DNA of 64,000 nucleotides from Diphasiastrum complanatum. Lineage: Eukaryota; Streptophyta; Lycopodiopsida; Lycopodiales; Lycopodiaceae. Under the pieces are notes generated by a model. It did not search any database and was not told the DNA's origin. It worked only from the letters and a program-made list of their open reading frames with translations. Positions 1 to 64,000 of the stretch are shown here, piece after piece. How positions within the stretch are numbered: position 1 is the first letter of the stretch; the number at the start of each line of letters is the position of its first letter. A program made the position numbers and the translations under genes. The stretch lies in NCBI GenBank assembly GCA_029204225.1, contig CM055101.1, positions 46,239,906 to 46,303,905 on the forward strand, in the 5' to 3' direction.

Positions 1-144
1 CTACTTAACGTGGCATCAAGCATGCCAAGAAAACTTTTGCTAATCCTACGCATTCTAGAGACATGACAAATACATTCGCAATATGCCATGTGACTGAAGA
101 CGGTTAGCAGTGACCGTTGGTGTCACGTGACATGGGCACCAACA
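1..144 (-). repeat. 3' LTR (partial) of Copia-1
   Basis: On the minus strand an LTR-like start TGTTGGTGCCC lies directly downstream of a purine-rich tract (GATGAGGAT) that follows the pol stop codon. This is where a polypurine tract and 3' LTR belong. The LTR continues past the left window edge. I could not match it by eye to the proposed 5' LTR at 4453-4800, so the pair may be mismatched or strongly diverged. Confidence 0.6.
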
Positions 145-153
145 ATCCTCATC

Positions 154-1166
154 TCAATGCTCTCCGTCTTCTCTAATGATGCTCTTCATTCCCATGGCAT
201 TTCTTAAGCATACAAATCTATCCTTCGATAGAGGCTTGGTCATTATGTCAGCAGTCATCATTTTGGTGGGACAGAACTCCAGCACCATCTTCTGGCTTTG
301 TACCAAATCTTTGACAAAGTGGTGCTGGATGTCAATGCGTTTCCTTCATTTATGCAAACCTCCATTCCTGCACATGAAGATGCTGCCCTGGTTGTCGTTG
401 AAGATCTTCATCCCTTTTTGTTGAGATGCCTATCTCGTGGCATAGACTCTTGATCCAAACATACTCCCTAGCGCCATGACATATCCCCATTAATTCCACT
501 TCCATTGAGGAGACTCGCCACAGATTTTTGCTTGCTGCTTGCCCAGCTTACAACTCCTCCGCCCATCATGAAGACAAACCCACAAGTAGATTTCTTGTCA
601 TTTGTGTCACCTGCCCAGTCAGAGTCGACAAACCCCTCAACGTTTTTAAAAGGAAATCTATATTCCAACCCAAGTTCAATGGTTCCCTTTAAGTACTTCA
701 GAACTCTTTTGGCTGCTTGCCAATGATCGATGCCTGGGTTTTCCAGATACCTGCTGAGTGATCCAATTGTCATGGCTATATCTGGCCTAGTGCATACCAT
801 GGCATACATCAGTGATCCCACTAGGCTTCTATATGGATATCGGTTCATTTTTGCTCTGTCAGACTCAGTCTGTGGTGACATCTCCTTGCTCGATCTTATT
901 CCCTGTTCTTGTGGAGTTCCAATAGGATTGCAATTTTCCATCCCAAATCTTTTGAGCATATTAATGATGTACCTTTCCTGCCTTAGGTGGATAGACTTTC
1001 TGATTCTATCTCTTTCAACTTGAATTCCTAGGCAATAATGCAACTGCCCCATATCCTTGATTTCAAACTCAGTCTTCAATTGTGCCTTATAGGACTCTAG
1101 CCTTGAAATGTTGTCGCCAATCAGAATTATATTGTCCACATAAAGTGCTATGACGGTGATTTCCAA
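154..1166 (-). pseudogene. Copia-1 pol: reverse transcriptase C-terminus and RNase H
   Basis: The minus-strand translation has the RT catalytic segment YVDNIIL (usually YVDDIL), then the copia connector with SLMYAMVCTRPDIA and the RNase H start DSDWAGD with KKSTCG. The frame breaks after SSKQKSVA. RNase H continues in other frames with DNQGSIF, RIDIQHHFVKDLV and TADIMTKPLSKDR, ending in a TGA at 154-156 next to the polypurine tract. The substitution in the YVDD box, the frameshift near 560 and internal stops mark it as inactive. These enzymes copy element RNA into DNA in a cytoplasmic particle. Confidence 0.88.
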
Positions 1167-1265
1167 ATGAGACCTTCTGACGAATATGCTCTGATCTGAG
1201 TTGCATTTTTTGAAATTTCGCTCACGAAGGTATATTTCAATTTGTTCATACCAGACCTTGGATGA

Positions 1266-2177
1266 TTACTTTAATCCATATAGGGCTTTGTTGAGTTTGC
1301 AGACCATGCCCGACCCTTCTTCAAATCCCTCTGGTTGTTTCATATACATGTCCTCACTTAGTGTCTCGTTCAGAAATGTAGTCTTGATGTCAAGCTGATA
1401 GATCTCCATGTCATTGGCCGCTGCCCATGCAAGAATTATCCTAATCGATCCGATTCTAGAAACTGGGGCAAAAGTTTCATCAAAGTTCACGCCTTCTGTC
1501 TGCGAGCATCCTTTGGCTACTATCAGTGCCTTATATCTCTCCACATTGCCCTCTGCATCATATTTTAACTTATAAATCCACCTGTAGCCAATGGCACTCC
1601 TACCTTCTAGTATGTGTACCAGACTCCACACATTGTTCTTCTTGATCGACTCCATTTCCTCTGTCATCGCATGGAGCCACTCGTTCCAATCTCCCCTCTC
1701 TCGAGCTTCCCGATAAGTTCCTGGCTCTTCATTTGGCTCTTGACTCATGAATATCATCTCATTGAATCTTTGGGGAGCTCTCTTTGCCCTGTTTGGTCTC
1801 GCCTCAACAATTGTCTCTGAGTTCTCCCTATTGAACTTGATCTTGAGCCTTGGTTGCCCCACTGTATTAGGTTCTTCGTTCTCTTCCGCATCAAAAAATT
1901 CCTCCCCTGCGGACACCTGACCATCAATGCTCTCATCATGGGTATGATCATCCGAAGATACATTGTCTTGGGATGTATTGGAGCTCGAAATGCTAATGAC
2001 CTTTGTAGGAAACATCACACCCCCCTTGAGTCCACGATCTGCATCAGAATTGGAGGTGGGTTTTACCTCCACTGTGGGATCTTCATCAAACACAACATCC
2101 CTGGCATTGATGAACTTTTTTGTAACGGGATCAAAGAGCTTATATCCCTTAGTCCCTTCCGAATATCCTACAAACAA
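1266..2177 (-). pseudogene. Copia-1 pol: integrase C-terminal region and RT N-terminus
   Basis: About 300 codons are open on the minus strand. The segment starts with the copia integrase tail motif FVGYSEGTKGYKLFDP, passes through an acidic, poorly conserved linker, then has the RT N-terminal half: YRWIYKLKYDAEG, ALIVAKGCSQ, FDETFAPVSR, QLDIKTTFLNE and ALYGLK. The first catalytic Asp of RT lies in QLDIKTTFL. The reading frame shifts before the next block at 1166. The bounds are an open stretch of a longer polyprotein, not a gene start and stop. Confidence 0.9.
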
Positions 2178-2231
2178 GCATTTGTTGGATTTAGGATCAA
2201 GTTTCTTTCGTTTTTCTTTGGGAATGTGTAC

Positions 2232-3300
2232 TTATGCAGTGCAGCCAAACACCCTAAAGTGATCTACTCTTGGCTTATGTCCGTACCACATCTCGTGAGG
2301 GGTTTTTCCTACCAGGGCCTTCGTTGGAGATCTGTTGATTATGTGACATGCAGTTGCCACAGCTTCTGCCCATACATACTTAGGTAGATCATTCTCCTGC
2401 AACATGCAATGCGTCATTTCCATCAGTGTTCTATTTTTTTTTTTCGCCAAGCCATTCTATTCAAGAGTGTATGGTACAGTGAATTCTCTCAAGATACCAT
2501 TCTTTAGACAGAATTCATCGAATTCTTTGTTCTTGAATTCTCCTCCATTGTCACTTCTGAGCTTCTTGACTTTCTTGTTGGTTTCACTCTCAGCTATGCT
2601 CTTGAATGCCTTGAAACTTTCAAGTGCCTGAGATTTTTGCTTCAAGGTCTAAATTCGAGTCCTCCTCGTGTGGTTGTCTGTGTATGTAACGAAGTACCTA
2701 GATCCACCGATAGATGGCACCTCCATTGGTCCACAAATGTCCGTGTGAATCAGCCCAAGTACTTCAGTGGATCTTGTTGGATGTATCTCTGGAAAACGTT
2801 CTCTATGCTGCTTTCCAAAAATGCACACATCACATTTGTCTATCCCCTCCTTGACATCGTAATCGAACCCCCTCAGCATCTCGTCATTTGCCAACGTCTG
2901 AAGACTCTTGCCAGCATCCTAGATGCCCCATCCGCCTATGCCAAAGACTATTGGTTTTGTTGGAGTCAACCGTCAGACACGCCATGGATCTTTGGTCAGC
3001 TCCTCCTTGTAGTTGATACAAACCTCCTATCCTGAATCCAATGTCAATTAGTCTGTCATCCGTCTGAATGCTGCACCCTTCTTTTTTGAACAACACATGA
3101 TATCCAGTATCTGTAAGTCTGGCTACCGACAATAGGTTCTTGGCCAAATTAGGAACATGTAGCATGTCACACATGTTCATACTCCTGTCTTTCCCAAGCC
3201 ATATGAGAACGGAGCCTCTCCCTACCGCATCAATCACGCCTTTGTCCCCCATCATGATCTCCTTACCGATGAGCATCTGATAGGTGATGAAGGCATCACG
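2232..3300 (-). pseudogene. Copia-1 pol: GAG-pre-integrase and integrase core
   Basis: Three overlapping minus-strand frames carry successive integrase parts. First is the pre-integrase zinc region (LWHRRMGHLG, then CDVCIFGKQHRERF). Next comes the core with the first catalytic Asp in HTDICGPM, the second in LRSDNGGEF, and then AEAVATACHIINRSP. Frameshifts occur near 2645, 2450 and 2890. The order and motifs are those of a copia DDE integrase, which inserts element cDNA into host DNA. It is inactive because the frame is broken. Confidence 0.9.
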
Positions 3301-3338
3301 ATTGTCATATAGGACGTAGCTACAGAATCAAGACACCA

Positions 3339-4338
3339 TTATGCATCTGTGTCAATGATCTGTCTCTTGGCTTTCAACTGTACATCGATGACCTCGTTAG
3401 AATCAGATGATGCATCATATGACTGTGTGTCTGATAGTTCCAGGGAGTTCCAATTCTCTTTAGCCATTATAGCGAATGCATCTGTGGTCTCCTGCACTTC
3501 ATCAACTAGGTTGGCTTGATCTGGACTCCTCCTCTGCATGTCAGCTTTCTTTTTATTGCATTCACGAGCAAAGTGCCCTGGCCGATCACAGTAGTAACAC
3601 TTCTTGTCAAATTTTCCCTGGCCATCACTTGAAGTCCTCCTCTTGCTGACTCGATTGCCCACCTTCTGTAATGGGTCTTTGATTCTTGATCCCCATCTTC
3701 TTGAAGCCACTCAAGAGTGCCATTTCATCCTATGCTGGATTGACCTTCCGCCTACTTTCTTCCTGAATGAGCCTCCGAGTGATAAACTCCATGTCCAGTT
3801 TATCCTCAAACCCATCAAGCATCATGACCAATGGATCATAGCTGGATGGGAGACTGGTGATCAGATTGTATATAAGCTATTGTTTGTCAACCACTACACT
3901 GGCCGCTATTAGCTAGCTTCCAATGTCCTTGATCTCCTCCACATGGTCCCTCATCGAATCACCCTCATTCATCTTGGCGTTCGTCAGCTGCCTCTGCAAC
4001 ATCAGAATACTTGAGAAACCTTTAGCTTGAAATCTGCCATGAAGCACATCCCATACCCCCTTTGTTGTCCCCTGATCTCTTACTAATGAGATCGCGGTCT
4101 TGCCTAAGCTCAGGCACAACATCATGTGTGCCTTCGACCCTTTCGTAGTTATCAATTCGGCCTGCTGTGCGTTCTTCACCCGGCCCTCTTGATCCAGTTC
4201 AGGAGTCTCCTCGCCTGATACGACGCCCCATAGGCCCTTGTCTTTCAGCAAGATTTTCATTTTTCAACTCCACGAGCTGTAATTGTCAGCCTCTAACCGA
4301 TCAATCATCTTGCTCTCCGTCGACGCTTCTAGTGCCAT
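3339..4338 (-). pseudogene. Copia-1 gag with CCHC zinc knuckle
   Basis: The minus-strand gag relic probably starts at an ATG near 4338. The N-terminal part has the UBN2-type gag signature (LKDKGLWGVVSGEE, then VWDVLHGRF and LTNAKMNEGDSM). The C-terminal part has a zinc knuckle, CYYCDRPGHFARECNKKK (CX2CX4HX4C), which packages RNA. A frameshifted gap separates the parts between about 3710 and 3913. A typical copia gag is 250-350 residues, which fits the span. Confidence 0.88.
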
Positions 4339-4442
4339 CTTCTCCGATTTGTAGGAGCTTCAAATGATTGTCACTTTATGCAGATTGACCAATCGAACGA
4401 GTTTACTCGTGTCAGCAAAAAGTAGAATCAGCAATTGATACT

Positions 4443-4452
4443 GCTCTGATAC
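4443..4452 (-). other. Primer-binding site of Copia-1 (degenerate)
   Basis: The minus strand reads GTATCAGAGC, which matches nine to ten bases of the usual TGGTATCAGAGC initiator-tRNA-Met binding site. It lies immediately downstream of a sequence ending ...GAACA, the expected LTR end. The first bases of the site differ from consensus. Confidence 0.6.
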
Positions 4453-4800
4453 TGTTCGATCCAAGATAGCATGCGATCCTAGGATTCTTCCTTTACATAC
4501 GTGGGCCCATAACCATTGTTAGAATGAAACACAATGAGGAAGATGATAGCATGAAAGACAGAATCTACAAGCACTCGATTAATCAATCATAAAGCAAAAT
4601 CACACTCACATACAAAAAGCAATCTCCTGATTACCAAAAGCGTGATCATAGCCTCACGAAGCATGTACATATATATGCATGCTCATTAGGGAAAATATGG
4701 GCTCAAAATGGGCCCTTTAAAAACTTTCACTTTAGAGAGAGATTACGTAGAGAGAGAATGCAAACCGGTAACTTTTGGTCGCCGGTTTTCGAGTTTCCGG
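4453..4800 (-). repeat. Probable 5' LTR of Copia-1
   Basis: This is the sequence between the primer-binding site and unrelated DNA to the right. On the minus strand it includes a TATA-like run (CATATATATGTACATG, near 4670-4690) suitable for an LTR promoter, and it ends in CA next to the primer-binding site. The distal end is estimated only. Confidence 0.4.
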
Positions 4801-5090
4801 CCTTGCTCAATGTTTAGCTAGTATGGTTAACTTCAGACAATAGTTAGTTTAGCATGAGATGTAATAACTTCTCTTCATGCTCATTCTCAAATTTGGGACT
4901 AGAGCTTTAAGACTGAATATCTTGGTGTGCTCAATGCAAAAACTGAAGCGAGAGAGGCAAAACTTTTGAAATCACTGTATGCTTATAGTGAAATATGAGG
5001 TGGGACGATTTTTCAATGCGACATAAACATTACAAAAGTAAGGAATGCTAGATCTATTCATATTGATTTATTGTAGATAGATTCATTTAC

Positions 5091-5965
5091 ATGATTGTAG
5101 CTTTAACAACGGCAATGTTCCATTTGCATGTTGCTCTTTCGATGGAATGCATTCCAATCATTAAGAAAAATGTGAAAGTTGTAGAGAATGTTGCAGCAAT
5201 AGTTAGAGAATTGAGAATGAATAATCATATGAATATAGATTTGTGGGTGGATGGATCAATTTATCCTAATGATCCAGCTACCAATTTGTGTCCATATTTT
5301 AAGTTTGTAACTCATCTTCTCAAATATGTATGTGAAGGAAATAGCGGATTACTTGGATATTGTCAAAGGTTGCGAGATATTGGAATGCATAGCATATCTT
5401 GTCTGAATCAACAATTACAGTTTGCTAATCAACAATTGCAACGTGCAAATCAACAATTGCTTCATTATGTGCAACACACTAGTGCTGAAAACAATGCACT
5501 CAAGAATGCTATGTCAGAGTTGAATGCTACTGTTGCTACTCTCCGAGGATCAAACCAAGAAATGTTAGAATCCATGGAAAAGTTGCGATCCGAGAGTTTA
5601 AAATCTGTTGTTGATCTAAAAGTTATCAATAAGGCAATGATGAAGAGGAAAAGAAAGAGAGTACCGATGAAGAATATTGATGACCTATCTACACATAGCG
5701 GCAATCAGAAAAAAAAGAATCCGAGCATTCAAGTATGTTGTCATCTAAACTGTTTATTTGATTTGTATATGTCATTTAAGTTTGATTTGCACTTGATAAC
5801 ATGGATTACTTATTTATTAAACATAATTTGAGTTTCATATGTTTGTTGCAGATCATGTTTGGTGGCAAAGAACTATTTAACAGATTGTTCATGCATTGGA
5901 TCATCTTTAAGTCATGTTTTACCAAGAAAGTCAGCAAAGGAAATGATAAAAAATGCTCGGTTTGA
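5091..5965 (+). CDS. Unrecognised two-exon coiled-coil protein
   Basis: A plus-strand gene model starts with ATG at 5091. Exon 1 runs 5091-5732 and ends at a GTATGT donor; exon 2 runs 5852-5965 after a TTTGTTGCAG acceptor; the predicted product is about 251 residues. The N-terminal half (residues 1-105) is globular, with Cys at NLCPYFKF and YVCEGN. Residues about 105-180 form a Gln/Asn/Leu-rich heptad coiled coil (NQQLQFANQQLQRANQQLL). A basic cluster, KRKRKR near residue 185, could be a nuclear localisation signal. I recognise no family. The intact frame and good splice sites argue for a gene or a recently decayed TE protein. It sits between retroelement relics and upstream of the methyltransferase/DUF7869 relics, so a mobile-element origin is possible. 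Confidence 0.5.
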
Positions 5966-6345
5966 AAAAATGAAAAATGAAGTTGTCGTCTGTTTCTTGA
6001 TGCACAGTTTAATAGAATATATATGAAATGTGTGGTGCGCAGATCAAATGCGCGTTTTTGGTGGTATCATTGTTCTTGCTTCCTCAGTACAATTGATGTC
6101 TTGTTCATGAATGATTGATGATTGGTAATCGTTAATGCCTTAATTTGGAATGCCATTTCTTAGCAATTCATAGAACATTGAATTGTTGTGGGACAAGTAG
6201 GACTACTCAGAAAGGTTATGGGCCCACATGCATGACAAGACGTTGTATGGAATCCTGCCCCATCGAAAAAGTTCTAACGAAAAGAACAGCGCGATAAGCT
6301 AAGGAGATGGAGGTGTAGAATACTAATGATCAGCGAGGCATCAAG

Positions 6346-6649
6346 AAGCTCAAAGGCGAGAGATATGGTCTCTGGAAGCGGAGAATCAAGATGGTGTTAG
6401 AAGAGAGAGGGCTATGGAGCATCGCGGAAGGAAGTGAGCTTCCTCCAGAGGCTGACCGTGAGGAAGTGGTGAATGCTAAAGCAACGAGGACATTCAGAGC
6501 TAAGGAGAGAAAGGCATTTGTCACGATCTTACCCTGGGAGAGATGCCAGCCACACAGGTACAAGATGCGAAGGATGCCAAACAGGTCTGGGATACCTTAG
6601 AGGGCATATATGTAGGATCATGTGTAAATTGGAGTTCAAAGATTTAGTT
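6346..6649 (+). pseudogene. Copia gag N-terminal relic
   Basis: The plus-strand translation begins KLKGERYGLWKRRIKMVL and GLWSIAEGSELPPEADRE, the standard start of copia gag (LxGxNYxxWxxxMxxxL, then LWxxVxG). It continues, after a frameshift, with VQDAKDAKQVWDTLEGIYVG. It is orphaned, with no zinc knuckle or pol in the same orientation. It abuts a copia RT relic on the opposite strand. Confidence 0.75.
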
Positions 6650-6679
6650 CAGCAAGAGAGACGTAATCTAAAATTTTGT

Positions 6680-7140
6680 TCAGCCACATTTATGAATGTC
6701 TTCTTGTATATATCCATTAAGGAATGTTGTCTGAACGTCCATCTGGTGAATGTCTAGATCTTTTGTAGCTACGATAACCAATAGTGTTTGAACAGATTGA
6801 TGCTTTACAACTGGACTATTTAGTGTAATCTATTACCTACAATTGTTCGTAGCCTTTCACAACTAGTTGAGTGTTTTATTTGAATATAGATCCATCTAGG
6901 TTAAGCTTCAACTTGAATATCCACTTAGTGTCAATAATCTTCTCATTCGCAGGAGGGTCGACAAGACTACAAGTCTTGTTCTTCAGTAAGGAATCATACT
7001 CAACATTCGTGGCCACATTCCAGTTGTTTGTGTCTGAGTTCAAAAGGCTTCTACACCTATGGTAGATTCATCCCGAATCATGAATGCTTGAGGGATGTAT
7101 CGATAAGACTCTTGTCTAATTCGAGCAGATCTTCGAACTA
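6680..7140 (-). pseudogene. Copia reverse transcriptase N-terminal relic
   Basis: The minus strand encodes ARIRQESYRYIPQAFMI (the usual linker before RT), NWNVATNVEYDSLLKNKT, SLVDPPANEKIIDTKWIFKLK and LNLDGSIFK, followed by stop-riddled VVKGYEQL. This is the start of a copia RT. It lies tail to tail with the gag relic ending at 6649, so an inversion or two separate insertions met here. Confidence 0.75.
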
Positions 7141-7279
7141 TCGTTGGTTGGTGACTAGGTAGCTCTCCTTCTGTGAGATTGGGATATCTTTTATAGGTGT
7201 AAAGGTATGGTTTCTTCTTTTGCTTTGTATGTTTTTGTCCAAAATCTACTTTGAAAATATTTTATAGCATTATTCTTTG

Positions 7280-7615
7280 TGCAGATTACGAGGGGAAATT
7301 GAAATATATTATCAAGTTGGGAAAATTAGAGTAACGTAAAAGGCTGGAAATTAGAGTGCACAACTATGACATCAATTGAACCAAGCATTGGTACAGATCA
7401 ATCAATACAACTCGAATGACTTTAGTTTTTAATCAAAAAATCATATTTCATGGACTGTTGCATTTGAAGTTCCTAAAGAGTTACATGAAATCTTGAAGTG
7501 GGTTTTTGAAAGGTGCAATATTGCTAAGATAGTGCATGCACAAAATCAAAGATATACAATGTTAGTAAATAAACAAGAATGATGTGGTATTGTACCACAA
7601 AGGCCTTGCCATGTC
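7280..7615 (+). pseudogene. Unrecognised exon-like coding remnant
   Basis: After an acceptor-like TTTGTGCAG at about 7285, the plus strand has stretches with protein-like composition. One is VKGWKLECTTMTSIEPSIG, and after a frameshift another starts SWTVAFEVPKELHEILKW. Both are interrupted by stops. No family is recognised. It could be an exon of the same old element or gene as the relics at 9.0-12.6 kb. Confidence is low because the call rests on composition only. Confidence 0.25.
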
Positions 7616-9035
7616 ATAATAGCATGAATCCTAAAATTTTAGAAAATTTTAGGATTTGTTTAAAGTGTTTTCTATATTGTTGTGATAAATTATTTTGTAG
7701 TTTCAAAATTTGGATAGTAGTTTGTCGTAAGTTTTTAGCAGACATTTGCATCTTAGATGAGATCTATAATATTTGTTATTTATTTTAAAAGTCAATTTAT
7801 TATAAGTTTTATACAAAGTTGTTTTTTAGATAAAGATGTTGATTCCATTATTATACTTGTTGGCTTTTTCAAACAATGGCCAAAAGTTTGAATAAACTAA
7901 ATCATAATTAAAAAGGATATGTTACTATGACTTTGTTATATTTTAAGCATTTTAGCCCATGAGTTGTTGAAAAGCCTAGATAAATTATCTTCTTTTAGGA
8001 GAAACGTTGATTCTTTCTTTCGCACTTTTTTTCGAATTTCCTCCATGTTTTTGTATAAAATCTTCAACAGATATTTCTTGTTCACTGAAATTGCTCAGTG
8101 GATTCATTATTGTGTTTTTCGCTTCGTTTAATAGTTGATGATATTCATTTGTTTTTATGTCATTTCTCAAGTAATAAATGATGATGTTGTTTGATAGTTG
8201 TGAGTCTCGATGGACTTAACATGATGACCAAAAAAAAGAGAAATCACTTGAAGACCCATTTTTTTTACATTTATTAAATTTTTTTTAAAAGTATCCAAAT
8301 TTAAAATGCTTCAAATAAATATATTGTAATGTTAAGAAAATGTTGTATTTTGCAAGAAAATAATTTAAGTTACAAAAATTTGGTCAATAGATTTTTATAA
8401 ATAGCTTAAAACTAGCTTATATTAAATAACAATACTATTTAAAATAAAATCATTAGATACACAACCACTAAAATACCTAAAAAATATTTTTTGCTTTACT
8501 AAAACAAAAGTTATAGTTTTTTTTTTTGAATTTTAAAAGTTTTCTAAATTACAATTCTGGTATCGAAAAAAATATTTTTTAAATTATGTTAAAAATTTGA
8601 ATCAATATTTTTTAAAATTTTAAATTTTTGAAAATCTTTACTTACACCCACGTAAGTTTATTAAATATTTAAACATTAAATAAATGCAAATGAAATTACT
8701 TTACAATAATCATGATTAAATTATTTGTGATAATATTTAAATCACCCTACAAAAAATCTAAATTTTTCTTTTTTCATTTCTTATAATTTCTAACAATATT
8801 TTTTTACAAAAAATATTATAAAAACACATCTAAAATTAAAATATTGTAAACTTGACAAATCGTTACAATTTCATTTTTGGTAATAATTATCAATGTAAAA
8901 ATTTTTAAAATATTTCAGATTTTAAATTTTAAATCGTTAAAAAACAAATTTGAAAATATTAAATCAATAAAAAAGAATTCAAAACACAATACATCAAAAA
9001 TATAAACACAATTATTTTTTAAAACAAAAGAGACT
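7616..9035. other. AT-rich stretch without a convincing gene
   Basis: The stretch is very AT-rich with many A and T homopolymers. A 61-codon minus-strand open frame at 7985-8170 (product ends SAKERINVSPKRR) has a protein-like composition and lies downstream of the methyltransferase relic on the same strand, so it may be one of its lost 3' exons. Nothing else is supported. Confidence 0.4.
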
Positions 9036-10265
9036 TTATAATTCCCAAAAATTATCGATGTCATTTACATCTTTTTCTTTTGCTTTTTCTTGAGTAGCCA
9101 CTGTACTATCAAGTGGCACATCTTCTACAATTTCCTCGACTACAGTTACTACATTGTAATCTTGAACCAAGACATCAGCAAATTCTCCTGTGTCGCCTAC
9201 TTTTTCGCTAGCAAGAGACTGAGATTCCTCGGACAAGGGAATTATTGTATCCTCGTTGTCCAAACTCTTTCCCACCTCAGATAATTCATCTGGCAAAATT
9301 GAAAGAGATTTCATTCTCATTTTTACAAAATCAACTAAATTAGTATCTAGATCTACTACAGCAACATGTCTACCTTTCTGAATAGCACATGCGCTCGTAG
9401 TGTCGCTATCGCTAAATAAATCTAAAACCCAATCAGCTGGGTGAGAAAAAATATCAATTAAATGATTAATTAATTGTTGTGGCTTTTGGTAGGGACAAGC
9501 CACGGAACCTGTCATTGGATTTTTTAATTTCTTTGTCACAGCTGAATACTTGAACAAGTTTCCAAAACTTGTCAATCCGGAAGTGTTATAATACAGCATC
9601 GAACGTTTGCCATCCAAAGAATAATAATTGATGGTTATGTATTCTATTTCATTGCAAAGTCGAGCTCCTCCCGAGTTCTTGACATTGGGCTTGTACTTGA
9701 CATGAAACATTACAAGTAAAATAAATCTAAAATTTTAATTTTAAAATAAAAAATTTAAAATAAAATTATGAATTAAAATACGGATTGATAATTTAGGATT
9801 AAGAACTTACCACACAGCATTCTCTAATCTCGCATTACAGAAAGTTAGTAGAGCTTTCTGTACTGATGTTGACTGCCAAGAATAATGAAAAATAACAACT
9901 CTCCAAATTGGAGAAGTTGTGACTTCAAGAAAGCCCTGCATAAAACTATGGATTTCAGTGAATTTGAAAGGAGTATCATCATTTAATGATTCCTTTATTT
10001 GACATCCATATGGTATATCGGCGATGCAGAGTGTATAGGCCTTTTTCTTAAAAATCTTAAAATTTCTCTACAATCGCCCTCCTCAATAGAGTAAAAGCAT
10101 GGTTGACCATCGACACTTTTGGGAAGGTAGGTCTCTAATGGATCCTCCTCCGCAATGGTCTCACCACGTGCCAATCTCTCCCTGACCCTTTTTTCTGCTT
10201 TTGCCTTCAGAATATGTCTCTTGAATTGCTCTGGAAGGACTTTAATTTTTTTTGTCTTCGGGAGA
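9036..10265 (-). pseudogene. Beta-class DNA amino-methyltransferase relic (N4-cytosine/N6-adenine type)
   Basis: A minus-strand spliced relic. Exon a is about 9811-10265: acceptor CTTTTCAG at its right end, donor GTAAGT at 9805-9810. Exon b is about 9036-9735. Exon a encodes EEGDCREIL, then a 1-bp frameshift near 10042-10056, then motif IV as IADIPYGC (consensus DPPYG). Exon b carries KPQQLINHLIDIF and motif I as VLDLFSDSDTTSACAIQKGRH (split here: VLDLFSDSDTT, then SACAIQKGRH), followed by VAVVDLD. Motif IV before motif I is the beta-class order of bacterial amino-methyltransferases, which transfer methyl groups from S-adenosylmethionine to DNA. DIPY for DPPY and DSD for GSG in the cofactor loop, plus the frameshift, suggest inactivity. 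An acidic tail of ~90 residues follows. Introns rule out simple bacterial contamination. Confidence 0.7.
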
Positions 10266-10339
10266 CTGAAAAGGAAAAAGCTATGCTTAGCATAGGAGGC
10301 AAAAAAATATAAAATAGAATAGGAGAACTGTTTCTCCAG

Positions 10340-12611
10340 ATGCTTTAAATGCAACTGCTTGGCTAAAGCATTTCATAGATGTGCACGAAAAAAAATTGCC
10401 TAATTCTTTATATTTTCACTTGCCGGATAATTTTGCAAAATTAGAAATATTTTTGATGTACAAAGAGTTTGCAAAAACAAAAAATGTTCCCTATTTGAGT
10501 TACTCATATTATCTTAGAATTTGGAAAAGAGATTTTGGATTGGTAAAGATTTCCAAAAAATCAGGAATGATGGTATGCTCCACTTGCGAGTTGTTAAAGT
10601 CTACAAAACAACTTGCAAAGACCAATGACGAAAAAGGTAAATATTAATCAAATTTGTCTTTCATTTTAATACTTTCTGTTTTGAAAAAAATTATGTTGCG
10701 GTCTTTTTGAACACCATTATGTTGCAGTCTTTTTGAACATCGTTATGGTATGATCTTTATTTTATTAAATAAGTGAATCATTGTATTTTCAGTGGATGCT
10801 GCAAAAGCTCTTCAATTGCACAGAGATCAACAAACAATTGAAAGACAAAAGTTGGCCAAGCATCGAAAGAAATGTTTGGAATGTCCACAAAAATATCTGG
10901 GACTTGTTATTGATGGCATGGATCAGAAGAAAACAATGTTGCCTCATTTTGTCAGAGTGCCCAAAAATTTGAACAAGGCAGATTTTATCCAAGTTCATCT
11001 CATTGGAGCACTTGTGTTTAATGGCACTTTGGAGTCCAAGGTCTTTTTTAATTATCCCAATGTTCAAAATGATCCAAATTTGACGATCACCATTGTACAT
11101 AAGATAATTTGCGAATTTGGTGAAAATCTTATAGAAATACTTTATATGCAGCTTGACAACACTGCTAGAAAAAATAAAAATCAAACTGTTTCGGCATACT
11201 TGTCTATGCTAGTGGAGAAATTTTTTTTCAAAAAAGTCAAAATAGGATTTTTGTTGGTAGGACATAGCCACGACCAAATTGATCAAATGTTTAGTTGCTT
11301 TTCTAAGAGGTTGAGACGCAAGAAAGCATTTTCATTACCAGTGCTTCAAAGCATTGTTGAGGAATCGTATGTGCCAAAGCCAAACGTGTCATTAATCAGA
11401 CACACATATGATTTTCGTGATTATGTTAAGGCGTCCAACGAAACAGAGCGAATATTAATGATATTAGCTTTCAGCACCAGTTTAAAATCAAATGTAACGA
11501 ATCAAGCATTATACTGTTATGGGGCAAACTATTTTCAAATTCAGTTTCGTGGCTACCTCTTGAAGGAGTTCGATTTTTGCTTAACATTCGATCGACTCAA
11601 ATCAAGCTTGTTGTGTTGTCTCCCTTGAAATCCTTGCTAGAAGAACAAAAGGCGCAAAGAGAACATCGTGAGAATGATCCATTTGTCTCATTAATTTTTT
11701 TGGAATCAAGTATTCAATCAGCTTATTATTTTTTTGATGAGTTTGATTAGCATTGGTGGATGGACTTTTTTGAAGAACAAAAAATCAGTTTGCTCAATCT
11801 CGAACATACATCAACAACTCATTAATTTCATTGGCTTCATAAATTAGGAACATCAACTACGATTGTCGAACCTTCAGATCTTCCTCAAGATAATGATTTC
11901 CTGCAGCTTGTGCAAGGTGAGGAACGCGAAATTTATGTGGGCTCAAGGAAGAATAGGCAAAGTGTAAAAGCTGCAAAAATGAAATGGCGCGGTGATTTGA
12001 ATGAAATCCAAATTGGAATCCATGTTGCACTTCTAGCTTCAGAAAACAATGAAGGACATCCATTTTGGATTGCCAAAGTACTTGGTTTTATTCAAAATAG
12101 CAATCAAACAAAAGTACTACACGTCCATTGGTTGCGCACCACTTCAACGAATGCTTTTTTGGGAAGGGACGAACTCGAAATGTTGCAAGTAGATCCAAAG
12201 GGCAAGAGAAAGAGATTGCCAAAAAATCAACCAAGAGTCGACGATTTGAATTTACAGGATGTAGATGTTTTGGCATTTAATTTTGGATTAACAATGACCA
12301 ATTATCTATGAAAGTCAACAATATCTATATTGAAAGAACGACTTGGATTACTTGAAAAACCATCATCCTCCACTCGTCATCAACAGAGAAAAGCTGATTT
12401 ACAAGGTTTTTTGTCAACATTAGACGCGAATTTTGAGGAAGACATGCCAGTTGACTCTGATGAAGAAGACGGGTCTTCCACTTCATCAACTGAAAACGAG
12501 AGTGTTGAGAATATGTCAAGTTCTGAATTGAAAGGCATCAGTGAAAATTCCTTAGAAGCATTACATATGGGTGATGCAATTTTCTACAAAACATGTAGTT
12601 TTGCATGTTAG
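10340..12611 (+). pseudogene. DUF7869-like protein relic (possible transposon-derived)
   Basis: A plus-strand spliced relic. One exon is 10340-10636 (acceptor TTTCTCCAG, donor GTAAAT); the next starts at 10793 after TATTTTCAG. The first exon has WLKHFIDVHEKKLPNSL and a Cys pair in MVCSTCELLK. The second has VIDGMDQKKTMLPHFVR, IQVHLIGALVFNG, QLDNTARKNKNQT and VGHSHDQIDQMF. Conserved D..D(N)..H..D residues in this order are typical of the DUF7869 family as I know it. A frameshift near 11450 and a TAG near 11748 interrupt it. It then continues with HPFWIAKVLGF and HVHWLRTTST, one in-frame TGA at 12309-12311, and an acidic Ser-rich tail to 12611. The D/D/D-like spacing may reflect an RNase H-fold nuclease; that part is inference. 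Confidence 0.6.
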
Positions 12612-14084
12612 GCATGGAGAATGGCATAGTTATTGCTTTTCTCAATTGCATGAAGATTTCTTTTTCCTAACTTTATGGGTGATCTTCATTTTCCTACAAA
12701 GCATGCAAGTTTGCATGTTACCGGAATTCTCTTTCTTGTCCTCATAATTGTGTGGGGGATAATGTATTAACAATCAAGCTCTAAGAAGTCAACACCTCAG
12801 GTTGACACAGTCTTACTCAAGTAAATCAATTCTGACTCTTTCTGAGACTATCGGCTCTCCTTGAAGAAATGGTTTCTTTTCCATGCCAGCACCTAATGAA
12901 TGTTATTATAGAGTGACATTTCTACCTTTTAGGATCTACGTTGTTGTTGTTGTTACTTCAAGAAAACTATGTTGGTAGTCAATGTACTATTTGCTTTAGG
13001 AATGACTCACATTAATTATCATTGTAAGTAACTTGTTCACTACTCTTGTAAAAGCTTTTCTTGCTGCTGAGCCAAAAAGAGATGGCGAGGCCAAACAAGC
13101 AAAAAATCCCGATTAATGCAACCACTTGAGGTTCTAACCTCTACATATTTCATTGTCAAAAACTAGAAAAACGGAGCCATAATCAAAGACATAAGATTGT
13201 TATAGAAAACAAGGCAAGAAGATCTCCAGCAAGTCGGACCTACTGCCCCAGACCTTGACAAGATCATAGTAAAAAAGAAAAAACCACAATTTATACATTC
13301 CGTAAGGCCTTTCATATACAATTAAGCTTGCATGGATGGCTTTCTTACTTGTCCAATTGTGAAAGTTGTAGGTGGATTTGTTGTTGTTCTGGAAGCTTAT
13401 GTAGAATAAAAGCAACAACTCAAATCTAGTCATGGACTCCTTCCTGCATGCAAAAAGTGTGGATCAGATTTACTATCTTGTTTGGCCACATGCATTCTCG
13501 TCTTGAGAGATAATGGAGAGGAATTCAATGTCCTATTTCTCAAGATAAGAGAAGTCGGTGAACAATATAAGTGTATGCAAGAAGAAGACACCACCGTCTC
13601 CTTGTGAAGAATCTGAGTACGAATCCAACAAAGCCAGCAAGCAAGCTACCTCAGACGATAACAGTGTTGCAGAGTAGAGTATTGAGGCTGTGTATATGAA
13701 CGTAGAAGATAAGATTGGTCTTCAAAGCTAGATGACAGAAGAATAATCTCTATATCATCTATAGCAGTGATTCAAGTCATGATATTATATGGAAGAAGCG
13801 TTTACTGATTTCTGATCAAGGTGGGAGGGCATGACGTCATTCGCACAACAAAGGTCAATCCAAAATGAAGCTGGTCAAGGTTTATACATATGATAGCAGC
13901 CTTTGCGAAGGCATGAATGCGCCACATGTAACAGGATATTCAAGTTTCATCAAACTCTTGATGGACATAGAGAGACCACAAGAAAATGAAACTAGGATGC
14001 TTTGCAAGAACACATGCTAGCAACAAAGGAGATAGCCATGCCTATGCCCACACGCACTGTGATCAAACAAAACAAACTTACCTC
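12612..14084. other. Non-coding stretch
   Basis: I see no gene. Short open frames lack codon-like composition. No LTR ends, tRNA genes or long repeats are apparent up to the start of the dispersed repeat near 14,085. Confidence 0.5.
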
Positions 14085-14665
14085 TTGTGTTACCACCCTA
14101 GGTCGTCTCTCACCCCACTAGTGTCTTGCTACTACGAACACCAAGTCATCTTGCTACTGCAAGCACCACCAGATCGTCTCTCAACTCTCACGCTCTGTTG
14201 GCTTGAACTGGATTTCCAAATAGTTTATTTACTTTCTCTCATCATCATGCACAAATGAGACATTCATTCCTATGCAACTACTTCACATGCTTTCTACAAA
14301 ATTTGTCTCATGCAAACAATTGAGAACAATCGTGCTTTTCATGAGGCGTTGCATGCATTTGTTCCTATGCAACTCATTCACATATTTCTGATTCACATGC
14401 AAGCTACATGCTTTTTGGCAAAAGTTGTGCTTTTCATGACTTCATTGCACATCACTTCCATGCATGCATAGTAACTCAAAGGTTCATGGTGTCTCACAAA
14501 GGTGCAAACCTTACACATAAAGACCATCACAATCTTTTAGCCTTTAACTTTGACTATTTTTCAGGGACCATCACAATCTTTTAGCCTTTAACTTTGACTA
14601 TCTTTCAAAATCCATTGACCAACCTCACCACATAGTATTGCCTTTGCAAGGCAAGGCCAATAAAA
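14085..14665 (+). repeat. Dispersed repeat, copy A
   Basis: This segment is recognisably the same as 61,255-61,890. Shared landmarks in order are CGAACACCAAGTC, CATCATGCACAAATGA, GCATGCATTTGTTC, CTACATGC followed by TTTGGCAAAA, ATTGCACATCACT, ACAAAGGTGCAAACCTTA, AGACCATCACAA and CACATAGTATTGCCTTTGCAA. No coding capacity is visible, so it may be a solo LTR or a non-autonomous element. Boundaries are approximate. Confidence 0.7.
14522..14609 (+). repeat. 44-bp tandem duplication
   Basis: The unit starting GACCATCACAATCTTTTAGC occurs at 14522 and again at 14566, nearly identical. It lies inside dispersed repeat copy A. Copy B near 61.79 kb has a single unit, so the duplication arose after the copies separated. 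Confidence 0.9.
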
Positions 14666-14744
14666 CTTTATTGTTGAATGGCATCTTGCAGCCAATTCGA
14701 AAACTCTAAAATGCATGTACTGGTACAAATGCAAAGTTTGTTTA

Positions 14745-14912
14745 TATAGCATGTGGGAAAAGGGACATAACATAAGCACTCTACAATGCTACAATGCCAC
14801 CAACGTATTCCACCAAACAAACACAAGTTATAGCATGTGGGAAAAGGGACATAACATAAGCACTCTACAATGCTACAATGCCACCAACGTATTCCACCAA
14901 ACAAACACAAGT
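14745..14912 (+). repeat. 84-bp perfect tandem duplication
   Basis: The unit beginning TATAGCATGTGGGAAAAGGG and ending AAACACAAGT is present at 14745-14828 and, identically by eye, at 14829-14912. The lack of divergence indicates a recent event. Confidence 0.97.
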
Positions 14913-15616
14913 TAGATAAAGTTAAAGTCTTGTGCTAAATATTCCTCATTGTATAAATATTCACAAAATATTGACTTTGAATTGTGTCATAGTATATGTC
15001 CAACTTTCAATATATGCACCATAAATAATAGCAATACATATGTATATAGTATATACAAATAGCTATTTGTTGTTATAGAGACTATAAAAATATATATGGT
15101 TTATTTGAAAAGAAGATATTATTTTAGATGTCATTCATATATCTTTCTATGATATTTAGTTACTCAACAAAAAAAAAAATTCCGTAATGCAATAGAGATA
15201 TAGGAGGTATCATCATCAATCCCTCATATAAGTGAAAAACATGCCTAGATTACTTCTTGTATGCTCTGGTGCAACTTTTTGGATTTCTTCACATCCAATA
15301 ATCATTGGTAAGCATGCAATAGATAACAAATTCAAAAAGGCATAAATTCCATGAAATTCTTAACTTAGGGTGCCTTTTAAATTCTAACGTGAAATCATTC
15401 AAACACATGCATAAAAAAAACCAAGCCACTCAAATATCTTATCAAAATGTATCTCATTCTCATAAATCATATGGCATTAAAACTATGTAGCATGATTTGT
15501 GTTGGATTTATCCCTTCTCTCAATAGATCCCATAGTTAATCTAGATTCATTCAGGTTGCACTCCAGCACTGAGCAATAGGTCAAAAATCAGCCATAAGAA
15601 AGGGCATGAGAGAGAG

Positions 15617-15654
<38 letters not shown>

Positions 15655-16902
15655 CATTTCTCATAGCAAATAGGGTAGGAGGTGCACTGGACCTGCTCTC
15701 TTCGATAACTTTCTGAGGTCCTCAAGAGCTGTGAATCACCCACCATTAGATCTCATTCTTAATATAAGGAAAAATCAAAGCCATTCATAAGCAGCTTGTA
15801 GAGCAAGCTATGGTGGATAACCAAAAGGCCCTTCTAGTTAAAAAAAAAAAAGGTTTTTACAACTGAATAACCCAACACTTTTTGTAAAAAACAGTGCATA
15901 GATAAAGTATCATGTCATATGCATAGAACAAAGTCCATGAGAGAGAGAGAGAGAGAGTGGTGTGTGTGTGTGTTGTGTCCACGTGCATAGGTGTGTGGCA
16001 CACATGCACCATTGTTATTGCTTCTACTTGCTCTCAAAATGTCTTCATCAATCTCTCACATAGAATGTGCTCTCAGTTACATTGTTTTCTTGATGGAATG
16101 GTTAGGAAAATAATAGATAGGTGTTGGGCATGCATACATGATCCTATTTGTAATGTTTTGAAAGCATTCTTATTCTTGTTTATGATTGCTTTCAAAATGT
16201 ACTCAATCCTTTGTGGTAAAATGTACTCTCATTGCCCTTGTTTTCTTGGTGGAATGCTTAGGAAAGGACAAGGTTGGATGTGGGCTTCATTCAGATCTAC
16301 ATTGCCTCATCCATTATCCACCTTTTTCTTGTCTTAACTTTCAAAAGGACCAATAAGGCATTGATTCAGTTTAATTATAAGCCATTGAAAGGAGCATCAT
16401 AATCATTGAGTAGGTAGATTTCTTCTCTTGTTGCAAGCCCAAAATAGAAGGAAAAGAATAAGAATTGAAAGCGAGAAAACAAATAAAAGCGAGAAAAGAA
16501 ACTTAGTCTGTCCAGGAACAATCCTGTTGTTGATGAACATACATAACTAAAACTAGATGCTTATCCTGGTAGGAATCTTAAGGAAAATAGCAAAGGTACG
16601 GCATGATTGGTGAATTCAAATAAATGATTACTTTCAAGATATGTAAGTAAAACTTTTCTATGGAAACATAACCATGTTGCAATATCCAAAACTAACAGAT
16701 AACCAGGCATCATCTCAAGTGAAGTACATAACAGGCAGACGTGCTGTATTTTTGCATAAGTAGAGCCTAGTACATGCCTTTTATAAATGATACTTAAGCA
16801 CGGGTTGAACGTACACTGTAAAATCACCCAGTGACAATGTGAACTTCTTCAGACAGCAAAAAGCTGCTATAAGAGCTCCATGGAGAATTTAGAAAAGAAA
16901 CT
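14913..16902. other. Non-coding stretch with short microsatellites
   Basis: It contains (CA)n/(GA)n at 15618-15654, a second (GA)n/(TG)n at 15940-15972, and an old imperfect duplication of about 160 bp (16024-16180 against 16184-16330, sharing TTTTCTTG, TGGAATG and TTAGGAAA). The part next to 16,903 is the probable 3' UTR of the zinc-finger gene. No other gene is supported. Confidence 0.5.
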
Positions 16903-19900
16903 CTATCGCCGGTATCTCGTTGGCCCCCTTGGCCCATGGACATCCCTCTGAAATCTCCTTATCGGAGACCTGCTTCTTTCTCGAAGGTCTGCTCCCCAAC
17001 GAGAGCGTGGGGGTGACAAAGGGCGTCTCTCACCTCTTGGATCGTGGTCCAAGCTTTTATCTTTATGGTGATTTCCCCTTTCCCTTTCCCTAATACCGCT
17101 GCCATAAAAATCACTACTAAATGAAAACTTGTCAAACCTCTCTCGATGTATGGAAGGAGCTTTTTCAAACCTCTGTCTGTCTCTAAAACCATCCTGACCA
17201 TCATGGTACATACCTCTATCTCTATCTCGAAACTCTCTTTCTGGTGGTAAAGTCAAAAATCTATCAGGAACACGACTAGAAAGGCCATGATCAAACTCTT
17301 GTCCCCATGCATTAGGAGGAACATCAAGAAGACCATGATTGTCACCGATCCTTCGGTCAAAATGTGGGTCTCCTACAAAATCAGGTTGTACAGGCCCTTG
17401 AAAATTCCCCAAAGGACCACCAAGTCCGAGGCCAAAAGGAGCCATATCTCTTGGTTTCCGACAATTGTTGCAATGGGTTCTCCTGGAAAAGTTCAGATTT
17501 CCACATCTACAAAAAGTAAGAGAATAACAAACGTCAGAGTTGTTCATTTTGAAAAGACTACAGGCAAAATAATAAATAAGCTCCGCTGCATTTGCACAAA
17601 TATCAAAAACAAAGTAAAAATCGAAATACTTCAAGAATACCTGCAAAGTTCTGAGTAAAAGAATATTTCAGTTCCATGATTTGAGGTTCAAACTGAAATG
17701 CGTATGAAGCTTGACCAGGAGAGACTACATGTATCTAGAAAACATACTGTCAACACAATGAAACAGTTTCAAATCATAGCCCTAATTTAAGACTTACGTT
17801 GGCTCTGAACATATCCAGTCACCTTCCCTGGGTGAAACATTTGGATTATTGCGTCCATGACTGTCCTCTCCAGGTACAAAACCATCTCGACTTCCATAAC
17901 CACGTCCACCAAAGCTTCGTCCAGAATGTGGCATGTCACGTTCAAACCCAGATGAAGACTGCAAACGAGTTGGAAAACGATCTGAATATCTACCTCGACC
18001 TCTACCTCCTCTGTTGACCGCTCTACGTCCACCCTGATGTCGAAGAGTGTCTTCCTCAAATTTGGACATGAATAAATATGGTCTCCTACGACGAGGACTT
18101 AAGCTTAAATGTCCAAACTGAGACTCATTCCTACCTCCACTTTGGCCATAATCTGTTGAATCAGAAAGATAATTCAGTTAGGCAGAACAACATGATACAA
18201 AGAAAAAATTCTCATCCTCATATTACCATGAATGGTGAATTTCAATTCAAAGTTTCAATCAATTCATCAAGCAGAATTATCTAAGTGTTAAGGCATAAAA
18301 GTGCCACTTGCACCTCTTCTCAAACAGAAATCATGATGTTGGTTCATGTCCTGTGAGTATCCGGACCTTCAGAAACAAGAGGTTGGCCACAAACACTATA
18401 TACTGATTTAAAATGGTCATTAAACTGCCCACACACGAAGCAATGCCAAAAAGCACAGTCAAAAGTTCACATTCCCAAAGGTAGAATAGATTTATCATGC
18501 GGCATCTACCAGTACCAATATGTAATTGAACATAAGAACAGCAAATAGCAATTCTTGTGAAATCGCTACTTGAAAGCCCTATCACCAGGTTTTGATTGCA
18601 ATGCAAAACAAACTCCTGTGCTTTCCTCTTCCAGAGCAGAACTGATGTACTCCAGTGTAAGAAAGAATGCCAATTATTCCATTATCCAAGGAAGAATGAC
18701 ATCTTTAAAGAATTCCAATTATTCCATTATCTAAGGAAGAATGGCATCTTTAAAGAATTCCAATTATTCCATTATCTAAGGAAGAATGACGTCTTTAATT
18801 CAGAATTTCCAAAAGCTCCAACGAAGCTGTTGTCAATACTGCACCCAACACTAATGTAAAAGAAGTGCTAGTAATTTAAGCTAATGAATATTCAGGAAAT
18901 TTATCCAGAAATACAACCAAGGGCTCTGATTTTCTGAGGATATTAAATCTGACTTTCCAGTTGTGAGCTACACTGAAGATCTGCAACCTAATGTGACTGT
19001 TGATGCTAACGGTGGTCCTATATGCCAACTACTTTCACAGTTCTTTTTTGTATTTCCATGACCAAAGCCATTCCAAACCACAGATTTACAGCTCCTGAGC
19101 ATCAGAGTGTGATTACCCTCCTATATTAACATGGATGTGACAAAGATCAGGAGCCATGGTTTCAATTTTCAATGAAGTCCAACCATTCTCCCTCCTTTCC
19201 TTGATAGCTTCAAATCAAACACAGAACCTAGAGTTTCTGATTTTTCTGCATAGTTCTTTTTTACATAAATCCCACAATTCTGCCTCCTCTCCTCGATAGC
19301 TTCAAGTCAAACTCAAAACATAGAGTTTCAAATTTTTCTGTTCTCTGGTACTCAGGTGTGTGATCACGAGATTCAATTTTCTCTTCACATTCCTTGAATT
19401 CAAACTAGACAAATGAGATCTAAAGACAGTAGACCTATTAGAAAAGATAGGGTGACGTAGTCTAGTCCCCCCCGTATTACACATACTCAGAATAACAAAG
19501 AAAATCTGTACACCATCATGCCAAGTACCGTCAGTAAAGCAATAGAAGCAAACTTTCCAAAACTGACTCATAAAGTACCAACTTTAAAATGAAATTCCAC
19601 CAAGCCGATCATTTGATACATTGGTAAAGTCTTATGTAGTTTCCAAAATATGCTGATTGGCTAAGGTAACTTAAGCCCTCCAAGGGTCCACGATAGAAAG
19701 CGTTGTCCTCGTGTTCAAATTCTTTAGCTATAAGATATAACATCAAATCCTGGAGCAGCTGCAAGGACTGTGTTAAGCTGCTGTTAAAACCCAACATGGT
19801 GAGCATTGACAAGGTATTCCTGTCCAATTACTACTCTTATGTACTCCAGAGGGCCAGCATGTATCCGCATCAGTTAAAGTTGCCATTCATTGTCGCATTT

Positions 19901-22775
19901 TTCCCCTTAAAGAACATTGGCAGGCCAAAGCATAACAATAGGAGGAAATGCAACAATATTGGTGTATGTAAAAAATTTCCATTTAGCTTCTAGAAAGAAG
20001 TTTATATCAGCAATTTTTCAAGCTGATAATTACTACTTACCCATACCAGACGTGTATGGTTTTCTCAGCAACAAAATTGCTGACAACTAAAACCAGCGCA
20101 TCATACTGCAAAAGAAACAAATCTTCATGATGTCTGCCTCTCTTACAGGTAATGTGGATGCTACAACTTGAGCTGCTTAAAAGATTCAGTAGCTCATAGA
20201 GCTCGTTGCAGTGCAATCTGCAGAACTGAAAGCTTCCATATGATCTAATGCTGGAACTGGAGCTCACATACCCAACAGCAAGTTCAGGAACAAGAACTGA
20301 AACTACTGGCTCAATTTGGTTCACTGTCTTCTATATACAAAAACAAGCCCTTTTGTGATGATTTGCAAATCAAGGTTACAAACGCCATGCAGTTCTCATG
20401 AGTTCTTGTGACAAAATAGCAGAACAAGAACTGAAGAATTTCGAGCCTCTGAACATAATTGTACTGTTATAGCATAATGAGGTAAGCACACACTTGTCAT
20501 CCAAAGAAAGATGGACATATCATGCTATTCTGACAATGAGCTCAACATAGCATGACAGCAAGCCCGAGAATGATCTGGATTCTGATGTCATCCATGGCAC
20601 CACAAAGAGCACTATTGGACATTTCTTTACAAATTTCATTATGGTTCAGGGGAAAGGCTCCACACATGAGGGGTAACATCCATATACCTGATAACAACCC
20701 ATACAACATTGCACATTGAAATTTTGTAGCAATCTAGAAACTGAAATGACCATGTACCATTTGATGAATCAAACTTGTTCTTAATCTTGATCCTGTATGG
20801 CTGCAATATGAAGCCAACCTTGGAACTTTGGCATGTTCACATGTTGAAAGTCCAGCCTTTTCATGAAGTTTCTTATACTATACTCATATCTTTATTAAAG
20901 GTGATAAAATAGTTAAGCAACAAGAAGTATAACAAGGTCAAAGTTTCTGAAGCAAGATGTTACAGTGAAAGATGTCATCTGGACCTTCATGGGGTATACA
21001 CCTAGTAGTGGTTGGCTGATATAGGCTGGCATTTTGACTTCCATTCACAATCACGGCCATCCTTCAATTTGGTCCTTTACATCATCATACTTGGCATAAA
21101 GCTGTCACGATGGGATAATGAGACTGGTGAGGGATGTCTAATACAACACATCTTCACCGAGCACCTTATCTTTAGCTAATCTAAGATCACAGCCACCCTG
21201 ACTCGTACATGGAAAAAAAGTCATGATTATAAACTGTATCAATTTCATCTCAAAGTAAGAAGAAATTTAAACAAGGATCTTTCTCCGTAACATTTAAAAG
21301 ACCAAGGTTTTATTCTAACCAATGAACACGAGAGAAAGCAAACAATCCTGCAATCCTTGCCTTGATATGTTGTGCTCTTGAGCACCACTGCATGAAACAA
21401 AATGACGAGCCACTGCCTGGATTCCTTTAAGAACCCAGTCTCTGAAACTTTCCCACTTTTCCTACCTAAGTCAACACTACTGGTGAAACATTAACCCCAT
21501 GCCTGCGTTTCTTATGGAAAGAATGCAATAGTCACATTATACAGCTGTTACTTTCCATCAGCATATCTTTTCTCGTTGGTATTGTTGGGCTTCTATAAAA
21601 AAATGTCAAACCACACAAAAAAGCTCTGAGTTTCAATTAGAAGCATACTTTTCAGATCTTTTACCAATAAAACATCAACCAAAGTGCACAACGAATATAT
21701 TCCTCTGAGATTTTTTCACAATTGCACGCCAATATATTGCCCACTGGCAACATCGTCATTTGCAATAGAGGAGTCAATCTACTCCTAGCTTGCAAGCTAT
21801 GGTTCTAATTTGGAGCTAATATCTTGATCAAACATACTGATTTGTAGCTACTATCTCATTGATTTAATCTTGAAATAAATTACCAAGTTCCAACTGCACA
21901 CCGTAACCTTTCAACGACTAGCCCAGAACAAATTCACTAAGAATCTCTAAAACCATTGCACTCTAAAGACCCTGAGCACAATCAAGCGAAGGCCAACGTA
22001 TCTTTAGCCTGCCCAGCAAAAAAATTTCTGAAAATCAAGATAACAGGAAAATCAAAATGAAAACCACTTTCAAGGCTACTCTAGGACTTGAAAGGCTTCA
22101 CTCACTACAGATAAAAGGCTAATAACTACAAAACATGCAAAGAAGTCCGCAAAAGGGAAAACTCAGAAGGAACGGCATTTCTGGGATCTAAAATATGGCG
22201 GCTCTTGGATAAATCAGCGGCTGCGACAGTAAAAAGTAGATAATAGATTACACGAATGTACACATTTTGATAATACGCTTTGCACGAATCTCAAGGCACT
22301 AACTACTAGCAACATACAAACGCAAAGTCTTATCTAAAAGTAATCGTAAGCGCTAGCGCCATAACTAGCACACAACTACTTACAGACAGAAATAATATGC
22401 CTCGTTGCAGCCTGAAATGATCTACAGAAAATACACCGACACATTAAATTGAGAAAGACACGAACAATTCCAACCTGCAGTTGCATATCTTTCTTGACGC
22501 TCAGAAAACGCTCCCACGCTGCCATAATCAGGGCCTTCTTCGTCAGATGCTGGACCTGCTCGCACAATGAGGCTGTTTAGATGCACACGCACCTCCCTCT
22601 CGCCTTCACCGCGGCTCTGAACCGGTGCCATTAGGGTCTCATGAGCACGATCTTCATCCCTTTCCTGCTCCATACCACCGTATCCATCATCCCCACCACG
22701 GCCGCTCCCTCTCCGAACATCGCCATTGAAATGCGAACGATCGTCGTGGTAGAATTGGCGATGGCGCTCGCCCAT
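16903..22775 (-). CDS. RanBP2-type zinc-finger, RGG/RS-rich RNA-binding protein
   Basis: A minus-strand gene with three coding exons: 22475-22775, 17798-18152 and 16903-17506, total 1,260 nt, 419 residues. Junctions keep phase: CAG|GTTGGA to CAACAG|AT, and AAC|GTAAGT to TTTTGTAG|AT. The start is the ATG at 22773-22775; the frame is open a little upstream but without ATG. Residues ~5-45 are Arg/Gly/Asp-rich; ~120-150 hold an RGG-type box (VNRGGRGRGRYSDRF). The single RanBP2 finger at 213-234 is split by intron 2: GDWICSEPTCGNLNFSRR with W213, C215, C220, N224, C231 and C234, a single-stranded RNA-binding fold. The C-terminus is Arg/Asp/Glu-rich and ends in an RS segment (RERSRSPIRR). It resembles plant nuclear RNA-binding/splicing-associated zinc-finger proteins. 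No breaks are visible, and I judge it the one functional host gene here. Confidence 0.9.
18153..22474 (-). other. 4.3-kb first coding intron of the zinc-finger gene
   Basis: Bounded by a GTTGGA donor and a CAACAG acceptor. I see no retroelement motifs or long open frames in it apart from a 45-bp tandem repeat. The long size is in keeping with large plant genomes. Alternative or additional small exons inside it cannot be excluded without transcripts. Confidence 0.7.
18670..18798 (+). repeat. 45-bp tandem repeat, about three copies
   Basis: Units starting CCAATTATTCCATTATC occur at 18670, 18715 and 18760 with one to three differences each. They lie within the long intron of the zinc-finger gene. 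Confidence 0.93.
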
Positions 22776-22960
22776 TGCAACGCGATCAAACCCTCTCCAC
22801 AAACCCTAGACGCTCTGGAAACCCTAGTGACTAAGGAAAGGGAAGAAGACCCAAACGGACTTACCCTTTGGATTTAGGGATTGTGACTTTAACTAAAGAC
22901 GGCCAAAGTTCCCGGTCCCCCTTGCCTTAAAGGCACTGCCCGGGTATTTGGCCCTAGCGC
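22776..22960 (-). promoter_or_regulatory. 5' leader/promoter region of the zinc-finger gene with telo-box motifs
   Basis: Just upstream of the start codon the minus strand has two TAGGGTTT motifs (plus-strand AAACCCTA at about 22801 and 22819). These are telo-box/interstitial telomere motifs common in 5' regions of plant housekeeping and ribosomal genes. No clear TATA box was seen. The transcription start is not determinable from sequence alone. Confidence 0.45.
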
Positions 22961-23146
22961 GCTGCCAACGCTCACCAACAACTGTCCACAAAAATTTTGG
23001 TGTGCCTCAAAGTTTTTGATTTTTTTTTGTTTCGAGCATGCGTTAGTGTGGGTTTTTAGGCTCTTTCAGACTTGTGAGCACAAGCAGGTGCGAGCACCAA
23101 ATTTTTGGTGGGCCTCCAAATCCGCACATGCTTATTTTTTCGATAC

Positions 23147-23147
<1 letters not shown>

Positions 23148-23190
<43 letters not shown>

Positions 23191-23263
23191 ACCTATAAAA
23201 ACCGCAAAATACTAATGGGAGAAAAGATGACGTGTCAATCGTAGAGGCTTGGGCAAAGGCACT

Positions 23264-23295
<32 letters not shown>

Positions 23296-23368
23296 ACCTA
23301 TAAAAACCGCAAAATACTAATGGGAGAAAAGATGACGTGTCAATCGCAAAGGCTTGGGCAAAGGCACT
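23148..23368 (+). repeat. 105-bp tandem duplication with (TA)n
   Basis: A unit consisting of an AT microsatellite followed by GTAACCTATAAAAACCGC and further unique sequence ending AGGCACT is present twice; the GTAACC anchor is at 23188 and 23293. The (TA)n part differs in length between copies. Confidence 0.93.
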
Positions 23369-23540
23369 GGCCAGGTTTCTTTGACTAAAAATCTTAATTT
23401 TAAATTTAAAAAACAAAACCATGTCGTTGTAGTTGAGCTTGGGACCCAATTTTCTATGTGCAAGACTTGCTCTTGTTGGCCTTGTTGCCCTCAACAATAT
23501 GCAAGTTGTGTGTGTGTGTTGAACCTAACAATGCTAAACA

Positions 23541-23547
23541 ATATATA

Positions 23548-23581
<34 letters not shown>
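23541..23581 (+). repeat. (TA)n microsatellite
   Basis: About 40 bp of alternating TA, interrupted once by TCT. It gives rise to spurious Tyr-Ile open frames on both strands. Confidence 0.95.
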
Positions 23582-23583
<2 letters not shown>

Positions 23584-23654
23584 AGTAAAGAGTGCCCGTT
23601 GTTGACGAGCAATGGAGGCCGATCTAGGTGGCGGCCGATGATTTGGATGATGGC

Positions 23655-24075
23655 CGATCTCGAGTCTTTGGAAAAATTCAAGTCCTTGAAAAGTTCGAGT
23701 CTTTTGAAAACTTCGACTTGACAGTACAAAGGGTCCTTCAATCCTTCGAAAAAATTGGAGTTGACAGTTCGATCCTTCGGAAAAATTCGAGTCTTTGGAA
23801 AAATTTGAGTCTTCGGAAAAATTCGAGTCGTCGAAAAAATTCAAGATGTTCCAAAAAACTGATCCATTGGAAAAATTTCGAGTAATTTGAAAAATTCGAG
23901 TATTGGAAAATTTGAGTCATTGAAAAAATTCAATCATATAGAAAAATTCGAGTCTTTACAAAAAATCGAGTCGGTCTCCAAAAATTCAAGTCTCCAAAAA
24001 TTCGAGTCTCCAACAAAATTCGAGTCTCCAAAAATTCGAGTTGGCCTAATTTCGAGTCTCCAAAAATTCGAGTCG
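23655..24075 (+). repeat. Degenerate ~18-bp minisatellite
   Basis: Roughly two dozen diverged units built on GGAAAAATTCGAGTCTT run through this region, with period 18 in the left part and 16-18 in the right part (TCCAAAAATTCGAGTC). Because 18 is divisible by three, both strands stay open and give repetitive Asn/Ser/Lys and Arg/Leu/Phe peptides. No transcript-like features are visible, so I treat it as a repeat. Confidence 0.85.
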
Positions 24076-24368
24076 GCCTACAACAAATAAATTATACATC
24101 AAACTACGTTTTGATTGAAACTTACCAAAAGAAACTTCTAAATTTAAATTCGTCTAAACATTAAACTTCATAAACATGTATGATAAACACAAAAAAGTCT
24201 ATGCCAATTATAAAGTTTACACTTGAAACTGATAAACACAACTCTCTTATTTCTAATTAGTATAGTTCAATCTATTCAGTATCAAAGTTCAAAGCGTATT
24301 GGTAACTCAAATCATGATGATCACTCTTTCTCCTCCTCTTCTACTTTTTTTAGAAAGAAGATAAGACA

Positions 24369-24958
24369 AAGTTCAAGTGCTTTTATTGTGAGATAAAGGG
24401 TCATTTTGCTAATGAATGTCATAAGAAGAAAAGAGAGCAAGGTGAGAGGCAAGAAAATCTAGTAATAGAGCATAGCATTTGTGAAACTCTTGTTATGACT
24501 TCAAGTTTGCTTGCACATATAAATGGAAATGATCCTTGGTGGTGCAGCCTCATCTCACATGACAAGACATAAGGAATACTTTTGTCTTATGAGGGAGAGA
24601 GCAACATCATCTATATTGCAAATGATGGACAATGTGCCATCAAAGGCATAGGCACAATTCCTATTTCTCTTTCAACAAATAGAAAAGCTAATCTTGAAAA
24701 TGTATTGTACATACCTTCAATCACTAAGAACTTGCTTAGTATTAACAAAGGGCTTGATGTTGAGTTCATTGGAGATGCTTGTTTGATAAGTAAATGTGGA
24801 TCCTTAATTGCTCAAGGAAGGAGGCATGGGAAGCTTTTCAAACTGGATGCATGTGTGATCTCTAAGCATGAAGGATGTATGGCTAGCAAACAATTGATAA
24901 ACCAAGAAGTTTGGCATAAGAGGTTGGGCCATCCCAATTTCAAATCTTTGGAGGTAAT
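24369..24958 (+). pseudogene. Copia-3 gag end, protease and pre-integrase
   Basis: The plus strand reads a zinc knuckle (CFYCEIKGHFANECHKKK), then a frameshifted protease region (GAASSHMTRHKEYF, normally DSGASxHMT, so the catalytic Asp is damaged). This is followed by NLENVLYIPSITKNLLSIN and the GAG-pre-integrase VWHKRLGHPNFKSL. Coding stops abruptly where an LTR begins at 24959. The integrase tail of the same or a related element resumes at 27424, which indicates a nested insertion. Confidence 0.85.
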
Positions 24959-25438
24959 TGTTAAAATTGGCAAAAGCTAACGTGATCAAATCTTGTAAAT
25001 ACCATTATGACTAGTACATATCATCATTAGACATGTGTGGAGCCTGTTCTCACATGTGAAATAAATGCATTTATCATTTAGATGAGTCATATAGGTTGTA
25101 GTGGCTCATTTGGCCATAATTGACAAGAAAGCTAAATCTTGGTTTTGTGGCATTTTTTGAGTAATCTCTCTATTTGTCTTGTGTTTTTATGCATTGATTC
25201 TAGGCTTAGTGTACTTCATTCTCTGCTGGTAGTCTGTACTCTGACAGGTCCTCACACGTGTGAAACCAGCAAGTACAAGTTTTGATCATATTTGATTGTT
25301 CTTGTTAGATTTGCTGATGTAGATTTGATCAATGCTATCTAATCTTGTGTAGATTGGTAGATCAACCTAATCTAACACCCAATCACACTTGTGGATCTGA
25401 TTTGGATCCATTCTTGGTCCTTTTTGCTGTACTTTGAC
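24959..25438 (+). repeat. 5' LTR of the nested element
   Basis: About 480 bp between the TGTTAAAA start and the primer-binding site. The first ~120 bp (to TTTATCATT) match the sequence at 27302-27422. It contains palindromic CACACGTGTG-like motifs. Confidence 0.75.
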
Positions 25439-25439
25439 T

Positions 25440-25452
25440 TGGTATCAGAGCC
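25440..25452 (+). other. Primer-binding site (initiator tRNA-Met)
   Basis: TGGTATCAGAGCC, complementary to the 3' end of plant initiator tRNA-Met, one base after the inferred LTR end. Confidence 0.85.
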
Positions 25453-27301
25453 AAGTACAAGTGCATGTAAGGCATTGATCTAAACTATACCCAAATTGGC
25501 AGGTTTTTGGAAACAAGCTAATATTGAGGTAGTGAGGTTGAATGGATAGCTAGAACCATCATATTTGTACCAAATCTTGTTGTGGGCTGCAGGTGTACTT
25601 TCCACACGTGTGGGGCCATACAAGACCTGTTTTGGACAGTAAAATTCAGTTTGGTGCATTTTGAGCTTCATACACCCAATTTTGAGTCAATTTAGTGCAT
25701 TTTTCAAGCTTTCACTTGCATTGTTTCTATTCCATTGATTTGTTCTTGGTTTAGATCAATCATATAGATGGATTAAAGCTTGTTTACAGTACATTGAAGT
25801 TGATTCTCTGATTTTTTAAGTGTACATTGAAGTTGAGAGAGAAAGAGTGCTATAAACCAAAGATTAAGGAGTGATTTGCAAGGGGAGTGATTGAAATCCA
25901 TTATACCTTCATTCTAGATTTGTTCAAGAGTGAAAGGGTCGAGTCTAGAAGAATCTAAATGCTAGAAGACACTCTTGGATCAGTCCTCCAAGTGAAATCT
26001 TAGTAAATTTCTAAAGCACAAACACTCATAAAGGCAAAATCTACCTCTACAAGGTGATAAGAATTGTTGGCAAGTACTAGGAGAAAAATTTGAGATCCAA
26101 GTCACATTGTTCACCCCTACTCAAGTGTGTGAGTGTGTTTTTTGGCTTGAATTAAAGTCATAAAGGTGAGTGAGGCATATGTGTTGTGGTTGATCCAAAT
26201 TTTTCAAGAGATCCTTCCTTTGTAGAGGCCAAGAACTAGTAACTCAATTTTTGAGTTTGGTGGAAAAATTGTCTTGTTCATTGTGATCAAATCTTGCTAA
26301 GTGGCATTAGCTCTTTGTAAGCACATATCTTAGTGAGAGAGAAGCATCACATTTCTGAAAATTTGAATTTCATTCCAACTCTAAAGAGGTAGAGTCATTG
26401 GTACTTGGTGGAGTCCAATAGGGGTGAATGAATTCAATTTTTTTGAGCAATATTTTGACATTATATGTATGAAACTCAAATAAGTTCTATTCAACTTTCT
26501 TTGTGAGAGTGTGAGGGTCAAGTTGTGATCCCATTAGGAGTTTAGAATAGGGAGGAGTCCATATTTGAGTGTTCATGCATGGTTGGGATCTTTGTGAATC
26601 TCTAGATGTCTAAATTTGAAGCTTGGTGAAAAATTATTGACAAAGATTGTTATCAAACCATTTCATGTCCGTCCCAAATCTCAAGAGTGATATTCTTTGG
26701 GTCAAGAGGGATTCCAAAAGGGGTGATTGGATCTGATCTTTGTGTGTTTGGATCAAGTATACATGTCAAGTTTCTCATGCTTGCTTCTCTTATGTCATTT
26801 GGTGAATCAATTTGCTTTAGTGAGACATAATGATTTGAAATTGATTTTAGATCAATTAGAAAGCAAATGGTTATTTCATCAAATGTATGCTCTTGAGTCT
26901 TGCAAGAGCAAGAGTGAGTTGTCCACTCATAGTGTGAAAAATTGTCTTTTTTTATGTATTGAGGCAATTTGTAAACTCTTTATGAGAGTAAGTGAATCAT
27001 CCTCTAAGAAAACTTATCTCCATAATGAAGTATCTAGCCTCATTAGATCTGAGATTAGCATGGTAACCAAGCATGAAGATATTATACAAACTCTTTGTTA
27101 TTATAGCATGCATAGTCTTGCCAATGTTGATGAGGCTAAGTCTCGAGATCTTGGTAACATGATGTTGGATCTTTGTGATCCTTATGAGTCAAGGACTCTT
27201 TATTTTCTCATGGAGTTTTAGCTATTTTCAAGGAGGCAATTCAGCTGATGGAGTCAAGCTTAACATCGTCATGCTTTTATCAAGTTAGTTTTGAGGAGGA
27301 G
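25453..27301 (+). other. Internal region of the nested element, one weak open frame
   Basis: Mostly non-coding leader. An open frame at 26727-27221 (about 164 codons, no ATG at its start) has gag-like helical composition around KWLFHQMYALESCKSKS and SLIRSEISMVTKHED, but I recognise no domain. The end (27285-27301) is the polypurine tract. Confidence 0.4.
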
Positions 27302-27422
27302 TGTTAAAATTGGCAAAAGCTAACTTGATCAAATCTTGTAAATACCATTATGACTAGTACATATCATCATTAGACATGTGTGAAGCCTGTTACCACATGT
27401 GAAATAAATGCATTTATCATTA
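27302..27422 (+). repeat. 3' LTR (truncated) of the nested element
   Basis: Starts TGTTAAAATTGG directly after the polypurine tract and follows the 5' LTR for about 120 bp before switching to copia integrase sequence. The missing ~360 bp must have been lost together with part of the host element. Confidence 0.8.
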
Positions 27423-27423
27423 T

Positions 27424-28203
27424 TTTGAAATACATGCAAATATTCCTAAGTATTTTTGGGGGGAAGCTTTAGCATGTGCTAACTACCTCTGTAACAGGTG
27501 GACAAGTACTTCTTTGGATGGTAAAACTCCTTTTGAGGTCCTTTACGGTACAAGGCCGAGTGTCAATCATTGTAGGATCTTTGATTGTACTTGTTTTGTC
27601 AACATCACTCTTGATGATAGAACTTAAAAAGATCCTTCATCAAAGAAGGGTGTGTTTGTTGGGTATAGTGAAGTAAGCAAGACTTAGAAAGTCTACATTC
27701 CTTCAACAAGAAAAGTTCTCATTTCAAGAGATGTATCTTTGAAGAAGGCAATGTACCAAAGAAAGTTGATGTTGATGAAACTAACAATCTTCATGTTGTT
27801 TCTCCTAACTTTTTTGATGGTGATGGATCTATGGATGATGATGGTGGAGATGCCTCTCGAAGTCAAGCTCCAAGAAGATCCTCAAGCCAAAGGAAAAAGC
27901 CAACAAGGCTTACATATGATTAGAAGGGTTGTGAAAAGTACAAACTTGGCTTTACTCACATGTTTTGATACATCTTCTTGTGTGGATGACGTTATGCATA
28001 TGCATGGTTGTCTTCATGAAATGGATGTCATTTATGGTTTTGGAAAACAGGTTTTGGTCAATGGTTTTGATGATCAAGAGGAAGATCAAGAGGTTGATCT
28101 TAATGAGCTTCATCAACACCAATTGGAAATTGGCAATTTGGAGCTAGTCAAGAGCATCAAAGAAGAATCAAATGGGCAAGGCACTAAGGATCTAATTTTT
28201 TAG
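27424..28203 (+). pseudogene. Copia-3 integrase tail and downstream linker
   Basis: The plus strand encodes IPKYFWGEALACANYLCNRW, DGKTPFEVLYGTRPS and, after an in-frame stop, KKGVFVGYSE, another stop, and TRKVLISRDV. These are the C-terminal parts of copia integrase. The following ~430 bp are acidic linker-like and open in two frames (DDDGGDASRSQAPRRSS) without a recognisable RT. Confidence 0.8.
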
Positions 28204-28822
28204 GATATTGAAGACTCAAGTAAAGGCAAAGGAGCATCAAGGATGTCTTGTTCAAACCTACTTTACTCATCTAACTTTATGTTTGAGCTATGTTATGTCA
28301 ATGTGTGGAAATTGTCAAAATTTGGTGAATCTATGATCATCTTTTTGTATCCAATGGATCTTGAAAAAGGACTAGTGCTATCTACTAGTTACATGGAGCT
28401 GGCTTAGCATTATTGTTGTACTCTGTTACTCATGGATTTCCAAGGCTTGATGGTTCTTCATGGCAAGAAGGCAATGGAGGCTCATTCATGGTGGATTTTG
28501 ACACATACATTTCACAAGAAGTGAAATATGGAGAAGACATGCAAGAAAACATTCATCACTTTCATTTATTACATGTTTGATGCTATTTTTTTTTTTACAA
28601 AGATTTCAAAGGTGGAAACATGGAGGAATCATTCCATTCTCATTCTATGTTATTCTTCATGTACTAGTTTCATCTTAAAATGTAAAATTGATGTAAAAAA
28701 TAGTGAAACATCCAATATATGGACACTATTATCTATATCAATTATGAGGTTTATTGTTTTGTACATATTAGGATCATTGAGAGGAGATCTATCCTTAAGA
28801 TGAAAATCATTCTTAAGTTAGA
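28204..28822. other. Non-coding stretch
   Basis: AT-rich sequence with short open frames only. It may be remains of Copia-3 RT, but I see no RT motif. Confidence 0.4.
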
Positions 28823-29113
28823 TCAAAGTAGTGTTGTAAAACTAGCAAGTAAAGTTGAAGAGGGAGTGTGAAAATTGTCAACATTTTGTTTAGGGTTAGC
28901 TGGTAAAGCAATGGCATTTTGATTATGACAAAATAGGATTGTTGGAACATATTGATTTAGACTGATATCTGAAAGAAAGTTTCTCAACCATACTGCTTCC
29001 TTTGTAGCTTGAGAGGCTGCGATATACTCTAATTCAGTGGAAGATAGAGCTATATCCAACGACAAAAGAGCAAAGTGGCTACATATTGCCAGATTTGGAC
29101 TAGTGTCAAACAC
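28823..29113 (-). pseudogene. Copia RNase H relic
   Basis: The minus-strand translation IALSSTELEYIAASQ, EAVWLRNFLSDI and CHNQNAIALPANP is the central part of copia RNase H. The Asp of the DNQSA motif is replaced by His (CHNQNAIAL). It lacks the upstream DSDWAG part. It could belong to the minus-strand copia element whose other parts lie at 32.8-34.5 kb. Confidence 0.75.
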
Positions 29114-29187
29114 ATAAAGAATCAGTCAAACTCCTGGATCCACAACCTCTCTAGCGCCATCAGCTCTTCCTACAAAGTAAGACCTCG

Positions 29188-29780
29188 TTGACACGGTATA
29201 TCGAAGCTCCCTCCTATATGCGCACAAATCCTTATTACTATCCAGTAGCGAGGCGAGAACCGTTTCCTACCACCAAGGTCAAGAATAGGATATTTTGGCC
29301 CAAGCTCACAGGCGTTGATACTGGCAACTTAGTCGAAGACATGGTTACCAATTGCCGTGTATTTTACCATAAGCACCATGGCAACCCTGATCGCGACGTT
29401 AAATATTTTGAGGACGATTGCGGCCTGGTAGCATTTCTGACATAACTCAAAGGTTTTTGGGATCAAGGGCTACCCCCAATAAACCATTGTGAACGCAAGA
29501 AGACCACATCAGCGTAGCAAGGCTTTATTATCACGCTGCACTAACATCAGCCCTGCACGTTGATATGGTGGAGCTATGGAAAACCCACAACTTTCTACAA
29601 GGTATGCTCCATTATTACAAACCCATGCCCTTCCTGAACAAACTACAGTGGCAAATGATAGAGGGCATCGACACTACTGTAACAATCTACCACTCCCGAC
29701 AACAACAGTCTCGCCTACAAGAAGCACAGAAAATACAAGAAGAAAAGGCTTCGATTGGTGTGGGACCACCAATCCAATAA
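29188..29780 (+). pseudogene. Unrecognised 3' ORF of an LTR element
   Basis: The plus-strand translation includes YYYPVARREPFPTTKVKN, IFWPKLTGVDTGNLVED and YHKHHGNPDRDVKYFED. After a stop and frameshift it continues HVDMVELWKTHNFLQGML and YYKPMPFLNKLQWQMIEG. No family is recognised. It ends a few bases before a purine-rich tract (GGAGGCGGATAA) and an LTR start at 29793, so it is most simply the last coding region of a retroelement. Confidence 0.45.
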
Positions 29781-29792
29781 GGAGGCGGATAA

Positions 29793-30270
29793 TGTTAGCA
29801 TCTGTGCTAACACAAAAAAAATAAAAAAGAGAGAAATAAAACTCTCCACATACGAGTGTTTGTTAATAAACTTCCACCATGGCATGTGTTTGTAAGCCCA
29901 TGAATAGAAGCTTAAAAAATAATAAAATAGCTTAAACTTTTATTTAGAACTTAGACTTAGGAAACTTAAGATTAGAAATATTTTATCTTAAGTTTTTTTA
30001 AGTTAAGAAACTTTGAAGTTCTAAATCCTAAGTTGGAAATTCTAGAAAGGCTAGAAATAGATTAGTTCCATAAGTTAGTGGATACTTATGAAAGACTCTC
30101 CTTGTCACAAAAGGAGAGGTATTTGCCTTGTAAATAACACTTTTGAGATTAAGCTATCAAGTTCTCTATTTTTACAATTATCTCTCTATTTCATTTGTGA
30201 CCCTTTGGGAAGGCGCATAGCTTGAGGGAAGGTGCTCTCCAGATCAATGCTTAATCTTCAATAGATAACT
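29793..30270 (+). repeat. LTR starting TGTTAGCATCTGTGCTAA
   Basis: Begins directly after a polypurine-like tract. The same 18-base start occurs on the minus strand at 32843. The right end is estimated because another LTR-type sequence begins at 30283. Confidence 0.55.
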
Positions 30271-30282
30271 TTTTAAGAGGAG

Positions 30283-31009
30283 TGTGAGAAATGCAAAAAG
30301 GTTATCTATGTTAGTTGTAGGGGTCTTACACCTTTCTTATGTCAATCATCTTGGTGTAGGATGTTGATAGGGTCAAATTTGGCATAGATGGCAAATTGAC
30401 CAATTCAACATGTAATGCCATTATTGAGCCAAAGTAGTGTAGGAGATAAAACTCGAGCTAAATGGATAGTAGACAAGTGTAGTAATTTTGTTTGATGAAT
30501 TTCAAGAGGTTCAATAGGATTTAGAGGTGGAACCACCAATAGGATTTTAGATATGCTTGAGAATGGTCCAATAGAATCAAGAGGTGAATGGATCAATGGT
30601 CCAATAGGATTAAGAGGTGGTAAAGGTGTGGTCCAATCATGTTTGAGCATTGTGTTAGCTCGTGGATCTATAGCATCATTGTACTTCTCATTTTGATCTA
30701 AGTAATTTGGAGATCTTGTGGATTTTGAGTCTAAGTGTTTTCTTAGCATTCTCTCTCTACCCGAGAGCTATTTGTAGGATTCTCTCTCTACCCAAGGAGA
30801 GGAGCTTAATTTTACTTAGTTTTATTTTGGAACACTTCCCACACGTGTGTATGTACTTTGGAAGTGAGTTAATGCATGTAGTAGTGTGTTTTTGCCATTA
30901 AGTTCATGATTGATCTTGAATTTCAATTTAGTCTTGAACATTGTGCATCCACACACCTTAGGAGATCATAATCACATGTGGTGGACACTCCACACGTGTG
31001 AAATTCACA
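30283..31009 (+). repeat. LTR of the TGTGAGAAAT family, copy 1
   Basis: Starts TGTGAGAAATGC after a purine tract (AAGAGGAG) and can be followed to ...GTGTGAAATTCACA in parallel with the copy at 41,027-41,846. Shared landmarks are GGTGTAGGATGTTGATAGGG, TTTAGAGGTGGAAC, CTCTCTACCCGAGAGC and CACACCTTAGGAGATCA. No primer-binding site follows, so it is a 3' or solo LTR. Confidence 0.85.
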
Positions 31010-31348
31010 AATTTGGCTTTTTCCAAATGCCTTAATTTCTTAAGCAATAAATTGTTTTTCCTTTCTCATGAAATGTGTCAATAATCTTTGTGTAATCAGC
31101 CATGTGAGATGACCAAAAGGTTATCTGAAAAGAAAAAACAAAAACACGCAGTTCTTTGTTATGAAGTATATGTGAAATATTTGAAATAGCACTCTAGTAA
31201 AAATTAAAAGATGCTGACACCAAATTATTTTTTCGTCAAATCCATCTGCAACGATTAGTACGTCTCGATTTGAATAATTTGGTCCAACTTCAATCATTGT
31301 AATAGCTATTGTTGCTAGCAATGCGGGCTCGTTTCTTCCAAGATTTTG
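31010..31348. other. Non-coding stretch
   Basis: No features seen beyond short open frames and a T-rich run at 31360-31370 just beyond it. Confidence 0.4.
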
Positions 31349-31939
31349 CTATATGTTTTTTTTTTTTGCAATTTTTATAGAACTTTTGAAGACTAATCTC
31401 GAAAAAAAAAAATTTGAAACAAGTGTTGAATTGTGGTAGTTTTGTAATAATTGTAGATGGTTGCAAAATGAGAGTGTAATTTGAGCTTTCTCCTTCACCT
31501 TTTGAATTTTTGTCAACCACCACAAAATCTCTAATTTAAACACAATAAAAGAAAAATTCAAGTCTGCATATTTGTGAAGATAATTCTTGTCAAAGAGGAG
31601 TGTGATTGTGTCATTGCCGCTTTCGTCAGTCAAATCAAATTTTAAATATTTGTCATATGTGGTTGTACTGTTCCAATTGCCATACTTCACCTAAATTTGA
31701 CCCACAAATAAATCACATCTAGTATTGGGATGCACGTCATATGTTTGAATTGCTTGATCTCGAAATAAATGCGTTTCAGTTTCAGAGGTATCTCCATAAA
31801 AATGGCATGCATTATCAAAGTCTTGGAGAAATCGGACGGGGTTAGATTCTCCATCATACTTTGGTGCATCAATACGTGGAATTCTGCATTCTAGTCGTGG
31901 AGGAGCCAGATTAGAAGATTCAACACAGTCCCGAGACAT
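31349..31939 (-). pseudogene. Gag-like relic of a minus-strand LTR element
   Basis: The minus strand encodes CRIPRIDAPKYDGESNPVRF then LQDFDNACHFYGDTSETET, with the pattern of retrotransposon gag (PKYDGExNPxxFLxxF). It is followed in other frames by KFDLTDESGNDTITLLFDK. About 850 bp of leader separates it from a TTGGCGCC primer-binding-like site to its right. Pol is not present. Confidence 0.5.
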
Positions 31940-32790
31940 GATGCATAGTGTAGGGGAGAATACAGATGATCAAGTCAGTGTTGTACTTGGTAAAAAGATA
32001 GTTTGCTTGCAGAATGGAGAGTGTAGGACAAAACCTGGTCTTTTTGGTTGTAATAGAATCCGTTGATAGGCTCAGAAATCGTGGAGAGGCAAATAAATCG
32101 AACTGTAAGACTCGCGAATTCTGGCAAGGAGTGCTGTTTGTCAGAATATTGATTTTTTTATAGTTTTAGGAAAAAATTGTACTGTCAGAATTCGCGGGTG
32201 GGACATGGAATTTGTACTCACGAAGGACGATTTCATAGGCTAAATGGCGATTTCTAATACAGAGGGTTTACTGACAGATAGGAAATATGGAAAAAAAATA
32301 TGACTTTCTGACAGAAAACTAGCAAAATCTCTGAGATAGAATTTGCGGAGCTGTTGGAGGATTGATCTTGATTAGATCTAGCCTCAATGAAGCCAGCAAA
32401 TTCTAGGACAAAGATTTGGGTGAGAAATAAGGGATTTTGACATTATATCAAGCTGTTTTCTCAAAATCTGATCGTGGTCAAAATTCATGGAGGTGATAAA
32501 ATGAAAGATCAGGGTCTGTTAGGGCTACAGACAGATTGACGAATTCTGATATACCTGTTTGGTTTGGAAAAAAATCACTTGGGTCACTTCTTTTCAAAGA
32601 AAATGCCCAAGTTGACTTTTTTGTTGCTCCCCCCCGGCTTGATAAGTTGCTCCGCAGCTCGTGTAGGACCTAGAGAGAAGACTTGTGCTGTGGTTGGAAG
32701 ATAGAAGACAGGCAAACAAACAAACACACAACATAGAAGCGAAAAAACCAAAGGAAAAGAAGCTAGGTAAAAAAATGCTTAAAAAGTGCG

Positions 32791-32801
32791 AATGGCGCCA
32801 A
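32791..32801 (-). other. Primer-binding-site candidate TTGGCGCC
   Basis: The minus strand reads TTGGCGCCATT immediately after a sequence ending ...CCAACA. TGGCGCC is a common plant retroelement primer-binding core (tRNA-Asp type). It is a different tRNA class from the other elements here. Confidence 0.5.
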
Positions 32802-32843
32802 TGTTGGAAGTAAATCTTGTTTGAATTAGCACAGATGCTAACA
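32802..32843 (-). repeat. 42-bp LTR remnant (TGTTAGC...CCAACA)
   Basis: On the minus strand this starts TGTTAGCATCTGTGCTAA, as at 29793, and ends in CA next to the primer-binding candidate. At 42 bp it is far shorter than the ~480-bp relative, so it is an internally deleted LTR or a very short LTR type. It interrupts the copia RT frame at this point. Confidence 0.5.
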
Positions 32844-34473
32844 AGTGCTGGCTTAGTTTCTTTAACTAGCTTTATACAACTTGCACAAAGAATAATGTCA
32901 TCAACATAGATAAGAAGAATGACACTATTACTATCAACTAGCTTTAAATACACGGAAGGATCATAGTCACTAAGAACAAATCCTAGTGAAATAAGAAAAG
33001 TGTTGAGTCTTGAATACCATGATCTTGGTGCTTGTCCATAAAGACTTTTGAAGAGCAAGCACACTTTGGACTCATCCTTGATGAATCCTTAAGGTTGTTC
33101 CATATAAATCTCCTCCTCAAGATAACCACTTAAAAAAGCATTGGATACATCTAATTGGAACACCTTCCATTTAAAAAAACAAGCAAGAGATATAAGAATT
33201 CTTATTGTCACCATCTTTGCAACAGGTGCAAAGGTCTCCTCATAGTCAAGGCCATGGATTTGAGCAAATCCTTTGGCACATAATCTTGTCTTGAACTTGT
33301 TGATGATGCCATCATGATTGTATTGGATCCGAAATACCCACTTGCAACCAATCACATGCTTGTTGGATGGTGGATCCACAAGCTCCCAAGTATTGCTGGT
33401 GAGCAATGCATCATACTCTTGCTTCATGGCATCATACCACTCCTTCGTATTGAGTTCCTCTTGTACATTCTTTGGCTCTTCATGAGAAACAAAAAAAGCA
33501 TAATTAGTGGAATGAAGATCCACTTGCTTGCCTTTATCAACATATGAAAGCCTCTTAGGCTCAGATCTATCGCTCATAGATCTTCTTGGTGAAAAAATCC
33601 AAGGAGACTTTTTTTCAATTCTCAGCCCTATCACATCATAATTATCTTCAATAGCAATAGTTGGTGATGCATCTATAGATGTAGATGACTTGATCTCAGC
33701 CCCTTCAAAAGATGAATGTTGATCTTCAAGGAAAATAACGTCTCTGATTTCATTAACTTGAGAAGTAGAAATCACAAAGACTCTATAAGCCTTTTTTGTA
33801 GATGAGTATCCAACCATGATTCCTTTTCATGAGGTAGGATCATCCTTCTTCCTTGTTTCCAAGGGAATATGGGCAAAGCATATGCATCCAAAAACTCTAA
33901 GGTGATCAACCTTAGGCTTCTTCAAATATAAGATCTCATATGGTGATTTTCCTCCAAGAGCTATATGTGGGAGTTTATTGCAAAGATAATTTGCACAACT
34001 TATGGCTTCTCCCCAAAAGTCTTTTGGCATAATAAGATTCTTTGTAAGCTTAAATACAAAAAGAACTTTAGTAAGAGAAAGAACTTTAGAAGATGCAAGC
34101 TTTAAGGAAATATTTTCTCAATTCCTTCAATAGGATATTCATAATCATTTGCAGTGTACATTGATTTCTTGGCTCCATCATAAGGTGCAATAGAAGAGAA
34201 AGAGTCATTGGAGCTACACATATGTGAAGAGGCTCCACTATCAATATACCATAATCCATCCTTCTTGAAAGGAAATGATGAGAAACTAGAGACCATAAGA
34301 GATTCCTCTCCATCACTTGCAATAGTGTCTTCCTTCTCATTGGTGATGTTGGCTTGCTTGAGTTTATTCTTCTTCTTGAAGTAATTGGTGGCATAAGCCT
34401 TTTTTGCCACAATAAAAGCACTTGATCTTCTTCTTCTTGAGCTTAGATATAGAAGAACTTGAGGAGTCGTCGT
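32844..34473 (-). pseudogene. Copia-2: gag zinc region, protease, integrase end and RT
   Basis: From right to left on the minus strand: KCFYCGKKG (zinc knuckle), protease WYIDSGASSHMCSS at 34260-34200, then a jump to integrase FWGEAISCANYLCNKLPH at 34030-33827. Next are MVGYSSTKKAYRVF and RT parts KWVFRIQYNHDG, DYEETFAPVAKM and QLDVSNAFLSG at 33817-33089, then SLYGQAPRSWY and LIYVDDIILCA at 33064-32850. The integrase N-terminus is deleted and the RT is cut at 32843 by an LTR. The gag N-terminus is at 57715-58329, beyond the gypsy complex. Confidence 0.9.
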
Positions 34474-34478
34474 CCTCC

Positions 34479-34984
34479 TGTTACTGCCCTAATGAGAGTT
34501 TGTACCATTGGGGGGCTGTCTTGGATGGAGGGGCCAGGCCTAATCTGGATAATAGTCGAGTAGGACCATGGGGTCACTCTCGCATGCGATATACGCATGT
34601 GTGTTGCATCCTAGTATGGGATAGGATGTACATGCATTGTGCTTATGCATGGGTCTTGACTATTATGTTTTAGGGGTACCTACATGCAGTGGACATGCAT
34701 GGGGGATTGGCATGACCAGTTTCCATGTGGATTCAGTGCATGGGCAGGTGGGGTTCGTTATATCTCTATATATATCCTCACCAGTGTCTATGAGGTGTGT
34801 GGCAGAGTCTATGGCCGTTATACGGCCAAACTATGAAACGCTCTTCCTGCGACTTGTCTATCTCTTGGATTGCTCGGGGGCTAAATCAAACGGTCTAGGT
34901 TTGGTTGGGACGATTTTGTTTACTGCAATCCTCTTTGGTGTTCCAGAAAGCTCTACTCGGTTGGGAGTCTTGGGAGACGTTTTA
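34479..34984 (+). repeat. Gypsy LTR L1 (5' outer)
   Basis: Starts TGTTACTGCCCTAATGAG and ends GGAGACGTTTTA directly before the primer-binding site. The end is TG...TA rather than TG...CA. It contains a TATA-like TCTATATATAT (about 34,767) that could be the LTR promoter. Confidence 0.9.
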
Positions 34985-34985
34985 T

Positions 34986-34996
34986 TGGTATCAGAG
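34986..34996 (+). other. Primer-binding site of the outer gypsy element
   Basis: TGGTATCAGAG one base after the LTR end; matches initiator tRNA-Met. The next base differs from the full consensus. Confidence 0.8.
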
Positions 34997-36187
34997 TAGC
35001 TAATCGAGATGTTGGAGCGGCAATGAGTAAGGGATGTGCTATGGAATCAAGGGCTCAACAATCAGTTGGTTTTCGATTGATTGGTCGTCATTCAAGTAGG
35101 TGTTCCACCTTCGGTTTGGGTGAACCAATTTAAGAAATTGTTTTTTGATTGTTTGATGGAATTGATTCGACTTTCCATGGTTTGGCATGTAATGAAATTT
35201 TCGGTCTATTGTGGTTTGTTGGTTTCCGATTTGTGAATGGTTTTTTGGTGCAATCCGTGGTTTGCAGAACACTCAGCACCCTTCACCACCATGAAGATGA
35301 ATTACTAGTCGCATGCAAACCACGGGTATAATCTAGAATAGTAAATTCATGGGTTTGCATGACATACATAGGTAGGAAAAAAAAACCTTCTATTGACTAT
35401 ATTTTAATAAGTAATGCAAACTAGATTTTTGGAACTTACTGATTGTTAGTTGAAAAGGGAAATAAGAGCAAACTGGACAGTAGAGTAATGTTTCATTATC
35501 AAGATTTACTGATGCATGTTGTTTGCAAGAGAGTACTGCTTACAGTTCTTCTTTTTGATTTGTCTGCTTTGTGTCTAAAGCTATAAAAATTGTGAATGGA
35601 AGTAGGCATGCAGAATTGTGGGAAAATAGCTATGGATGTGGATTTCATGGCAATATTTTTCCATGCATGCTACCTAGAAATGGGTAATGCTTTTTGAACC
35701 TTTATTCATTGGACAAGCTTGTGTTTGAGGCAGAAGCAACAATGAATAGAAGTAGAGAAAAGATGGGACAACAGTACATGTTGTTTCTGGGATCTCTTTT
35801 CTGCACAAAAAGCTTTGAGAATGAAGCTTGCATGCTGTTAAAAGCAGAAGAGATAGATTTGCATGCTGTGTGCTGGTCTTTCTAACAGATTGTTATAAGG
35901 AAAGCGCCCATCTAGGAGTGTAATCGGTATTGTTGTAGAAAGGCCGCGAGTAGGGCTTGGGCTTGGGCTGTTGCTGCATCAAGGGTTGGGAGGAGGAAGT
36001 TTGAGAGAGAGAGAGAGGGGGGAGGACTTGCTATGAGATGCTATGTCTTGCCCATGGCAACGAAAACTGGAGTTTTTGTTGGTTTTTGCAGTGCATGGTT
36101 TAATTCAATAAGGTTTGTTTGTCCCACTGAATATGGATATTTTTTTTTCTTTGTTAGCATTATTGGCATATTCAGTGTTGTGGGGAC
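34997..36187 (+). other. Gypsy 5' leader
   Basis: Non-coding leader between primer-binding site and gag. Parts (35,670-36,010: AGAAATGGGTAA, AATGAATAGAAGTAG, GGCCGCGAGTAGGGC, GGGTTGGGAGGAGGAAG) recur at 50,940-51,150 and 53,230-53,300, so the complex holds at least two leader copies. In this copy the microsatellite before the GGCCGCGAG block is nearly absent. Confidence 0.7.
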
Positions 36188-36714
36188 AAGAAGTTTAAGT
36201 GGTCGGCAACAGTGGAATCATGGATTAATAGGTGGAACAGTTATTTTAGTCTGCATGGAATACCTGAGGAGAAGCGAATTTCTTCGGTACCAATTTTTTT
36301 GGAAGGAAAAGCCATGTCATGGTGGCGAGACCTTGATCCTAAGCCAGTCACTTGGGATGCTTTTTGGGATGTATTCTTGAAAGCATTTATGACTGTGGAT
36401 GAAAGGGATTCGTATCAGTATTTTGTAGAGCTTAAAATGGGGTCGCGTGACTTGGACACTTACGTCCAGATTTCACGGATCTTTTGACTAAAGTGCCACA
36501 TATTTCAAAAAAGTACGCAGAGTGGCAATTTGTGAATGGGTTGCTAGCAGACTTTCAGAATGAATGCAAGCGCAATTCTTTAAACTCGTTGGAGGATGCA
36601 ATTCAGATCACACATGTGTATGATCAAACGGTGGTAGCTTCTAGGAAACGAGGGCAAGAAAAATGCTCAACAAATTTCCAACCGCGAAAAAAAGTCAAAA
36701 AAGTTTTTTCATGA
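36188..36714 (+). pseudogene. Gypsy copy A gag
   Basis: The plus-strand translation KFKWSATVESWINRWNSYF, FLEGKAMSWWRDLDPKPV and KAFMTVDERDSYQYFVELKM is a retrotransposon gag capsid. A frameshift near 36,470 moves it to the next frame (KKYAEWQFVNGLLADFQNEC). The start codon is not evident, and upstream homologous sequence with ATG is seen only in the leader duplicates at 52,461 and 53,689. Confidence 0.85.
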
Positions 36715-36724
36715 ACTTGAAAGT

Positions 36725-37470
36725 ATGGCTTATCAGAAACCCAAATCAATGAAGAAATCAAAGAAAAAGTCTAAGTCATCAATTATAGATGCCTTCAAAC
36801 AGGGTCTGTGTTTCAATTGTGGCAAGGCGGGCCATATGGCTAAAGAGTGCCCGTTAAAGAACAAGTCTTCATCCAATCTTACGACAGTGGATTTGCCAGC
36901 AGGTAAAATGGAAATTGATGATACTAATAATACTTGTGAATGTCAATTCAATACATTGTCTTTTGGTCCTCACAATTTGTTTCTGTAAGGGGCAAGTTAT
37001 TAGGAAAAGATGTAAATGTATTGTTTGATTCAGGCAGTACTCATAATTTTATTAATTAAACAGGTACCTACCAAGCCAAGTGACCATCATTATATGGTTA
37101 AGCTTGCGTCAGGTGCAGATACTAAAGTTTTTGATGTAATGGTTCCGAAATTGGAGTTGGATCTTTAAGGCCATATTGAGAAGATTAATTTCCATGTTCT
37201 AAACCTGGGCCAATCGGACGTAATTTTAGGCTATGAGTGGTTCTTTAGTAAATCTAACAGTTTGCAAATTGATTTTAAGATGCATGAATTACAACTCATA
37301 AATTCTAGTGGTAAAGTAGTATCCATTTTTGGTGATGATACTGGAACTCAGTTTTTGATGATTACATCGGCGGAATTAATAAAGGAAGGTCACAATTTTG
37401 ATTGGTACTATCTTGTTTTAGAACTTTTGCTTAAGTGGAATTGTTTTTGAGTAGTAATTTCATTGTGAAT
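36725..37470 (+). pseudogene. Gypsy copy A zinc knuckle and protease
   Basis: It encodes CFNCGKAGHMAKECPLKNK (CCHC knuckle), then the aspartic protease active site VLFDSGSTHNFIN followed directly by a stop. After frameshifts come VMVPKLELDL and LGYEWFFSK. The same segment in the minus-strand copy C (47,233-47,718) is open throughout and gives the intact comparison. Confidence 0.85.
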
Positions 37471-37479
37471 GATGAAAAT

Positions 37480-38940
37480 TAGTATGGTAATTTAGATCAT
37501 GATCATAAAGAGAAATAGTTGTTAGCAGATTTAAAGCAAAAAATTAGTAATGTTTTTCCTAGTGAACTTCCGCATGGTCTACCTCCGTCTAAGTCAGTAG
37601 ATCATAAGATAGAATTAATTTCGAGTAGTCAACCTATCTTCCAACAACCATATCGTTTAGTCTGAAGGAAGAGAAGGAAGTGACTCGGCAAATTGAGGAG
37701 TATCTTCGAATGGGTCGCATTCGACCTAGTAATTCGCCATGGGGAGTGCCAGTCCTTGTTAAGAATAAGAAAGATGGTACTTTTCGGATGTGCGTAGACT
37801 ACAAGGGGTTAAACAAAGTTACCATTAAGAATAAGTATCCTCTGCCTAGGATGGATGATCTACTTGATCGTTTGGATGGAGCTAGATATTTTACTAAAAT
37901 TGTCTTGCGAACTGGTTATCATCAGACTTGAATCCATCCAGAAGATGTGTCTAAGACGGGTTTTAGGACTAGATTTGGTCATTATGAGTTTTTCGTGTTA
38001 CCATTTGGGTTAACTAACTCTCCGGCCACTTTCTAGCAGATGATGAACGATTTATTTCGTCCGTATCTGGGAAAGTTTGTTGTAGTATTTTTAGATGATA
38101 TACTCATCTATAGTAAAACACTCAAAGAGCATAACAAGCATCTTAGGACTGTCTTGAGGATTTTGAGACAGGAGAAGCTTTATGCTAAAGAGTCGAAGTG
38201 TGAGTTCTTTAAGAAATAATTGTTGTATCTTGGTCATGTCATATCCTAGAAGGGAATTATGATTGATCGGGAAAAGATTAAAATGGTTATAGATTGGCCA
38301 ATTCCTAAAACTGTAAGAGAACTTAAATCTTTTTTGGAGTTTATGATTTTCTTCCGTAGATTCATTTTGGAGTATTCGTTGGTTGTTGCACCTCTTAACA
38401 GTGGGTTGAAGAGGATAATTACTCGAAAGAGTAGGTCAAGTCCACCTCTCATGTGGAATGAGACATTGGATGCAAGTTCTAATAAACTTAAGGAACTAAT
38501 AGTCTCAGCACCAATTTTGATCATAGCGGATCTGGCTAAACCTTTTTTGGCTAAAGTGGATGCTAGTGATTATGCGGTTGGTGCAGTTTTGTTACAAGAG
38601 GGGAGGCCAGTTGCTTTTAAGAGTAAGAAGTTGCTTGATATACACAAACCAGATATAGAACTCAAGAAAAAGAACTTTTTGCAGTTGTGCATGCGTTGAA
38701 GACGTGGAGACACTATTTTTATGGTAGTCAATTTATAGTGTGCTCTGATTACCAACCATTATAGTATTTCTGTAATCAGAAAGTCCTTAGGGGTCAAAAG
38801 GCTCGATGGGCTGAGCTGATGCAAGAATTCAACTTTGATTTGAGATATATTAAAGGATCATCAAATCATGTGGCGGATGCCTTAAATCGAATTGCTGAGG
38901 TGAATGAATTGTCATTCACTGAGATCACTACTGATTTCTA
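37480..38940 (+). pseudogene. Gypsy copy A reverse transcriptase and RNase H
   Basis: RT motifs in order: [49 protein letters not shown], the catalytic [13 protein letters not shown] (near 38,085) and DWPIPKTVRELKSFL. Then comes RNase H with KVDASDYAVGAVLLQEGRP. Several in-frame stops (for example near 37,930, 38,034 and 38,217) and a frameshift in RNase H disable it. Confidence 0.88.
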
Positions 38941-39029
38941 TCTTTCATTTCGAGGTCTTTATGAACAAGATTCTCATTTTGGACCTATATGACAAAGGGT
39001 TCTAAATGGCTCTCAATCGAGAACTGATT

Positions 39030-40425
39030 TACAAGGTGATCAGTTGATTGTGAAAGATAAGAAGGTAGTGGACGATTTTTCCATTCGGGATGGGATTTTA
39101 TTCTGAAAGAGAAAAGTGTGTGTACCATGAATGGATGCATTAAAAAGAAAATTAATTTGAATGTCATGACGCATCTTGTGCTGGGCATCCAAGTATACAT
39201 CGTACTCTAGATTTGGTACGAAGGGACTTTTTTTGGCCAAAGTTGAAACCTTTCGTAGAATCTTATGTGTTGAAATGTGATGAGTGTCAACAGAATAAAG
39301 CAGAGCACTTAAAGGCTAGTGGACTGTTGCATCCATTGGATATTCCTTCTAAATGGTGGGATAGTATTCCAATGGACTTTGTAGTTGGTTTACTGAGGAC
39401 AAATAAACAGAGTGATGCAATTTGGGTATAGTTGATCGGTTAACAAAATTGGTTACGTTTATTCTGATAAAGACTGCAATTAAAGCGTCTGATTTAGCTC
39501 AAGTGTTTGTTTGGCTATATGAGTTGCCATCTACATTGTTAGTGATCACGGGTGTAAGTTTACAGGCCGATTTGGACGATAATGTTTGAAAAGCTTGAGA
39601 CGTCTTTGAGCATGGGCTCGACTGATCATCCGGAATTCGATGGTCAGACCGAGAGGACTAATCAGACAATGGAACAAATGCTTCGTGCATATGTTTTACT
39701 TAGGCAATTTTAGTAAGAAAAGTATCTTCCATTAATTGAGTCTGCTTATAATAGTAGTAAGCATTCGGCTATCGGATGTAGCCCGTTTATGCTTATGTAT
39801 AGATTTCAGCCTAGATCTCCGATAATGGTTGAAACTAAGTCGATTAAAGTTCAGAAAGTAGCGAATTTCTTGTGTGAAATGCAAGAAATGTTACAGTTAG
39901 CACATGAAAATGTTACAAGTGCCCAGGTTCGAGTAAGACATTTTGCTAATCTGAAAAGATGGCCTTGGGAGTTTCAAGTTGGAGATTGGGTGTATCTTAA
40001 AATTTCGAAGGATTCGAAGGTAATGCGCACTGGAAAGCATTACAAACTGTCTGCTAGGTATAGTGGACCATATAAAATCTTGAAAAAGATTGGATCTTTA
40101 GCTTACTAGTTAGAGTTATCAGAGGGAATCAAAGCTCATCCTGTGTTTTATGTGAGTTGTCTGAAGATGAGTTTACATGAGGGAGATCATGTTGATCCTG
40201 GTACTAATCTAGATTTATTTGAGGACTTTTCTGAGAGGATTCCTTTAGAACCTGAAAAGATTCTTGATACTAGATCCAAGCGATTGCAAAATCGGGATGC
40301 TATTGAGCATCTGGTTCATTGAAAAGGATATTCCGATGATAAGGATTCATGGGAACTAGAAGGTAACCTAAGAAATAGTTTCCCGGGCTTTGAGTTATGA
40401 GGACAGAACTAAAATAAGGGGGGAA
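39030..40425 (+). pseudogene. Gypsy copy A integrase with chromodomain-like tail
   Basis: Zinc-binding HHCC end (CDECQQNKAE), core start WWDSIPMDFVVGL (first Asp), third catalytic Glu in FDGQTERTNQTMEQM, then the SH3-like GDWVYLKISKDSKV and YSGPYKILKKIGS. The extreme C-terminus (PEKILDTRSKR, then SW-D/E) resembles a chromodomain, which places the family among chromoviruses; such domains guide insertion to particular chromatin. The purine tract AAAATAAGGGGGGAAGTA ends at 40,428. Stops and frameshifts near 39,430, 39,590 and 40,108 are present. Confidence 0.85.
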
Positions 40426-40428
40426 GTA

Positions 40429-40783
40429 TGTTACCACCCTAATCAGAGTTTGTACCATTGGGGGGCTGACTTAGACGTAGAGGCCAAGCCTAATTTGAAT
40501 AATAGCTAAGTAGGACCTTAGGCTATGCCTACATGCGGTATAGGCATGTGTGTTGCATCCTAGTATGGGATAGGATGTACATGCACTGTGTCTATGCATG
40601 GGTCTTTGCTATTATGAGTTAGGGGTACCTACATGCAGTGGACATGCATGGGAGTTAGGCATGAGTTGATAGCACGCTTAATTGTGGACTCAGTGCATGG
40701 ACAGACAGGGTGGGTGCTACTCTGTATATACCATCTCCTGTGTCCATAGGATTCATTGAGAGTCTGCGGCCGTTATGCTGTCA
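40429..40783 (+). repeat. Gypsy LTR L2 (truncated)
   Basis: Starts TGTTACCACCCTAATCAG after the polypurine tract of copy A and follows LTR L3 closely up to CGGCCGTTATG.TGTCA, then stops. The missing ~150 bp are replaced by another element's 3' end. Confidence 0.88.
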
Positions 40784-41026
40784 TGGCGTCAGTGGCAACC
40801 AAATGGGATGATTGCCTTCCTATCCTAGCATTCGATCCAAATAAGCCGATGGTCTTAGAGCAAACCAAAGATCAGTTGTCGATTGCTCGATTGTATATGA
40901 TGGGAGGCTCTTGGGAATCCCACTTCACCTCATGGACAACTTCCAAGTGGATTGCCGGAGCCCACCGTTGTTTCCTACCGCATAATTTGGATTTCAAGAT
41001 TGCACGCCTTGACTTTATGGAGAAGG
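40784..41026 (+). pseudogene. C-terminal ORF piece of another retroelement
   Basis: Open frame reading MASVATKWDDCLPILAF then NKPMVLEQTKDQLSIARLYM, ending FMEKV and a TGA that overlaps the start of the next LTR (TGTGAGAAAT). A purine tract GGAGAAGG precedes that LTR. The protein is not recognised; position alone suggests the 3' end of an element carrying the 41,027 LTR. Confidence 0.4.
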
Positions 41027-41846
41027 TGTGAGAAATTGGCAAAAATCTAGCTTGGTATTTTTTATGATAGAAGTTTGTAAGTGAATCTCACATGTGTGGA
41101 GGATGTTCCCACGTGTGGAGAATCGTAAAGTAAATCAAAATGTTCGATATAGAGGTCTCATAGAATTTCATAGTCAAGCATTTAGGTGTAGGATGTTGAT
41201 AGGGTCAAATTTGGCATAGATGGCAAATTATCTATTTCCACTTGTAATGCCAATATTGAGCCAAAATAGAGCCAAACTTGTGCCAATTAGAGTGTAGACA
41301 AGTATCATGCTTTTGTTTGATGAAGCTTAAGAGGTCCAATAGGATTTAGAGGTGGAACCTTGTGAGGTCCAATAGAAAATTGAGGTGTGCTTGAATATAG
41401 TCCAATAGAATTTAGAGGTGCATGGATCAATGGTCCAATAGGATTAAGAGGTGGCAAAGTGTGATCCAATCATAGTTAAGCATAGTGGTAGCTCATGAAT
41501 CTATTAGTATCATTGTACTCCTCCTTTTGGATCTAATTGATTTTGAGATTGAGTGGATTTTGAGTGTCATTGAATTTCTAGCTTTCTCTCTCTACCCGAG
41601 AGCTCTTGATGGTTTTTCTCTCTCTACTCGAGGAGAGCAGCTTGTTTTTACTTAGAATACTTTTGGAACACTTCCCACATGTGTGAGTGAGAGTTGGAAG
41701 TGATTGAATGCATGTAGTAGTGTGTTTTTGCCATAGAATCAAAGATAGATCTTGAATCTCAATCTAGTCTTGATCTTGGTGCATCTACACACCTTAGGAG
41801 ATCACAAGTACATGTAGTGGACAATCCACACGTGTGAAATTCAACA
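41027..41846 (+). repeat. LTR of the TGTGAGAAAT family, copy 2
   Basis: Parallels 30,283-31,009 from TGTGAGAAAT to ...GTGTGAAATTCAACA. It is about 90 bp longer, mainly near the start. No primer-binding site follows, so it is a 3' or solo LTR nested in the gypsy complex. Confidence 0.85.
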
Positions 41847-42649
41847 TAAGGTGCAGTATCATTTAATTAAGATTCGGCACAAAGCCAATAAAAGTCCCCA
41901 ATAACTGCATATTGCAGGTGTCATAAGTGAGAGGGATTTGGCACCCTGTGTGTGTAAGTCCAACTCGATAACCACATAGTTATTTAATTGATTAGTTAAA
42001 AGTCAATAAAAGGACTTTAGGCCTTTTTGTGGGACTTTTAATGTCGCAGGGCCTAAATGTCAAGTTAGTGAATAAAGTTGGGTTTCCCTCCAATTTTGAT
42101 GGTTCCCACACTTTTTTAAATTTGAATAAAAAGAGAGGCAAGACTGGACCAATAGGGTTCAGAGGCCAAGGTCCTCCTCTCTACTATAAAAAGGGACCAA
42201 CTCGAGTTGCTCATGATGTTCATTTCCTCATTTCAATAAAGCAGATTGGTTCTCTTTAGAAATGGATTGATGAATGTCCTTGCTCTTCCTCTCTTCTCCT
42301 CCATTTCTCATGCTTTCTTTGGATTTTGCTAATTGTTGGATTTGATCATTATTGGGATTGCTATTTCTTATGCTTTTTGTGAGAGAGAAAGGGAGAGAGA
42401 GAAGAGTAAGTTTCTATCATTGTTGTGGTTTTAGGGTTAATGAAAGTAGGGTTAATGGATGTAGTGTTAATGCTTAGTGTTAATGGATGTAGTGTTAGGT
42501 CCTCCATTCATGTTGAAATATGAACTATACTATCGCTCTCATGGGAACGAACCTACGCATGACAACTAACTCCGTCTCTTTGATGCTAGATTGACTAGAT
42601 CTTGGATTCAGGTTAGGCAAGGAAAGAAACCCACTACACTTATCAGAAA
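41847..42649 (+). other. Possible LTR/promoter remnant
   Basis: Contains a strong TATA box in CTACTATAAAAAGGGACC at about 42,180, preceded by TATTTAATTGATTAG-rich sequence, as in a plant LTR U3-R region, and a repeated GTTAATGGATGTAGTGTTA near 42,450-42,500. No paired copy was seen in the window and no coding part is recognised. Confidence 0.35.
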
Positions 42650-43025
42650 TCAAATCAAAAATAACTTAGTTAGGCCATTAACTAGTCTATTTACCTCTCG
42701 TATATCTGGAGCCCCGGATTGCATGATGTACCACTCTAAGAAGTCCTGTATATTGTGGATGGAGAACCATCCACAACTGTGTCCATCATCTTGCTGAGCT
42801 GACTTCAATCACAAAACATATAATGGTTAGTTGTGCACTCTGAAAAAAAAACTAATCAAATTACTTATCAGATACTTGATGAGAAATACTTACTTCTACA
42901 TCAACAATCTCCAAGTGGCTATTTATAGTGGCCCCATCCGGCCTTGGCAAAAATTGCAACATTTTGTTGTACATCACATTCATTTCGGCATGGGTAGAGC
43001 TCAAGGAATTCATCTTTAAACAGAT
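42650..43025 (-). pseudogene. Ulp1-like (C48) cysteine protease fragment, two exons
   Basis: A minus-strand relic. Exon 42894 to about 43025 encodes STHAEMNVMYNKML and FLPRPDGATINSHLEIVDVE and ends at a GTAAGT donor (42888-42893). Exon 42650-42802 follows an ATTGAAG acceptor and encodes QQDDGHSCGWFSIHNIQDFL then EWYIMQSGAP to a TGA. The Gln-x-DG-x-SCG-x-F pattern is the oxyanion-hole Gln and catalytic Cys of Ulp1/SENP-type deSUMOylating proteases. The His and Asp parts are missing. Such domains are carried by several plant DNA transposons (Mutator- and CACTA-like), so a captured or TE-encoded protease fragment is the likely source. It is embedded in the gypsy complex. Confidence 0.55.
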
Positions 43026-43062
43026 GGGATTAATGATCTCATCTGAATCTTTCCTAAGGGAG

Positions 43063-45365
43063 ATTACATTAGGATATGAGTGGTCCTTGAGTAAATTTGA
43101 TAGTTTGCAAATCAATTTAAAAAAGAATACAGTTTATGGATTCTAGTGGTAAAGTGGTATCCATTTTTGGTGATGATACTGAAACTCATTTTCCGATGGT
43201 TACATCGACGGAATTAATAAAGGAAGCTCACAATTTTGATTGTTGCTATCTTGTTTTAAAATCTTGCTTAAGTGGAATTGTTTCTGAGTCTTCGAATGAG
43301 AATGATAGTACTAAATTAATTATTGATGGTAATTTCATTGTGAATGATGAAAGTCAATATGCTAATTTAGATCATGATCATAAAGAGAAACAATTGTTAG
43401 TAGATTTAAAGCAAGAATTTAGTGATGTTTTTCCTAGTGAACTTCCAGATGGTCTACCTCCATCTAGATTAGTAGATCATAAGATAGAATTAATTCCGGG
43501 TAGTCAACCTATCTTCCGACAACCGTATCGGTTTGGTTTGAAGGAAGAGGAGGAAGTGACTTAGCAAATTGAGGAGTATCTCCGAATGGGTCACATTTGA
43601 CCTAGTAAGTCGCATGGGGAGCGCCGGTCCTTCTTAAAGATAAGAAAGACGATACTTTCCAGATGTGCATAGACTGCAAGGAGTTGAATAAAGTTACCAT
43701 TAAGAATAAGTATCCTCTATCTAGGATGGACGATCTGGTTGATCGTTTGGATGGAGCTAGATATTTTACTAAAATTGGCTTGCGAACTGGTTATCATCAG
43801 ATTCAAATTCATCCAGAAGGTGTGTCTAAGATGGGTTTTAGGACTAGATTTGGTCAGTATGAATTTTTGGTGTTACCGTTTGGATTAACTAACGCTCCGG
43901 CCACTTTCCAGCAGATGATGAACGATTTATTTTGTCCGGATCTGGGAAAGTTTGTTGTAGTGTTTTTAGATGATATACTCATCTATAGTAAAACACTCAA
44001 AGAGCATAAGAAGCATCTTAGGACTATCTTGAGGATTTTGAGACAAGAGAAGCTTTATGCTAAAGAGTCGAAGTGTGAGTTCTTTAAGAAATAGCTATTG
44101 TATCTTGGTCATGTCATATCCTAGAAGGGAATTATGATTGATCGAAAAAAGATTAAAATGGTTATGGATTGGCCAATTCCTAAAAATGTACGAGAACTTA
44201 AATCTTTTTTGGGGTTTATGGTTTTCTTTTGTAGATTCATTTTGGATTATTCGATGATTGCTGCACCTCTTAACAGTGAGTTGAAGGGGGTAATTACTCG
44301 AAAGGGTAGGTCGAGTCCACTTCTATGTGTGGAATGAGACAATTGATACAAGTTCTAATAAACTTAAGGAACTAATAGTCTTCGCACCAATTTTGATCAT
44401 AGCGGATCTGGGTAAATTTTTTTTGGTTAAAGTGGATGCTAGTGATTATGCGGTTGGTGCAGTTCTGTTACAAGAGGGGAGGCCAGTTGCTTTTAAGAGT
44501 AAGAAGTTGTCTAATACACAAACCAGATATACAACTTAGGAGAAAGTACTTTTTGCAGTTGTGCATGCGTTGAAGATTTGGTGACACTATTTATATGATA
44601 GTCAATTTATAGTGTGCTCTAATTACCAACCATTAAAGTATTTCTGTAATCAGAAAGTCGTTAGGGGCCGAAAGGCTCGATGGGCTGAGCTGATGCAAGA
44701 ATTCAACTTTGATTTGAGATATATTAAAGGATCGTCAAATCAAGTGGTGGATGCCTTAAGTCGAATTGCTGAGGTGAATGAATTGTCGTTCACTGAATCA
44801 CTACTGATTTCTATCTTTCATTTGGAGGTCTTTATGAATAAGATTCTTATTTTGGACCTATATGGCAAAGGGTTCTAAATGGCTCTCAATCGAGAACCGA
44901 TTTACAAGGTGATCAGTTGATTGTGAAAGATAAAAAGGTAGTGGACGATTTTTCCATTCGGAATGGGATTTTGTTCCGAAGGGAAAAAGTGTGTGCACCA
45001 TGAATGGATGCATTAAAAAAGAAAATTTTATTTGAATGTCATGACGCACCTTGTGCTGGGCATCTAGGTATACATCGTACTCTAGATTTGGTACAAAGAG
45101 ACTTTTTTTTGCCAAAGTTGAAACCTTTCGTATAACCTTATGTATTGAAATGTGAACAGTGCCAGCAGAATAAAGCAGAGCGCTTAAAGGTTGGTGGACT
45201 GTTGCTTCCATTGGATATTCCTTCTAAATGGTGGGATAGTATTTCAATGGACTTTGTAGTTGGTTTACCGAGGACGAATAACAAAATGATATAATTTGGG
45301 CCATAGTTGATCGGTTAACAAAATTGGCTACGTTTATTCTAATAAAGACTATAGTTAACTTCTGA
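43063..45365 (+). pseudogene. Gypsy copy B: protease end to integrase core
   Basis: Begins inside the protease region (LGYEWSLSKFDSLQI), then a long open stretch 43,136-43,564, RT 43,663-44,094 (open, with [20 protein letters not shown] and [13 protein letters not shown]), RNase H 44,327-44,539, and integrase up to MDFVVGLPRTN at about 45,285. It ends within the integrase core at an inversion junction near 45,365. It lacks gag and LTR. Fewer stops than copy A, but TAG codons at ~43,561 and 44,092 and frameshifts near 44,335 make it inactive. Confidence 0.88.
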
Positions 45366-48300
45366 TTTTTTTCTTTAATGCATCCATTCTTGGTACACAC
45401 ACCTTTCCCCTTCGAAACAAAATCCCATTCCGTATGGAAAAATCATCCACTACCTTTTTATCTTTCACAAACAACTAATCACCTTGCAAATCAGTTACTG
45501 ATTGAGAGCCATTTAGAACCATTTGTCATATAGGTCCAAAATGAGAATCTTGTTCATAAAGACCCCGAAATGAAAGATAGAAATCAGTAGTGATTTCTGT
45601 GAAAGACAACTCATTCACTTTTGCAATTTAACTTAAGGCATTTGCCACTTAATTTAATGATCCTTTAATATATCTCAAATCAAAGTCAAATTCTTGCATC
45701 AGCTCAGCCCATCGAGCCTTTCGACCCCTAAGGACTTTCTGATTACAGAAATACTTTAATGGTTGGTGATTTGAGCACACTATAAATTGACTGCCATATA
45801 AATAGTGTCTCCACGTCTTCAATGCATGCACAACCGCAAACAGTTCTTTTTCTTGAGTTGTATATCTAGTTTGTGTATCAGACAACTTCTTACTCTCAAA
45901 AGCAACTGGCCTTCCCTCTTGTAACAGAACAGCACCAACAACCGCATAATCACTAGCATCCACTTTAGCCAAAAAAAGGTTTGTCCAAATCTGCTATGAT
46001 CAAAATTGGTGCTGAGACAATTAGTTCCTTAAGTTTATTAAATCTTGAATCCAATGTCTCATTCCACACTAGAGGTAGACTCGGCCTAACCTTTCGAGTA
46101 ATTATCCCCTTCAATGCACTGTTGAGAGGTGTAGCAATCATTTAATAATCCAAAATGAATCTACGGAAGAAAACTGTAAACTCCAAAAAAGATTTAAGTT
46201 CTCTTACAGTTTTAGGAATTGGCCAATCCAGAACCGTTTTAATCTTTTTTCGATAAATCATAATTCCCTTCCAAGATATGACATGACCAAGATATAACAT
46301 TCCTTTCTTAAAGAACTCACACTTCGACTCTTTAGCATAAGCTTCTCCTATCTCAAAATCCTCAAGACAGTTCTAAGATGCTTCTTATGCTCTTTGAGTA
46401 TTTTACTATAGATGAGTATATCATCTAAAAACACTACAACAAACTTTACCAGATACGGACGAAATAAATCGTTCATCATCTGCTGGAAAGTGGTCGGAGC
46501 ATTAGTTAACCCAAACAGTACCACCAGAAATTCATAATGACCAAATCTAGTCCTAAAACCCATCTTAGACACATCTTCTGGATGAATTCGAATCTGATGA
46601 TAACCAGTTCGCAAATCAATTTTAGTAAAATGTCTAGCTCCAAATCCTCCATCCTAGGTAGAGGATACTTATTCTTAATGGTAATTTTAGTCAACCCCTT
46701 GTAGTCTATGCACATCCGGAAAGTACCGTCTTTCTTATCCTTAAGAAGGACTGACTCTTCCCATGGCAACTTACTAGGTCGAATGTAACCCATTCAAAGA
46801 TACTCCTCAATTTGCCTAGTCACTTCCTCCTCTTCCTTCAAACTAAACCAATACGGATGTCGAAAGATAAGTTGACTACCAGGAATTAATTCTATCTTAT
46901 GATCTACTAACCTAGACGGAGGTAGACCATGCGGAAGTTCACTAGGAAAAACATCACTAAATTCTTGCTTTAAATCTGCTAACAACTGTTTCTCTTCATG
47001 ATCATGTTCTAAATTAGCATACTGACTTTCATCATTCATAATGAGATTATTATCAATAATCAATTTAGTACTATTATTCTCATTCGAAGACTCAGAAACA
47101 ATTCCACTTAAACAAGATTTTAAAACAAGATAGTAATAATCAAAATTGTGAGCCTCTTTTATTAATTCCGCCGATGTAACCATCGAAAAATGAGTTCCAG
47201 TATCATCACCAAAAATGGATACCACTTTACCACTAGAATCCATAAATTGCATGTTTTTTAAAATCAATTTGCAAACTATCATATTTACTAAAGAACCACT
47301 CATATCCTAAAATTAGGTCCGATTGGCCCAGGTTTAGAACATGAAAATTAACTTTTGCAACATGGCCTTGAAGATCTAGTTCCAATTTTGGAACCATTAC
47401 ATCAAAAACTTCAGTATCTGCACCTGATGCAAGCTTAACTACATATTTGTGGTCACTTGGCTTGGTAGGTAGCTGGAGTTTATGCACAAGTCGAGAATTA
47501 ATAAAATTATGAGTATTGCCTGAATCAAACAATACATTCACATCTTTCCCTAACAACTTGCCTCTTACATGAAACAAATTGTGAGGACCAAAAGATAATG
47601 TACTGAATTGACATTCACAAGTACAATTGGCAACATCAATTTCCATTTTACCTGCTGGCAAATCAACTGTCGTAAGATTGGATGAAGACTTGTTGTTTAA
47701 CGAGCACTCTTTAGCCATATGGCCCGCCTTGCCACAATTGAAACACAGCCCTTGTTTGAAGGCATCTTTGACTGATGACTTAAACTTTTTTTTTTTAATT
47801 TCTTCACTAATTTGGGTTTCTAATAAGCCATGCCCTCAAGTTCATCAAAAAACTTTTTTGACGTTTTTCGCGGTCGGAAATTTGTTGGGCTTGTTTCTTG
47901 CTCCCATTTCCAAGAAGCTACCACCATCTGATCGTACACCCGTGCAATCTGAATGGCATCCTCCAACGAGTTCAAAGAATTGTGCTTGACATTCATTCTG
48001 AAAGTCCGCTGGCAACCCATTCACAAATTGCCACTCTACGTACTTTTTTGAAAATTGCGGCACTTTAGTCAAAAGATCCATGATCTCTTGGACATAAGTG
48101 TCCAAGTCACGCGACCCCATTTTAAGCTCTACGAAATGCCGATACGAATCCCTTTCATCCACAGTCATAAATGATTTCAAGAATACATCCCAAAAAGCAT
48201 CCCAAGTGACTGGCTTAGGATCAAGATCTCACCACCACGACATGGCTTTTCCTTCCAAAACAATCAGTACCAAAGAAATTTGCTTCTCCTTAGACACTCC

Positions 48301-48366
48301 ATGCAGACCTGAATAACTGTTCCACCTGTTAATCTATGATTCCACTGCTGCCAGCTGCTTAAACTT
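45366..48366 (-). pseudogene. Gypsy copy C: gag to integrase start, inverted
   Basis: The minus-strand copy runs from gag (FVELKMGSRDLDTYVQEIMD, 48,366-47,820) through the zinc knuckle, protease VLFDSGNTHNFINSRLVHKL and DLILGYEWFFSK (47,718-47,233, open), RT 47,303-46,348, and RNase H 45,972-45,649 (FAVVHALKTWRHYLYGSQF). It ends at the HHCC zinc region near 45,366. It is joined head to head with copy B at its integrase end and with an LTR-side fragment at 48,366. It is the best-preserved source for the family's protease. Confidence 0.88.
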
Positions 48367-48404
48367 TGAGTTCTGATGACAGAACTAAAAAAAGGTGGGA
48401 AGTA

Positions 48405-48920
48405 TGTTACGGCCCTATTAGGAGTTTGAACCACTGGGGGGCTGTCTTAGACGTAGGGGCCAGACCTAATTTGGATAATAGCTAAGTAGGATCTTAGGCT
48501 ATGCTTGCATGCGGTATAGGCATGTGTGTTGTATCCTAGTATGGGATAGGATGTACATGCACTGTGTCTATGCATGGGTCATTGCTATTATGAGTTAGGG
48601 GTACTTACATGCAGTGGACATGCATGAGAGTTAGTCATGAGTTGATAGCACACTTACATGTGGATTCAGTGCATGGTCAAGCATGAGGAGAGCTACTCTC
48701 TATACTATACTCTCTCCTGTGTCCATTAGAATCATTGAGAGTCTACGGCCGTTATGATGTCAAATTCGTAAGCGCTTACTATCATTGTGATTGCCATACT
48801 CCCTAGTGCTCGGGGGCTAGATCGGACGGTCTAGGTTTGGTTGGGTCAGTTTCGTCCACTGCACTACCTTATTGTGTTCTTGGAGCTCAATCATGATTGG
48901 AGGTCTTGGGGGACATTTTA
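48405..48920 (+). repeat. Gypsy LTR L3
   Basis: Starts TGTTACGGCCCTATTAGG after a purine tract (AAAAAAAGGTGGGAAGTA) and ends GGGGGACATTTTA, directly followed by TTGGTATAAGAGC, a one-base variant of the primer-binding site. It therefore has a 3'-end context on its left and a 5'-end context on its right. Confidence 0.88.
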
Positions 48921-48996
48921 TTGGTATAAGAGCATCCAATCGGAGCTTGTGAGAAGCTCGGTGTGGACCAAAGCATAGTGGAATTAAGCACACTCG

Positions 48997-49514
48997 TAAA
49001 ACGTCCCCCAGGGCTCCCAACTGAGATAGAGCATCCTAGAACACCAAAGGGAGGATTGCAGTAGACGAAACCGTCCGAACCAAACCTAGACCATCCGATC
49101 TAGCCCCCGAGCAATCTAGGAGATAGTCAAGTTGCAGGAAGAGCGCTTCACAGTCTGACAGCATAAGGCCACAAGCTCTACAATGATCTTCATAGACACG
49201 AGGGAGAGTATATATAGAGATATAGCCAACCCCACCTGCCCATGCACCGAATTCACATGGAAGCACTCTAACTGATCATGCCAATCTCCCATGCATGTCC
49301 ACTGCATCTAGATACCCCTAACCCATAATAGTCAAGACCCATGCATAAGCACAATGCATGTACATCCTATCTCATACTAGGATGCAACACACATACCTAT
49401 ACCGCATGCAGGTGTGACCCCTTGGTCCTTCTCAACCATTATCCAGATTAGACCTGGCCCCTACGTCCAAGACAACAGCCCCTAATGGTACAAACCCCCA
49501 TTAGGGTCGTAACA
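48997..49514 (-). repeat. Gypsy LTR L4 (inverted)
   Basis: The minus strand starts TGTTACGACCCTAATGGG at 49,514 and ends CTGGGGGACGTTTTA at 48,997. It faces L3 across about 76 bp. The minus strand upstream of it has the purine tract AAGGGGGGAAGTA, so it is the 3' LTR of fragment D. Confidence 0.9.
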
Positions 49515-50905
49515 TACTTCCCCCCTTATTTTAGTTTTGTCCTCGGAACTCAAAGTCCGGGAAACTCTTCTTTAGATTACATTCTAGTTCCCAAGAATCC
49601 TCATTATCAGAATGTCCTTTCCATCAAACCAGATGCTCAATAACATCCCGATTATGCAATCACTTGGATCTTGCATCAAGAATCCTTTTAGGCTCTAAAA
49701 GAATCCTTTTAGATAAGTCTTCAAATGAATCTAGACTTTTACCAAAACCAAGGTAATCCCTCACATGTAAAATCATCACTAGACGACTAACATGGAACAT
49801 GGGATGAATCTTGATCCCCTCTGGTAACTCTAAGTGGCAAACTAAAGATCCAATCTTTTTCAAGATTTCTTATGGTCTATTATAACGAGCAGACAAATTG
49901 TAATGTCACTCAATATGCATTACTTTAGAATCCTTCGGAATTCTAAGATACACCCAATCCCCCAACTTGAAACCTCTGATGCGATCCTTTCAGATTAACA
50001 AAATGTCTTACCCGCTCCTGGGCACTTAGAACACGCAGGCATCCCAAAGGGAGCCGGGAACCACGACTTAGCTTCCCAGCCTTCAACCGTCCAAAAAAAT
50101 CAACCACGACATAACAAATGCTCCACAAAAAATCCTTTCCACTAGGAAAGTCTCGGATTTATGCGAATCTACTCTTAAAAAATTGTAGTCTCCTAATTCT
50201 TTACTCTAGACATGGCTCAACATGTCACTTCAAAGACAAGGTTCCATCTAAAACACATCTAGATCCAATATACTTAGGTTCTGATCTAGAATAACTTAAG
50301 ACTAATTAACCTCATTACTGAAGCCATGGACTTTGGGTTCCACCAATTATCCAACTCCAATTGAGTTTCCAAGATCATTTTATTTTCAAATAAAAATAAT
50401 TAGAACCAAAAGTTCCTACATATCTTATGTAAATCACCCATTATCTGAGTCACAAAATAACTCATAAGGGCTGTGACTACAATTGATACAAGTTATCTAC
50501 AATATCAACAGATAGAGATATCTTGCAGGCTCGTCCAACAACTCAGACGCTTACACTATAGTCTTTACCAGAATAAATGTAACCAATTTGGTTAACTGGT
50601 TAATTGTGATCCAAATTGCACCATTCTTGTTTATTTGTTCACGGTAAACCAACTACAAAATCCATCAAAATACTATCCCACCACTTAGTAGGATTATCTA
50701 ATGGATGCAACAGCCCACTAGCCTACACGCATTCTGCAACTCTACTGGCACTGTTATCAGTTCAACACATTTGATTCTATGAAAGGCATTAACTTGGCCA
50801 AAAGAAAATCCTCCGTACCAAACCTATGCACCAAGAGAGAAATTGTCATAAGACACTTCTCAACAATATGTCTATGTTTCTTGACTAGTTTATGCAAATG
50901 AGTTT
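49515..50905 (-). pseudogene. Gypsy fragment D: integrase C-terminus and non-coding insert, inverted
   Basis: On the minus strand it encodes remnants of the integrase core (LLHPLDN, KWWDSI), a ~480-bp non-coding stretch in place of the catalytic region, then GDWV-like residues, KKIGSLVCHLELPEGIKIHP and PMFHVSRLVMILHVRDYLG. The whole segment, including the non-coding stretch, is repeated on the plus strand at 55,555-57,208. Confidence 0.82.
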
Positions 50906-51555
50906 CCATTGCCCAGATTGGTCCATGCATGCTGTTTAGAAATGGGTAAGAGCTTTTAAGAACTTTTATTCAGAGAAAAACTTGTGTTTGCTTTTTGAAT
51001 GAGGCAAATGAAACAATGAATAGAAGTAGTAAAAGTATAACAGCGGTGCATGTTGTTTCCAAACAACTTAGGCTACTAAAACTTCTATCCACATCAAAGC
51101 TTTGAGAATAAAGTAAAGAACTGTGAAAGGAAGTAGTAGTCAGTAAACTGTGACTTGGCTTGGACAACATTGCATGTTGTGGGAGTCCGGTTGACAGGTT
51201 GCTGAGGGTTTAGCGCCCTTTCTTTGATAGGATTTCCAGCATGCAAGCTTTGAAGTATGCTTATGAAACTTTTATTCTACAAGAAAGCTTTGTGAAAGAA
51301 GCAAGTAAACAGTGAATAGAAGTTTTGTGAGCATTGACAACATTGTAGGATGTGAGGAAATCCTTCTAACTGGTTGCTGGGGGAGAGTGCCCATCTACAA
51401 TTGAAACCTGAAAAAAGTTTTGCTTCTTTGTGCTGAATACCTATATATAAACCCTCTTTGAAGGCTTGGGCTGTCCATCCTCTGTGGGGAGGGACTGTGT
51501 GGAGTCTTTGTGGGCTGTGGGAGGGGCGCGATTTGCCTTTTAACACCTGTAGTCA

Positions 51556-51772
<217 letters not shown>

Positions 51773-51872
51773 CGCATGAGCCTCCTTCCTGCTATAGTTG
51801 CGGTTGATTTGTTTTGGAGAGGGCGTGACTGTTGACCAAGTTAGGGCTCGGGAGGGATAATGAGGAAAGGAA

Positions 51873-51892
51873 GGGGGGGGGGGGGGGGGGGG
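51873..51892 (+). repeat. Poly-G tract (20 G)
   Basis: A run of 20 guanines. It could be an assembly-sensitive homopolymer or form G-quadruplex structure. Confidence 0.97.
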
Positions 51893-52460
51893 CTTGCATC
51901 TTGCGAGCATGGTCGTCCTTTGGCCCCAATGCCCTCTTGACCACAAGTTTTTTTTTTTCTAAACTGGCTGCCAGGACACCACATGTCCAGGCAGCCAATG
52001 TTTGTCCCATAAGCATTCCTATCAGATTATGGGGAGGGCATATATACAAAAACTCCCCATAACCTTGCATGTGTGTATGTGCGTGTTGCTGCCCCTGCCC
52101 ACACCCCGACGCCACCTGCCCGGCGCCCGGCGCCACCTACTGCCTGGCACTCGACGCTGCCCTCATGCTGACTGGTGCCTGGCGCTGTCCGACGCCCGCC
52201 CGCCTAGATTCGCCCTAGTGTCTGCCCACCCGCTCGGGACCCGCTCTGGCGCCGTCCGACAAAATCAAACGCCTGCTGAATTTTGACGAGCACTGGGCGA
52301 CTAACACGAGTCAGCCGCGGGGGCACTGGGGTCAGATTCCTCCCACATGCAGGCAGTGCTCGTAAGCCCCAGCGGGAGAGGGGGGGGGGTCTTTCATTTT
52401 CAGTGGAAGCTTTTCGGGGACAGTTTTCCAAGACTATTGCTTGGGGTTCTATTGGCAGTC

Positions 52461-52770
52461 ATGGCCGATATGGAACCACACTTGTTTGGTGTTGACATGT
52501 CGTCACCAGGCCGAAGGATAGGAAGTCCTGAAATTAAGCCGTCGACGTTGCTAGTGATTATGAGAAAACATTGCTCTAAATATGTTAGAGCAATGGGTAG
52601 TAGTGTGACCAAATTAAGTTTCTATTATCTAGGTACGATTCGAAGTGGTTGACTCATTTGCACTTCCAGCCAAAAGTTTTCTTGTCGACAAGAAGTTCAA
52701 GCAACCAGTGGCATTGAAGTCATGGATTAACCGATGGAACAATTTATATTTTTGATTTCCATCATTCTTT
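52461..52770 (+). pseudogene. Gypsy gag N-terminal relic 1
   Basis: ATG at 52,461 opens MADMEPHLFGVDMSSPGRR and IGSPEIKPSTLLVIMRKH. After frameshifts the strand reads KSWINRWNN, matching the capsid start of copy A (ESWINRWNS). It supplies the gag N-terminus missing in front of copy A. Confidence 0.65.
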
Positions 52771-52842
52771 ACAATTTTTAAGTCTGTTAGTTTGATGGGA
52801 TATTAGGGAGAGACCTAAAATCCTTTGCGGTGACCATAAAGA

Positions 52843-53199
<357 letters not shown>

Positions 53200-53319
53200 C
53201 TCCTTTTCCTTCCTCGGATTCTACTGTTGCAGAGAGGCCGCGAGTAGGGCTCGGGCTTGGGCAGCTGCTACATCAGGGGTTGGGAGGAGGAAGTTGTAGA
53301 GGGGACGGGGGGGGGAAGA

Positions 53320-53344
53320 GGGGGGGGGGGGGGGGGGGGGGGGG
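53320..53344 (+). repeat. Poly-G tract (25 G)
   Basis: A run of 25 guanines with further G-rich sequence on both sides (53,301-53,359). Confidence 0.97.
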
Positions 53345-53688
53345 TTTGGGTGGGGGGGGCTTGTTACAAATTTTAGTGAGGGCCCCTTGTTAAAAAAAAA
53401 ATTGTGTGGTTTTTACATTTATTTCCTGACATAGGAATTTTCACTGAGGTTTGTTCTTGGTTTTTCTCTAGCACAGGCTCTTTTGCTCGCCTTTGGAAAA
53501 AAAGTTACGAATGAATTCTGTGTTTAAATCTTTGTTCGTGTCGATTAGAAAAAACGCTCTGGTTTGGAAGTATTGCGTCATGTGAAAATGTCGCTAGTCT
53601 ATTTGAGTGTAATGGAACCGTTTTTTGTTCATTTTTTTTTTCTAAGGATGGTTTCCCGAGACTTTTGATTCAGGATTTATTGGCAGTT

Positions 53689-53990
53689 ATGGCCAATACA
53701 TAACCACAATTGTTGGTGATATCTTGTCACCAGTTCAAAATGATCCTGAGAAAAAAATGTCATCATTGTTGGAGATTATGAGCAAGGCATTGCTCGAAAT
53801 CCTCTAGAGCAATGAAGTGGGACAAACAAACTAAGTTTCTATTAACTCAACATGATGCACCGTTGTCAACTCAATTGCACTTCCAACTAGAAGTTTTTTT
53901 GGTGAACAAGAAGTTTGAGCAGCTAGTGGCAATGTGTCATGGAAAATGGGTGGAACAATTATTTTGGGCTTGCTCATTCCTCCTAAGAGA
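53689..53990 (+). pseudogene. Gypsy gag N-terminal relic 2
   Basis: Parallel to relic 1 (TTGGCAGTTATGGCC, TCACCAG, TTGGAGATTATGAG, TAAGTTTCTATTA, AACAAGAAGTTTGAGCAG), but with a stop four codons after the ATG and further breaks. So the leader-gag start is duplicated in tandem in the same orientation, about 1.2 kb apart. Confidence 0.6.
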
Positions 53991-55554
53991 AAAAAAACCT
54001 TTTTTAATTGATTTCCACTCGTTCTTTCCAATTTCTAAATCTGTCGGCTTAATTGGGTGTTTGGATGTGACCTAAAGTCCTTGTTAGTGGCCAAAAGGAT
54101 TTAGAATAGGGTGAAAGAGGATACGAGTTGAAATTTAGTAAATCCTAGAAACTTGGCATAGTACCGATATTTGTGACTTAGAAGTGATTTAAATTATTTT
54201 TCTTAAATCTTGAGATTTGGAGGAGATCACAGAAGATCTAGGGTATTTCAATTAAATCAATTGATTTTTGGAATGATTGATTGGAAAGTGGATGGTCATC
54301 TTGGAGGAAGAACTTGTGGTATGGGACGCAGGCAATTCCAAAGAGATGATTTGAAACTAACTGATCAGTGTGACCATAATTAAGTCATATGACTTGAATG
54401 ATGCCAATTGTTATGGGTCACATGAGGGTCTTTTGTCAGGATTTTGAGATATTGGTCATGACCCCTTTATGGATATCTCAAATCACAAAATAGGGAACCC
54501 TAAGTGCTATCTTTTTCTCTGTGAATATATTTGAAAATTTCTTTGTGAATCTAACAACCCGAGTTCATGTGATTCCTTAGAAGGTATGATATCTACCTGA
54601 GTTCCTTGGATGATAGTGCATGAAAAATTAAATGATTTCCCATAGACTAACAATGGTATTCATGGATAATTGGAAATAATTAGTTGATCCATGTGCAAAT
54701 CCTTTTCTGATCTATTCAAGTTGCTTTTCCATGAGGATTAATGGTTTCTATAATCAGAGAATAATACCTATGGATAAGTTGTTATGCTGGTATGTTGGGT
54801 CATTAACTGTCTTGGAGTCGGTTGATGCAACATTTGCTATCAACTTTTACGGTTCAGTGGAATCTTCTGTAAGACTTCTCCTAGACTGTATCTGGTGTGA
54901 TATGACTTTTATTGGAAGCTTGTGAAGTTTCTTGTTAAAAGGGGGAGAAGTAGTTGATAGAAAGTTGCCTAGGTGAAACATCTGTAGTATTGATTCTAGA
55001 TTGGATCCGTAATGTGTATGGATGAAGGACTTGGGTTAGAATTAGAATTGATAGAATATAATGGATACTGTTGGGATCTTCTAAGGATTGTTAAGAAATC
55101 CAGTTAGAAGATGTATTGGAAATTTTTTAGAAGCAATTCTTGTTTGAATAGGAAGTCACTAATTATGAAACAGACAGGTTGATATTTGGTGATCCTATTA
55201 CAAGAAAGGGTTGTTTAGGTGGTTCCTTGTTGGTTTGATCAACTTGAGTTAGTGAGAACTAAGAGTTGATGCAAAGAAAAAAAAATTTGTCTAATGATAT
55301 ATTATTTTAGGGAAAAAAATCTCTGATAAAGATTTTGGTTTCCTATTCTGTGAAAAAAAAAAGCACTCTTGGAGAGATATTCTCTCTCATAATAATTGGG
55401 TTACAAGATTCTCAGTTAGACATCTAATATATACATATTAGGTATGATCTGTGGAGATATGCTATGTATCGATTCATAGTTGGATCATGTGTTTTTTGCA
55501 CAATTTATTAATCTTGTGGATTCACTATGAGATCAGTGGACTGAGTTTATTTGC
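53991..55554. other. Non-coding part of the gypsy complex
   Basis: No gag, RT or LTR motif is visible. Open frames are short. It joins the duplicated gag start to the second integrase arm and probably replaces a deleted pol. Confidence 0.45.
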
Positions 55555-57208
55555 ATGCATAAACTAGTCAAAAAACATGGACATATTAATGAGAATGTCT
55601 TATGACAATTTCTCTCATGGTGCATAGATTTGGTATGGAGGATTTTCTTTTGGCCAAAGTTAATGCCTTTCGTAGAATCTTATGTGTTGAACTGATAACA
55701 GTGCCAGTGGAGTTGCGGAATGCATGTAGGCTGGTGGCTGTTGCATCCATTAGATAATCCTACTAAATGGTGAGATAGTATCTTGATGGATTTTGTAGTT
55801 GGTTTACCGTGAACAAATAAACAAGAATGGTGCAATTTGGGTCATAGTTAACCGATTAGCCAAATTGGTTATGTTTATTCCGGTAAAGACTATAGTGTAA
55901 GCGTCTAAGTTGTTGGACGAGTCTACAAGATATCTTTATTTCTTGATATTGTAGATAACTTGTATCGATTTTAGTCACAGCTATTATGAGTTATTTTGTG
56001 ACTCAGGTAATGGGTGACTTACATACGATATGTAAGAACTTTTGGTTCTAATTATTTTTGTTTGAAAATAAAGTTATCTTGGAAACTTAGTTGGAATTGG
56101 ATGATTGGTGGAACCAAAAGCCCAGGGCTTCAGTATTGAGGTTAATTAATCTTAAGTTACTCTAAATCATAACTTAAGTATATTGGGATCTAGATGTATT
56201 CTAGATGGAACCAGGTCTTTGAAGTGACATGTTGAGCCATGTCTAGAGTGAAGAATTAGGAGACTACAATTCTTTATTGACATTGTAAGGAGAGTAGATT
56301 CACATAAATTCGGAACTTTCCTAGTGGAAAGGATTTTTTTGTGGAGCAGCTCTTATGTCAGTAAGAATAGTTGCATTCATGTTCTTTTATTTTCAAATAT
56401 AGAATAAGAATCCGGTGAATAATGATGACGAATCATAGTTCAGGTTCCAGTCTATATTTTACTTTCAAGAGAGGGTAACGTGAGTGGTGAAAAGGTTGGA
56501 TGTTTTGGCATCCATCAGTCTCCTTATGGCAATCTCATTGGATCAGTTATCTTCCATTGATTGAGTTTGCTTAAGCATTCGGCTATTGGATATAGTCCAT
56601 TTATGCTTATGTATGGATTTCAACCTAGATCTCTGATAATGGTTGAAACTGAGTCGATTAAAGTTTAGAAAGTAGTGGATTTTTTGTGTGAAATGAAAGA
56701 AATGTTACAGTTAGCACGTGAAAGTATTCTAAGTGCCCAGGATCACCTCATGGGTTTCAAGTTGGGGATTGGGTGTATCTTAAAATTACGAAGGATTCTA
56801 AGGTAATGCGCACTAAGAAGCATTACAAACTGTCTACTAGGTACAGTGAACCGTATAAAATTTTGAAAAAGATTGGACTTTTAGCTTACCAATTAGAGTT
56901 ACCAGAGGGAACCAAGCCTCATATCGTGTTTCATGTAAGTCGTCTGAAGATGAGTCTACATGAGGGAGATCATGTTGGTTCTGGTACTAATCTAGATTCA
57001 TTTGAGGACTTATCTGAGAGGATTCCTTTAGAACCTGAAAAGATTCTTGATACAAGATCCAAGCGATTGCGAAATCGGGATGTTACTGAGAATCTGGTTT
57101 GTAAAAGATATTCTGATGATGAGGATTCATGGTAACTAGAAGGTAATCTAAAGAAGAGTTTTTCGGACTTTGAGTTCTGAGGACAGAACTAAGATAAGGG
57201 GGGAAATA
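55555..57208 (+). pseudogene. Gypsy fragment E: integrase core remnant and C-terminus
   Basis: The plus-strand equivalent of fragment D: FGQ-free remnants (WPKLMPFVESYVLN, LLHPLDNPTKW), the same ~480-bp non-coding insert (55,920-56,400), then from 56,773 an open frame YLKITKDSKVMRTKKHYKL, YKILKKIGLLAYQLELPEG and FHVSRLKMSLHEGDHVGSG. The end (EPEKILDTRSKRLRNRD, then DSW) is chromodomain-like. The polypurine tract AAGATAAGGGGGGAAATA leads into L5. Confidence 0.85.
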
Positions 57209-57709
57209 TGTTACGACCCTCATGGGAGTCTGTACCATTGGGAGGTTGTCTTGGACATAAAGACCAGACCTAATTTGGATAATAGTCGAGTAGGACCATG
57301 GGTCCCTCCTGCATGTGGTATAGGCATGTGTGTTGCATCCTAGTATGGTATAGGATGTACATGCACTGTGCTTATGCATGGGTCTTGACTATTATGGGTT
57401 AGGGATACCTACATGCAGTGGACATGCATGGGGGATTGGCATGATCAGTTTCCATGTGGATTCAGTGCAGGGGCAGGTGGGGTTGGCTATACCTCTATAT
57501 ATATCTTCACCAGTGTCTATGAGGTGTGTGTTGTGGCCATTATGCTGCCAGACTGTGATGCACTCTTCCTACGACTTGCTTATCTCCTAGATTGCTCGGG
57601 GGCTAGATCAAACGGTCTAGGTTTGGTTGGGACGGTTTCATCTACTGCAATCCTCTCTTTGGTGTTCCAAGAAGCTCTATCTCGGTTGGGAGTCCTGGGG
57701 GACGTTTTA
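57209..57709 (+). repeat. Gypsy LTR L5 (3' outer)
   Basis: Starts TGTTACGACCCTCATGGG and ends TGGGGGACGTTTTA, followed by CCTCC and copia gag. It is most similar to L1 and has the same TATA-like TCTATATATAT. Confidence 0.92.
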
Positions 57710-57714
57710 CCTCC

Positions 57715-58329
57715 TCATCTTTGTCTTTGGCTTTGGCTTTGTACTTGCTTGAGGATTGTTGATATTGGCTCTTGCTCCTCCCTTTGTACTTGTCCTTGAC
57801 AAATAAAGCTTTTCCATCATTATGATTGAGTGAAAGCTTGTGCACCCTCAAGAGTTTGTACTCTTGTCTTGATTCTTCATAAATAAGCACACTTTGAAGG
57901 GCCTCCAAGCTTGGTAGCTCCTCCTTAATGGCATAGGATTGGACAAGGTTGTCAAATTCATTTCTCAAGCCATTGAGAATGACTTGGACTAGCTCACTTT
58001 GATTGTTGATTTCTAAGACTAAGGAGCCTAGAGGTTTTCTTAACCTCATAGATAGTCTTGCGACAATTCCAAGCTTCTTTGGTTGTAGTGCAAGTACCTA
58101 TCTCCCTCAATATCTCATTAGAGACATTCATCTTAATGTAGTGGAGAGCCATCCTAGCTCCCTTCTTGTATTTTTGAACCTCTTAAAGAACTTGAGGTTC
58201 TTCTTCAAGTCCAAGAACAATGTCCATCACATCTTGCAAGATGGACTCCATTCTCAACTTCCATATAGAATAACTGGAAGTGGACAATCTCTCACTTGGT
58301 TCCAACAAGAATGAACCTATTGAGGCCAT
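57715..58329 (-). pseudogene. Copia-2 gag N-terminal half
   Basis: ATG at 58,327-58,329 on the minus strand starts a copia gag: SYSIWKLRMESILQDVMDIV, one TAA, MALHYIKMNVSNEIL, TKEAWN, and then the open part with VQVILNGLRNEFDNLVQSY and KGRSKSQYQQSSSKYKAKAK. It ends in KDKDEE at the CCTCC target duplication. The remaining gag is at 34,473. Confidence 0.88.
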
Positions 58330-58559
58330 CTAAAGTGAAATGATCTCAAATGATGCTACACACTCACACTAGGATCCAATAATGATGTGCTATCACCTCC
58401 TATGCAAGGTCTGGCAACAAACTGTGAGATGATTCTCACTAGCTATTCAAATCTCTTCAAAACTAGATCTATTTCACATCAAATGATGGAGTATGGGCAA
58501 AGTTAGGATCTTACACTCTTAGCACGTGTGATGTACACTAAGTGGAATTGGACAATTTG

Positions 58560-58667
58560 CCATCTATGCCAAATTTGACCCTATCAACATCCTACACCAA
58601 GATGCTTGACATAAAAAGGTGTAATACCCCTACAACTAACATAGATAACCTTTTTTCATTTCTCACA
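58560..58667 (-). repeat. LTR of the TGTGAGAAAT family, copy 3 (partial)
   Basis: The minus strand starts TGTGAGAAATGAAAAAAGG and follows copy 1 closely (TTATCTATGTTAGTTGTAGG, GGTGTAGGATGTTGATAGGG, CATAGATGGCAAATT) for about 110 bp, then diverges. It lies upstream of the Copia-2 gag and is probably its 5' LTR, shortened. This would make the TGTGAGAAAT LTR the Copia-2 LTR. Confidence 0.75.
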
Positions 58668-58680
58668 AAATCCACCACAA

Positions 58681-59254
58681 TTGTGCCTGTTAGACCAAAC
58701 AATCATTTGTGATGTTCCAAAAGGACCGATCACTGAAAATTTGGAGAAAGTTTTCGAAACACATGCTAGGACAAAGGCAATCAGGAATGAGGTACTTTTA
58801 AGATTCTTTTTTATTTTCATAATTAATATCGTTGTCTATGACACAAAGAATAAAAAACTCACAATTGGATTCTGGATTGAGCTTTTAGATTGAAAGAACA
58901 TTGTTGGCGACTGGAATCGATCAAAGTTTATACAAGATCGTATGTTCAATATGCGAAATCTCAAACTTTGTAAACAAAGAAAGCTCAACATATTTTTGCC
59001 TCTGTAAAAGAAACAACCGCTCCAAAAGTTGGGAATTTGCAAGCAAAGGTTGGCAAATTAGATGGGTTGTCATTCTAAAGGCTACATTGATTGATTCAAT
59101 TTTGGATCTAGGAATGCCATTTATATGGTACTTAGGAGCAGATAGAAAAAGAATACATTCAAAACTTATGCAGGTGAACGTTAAAAAAAAAATTTGGACG
59201 AATGCTAGCAGCATGATCTTTGGTTTTGATAGATTGAAGACAGTAGCAAAATAG
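58681..59254 (+). other. Possible exon-like remnants, unrecognised
   Basis: A frame TIICDVPKGPITENLEKVF to a GTACTT donor-like site, and a second frame SKSWEFASKGWQIRWVVIL, LDLGMPFIWYLGADRKR to a GTGAAC site, have protein-like composition but no recognised domain. The AT-rich setting resembles the 7-12 kb island. Confidence 0.25.
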
Positions 59255-60070
59255 AAGAGACGATATTAATTGGTTCTAGTAAATCAAAGCAAATACCAAA
59301 TCAGACACGGTTATCATTACAGTTGATTCAATTTTTAAGATTTTGTTACTTCTTAGCTTGAGAAGCATAGTATTTTATCTTTTACAAATACAATGACCAA
59401 CAATATTGGCATAGAAGGCTATGGACGAAGAGACTATATAGACCCAAAATTTTATTTTATTTATCAAGTCAACCATGACATTTTCAGTATCTTTTCATTT
59501 CTATTGAATCATCACATTACATTGAAGAAGCTTCAATCAAATGTCCTTTTCGGTGAGTTTAAGAGAAAATGACCATAACGCTATGATTTGAAAAAAACAC
59601 TACAAAAATGATCCAATTTTTAAAATTAAATTCGAGCAAATCACATCATTTGATACATACATAAAACTTGTCATCAACAACGACAATCAATTCCCAATAC
59701 AATGTGATAGCTTCTGTTTGTTTTGGTTTTCAAAATGCATGAATTACAAGTTAGTAGTATATCATTGTGACACTGATTCACAAACAAAAGTTCAAGAAAT
59801 TGTCAAAAAAACTGATCTATCAAAAGGAATCATAAAATTTGCAAACTTCATTTTGGATGTTAGTTATTTCAAACGGTCTAATTCTAAAACCTCATTATAC
59901 TTATTATCTAACTTTTTTGTTTTTCAAATCTTTCATCACAGCTTTGATTTTTATGCTGCCAAATGACATTGAATTTTATGGCTACACTTCAACCAATAAA
60001 TGCAACATAAATCCAATTGTGTCTATACTATAAAATTCCCAAGATTAGAGACCAGATTCGTGGCATATAT

Positions 60071-60073
<3 letters not shown>
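59255..60073. other. AT-rich non-coding stretch
   Basis: A short open frame at 59,718-59,966 (YHCDTDSQTKVQEIVKKTDL) is unrecognised. Nothing else is supported. Confidence 0.4.

Positions 60074-60115
<42 letters not shown>
60074..60115 (+). repeat. (TA)n microsatellite
   Basis: About 42 bp of perfect TA repeat. Confidence 0.97.
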
Positions 60116-60117
<2 letters not shown>

Positions 60118-61254
60118 ACTTATTGCTTGGCTAGTTTTGTCCATAATTGATACAATAATGTTGCTATAACTCTTCTTTATTATATGACTATTGTATCCTA
60201 CTCATATTTTTGTCTTTATGTGTACATGATCTTTTGGTGGACAAGTACAAGGTTAAGAGCTTTTTCCTCTATCTTTTAGCTTTAATAATTTTGACCTCTC
60301 CATTTGAATGAGTGTATCTTTTCTAACAAAGCTCAAGCTAAAACGAGTTTATTAGGAATTTTCTACTACAAAAGAAAGATCTACGAATTTGTAGTTCATA
60401 GTGCTCTCACATGATGCATGAATAAAGAGTTTTTAAATCTCATATGCAGTAAAGAAAGATGATCTTCAAGAAAAGGTTGGAGTCTTAGCAAAACCATATT
60501 TTGAGAGACTCGATAATGGTTTCAAGTCAATTTAAATCACATATGAACTTTGATCTTTGTAGGATACTAGAATTTCTTATTCGAACTCTAGAGAAAGCTT
60601 CCCTTCTAGTTTCTGCTAGTTTTGGCTGGGTACAGCAGCAGAAACTGAAACTCAGGGTTCAACTTCGATGACTCTCAGTTCTGATATTAAGCTCTCTTGG
60701 TATCTTAGAAGTCAAGTCCTAAAATGTAGACAACAAAAGAACATTCCATTTGGATTAGTGGAAGCAACCGCTGCGAAGGTCTACAGCGATTCAATACCCC
60801 CTCCAATTTTGAACTGCATGTGCTGTGGTGTGGAGAGGAGGCAACTCAAACTAGTATATTCGACCTTCAAAGCCATAGTTTACATGCACTAATTCACTTC
60901 AATGGCTATGGTCATCTCTTATCTCTAAATATACGAGAAAAAGGATCTAAGCTTGCTATAAGAGGGACTTAATGGACCTCTGGGATCGGCTATGCTTTTT
61001 CGCAAGGAATCATGCTAATAGGATATTTTGTGTAATTTTTAAGCTTACCATCTCAGAAATTGTGGAAATTCTTGATCCAATCAAAATTTAGCTGATACGA
61101 TTGAGCATCCAACTTGTCAGAGAAATTTGGCATGAGGAGGGGCTACTCGAACAAATTTGTGTCTGTCCATGAAAAGACAAACGAAAATTCTCGTGATAGA
61201 GAGAAAAACAACACAGAAAACTATTCGCGTAGATAAATAGAATTACCTCCTCCG
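60116..61254. other. Non-coding stretch
   Basis: No retroelement motif, RNA gene or convincing ORF is visible. Confidence 0.45.
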
Positions 61255-61890
61255 TCGCTCACCCCAGGTCGGCTCTCCCCCCACCATTGTCTCGCTACTG
61301 CGAACACCAAGTCGTCTCTCACCCTCTGCTGCTGGCTTCAAAATTCAAATTCATTAGATGAGTAGCACTCCGTTGCAGAAGGGAAGATCCTGCTCAGAAG
61401 ATTTTGCTCTGAAAAGGTGCGTGCAGATTCGAGCTCCCTGAACTTGATTTCCAGATATTCTCTTACCTCCTAACTGCTTTTCAGCTGTTGATTGCTATTT
61501 TGAACGCTCATCATGCACAAATGAGGCATTGCATGCATTTGTTCTTATGCAACTAGTTCTTCATGTTTTTCTGATTCTCATGCAAACTACATGCTCTTTG
61601 GCAAAAAATTTCTCATGCAAACAACCAAAGAATGATCATGCTTTTCATGCTTTTTGGCAAAAAATTTCTCATGCAAACAACCGAAGAATGATCATGCTTT
61701 TCATGGCTAGATTGCACATCACTCTACTTTTCCCCATGCATGCATGCAATTTGAGGCCTCTTACAAAGGTGCAAACCTTAAAGGCAAAGACCATCACAAC
61801 CATTTAGCCTTAGCGATGACTTTTTTTCAAACTCCATTGGACTACCTCAACACATAGTATTGCCTTTGCAATGCAAGTCCAACAAATTAT
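61255..61890 (+). repeat. Dispersed repeat, copy B
   Basis: Second copy of the repeat at 14,085-14,665, same orientation. A 60-bp stretch (TTTTTGGCAAAAAATTTCTC... to GAATGATCATGCTTTTCATG) is duplicated in tandem within it at 61,597-61,705. It ends beside a MITE-like hairpin. Confidence 0.72.
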
Positions 61891-61893
61891 GTA

Positions 61894-61999
61894 CTAGGTA
61901 ATGGCCATTGGGAGGGACGTTACCATAAATAATCTGGGACCCAACAACGAGTGGACCGGATTATTTATGGTAATGGCCCTCCCAATGGCCATTACCTAG
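61894..61999. mobile_element. 106-bp MITE-like inverted repeat
   Basis: Two 40-nt arms match at about 38 positions in inverted orientation (left arm starts CTAGGTAATGGCCATTGGGA, right arm is its reverse complement) around a 26-nt loop. The outer bases CTAG/TA are compatible with a TA target duplication. No coding capacity; such elements move with a DNA transposase supplied elsewhere. Confidence 0.8.
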
Positions 62000-62040
62000 A
62001 GTAATTGAGGTTTGCTAGATTTTTTTACGCTCAGTGACTC

Positions 62041-62520
62041 CATCTTTGAAGATTCTTACTTAACGTGGTTACTCTTTCACAACAATAGCAGAGCGTGAGA
62101 TTGTTAGAGACAAGAAGGAAAAGTTGGCTTATGTTGTTCTTGATTTTGAGCAGGAACTAGAGAAATCAAAGAACGGCTCCTCAATTGAGAAAAGTTGTGA
62201 GCAGATGGACAGGTTATTACGATCGGTGCAGAACGGTTCAGGTGTGCTGAAGTACTCTTCCAGCCATCTCTAATTCGTATGGAAGCTACAGGGATCCACG
62301 AGACCACCTACAATTCCATAATGAAGTGTGATGTTGATATCCGAAAGGATTTGTATGGCAATATTGTTCTTAGTGGAGGGAGCACGTTCCCTGGAATTGC
62401 AGATCTGATGAGCAAGGAGATAACTGCGCTAGCTCCAAGCAGCATGAAGATTAATGTCGTTGCACCTCCTCAAAGAAAGTATAGCGTTTGGATTGGAGTT
62501 TCCATCCTTGCATCATTGAG
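62041..62520 (+). pseudogene. Actin pseudogene (3' part)
   Basis: The plus strand encodes SLKILT, a stop where Glu is expected, RGYSFTT and [20 protein letters not shown]. After a frameshift it resumes with [49 protein letters not shown] and [16 protein letters not shown]. These correspond to about residues 195-353 of the 377-residue plant actin. There are at least two frameshifts, a 1-residue deletion in the GGTxMFPG loop and loss of the last ~24 residues; the break lies next to the conserved plant intron site near codon 356. A copia LTR starts a few bases downstream, after a short (TC)n. Confidence 0.9.
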
Positions 62521-62537
62521 TACCTCTCTCTCTCTCT

Positions 62538-63221
62538 CTTGTAAAAATTACAGCAAATAAGGATCCTAAAACACTTGAAATGATGAGGGAAACAATAGAT
62601 TATGATTTCATAAGATTAGCACAAGTTGAACCATCAAAATCCATCAAAAATCTATGCTTGAACCTCACTAAATGGCCCAAATCCTTGAAGAAGGCGTCAC
62701 ACGTGTGAAAGTACGGCCTCCCACAGTCTGAGTACTGTACACCAGACCTACATTCAATCCTATAATCATTAGTAATCACAAGTACTCAAACAATTATGAA
62801 CATAGAGAGCAATTGCACCATTATGAGAGAAAAAACATGAAATTGCTTGATTGATTTTGGTGAGATATCATCACTTATATATACATGATCCATCACGGTT
62901 TTGGGCAGGTATGAGTAGCCCTAAACCTATCCCTAATGCTAATTTTGGTGGATCTTTCATCCCTACTAAGTTAGGGTTGGAATCTTGGAGATCCCTCAAC
63001 AATGCAAAAATTACCAAAAATAGCTCCTATTTTTTCTCCCTTGTATCTAAGCATAATTTGGACTCATTCCAAAGGTTCTAACACTTAGGTCTACTTGAGA
63101 ACATCCTTATGAATGGAATCCTATGCTATTTGGCACGTGTGACAAGCCACATCATGACTATCTAACTATTTACAAGTCATATGACCAAAACTAGTCAAGC
63201 TAGAATTGTGAATTTTTAACA
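62538..63221 (-). repeat. 3' LTR of Copia-4
   Basis: On the minus strand it starts TGTTAAAAATTCACAATT directly after a GTGAGGAGGAG purine tract and ends ...AATTTTTACA, giving matching inverted ends TGTTAAAAATT/AATTTTTACA. Length is about 684 bp. It lies immediately downstream of the actin fragment. Confidence 0.78.
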
Positions 63222-63235
63222 CTCCTCCTCACTAT

Positions 63236-64000
63236 CTAGCTTGGTTCAATCATTGCTTTACTAATCACTCCAAGTGATGATCTGAACTTCATAAAAGGTG
63301 TCTTTTGAAGTGGTTTAGTAAGTAGATCAGCTACACATTCATTGCTTGGAACATGCTCCAAAGCAATCTCCTTGGCTTGCACCATTTCTCTCACAAAGTG
63401 ATGGCATATCTCAATGTGCTTAGATCTTGCATGGAAGATTGGGTTAGATGCAAGGTGTTGGGCTGATATATTGTCATTGTAGATGATTGGTGCCTCCTCT
63501 GAATCCATGATCTTTAGTTCCACCAATAATCTCTTGATCCAAAGTACCTCCTTTGTAGTAGTTGTCAAAGCTTTGTACTCGACCTCGGTTGAAGATAGAG
63601 ATATAGTTTCTTGCTTTTTTGAAAGCCATGAAACCACACCTTCTCCTATGAAAGTTGAATAGGCACTTGTTGATTTCCTATCCCTCTTGTCCCCTGCAAA
63701 ATCTGAATCACTAAATGCATGAAGGTTAATCACATCTCCTCTATATAGAATCCCAAAATCCAATGTACTTGAGATGTATCTTAGAATCCTCTTAGCCTTT
63801 TTCCAATGGATATTCAATGGCTTTTGCATGGATTGGCTCAACCTACATACACTAAAGCTAAGATCTGGTCTAGTTATAGTGATCCACATTAAGGAACCTA
63901 TAAGTTGCCTAAACAAAGTGATGTCCATGAAGGATCTTTCATCATCTTCATTTGGCACTTTTACATCTTGCTCCACTGGTGTGTCAACACTTTTGCATAC
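63236..64000 (-). CDS. Copia-4 pol C-terminus: RT end and RNase H, apparently intact
   Basis: The minus-strand frame is open from the right window edge to a stop at 63,236, at least 254 residues. It contains the RT-RNase H connector LIGSLMWITITRPDLSFSV and RNase H with SDSDFAGDKRDRKSTSAY, SLSSTEVEYKALTTTTKE, YNDNISAQHLASNP, RSKHIEICHHFVREMV and the terminal VADLLTKPLQK. All expected acidic residues are present. The purine tract and 3' LTR follow at the correct distance. It is the best preserved retroelement part here, so it probably inserted recently; the rest of the element lies beyond the window. Confidence 0.92.
   Translation of the reverse strand, partial: VCKSVDTPVEQDVKVPNEDDERSFMDITLFRQLIGSLMWITITRPDLSFSVCRLSQSMQKPLNIHWKKAKRILRYISSTLDFGILYRGDVINLHAFSDSDFAGDKRDRKSTSAYSTFIGEGVVSWLSKKQETISLSSTEVEYKALTTTTKEVLWIKRLLVELKIMDSEEAPIIYNDNISAQHLASNPIFHARSKHIEICHHFVREMVQAKEIALEHVPSNECVADLLTKPLQKTPFMKFRSSLGVISKAMIEPS

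Follow-up and report, generated by a model that had tools for sequence, protein, structure and literature searches.

How a DNA amino-methyltransferase (MTase) gene of bacterial type came to lie in the genome of the lycophyte Diphasiastrum complanatum, and what it served there, are the questions raised by the stretch of 64,000 nucleotides analysed here (the window). The locus is most probably a dead, internally deleted copy of a repeated Sola-like DNA transposon of seedless land plants, in which a DUF7869 gene and the MTase gene stand head to head with phased palindromes between them, and in which the two gene products would have served transposition and self-methylation. The features of the window copy are the following:

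8218..12557, no strand: transposon remnant; MTase-side terminus at 8218, with AACATGATGACC inside; truncated at 12557 on the DUF7869 side
9039..10267, minus strand: N6/N4 DNA amino-methyltransferase gene remnant (PF01555); two exon pieces, one frame change
9396..9428, minus strand: motif I, VLDLFSDSDTT, damaged; FSGSG in the relative P0001 and in several copies of the same genome
9700..9810, minus strand: intron with donor GTAAGT at 9810-9805, at the same place as the intron of Azolla-type copies
10002..10025, minus strand: motif IV, IADIPYGC, in the native ADIPYG form (from frames and the alignment of relatives)
10278..10298, no strand: a palindrome still present, AAGCTATGCTTAGCATAGGAG, in the stump of the intron that precedes the motif-IV exon
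10325..10326, no strand: internal deletion junction, where the match to copies L095 and L094 jumps
10326..12557, plus strand: DUF7869 gene remnant (PF25273, E 4.8e-45; frames; tblastn)

The methyltransferase relic and its family

The open frame at 9734-9036 on the minus strand matches the Pfam profile N6_N4_Mtase with an E value of 1.2e-11 and 45.4 bits (curated cut-off 26.7), and joined to the motif-IV piece it reaches 7.1e-13 and 49.4 bits over profile positions 3-217 of 221. Motif IV (10025-10002) lies upstream of motif I (9428-9396), and KPQQLINHL immediately precedes VLDLFSDSDTT. A preliminary description had proposed a beta-class-type relic on the basis of these three motifs and had suggested a search with this profile; all three motifs are located on the minus strand, the profile match is significant, and the order IV then I agrees with the proposed class. 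The GTAAGT intron that it placed between the motifs is also present, between W and VKTN, at a position matching that in Azolla-type copies. The acceptor of this intron is non-canonical and, judged by eye, likely lost, so that its inner border is approximate; the acceptor of the motif-IV exon at 10267 was likewise assigned by eye. The single frameshift described earlier corresponds to a change from frame 2 to frame 1 near 10067-10058. The locus is thus confirmed as a relic of a beta-class-type amino-MTase gene that has an intron, one frameshift and a decayed motif I.

The open frame has six relatives among the 5.8 billion proteins searched, and an alignment-based search returned 78. P0001 shares 59% identity with the open frame and carries the motif I DLFSGSGTT, and P0002 from the fern Ceratopteris richardii shares 32%. 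The canonical motif IV of beta-class amino-MTases is (D/N/S)PP(Y/F/W). This PP form is absent from the family: the window has DIPY, and every scanned relative showing the motif has D[IV]PY. ADIPYG occurs in all seven aligned relatives spanning motif IV (P0013, P0015, P0017-P0019, P0039 and P0049), and [IV]ADIPYG in 8/8 Azolla-type contigs scanned. Within the window's own genome, motif IV is visible in nine of 39 loci, which include short and overlapping ones, as IADIPYGF (five), ITDIPYGF (three) or IADVPYGF (one). Since all seven spanning relatives carry ADIPYG, DIPY is the family's own motif IV, and the earlier reading of DIPY as a decayed DPPY has to be abandoned. The family-wide variant makes MTase activity uncertain. 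Decay from GSG to DSD in motif I was recognised correctly: the window has FSDSD in place of FxGxG, and FSGSG is intact in P0001, L094, L095, L097, L098 and others, while FSGSD, containing the second of the two window changes, is common to L086, L087, L090, L096 and L099. As for the intact homologue that had been anticipated, intron-bearing relatives with GxG are found, none of them with DPPY. The seven spanning relatives form a second ADIPYG methyltransferase group without visible introns, with a motif I of the type C[CS]G[TS]G and a QPP-type tail where the end is present.

The closest solved structures by sequence are those of CcrM, MboIIA, RsrI and DpnA (PDB 6pbd, 1g60, 1eg2 and 5hek). These enzymes share with the plant family the profile match, the order IV then I and, for intact plant copies, a motif I of FSGSG or FSGTG type, whereas the plant family has ADIPYG instead of the PP form, introns, a large upstream part and a transposon setting. 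A viral origin of the MTase was considered and rejected: two single-protein scans of viral_contigs gave no relatives, an alignment scan gave 37 loci with 21-49% identity in the best segment (29 match only from residue 215 onward), and three of 50,697 phage records match at 25-37% identity. No donor is argued from these matches.

A repeated element with two divergent genes

The partner gene adjoins the MTase relic in divergent orientation, with a PF25273 (DUF7869) match in the frame 10777-11628 on the plus strand. Its first exon extends to 10639 and, after an intron, the second begins at 10793; the frame changes between 11439 and 11454, and stops are present at 11748, 11823 and 12309. Among the 51 DUF7869 relatives found, the named ones belong to Adiantum nelumboides, Riccia sorocarpa and the clam Mercenaria. 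The core is predicted to adopt an integrase/Mos1-like RNase H fold (pLDDT 70 overall), and the VIA rows for this model are integrases or transposases throughout; Foldseek alone gave no match significant at 0.001. With the conserved acidic residues D342, D345, D423 and D465, the protein is presumed to be a transposase with an integrase-like DDE/D core, which would cut and join the element ends.

Complete elements came to light in a collection of bacterial and archaeal genomes, where six contigs of the MAG 'uncultured Trichormus sp.' matched; the same assembly has eight DUF7869 places, and five further contigs were added, giving 11 (L038-L043 and L057-L061). As these contigs carry introns and Ty3-type flanks, they probably come from the nucleus of Azolla, the host fern, and were binned with its cyanobiont. 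Contigs with the look of host-fern nuclear DNA, bearing introns along with Ty3-type elements and DNA transposons, are present in this cyanobacterial MAG. Both genes are present in five contigs (L038, L041, L043, L060 and L061) and stand head to head in each; L039, L040 and L042 contain the MTase side only, and L057-L059 DUF7869 only. The DUF7869 frames of L038 and L043 comprise 888 and 873 residues, and the frames upstream of the MTase exons 566 and 584 residues; this upstream frame of about 560 residues and the MTase exons would encode a single protein. Some of these copies are damaged. In L038, the match to the motif-IV exon is spread over two frames. In L041, the middle is absent and the DUF7869 match is split over two frames; its genes abut at 3511-3514, with neither the usual space nor palindromes, so that the middle has seemingly been lost as in the window copy.

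The complete elements L038 and L043 measure 7.7-7.8 kb and have short imperfect terminal inverted repeats (TIRs). Inverted ends of the type AACACGTTTGCGTGAAGAA occur in all three contigs with both ends: L038 (3147-10951), L041 (506-6549) and L043 (698-8421). The flanks of L043 share the four base pairs TGTT, and joining them restores an uninterrupted 360-residue Ty3-type frame; L043 is a clean insertion with a 4-bp duplication and a reconstructed empty site. No matching target-site duplication (TSD) was present at L038 or L041. A satellite-like field with many inverted repeats adjoins the element in L038 (10960-15494).

The window MTase belongs to a repeated family in its own genome (1.745 Gb, 5176 contigs). 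P0001 as query gave at least 151 matches (2966 first-look candidates, 150 scored) and the L043 DUF7869 protein at least 69 (5797 first-look candidates, 52 scored), counts in which a single copy may match twice and copies may be double-counted because some places on large contigs look the same as places on small ones. Among eight stretches chosen by their MTase (L092-L099), the full divergent layout is kept in L094 and L095, the N-terminal exons are kept in L096, L098 and L099, and MTase exons stand alone in L092, L093 and L097; DUF7869 is absent within 9.9 kb in six of the eight. The layout is also complete in L100, a stretch chosen by its palindromes, and coordinates indicate two more divergent pairs, C17:194914(-)/200329(+) and C17:902663(+)/897338(-).

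One terminus of this family, on the MTase side, is resolved. The likeness of the window to six copies (L094-L099) ends at 8216-8218, beyond which the flanks are unrelated, and AACATGATGACC lies at this end in all seven copies. At the DUF7869 end, the window sequence ceases to match L094 and L095 at 12557, beyond which those two continue to resemble each other. The alignment with L095 skips from 2716 to 7169 at 10325/10326, corresponding to a loss of about 4.45 kb (3.7 kb by L094) that included the N-terminal exons, the array of palindromes and the DUF7869 start. TIRs above the shuffled level were found neither in the window (score 30, shuffled maximum 35), because its DUF7869 side is cut off, nor in L094; an A+T-rich candidate in L095 (41, against 28 shuffled) was rejected for lying within the borders of the element. 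The window copy is dead: its MTase has the frame change, DSD and a likely lost acceptor, and its DUF7869 gene has a frame change and three stops.

Elsewhere in the window, frames judged by eye show Copia-type and Ty3-type polyprotein pieces at 468-3710 (minus strand) and 38250-57135, and long CT/AG dinucleotide tracts lie at 51437-51835 and 52787-53393. Open frames at 16903-18177 (minus strand) that begin like a zinc finger (CRCGNLNFSRRTHCNNCRKP) and have an Arg/Ser/Gly-rich tail perhaps belong to a host RNA-binding gene, also judged by eye. A coiled-coil-like open frame of 254 residues at 5067-5831 (plus strand) has weak Pfam matches, all below cut-off.

Phased palindromes between the genes

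The space between the two genes contains palindromes with a shared core, ATGCnnnGCAT, which was derived from inverted repeats of L043, L094 and L095. Azolla-type contigs have 35 exact cores in nine of 11 contigs (none in L040 and L041), every one lying in the intergenic space or, where one gene alone is present, upstream of it; dinucleotide shuffles of these contigs give a mean of 0-0.2 cores per contig. In the window's own genome, L094 has seven exact cores, L095 11, L096 three, L097 one (outside the MTase region), L098 ten and L099 three, compared with a mean of 0.05-0.3 in shuffles; L092 and L093 have none. The intron preceding the motif-IV exon holds some of these cores. The window keeps one there, at 10283, and palindromes occupy the same place in L094, L095, L096, L098 and L099; the only further exact core of the window, at 5385, falls outside the element borders. 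The flanks of the core are lineage-specific (AGTCGATGCnnnGCATCGACT versus AACCTATGCTnAGCATAGGTT), and L061 contains symmetric core variants (GGTCGATACCAGGTATCGACC), indicating that it is the dyad that is kept.

The spacing of palindromes with at least eight of nine arm pairs, three long distances being omitted (636 in L038, 290 in L039 and 2099 in L094), has a best period of 10.40 bp, about one turn of DNA, among periods of 8 to 14 (R 0.875, n 45). For the 16 unique values, R is 0.83; the jittered null gave 0/5000. Phased dyads between divergent promoters suit a cooperative dimeric DNA-binding protein, and either the MTase protein or the transposase may bind the array as dimers. The phased ATGCnnnGCAT palindromes between the genes, present in both plant lineages, are new here.

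Genome-wide, CCTATGCTNAGCATAGGTT gave 898 forward and 959 reverse matches in the window's own genome, compared with 0 and 0 for the reversed control; the sites are fewer than the matches because a perfect palindrome matches both strands. On C1, such a site lies within 4 kb of two of the four MTase places in the listed range, and many clusters occur without an MTase place among the matches listed.

Selection, possible roles and known systems

Pairwise dN/dS values among Azolla-type copies, calculated with our own script, are 0.06-0.10 for the motif-IV exon (three of 15 pairs with finite dS), 0.02-0.04 for the motif-I exon (four of ten), 0.12-0.14 for the last MTase exon (three of six), 0.07-0.08 for the N-terminal frame (two of six) and 0.12 for DUF7869 (the one pair available), the remaining pairs having reached saturation at synonymous positions. 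Purifying selection acts on the reading frames, with the MTase held under constraint of much the same strictness as the presumed transposase; this favours a role in the element's life. A repeated plant transposon family carries its own amino-MTase gene, kept by selection between diverged copies. Methylation of element DNA in cis would be its most likely job, given this selection, and the conserved palindromes provide a concrete candidate target.

The closest known system is Sola1-1_Ec32 of the brown alga Ectocarpus (Genome Biol 2025), described as a 21.5 kb DNA transposon whose second gene, on the opposite strand, encodes a ParB-like/N4C/N6A MTase for which the authors propose self-methylation of element DNA in cis (PMC12477816). 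The plant elements resemble it, by description, in being DNA transposons with an MTase as second gene on the opposite strand; they differ in that a ParB-like domain is reported for the algal protein and was not found in the plant elements, and in that phased palindromes and land plants are absent from the available part of that account, which also cites ParB-like/MTase genes for green and red algae (PMC12477816).

That a bacterial MTase was captured as a plant host gene, became a pseudogene and now adjoins a DUF7869 transposon by chance would fit the bacterial type of the catalytic domain and the existence of eukaryotic captures, such as bdelloid N4CMT (PMC8885841) and Marchantia MpDN4MT1a/b (PMC8566409). 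These are likewise bacterial-type amino-MTases in eukaryotes, as far as their descriptions go, but are described as host enzymes. This origin is very improbable and is rejected in view of the head-to-head pairing in 5/5 Azolla-type contigs and in copies of the window's own genome, the shared inverted ends that enclose both genes in L038, L041 and L043, and the 151 or more MTase matches. The earlier suggestion of an old horizontal capture or a transposon-borne MTase consequently survives in its second part, the isolated capture giving way to a repeated DNA transposon with a divergent DUF7869 gene. The MTase might instead be a passenger of one transposon lineage (Pack-type) that plays no role in the element's life. 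The absence of one or other gene from many copies in the window's own genome, and the death of the window copy, are in line with this reading, which is nevertheless improbable: the gene is present in two divergent lineages with its layout kept, dN/dS is 0.02-0.14 in MTase exons against 0.12 in DUF7869, and similar proteins are described on the brown algal transposon (PMC12477816).

An MTase directed at host DNA or RNA, for example to set a host-wide mark, with the palindromes serving as divergent-promoter operators for the DUF7869 protein or some factor of the host, is rather unlikely. The array sits where divergent promoters would be, and nothing ties the MTase physically to the palindromes; against this, array and MTase co-occur in both lineages, which is weak evidence since DUF7869 co-occurs with the array too. 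Returning to the transposon with a self-directed MTase, a more detailed version can be put forward tentatively, as a possibility that is less likely than not. The MTase, its N-terminal part maybe containing a very diverged ParB-like module, would load as dimers on the helically phased array (parS- or operator-like) and methylate in cis (4mC or 6mA), which would link the element's movement and the control of its promoters to replication and would mark the element off from 5mC-silenced host DNA. Methylation of the element might make transposition coincide with replication, regulate the divergent promoters or counteract silencing by the host.

The ParB-like module in this proposal is speculation. 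The N-terminal part looks suggestive by eye (YFVIGGSHSAEARRQL), but the comparisons lend this candidate no support: no ParB family was among its Pfam, PHROGs, NCBIfam or PDB matches, its hhalign score against three ParB-MTase proteins equals that of an unrelated control pair, and profile and shuffle tests were negative. The AlphaFold model of this part has a pLDDT of 40.

The existence and function of DNA amino-methylation (4mC, 6mA) in land plants are debated. If active, the MTase would supply seedless plants with non-5mC marks and act as a eukaryotic transposon's self/non-self device, and 4mC/6mA surveys of these plants would have to take it into account. The open-licence literature yielded no description of a land-plant transposon that bears an MTase, no paper using the name DUF7869 and, in searches where the palindromes themselves were no query, no account of phased palindromes of such kind. 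According to the available text, PMC12695648 deals with MT-A70 enzymes.

Sola elements are described as having a DDD transposase, a 4-bp TSD, variable TIRs and a length of mostly 2-9 kb, and are known in Physcomitrella (PMC10741241). The likeness of the plant elements to this superfamily rests on description, with the 4-bp TSD (TGTT) in L043, one of three copies. SOLA elements are reported to be numerous in Azolla, more so than in Salvinia (PMC6786969). The red alga Asparagopsis is reported to have 66 genes with an N6_N4_Mtase domain (PMC12115072), which by analogy may be of the same sort as those of the plant elements.
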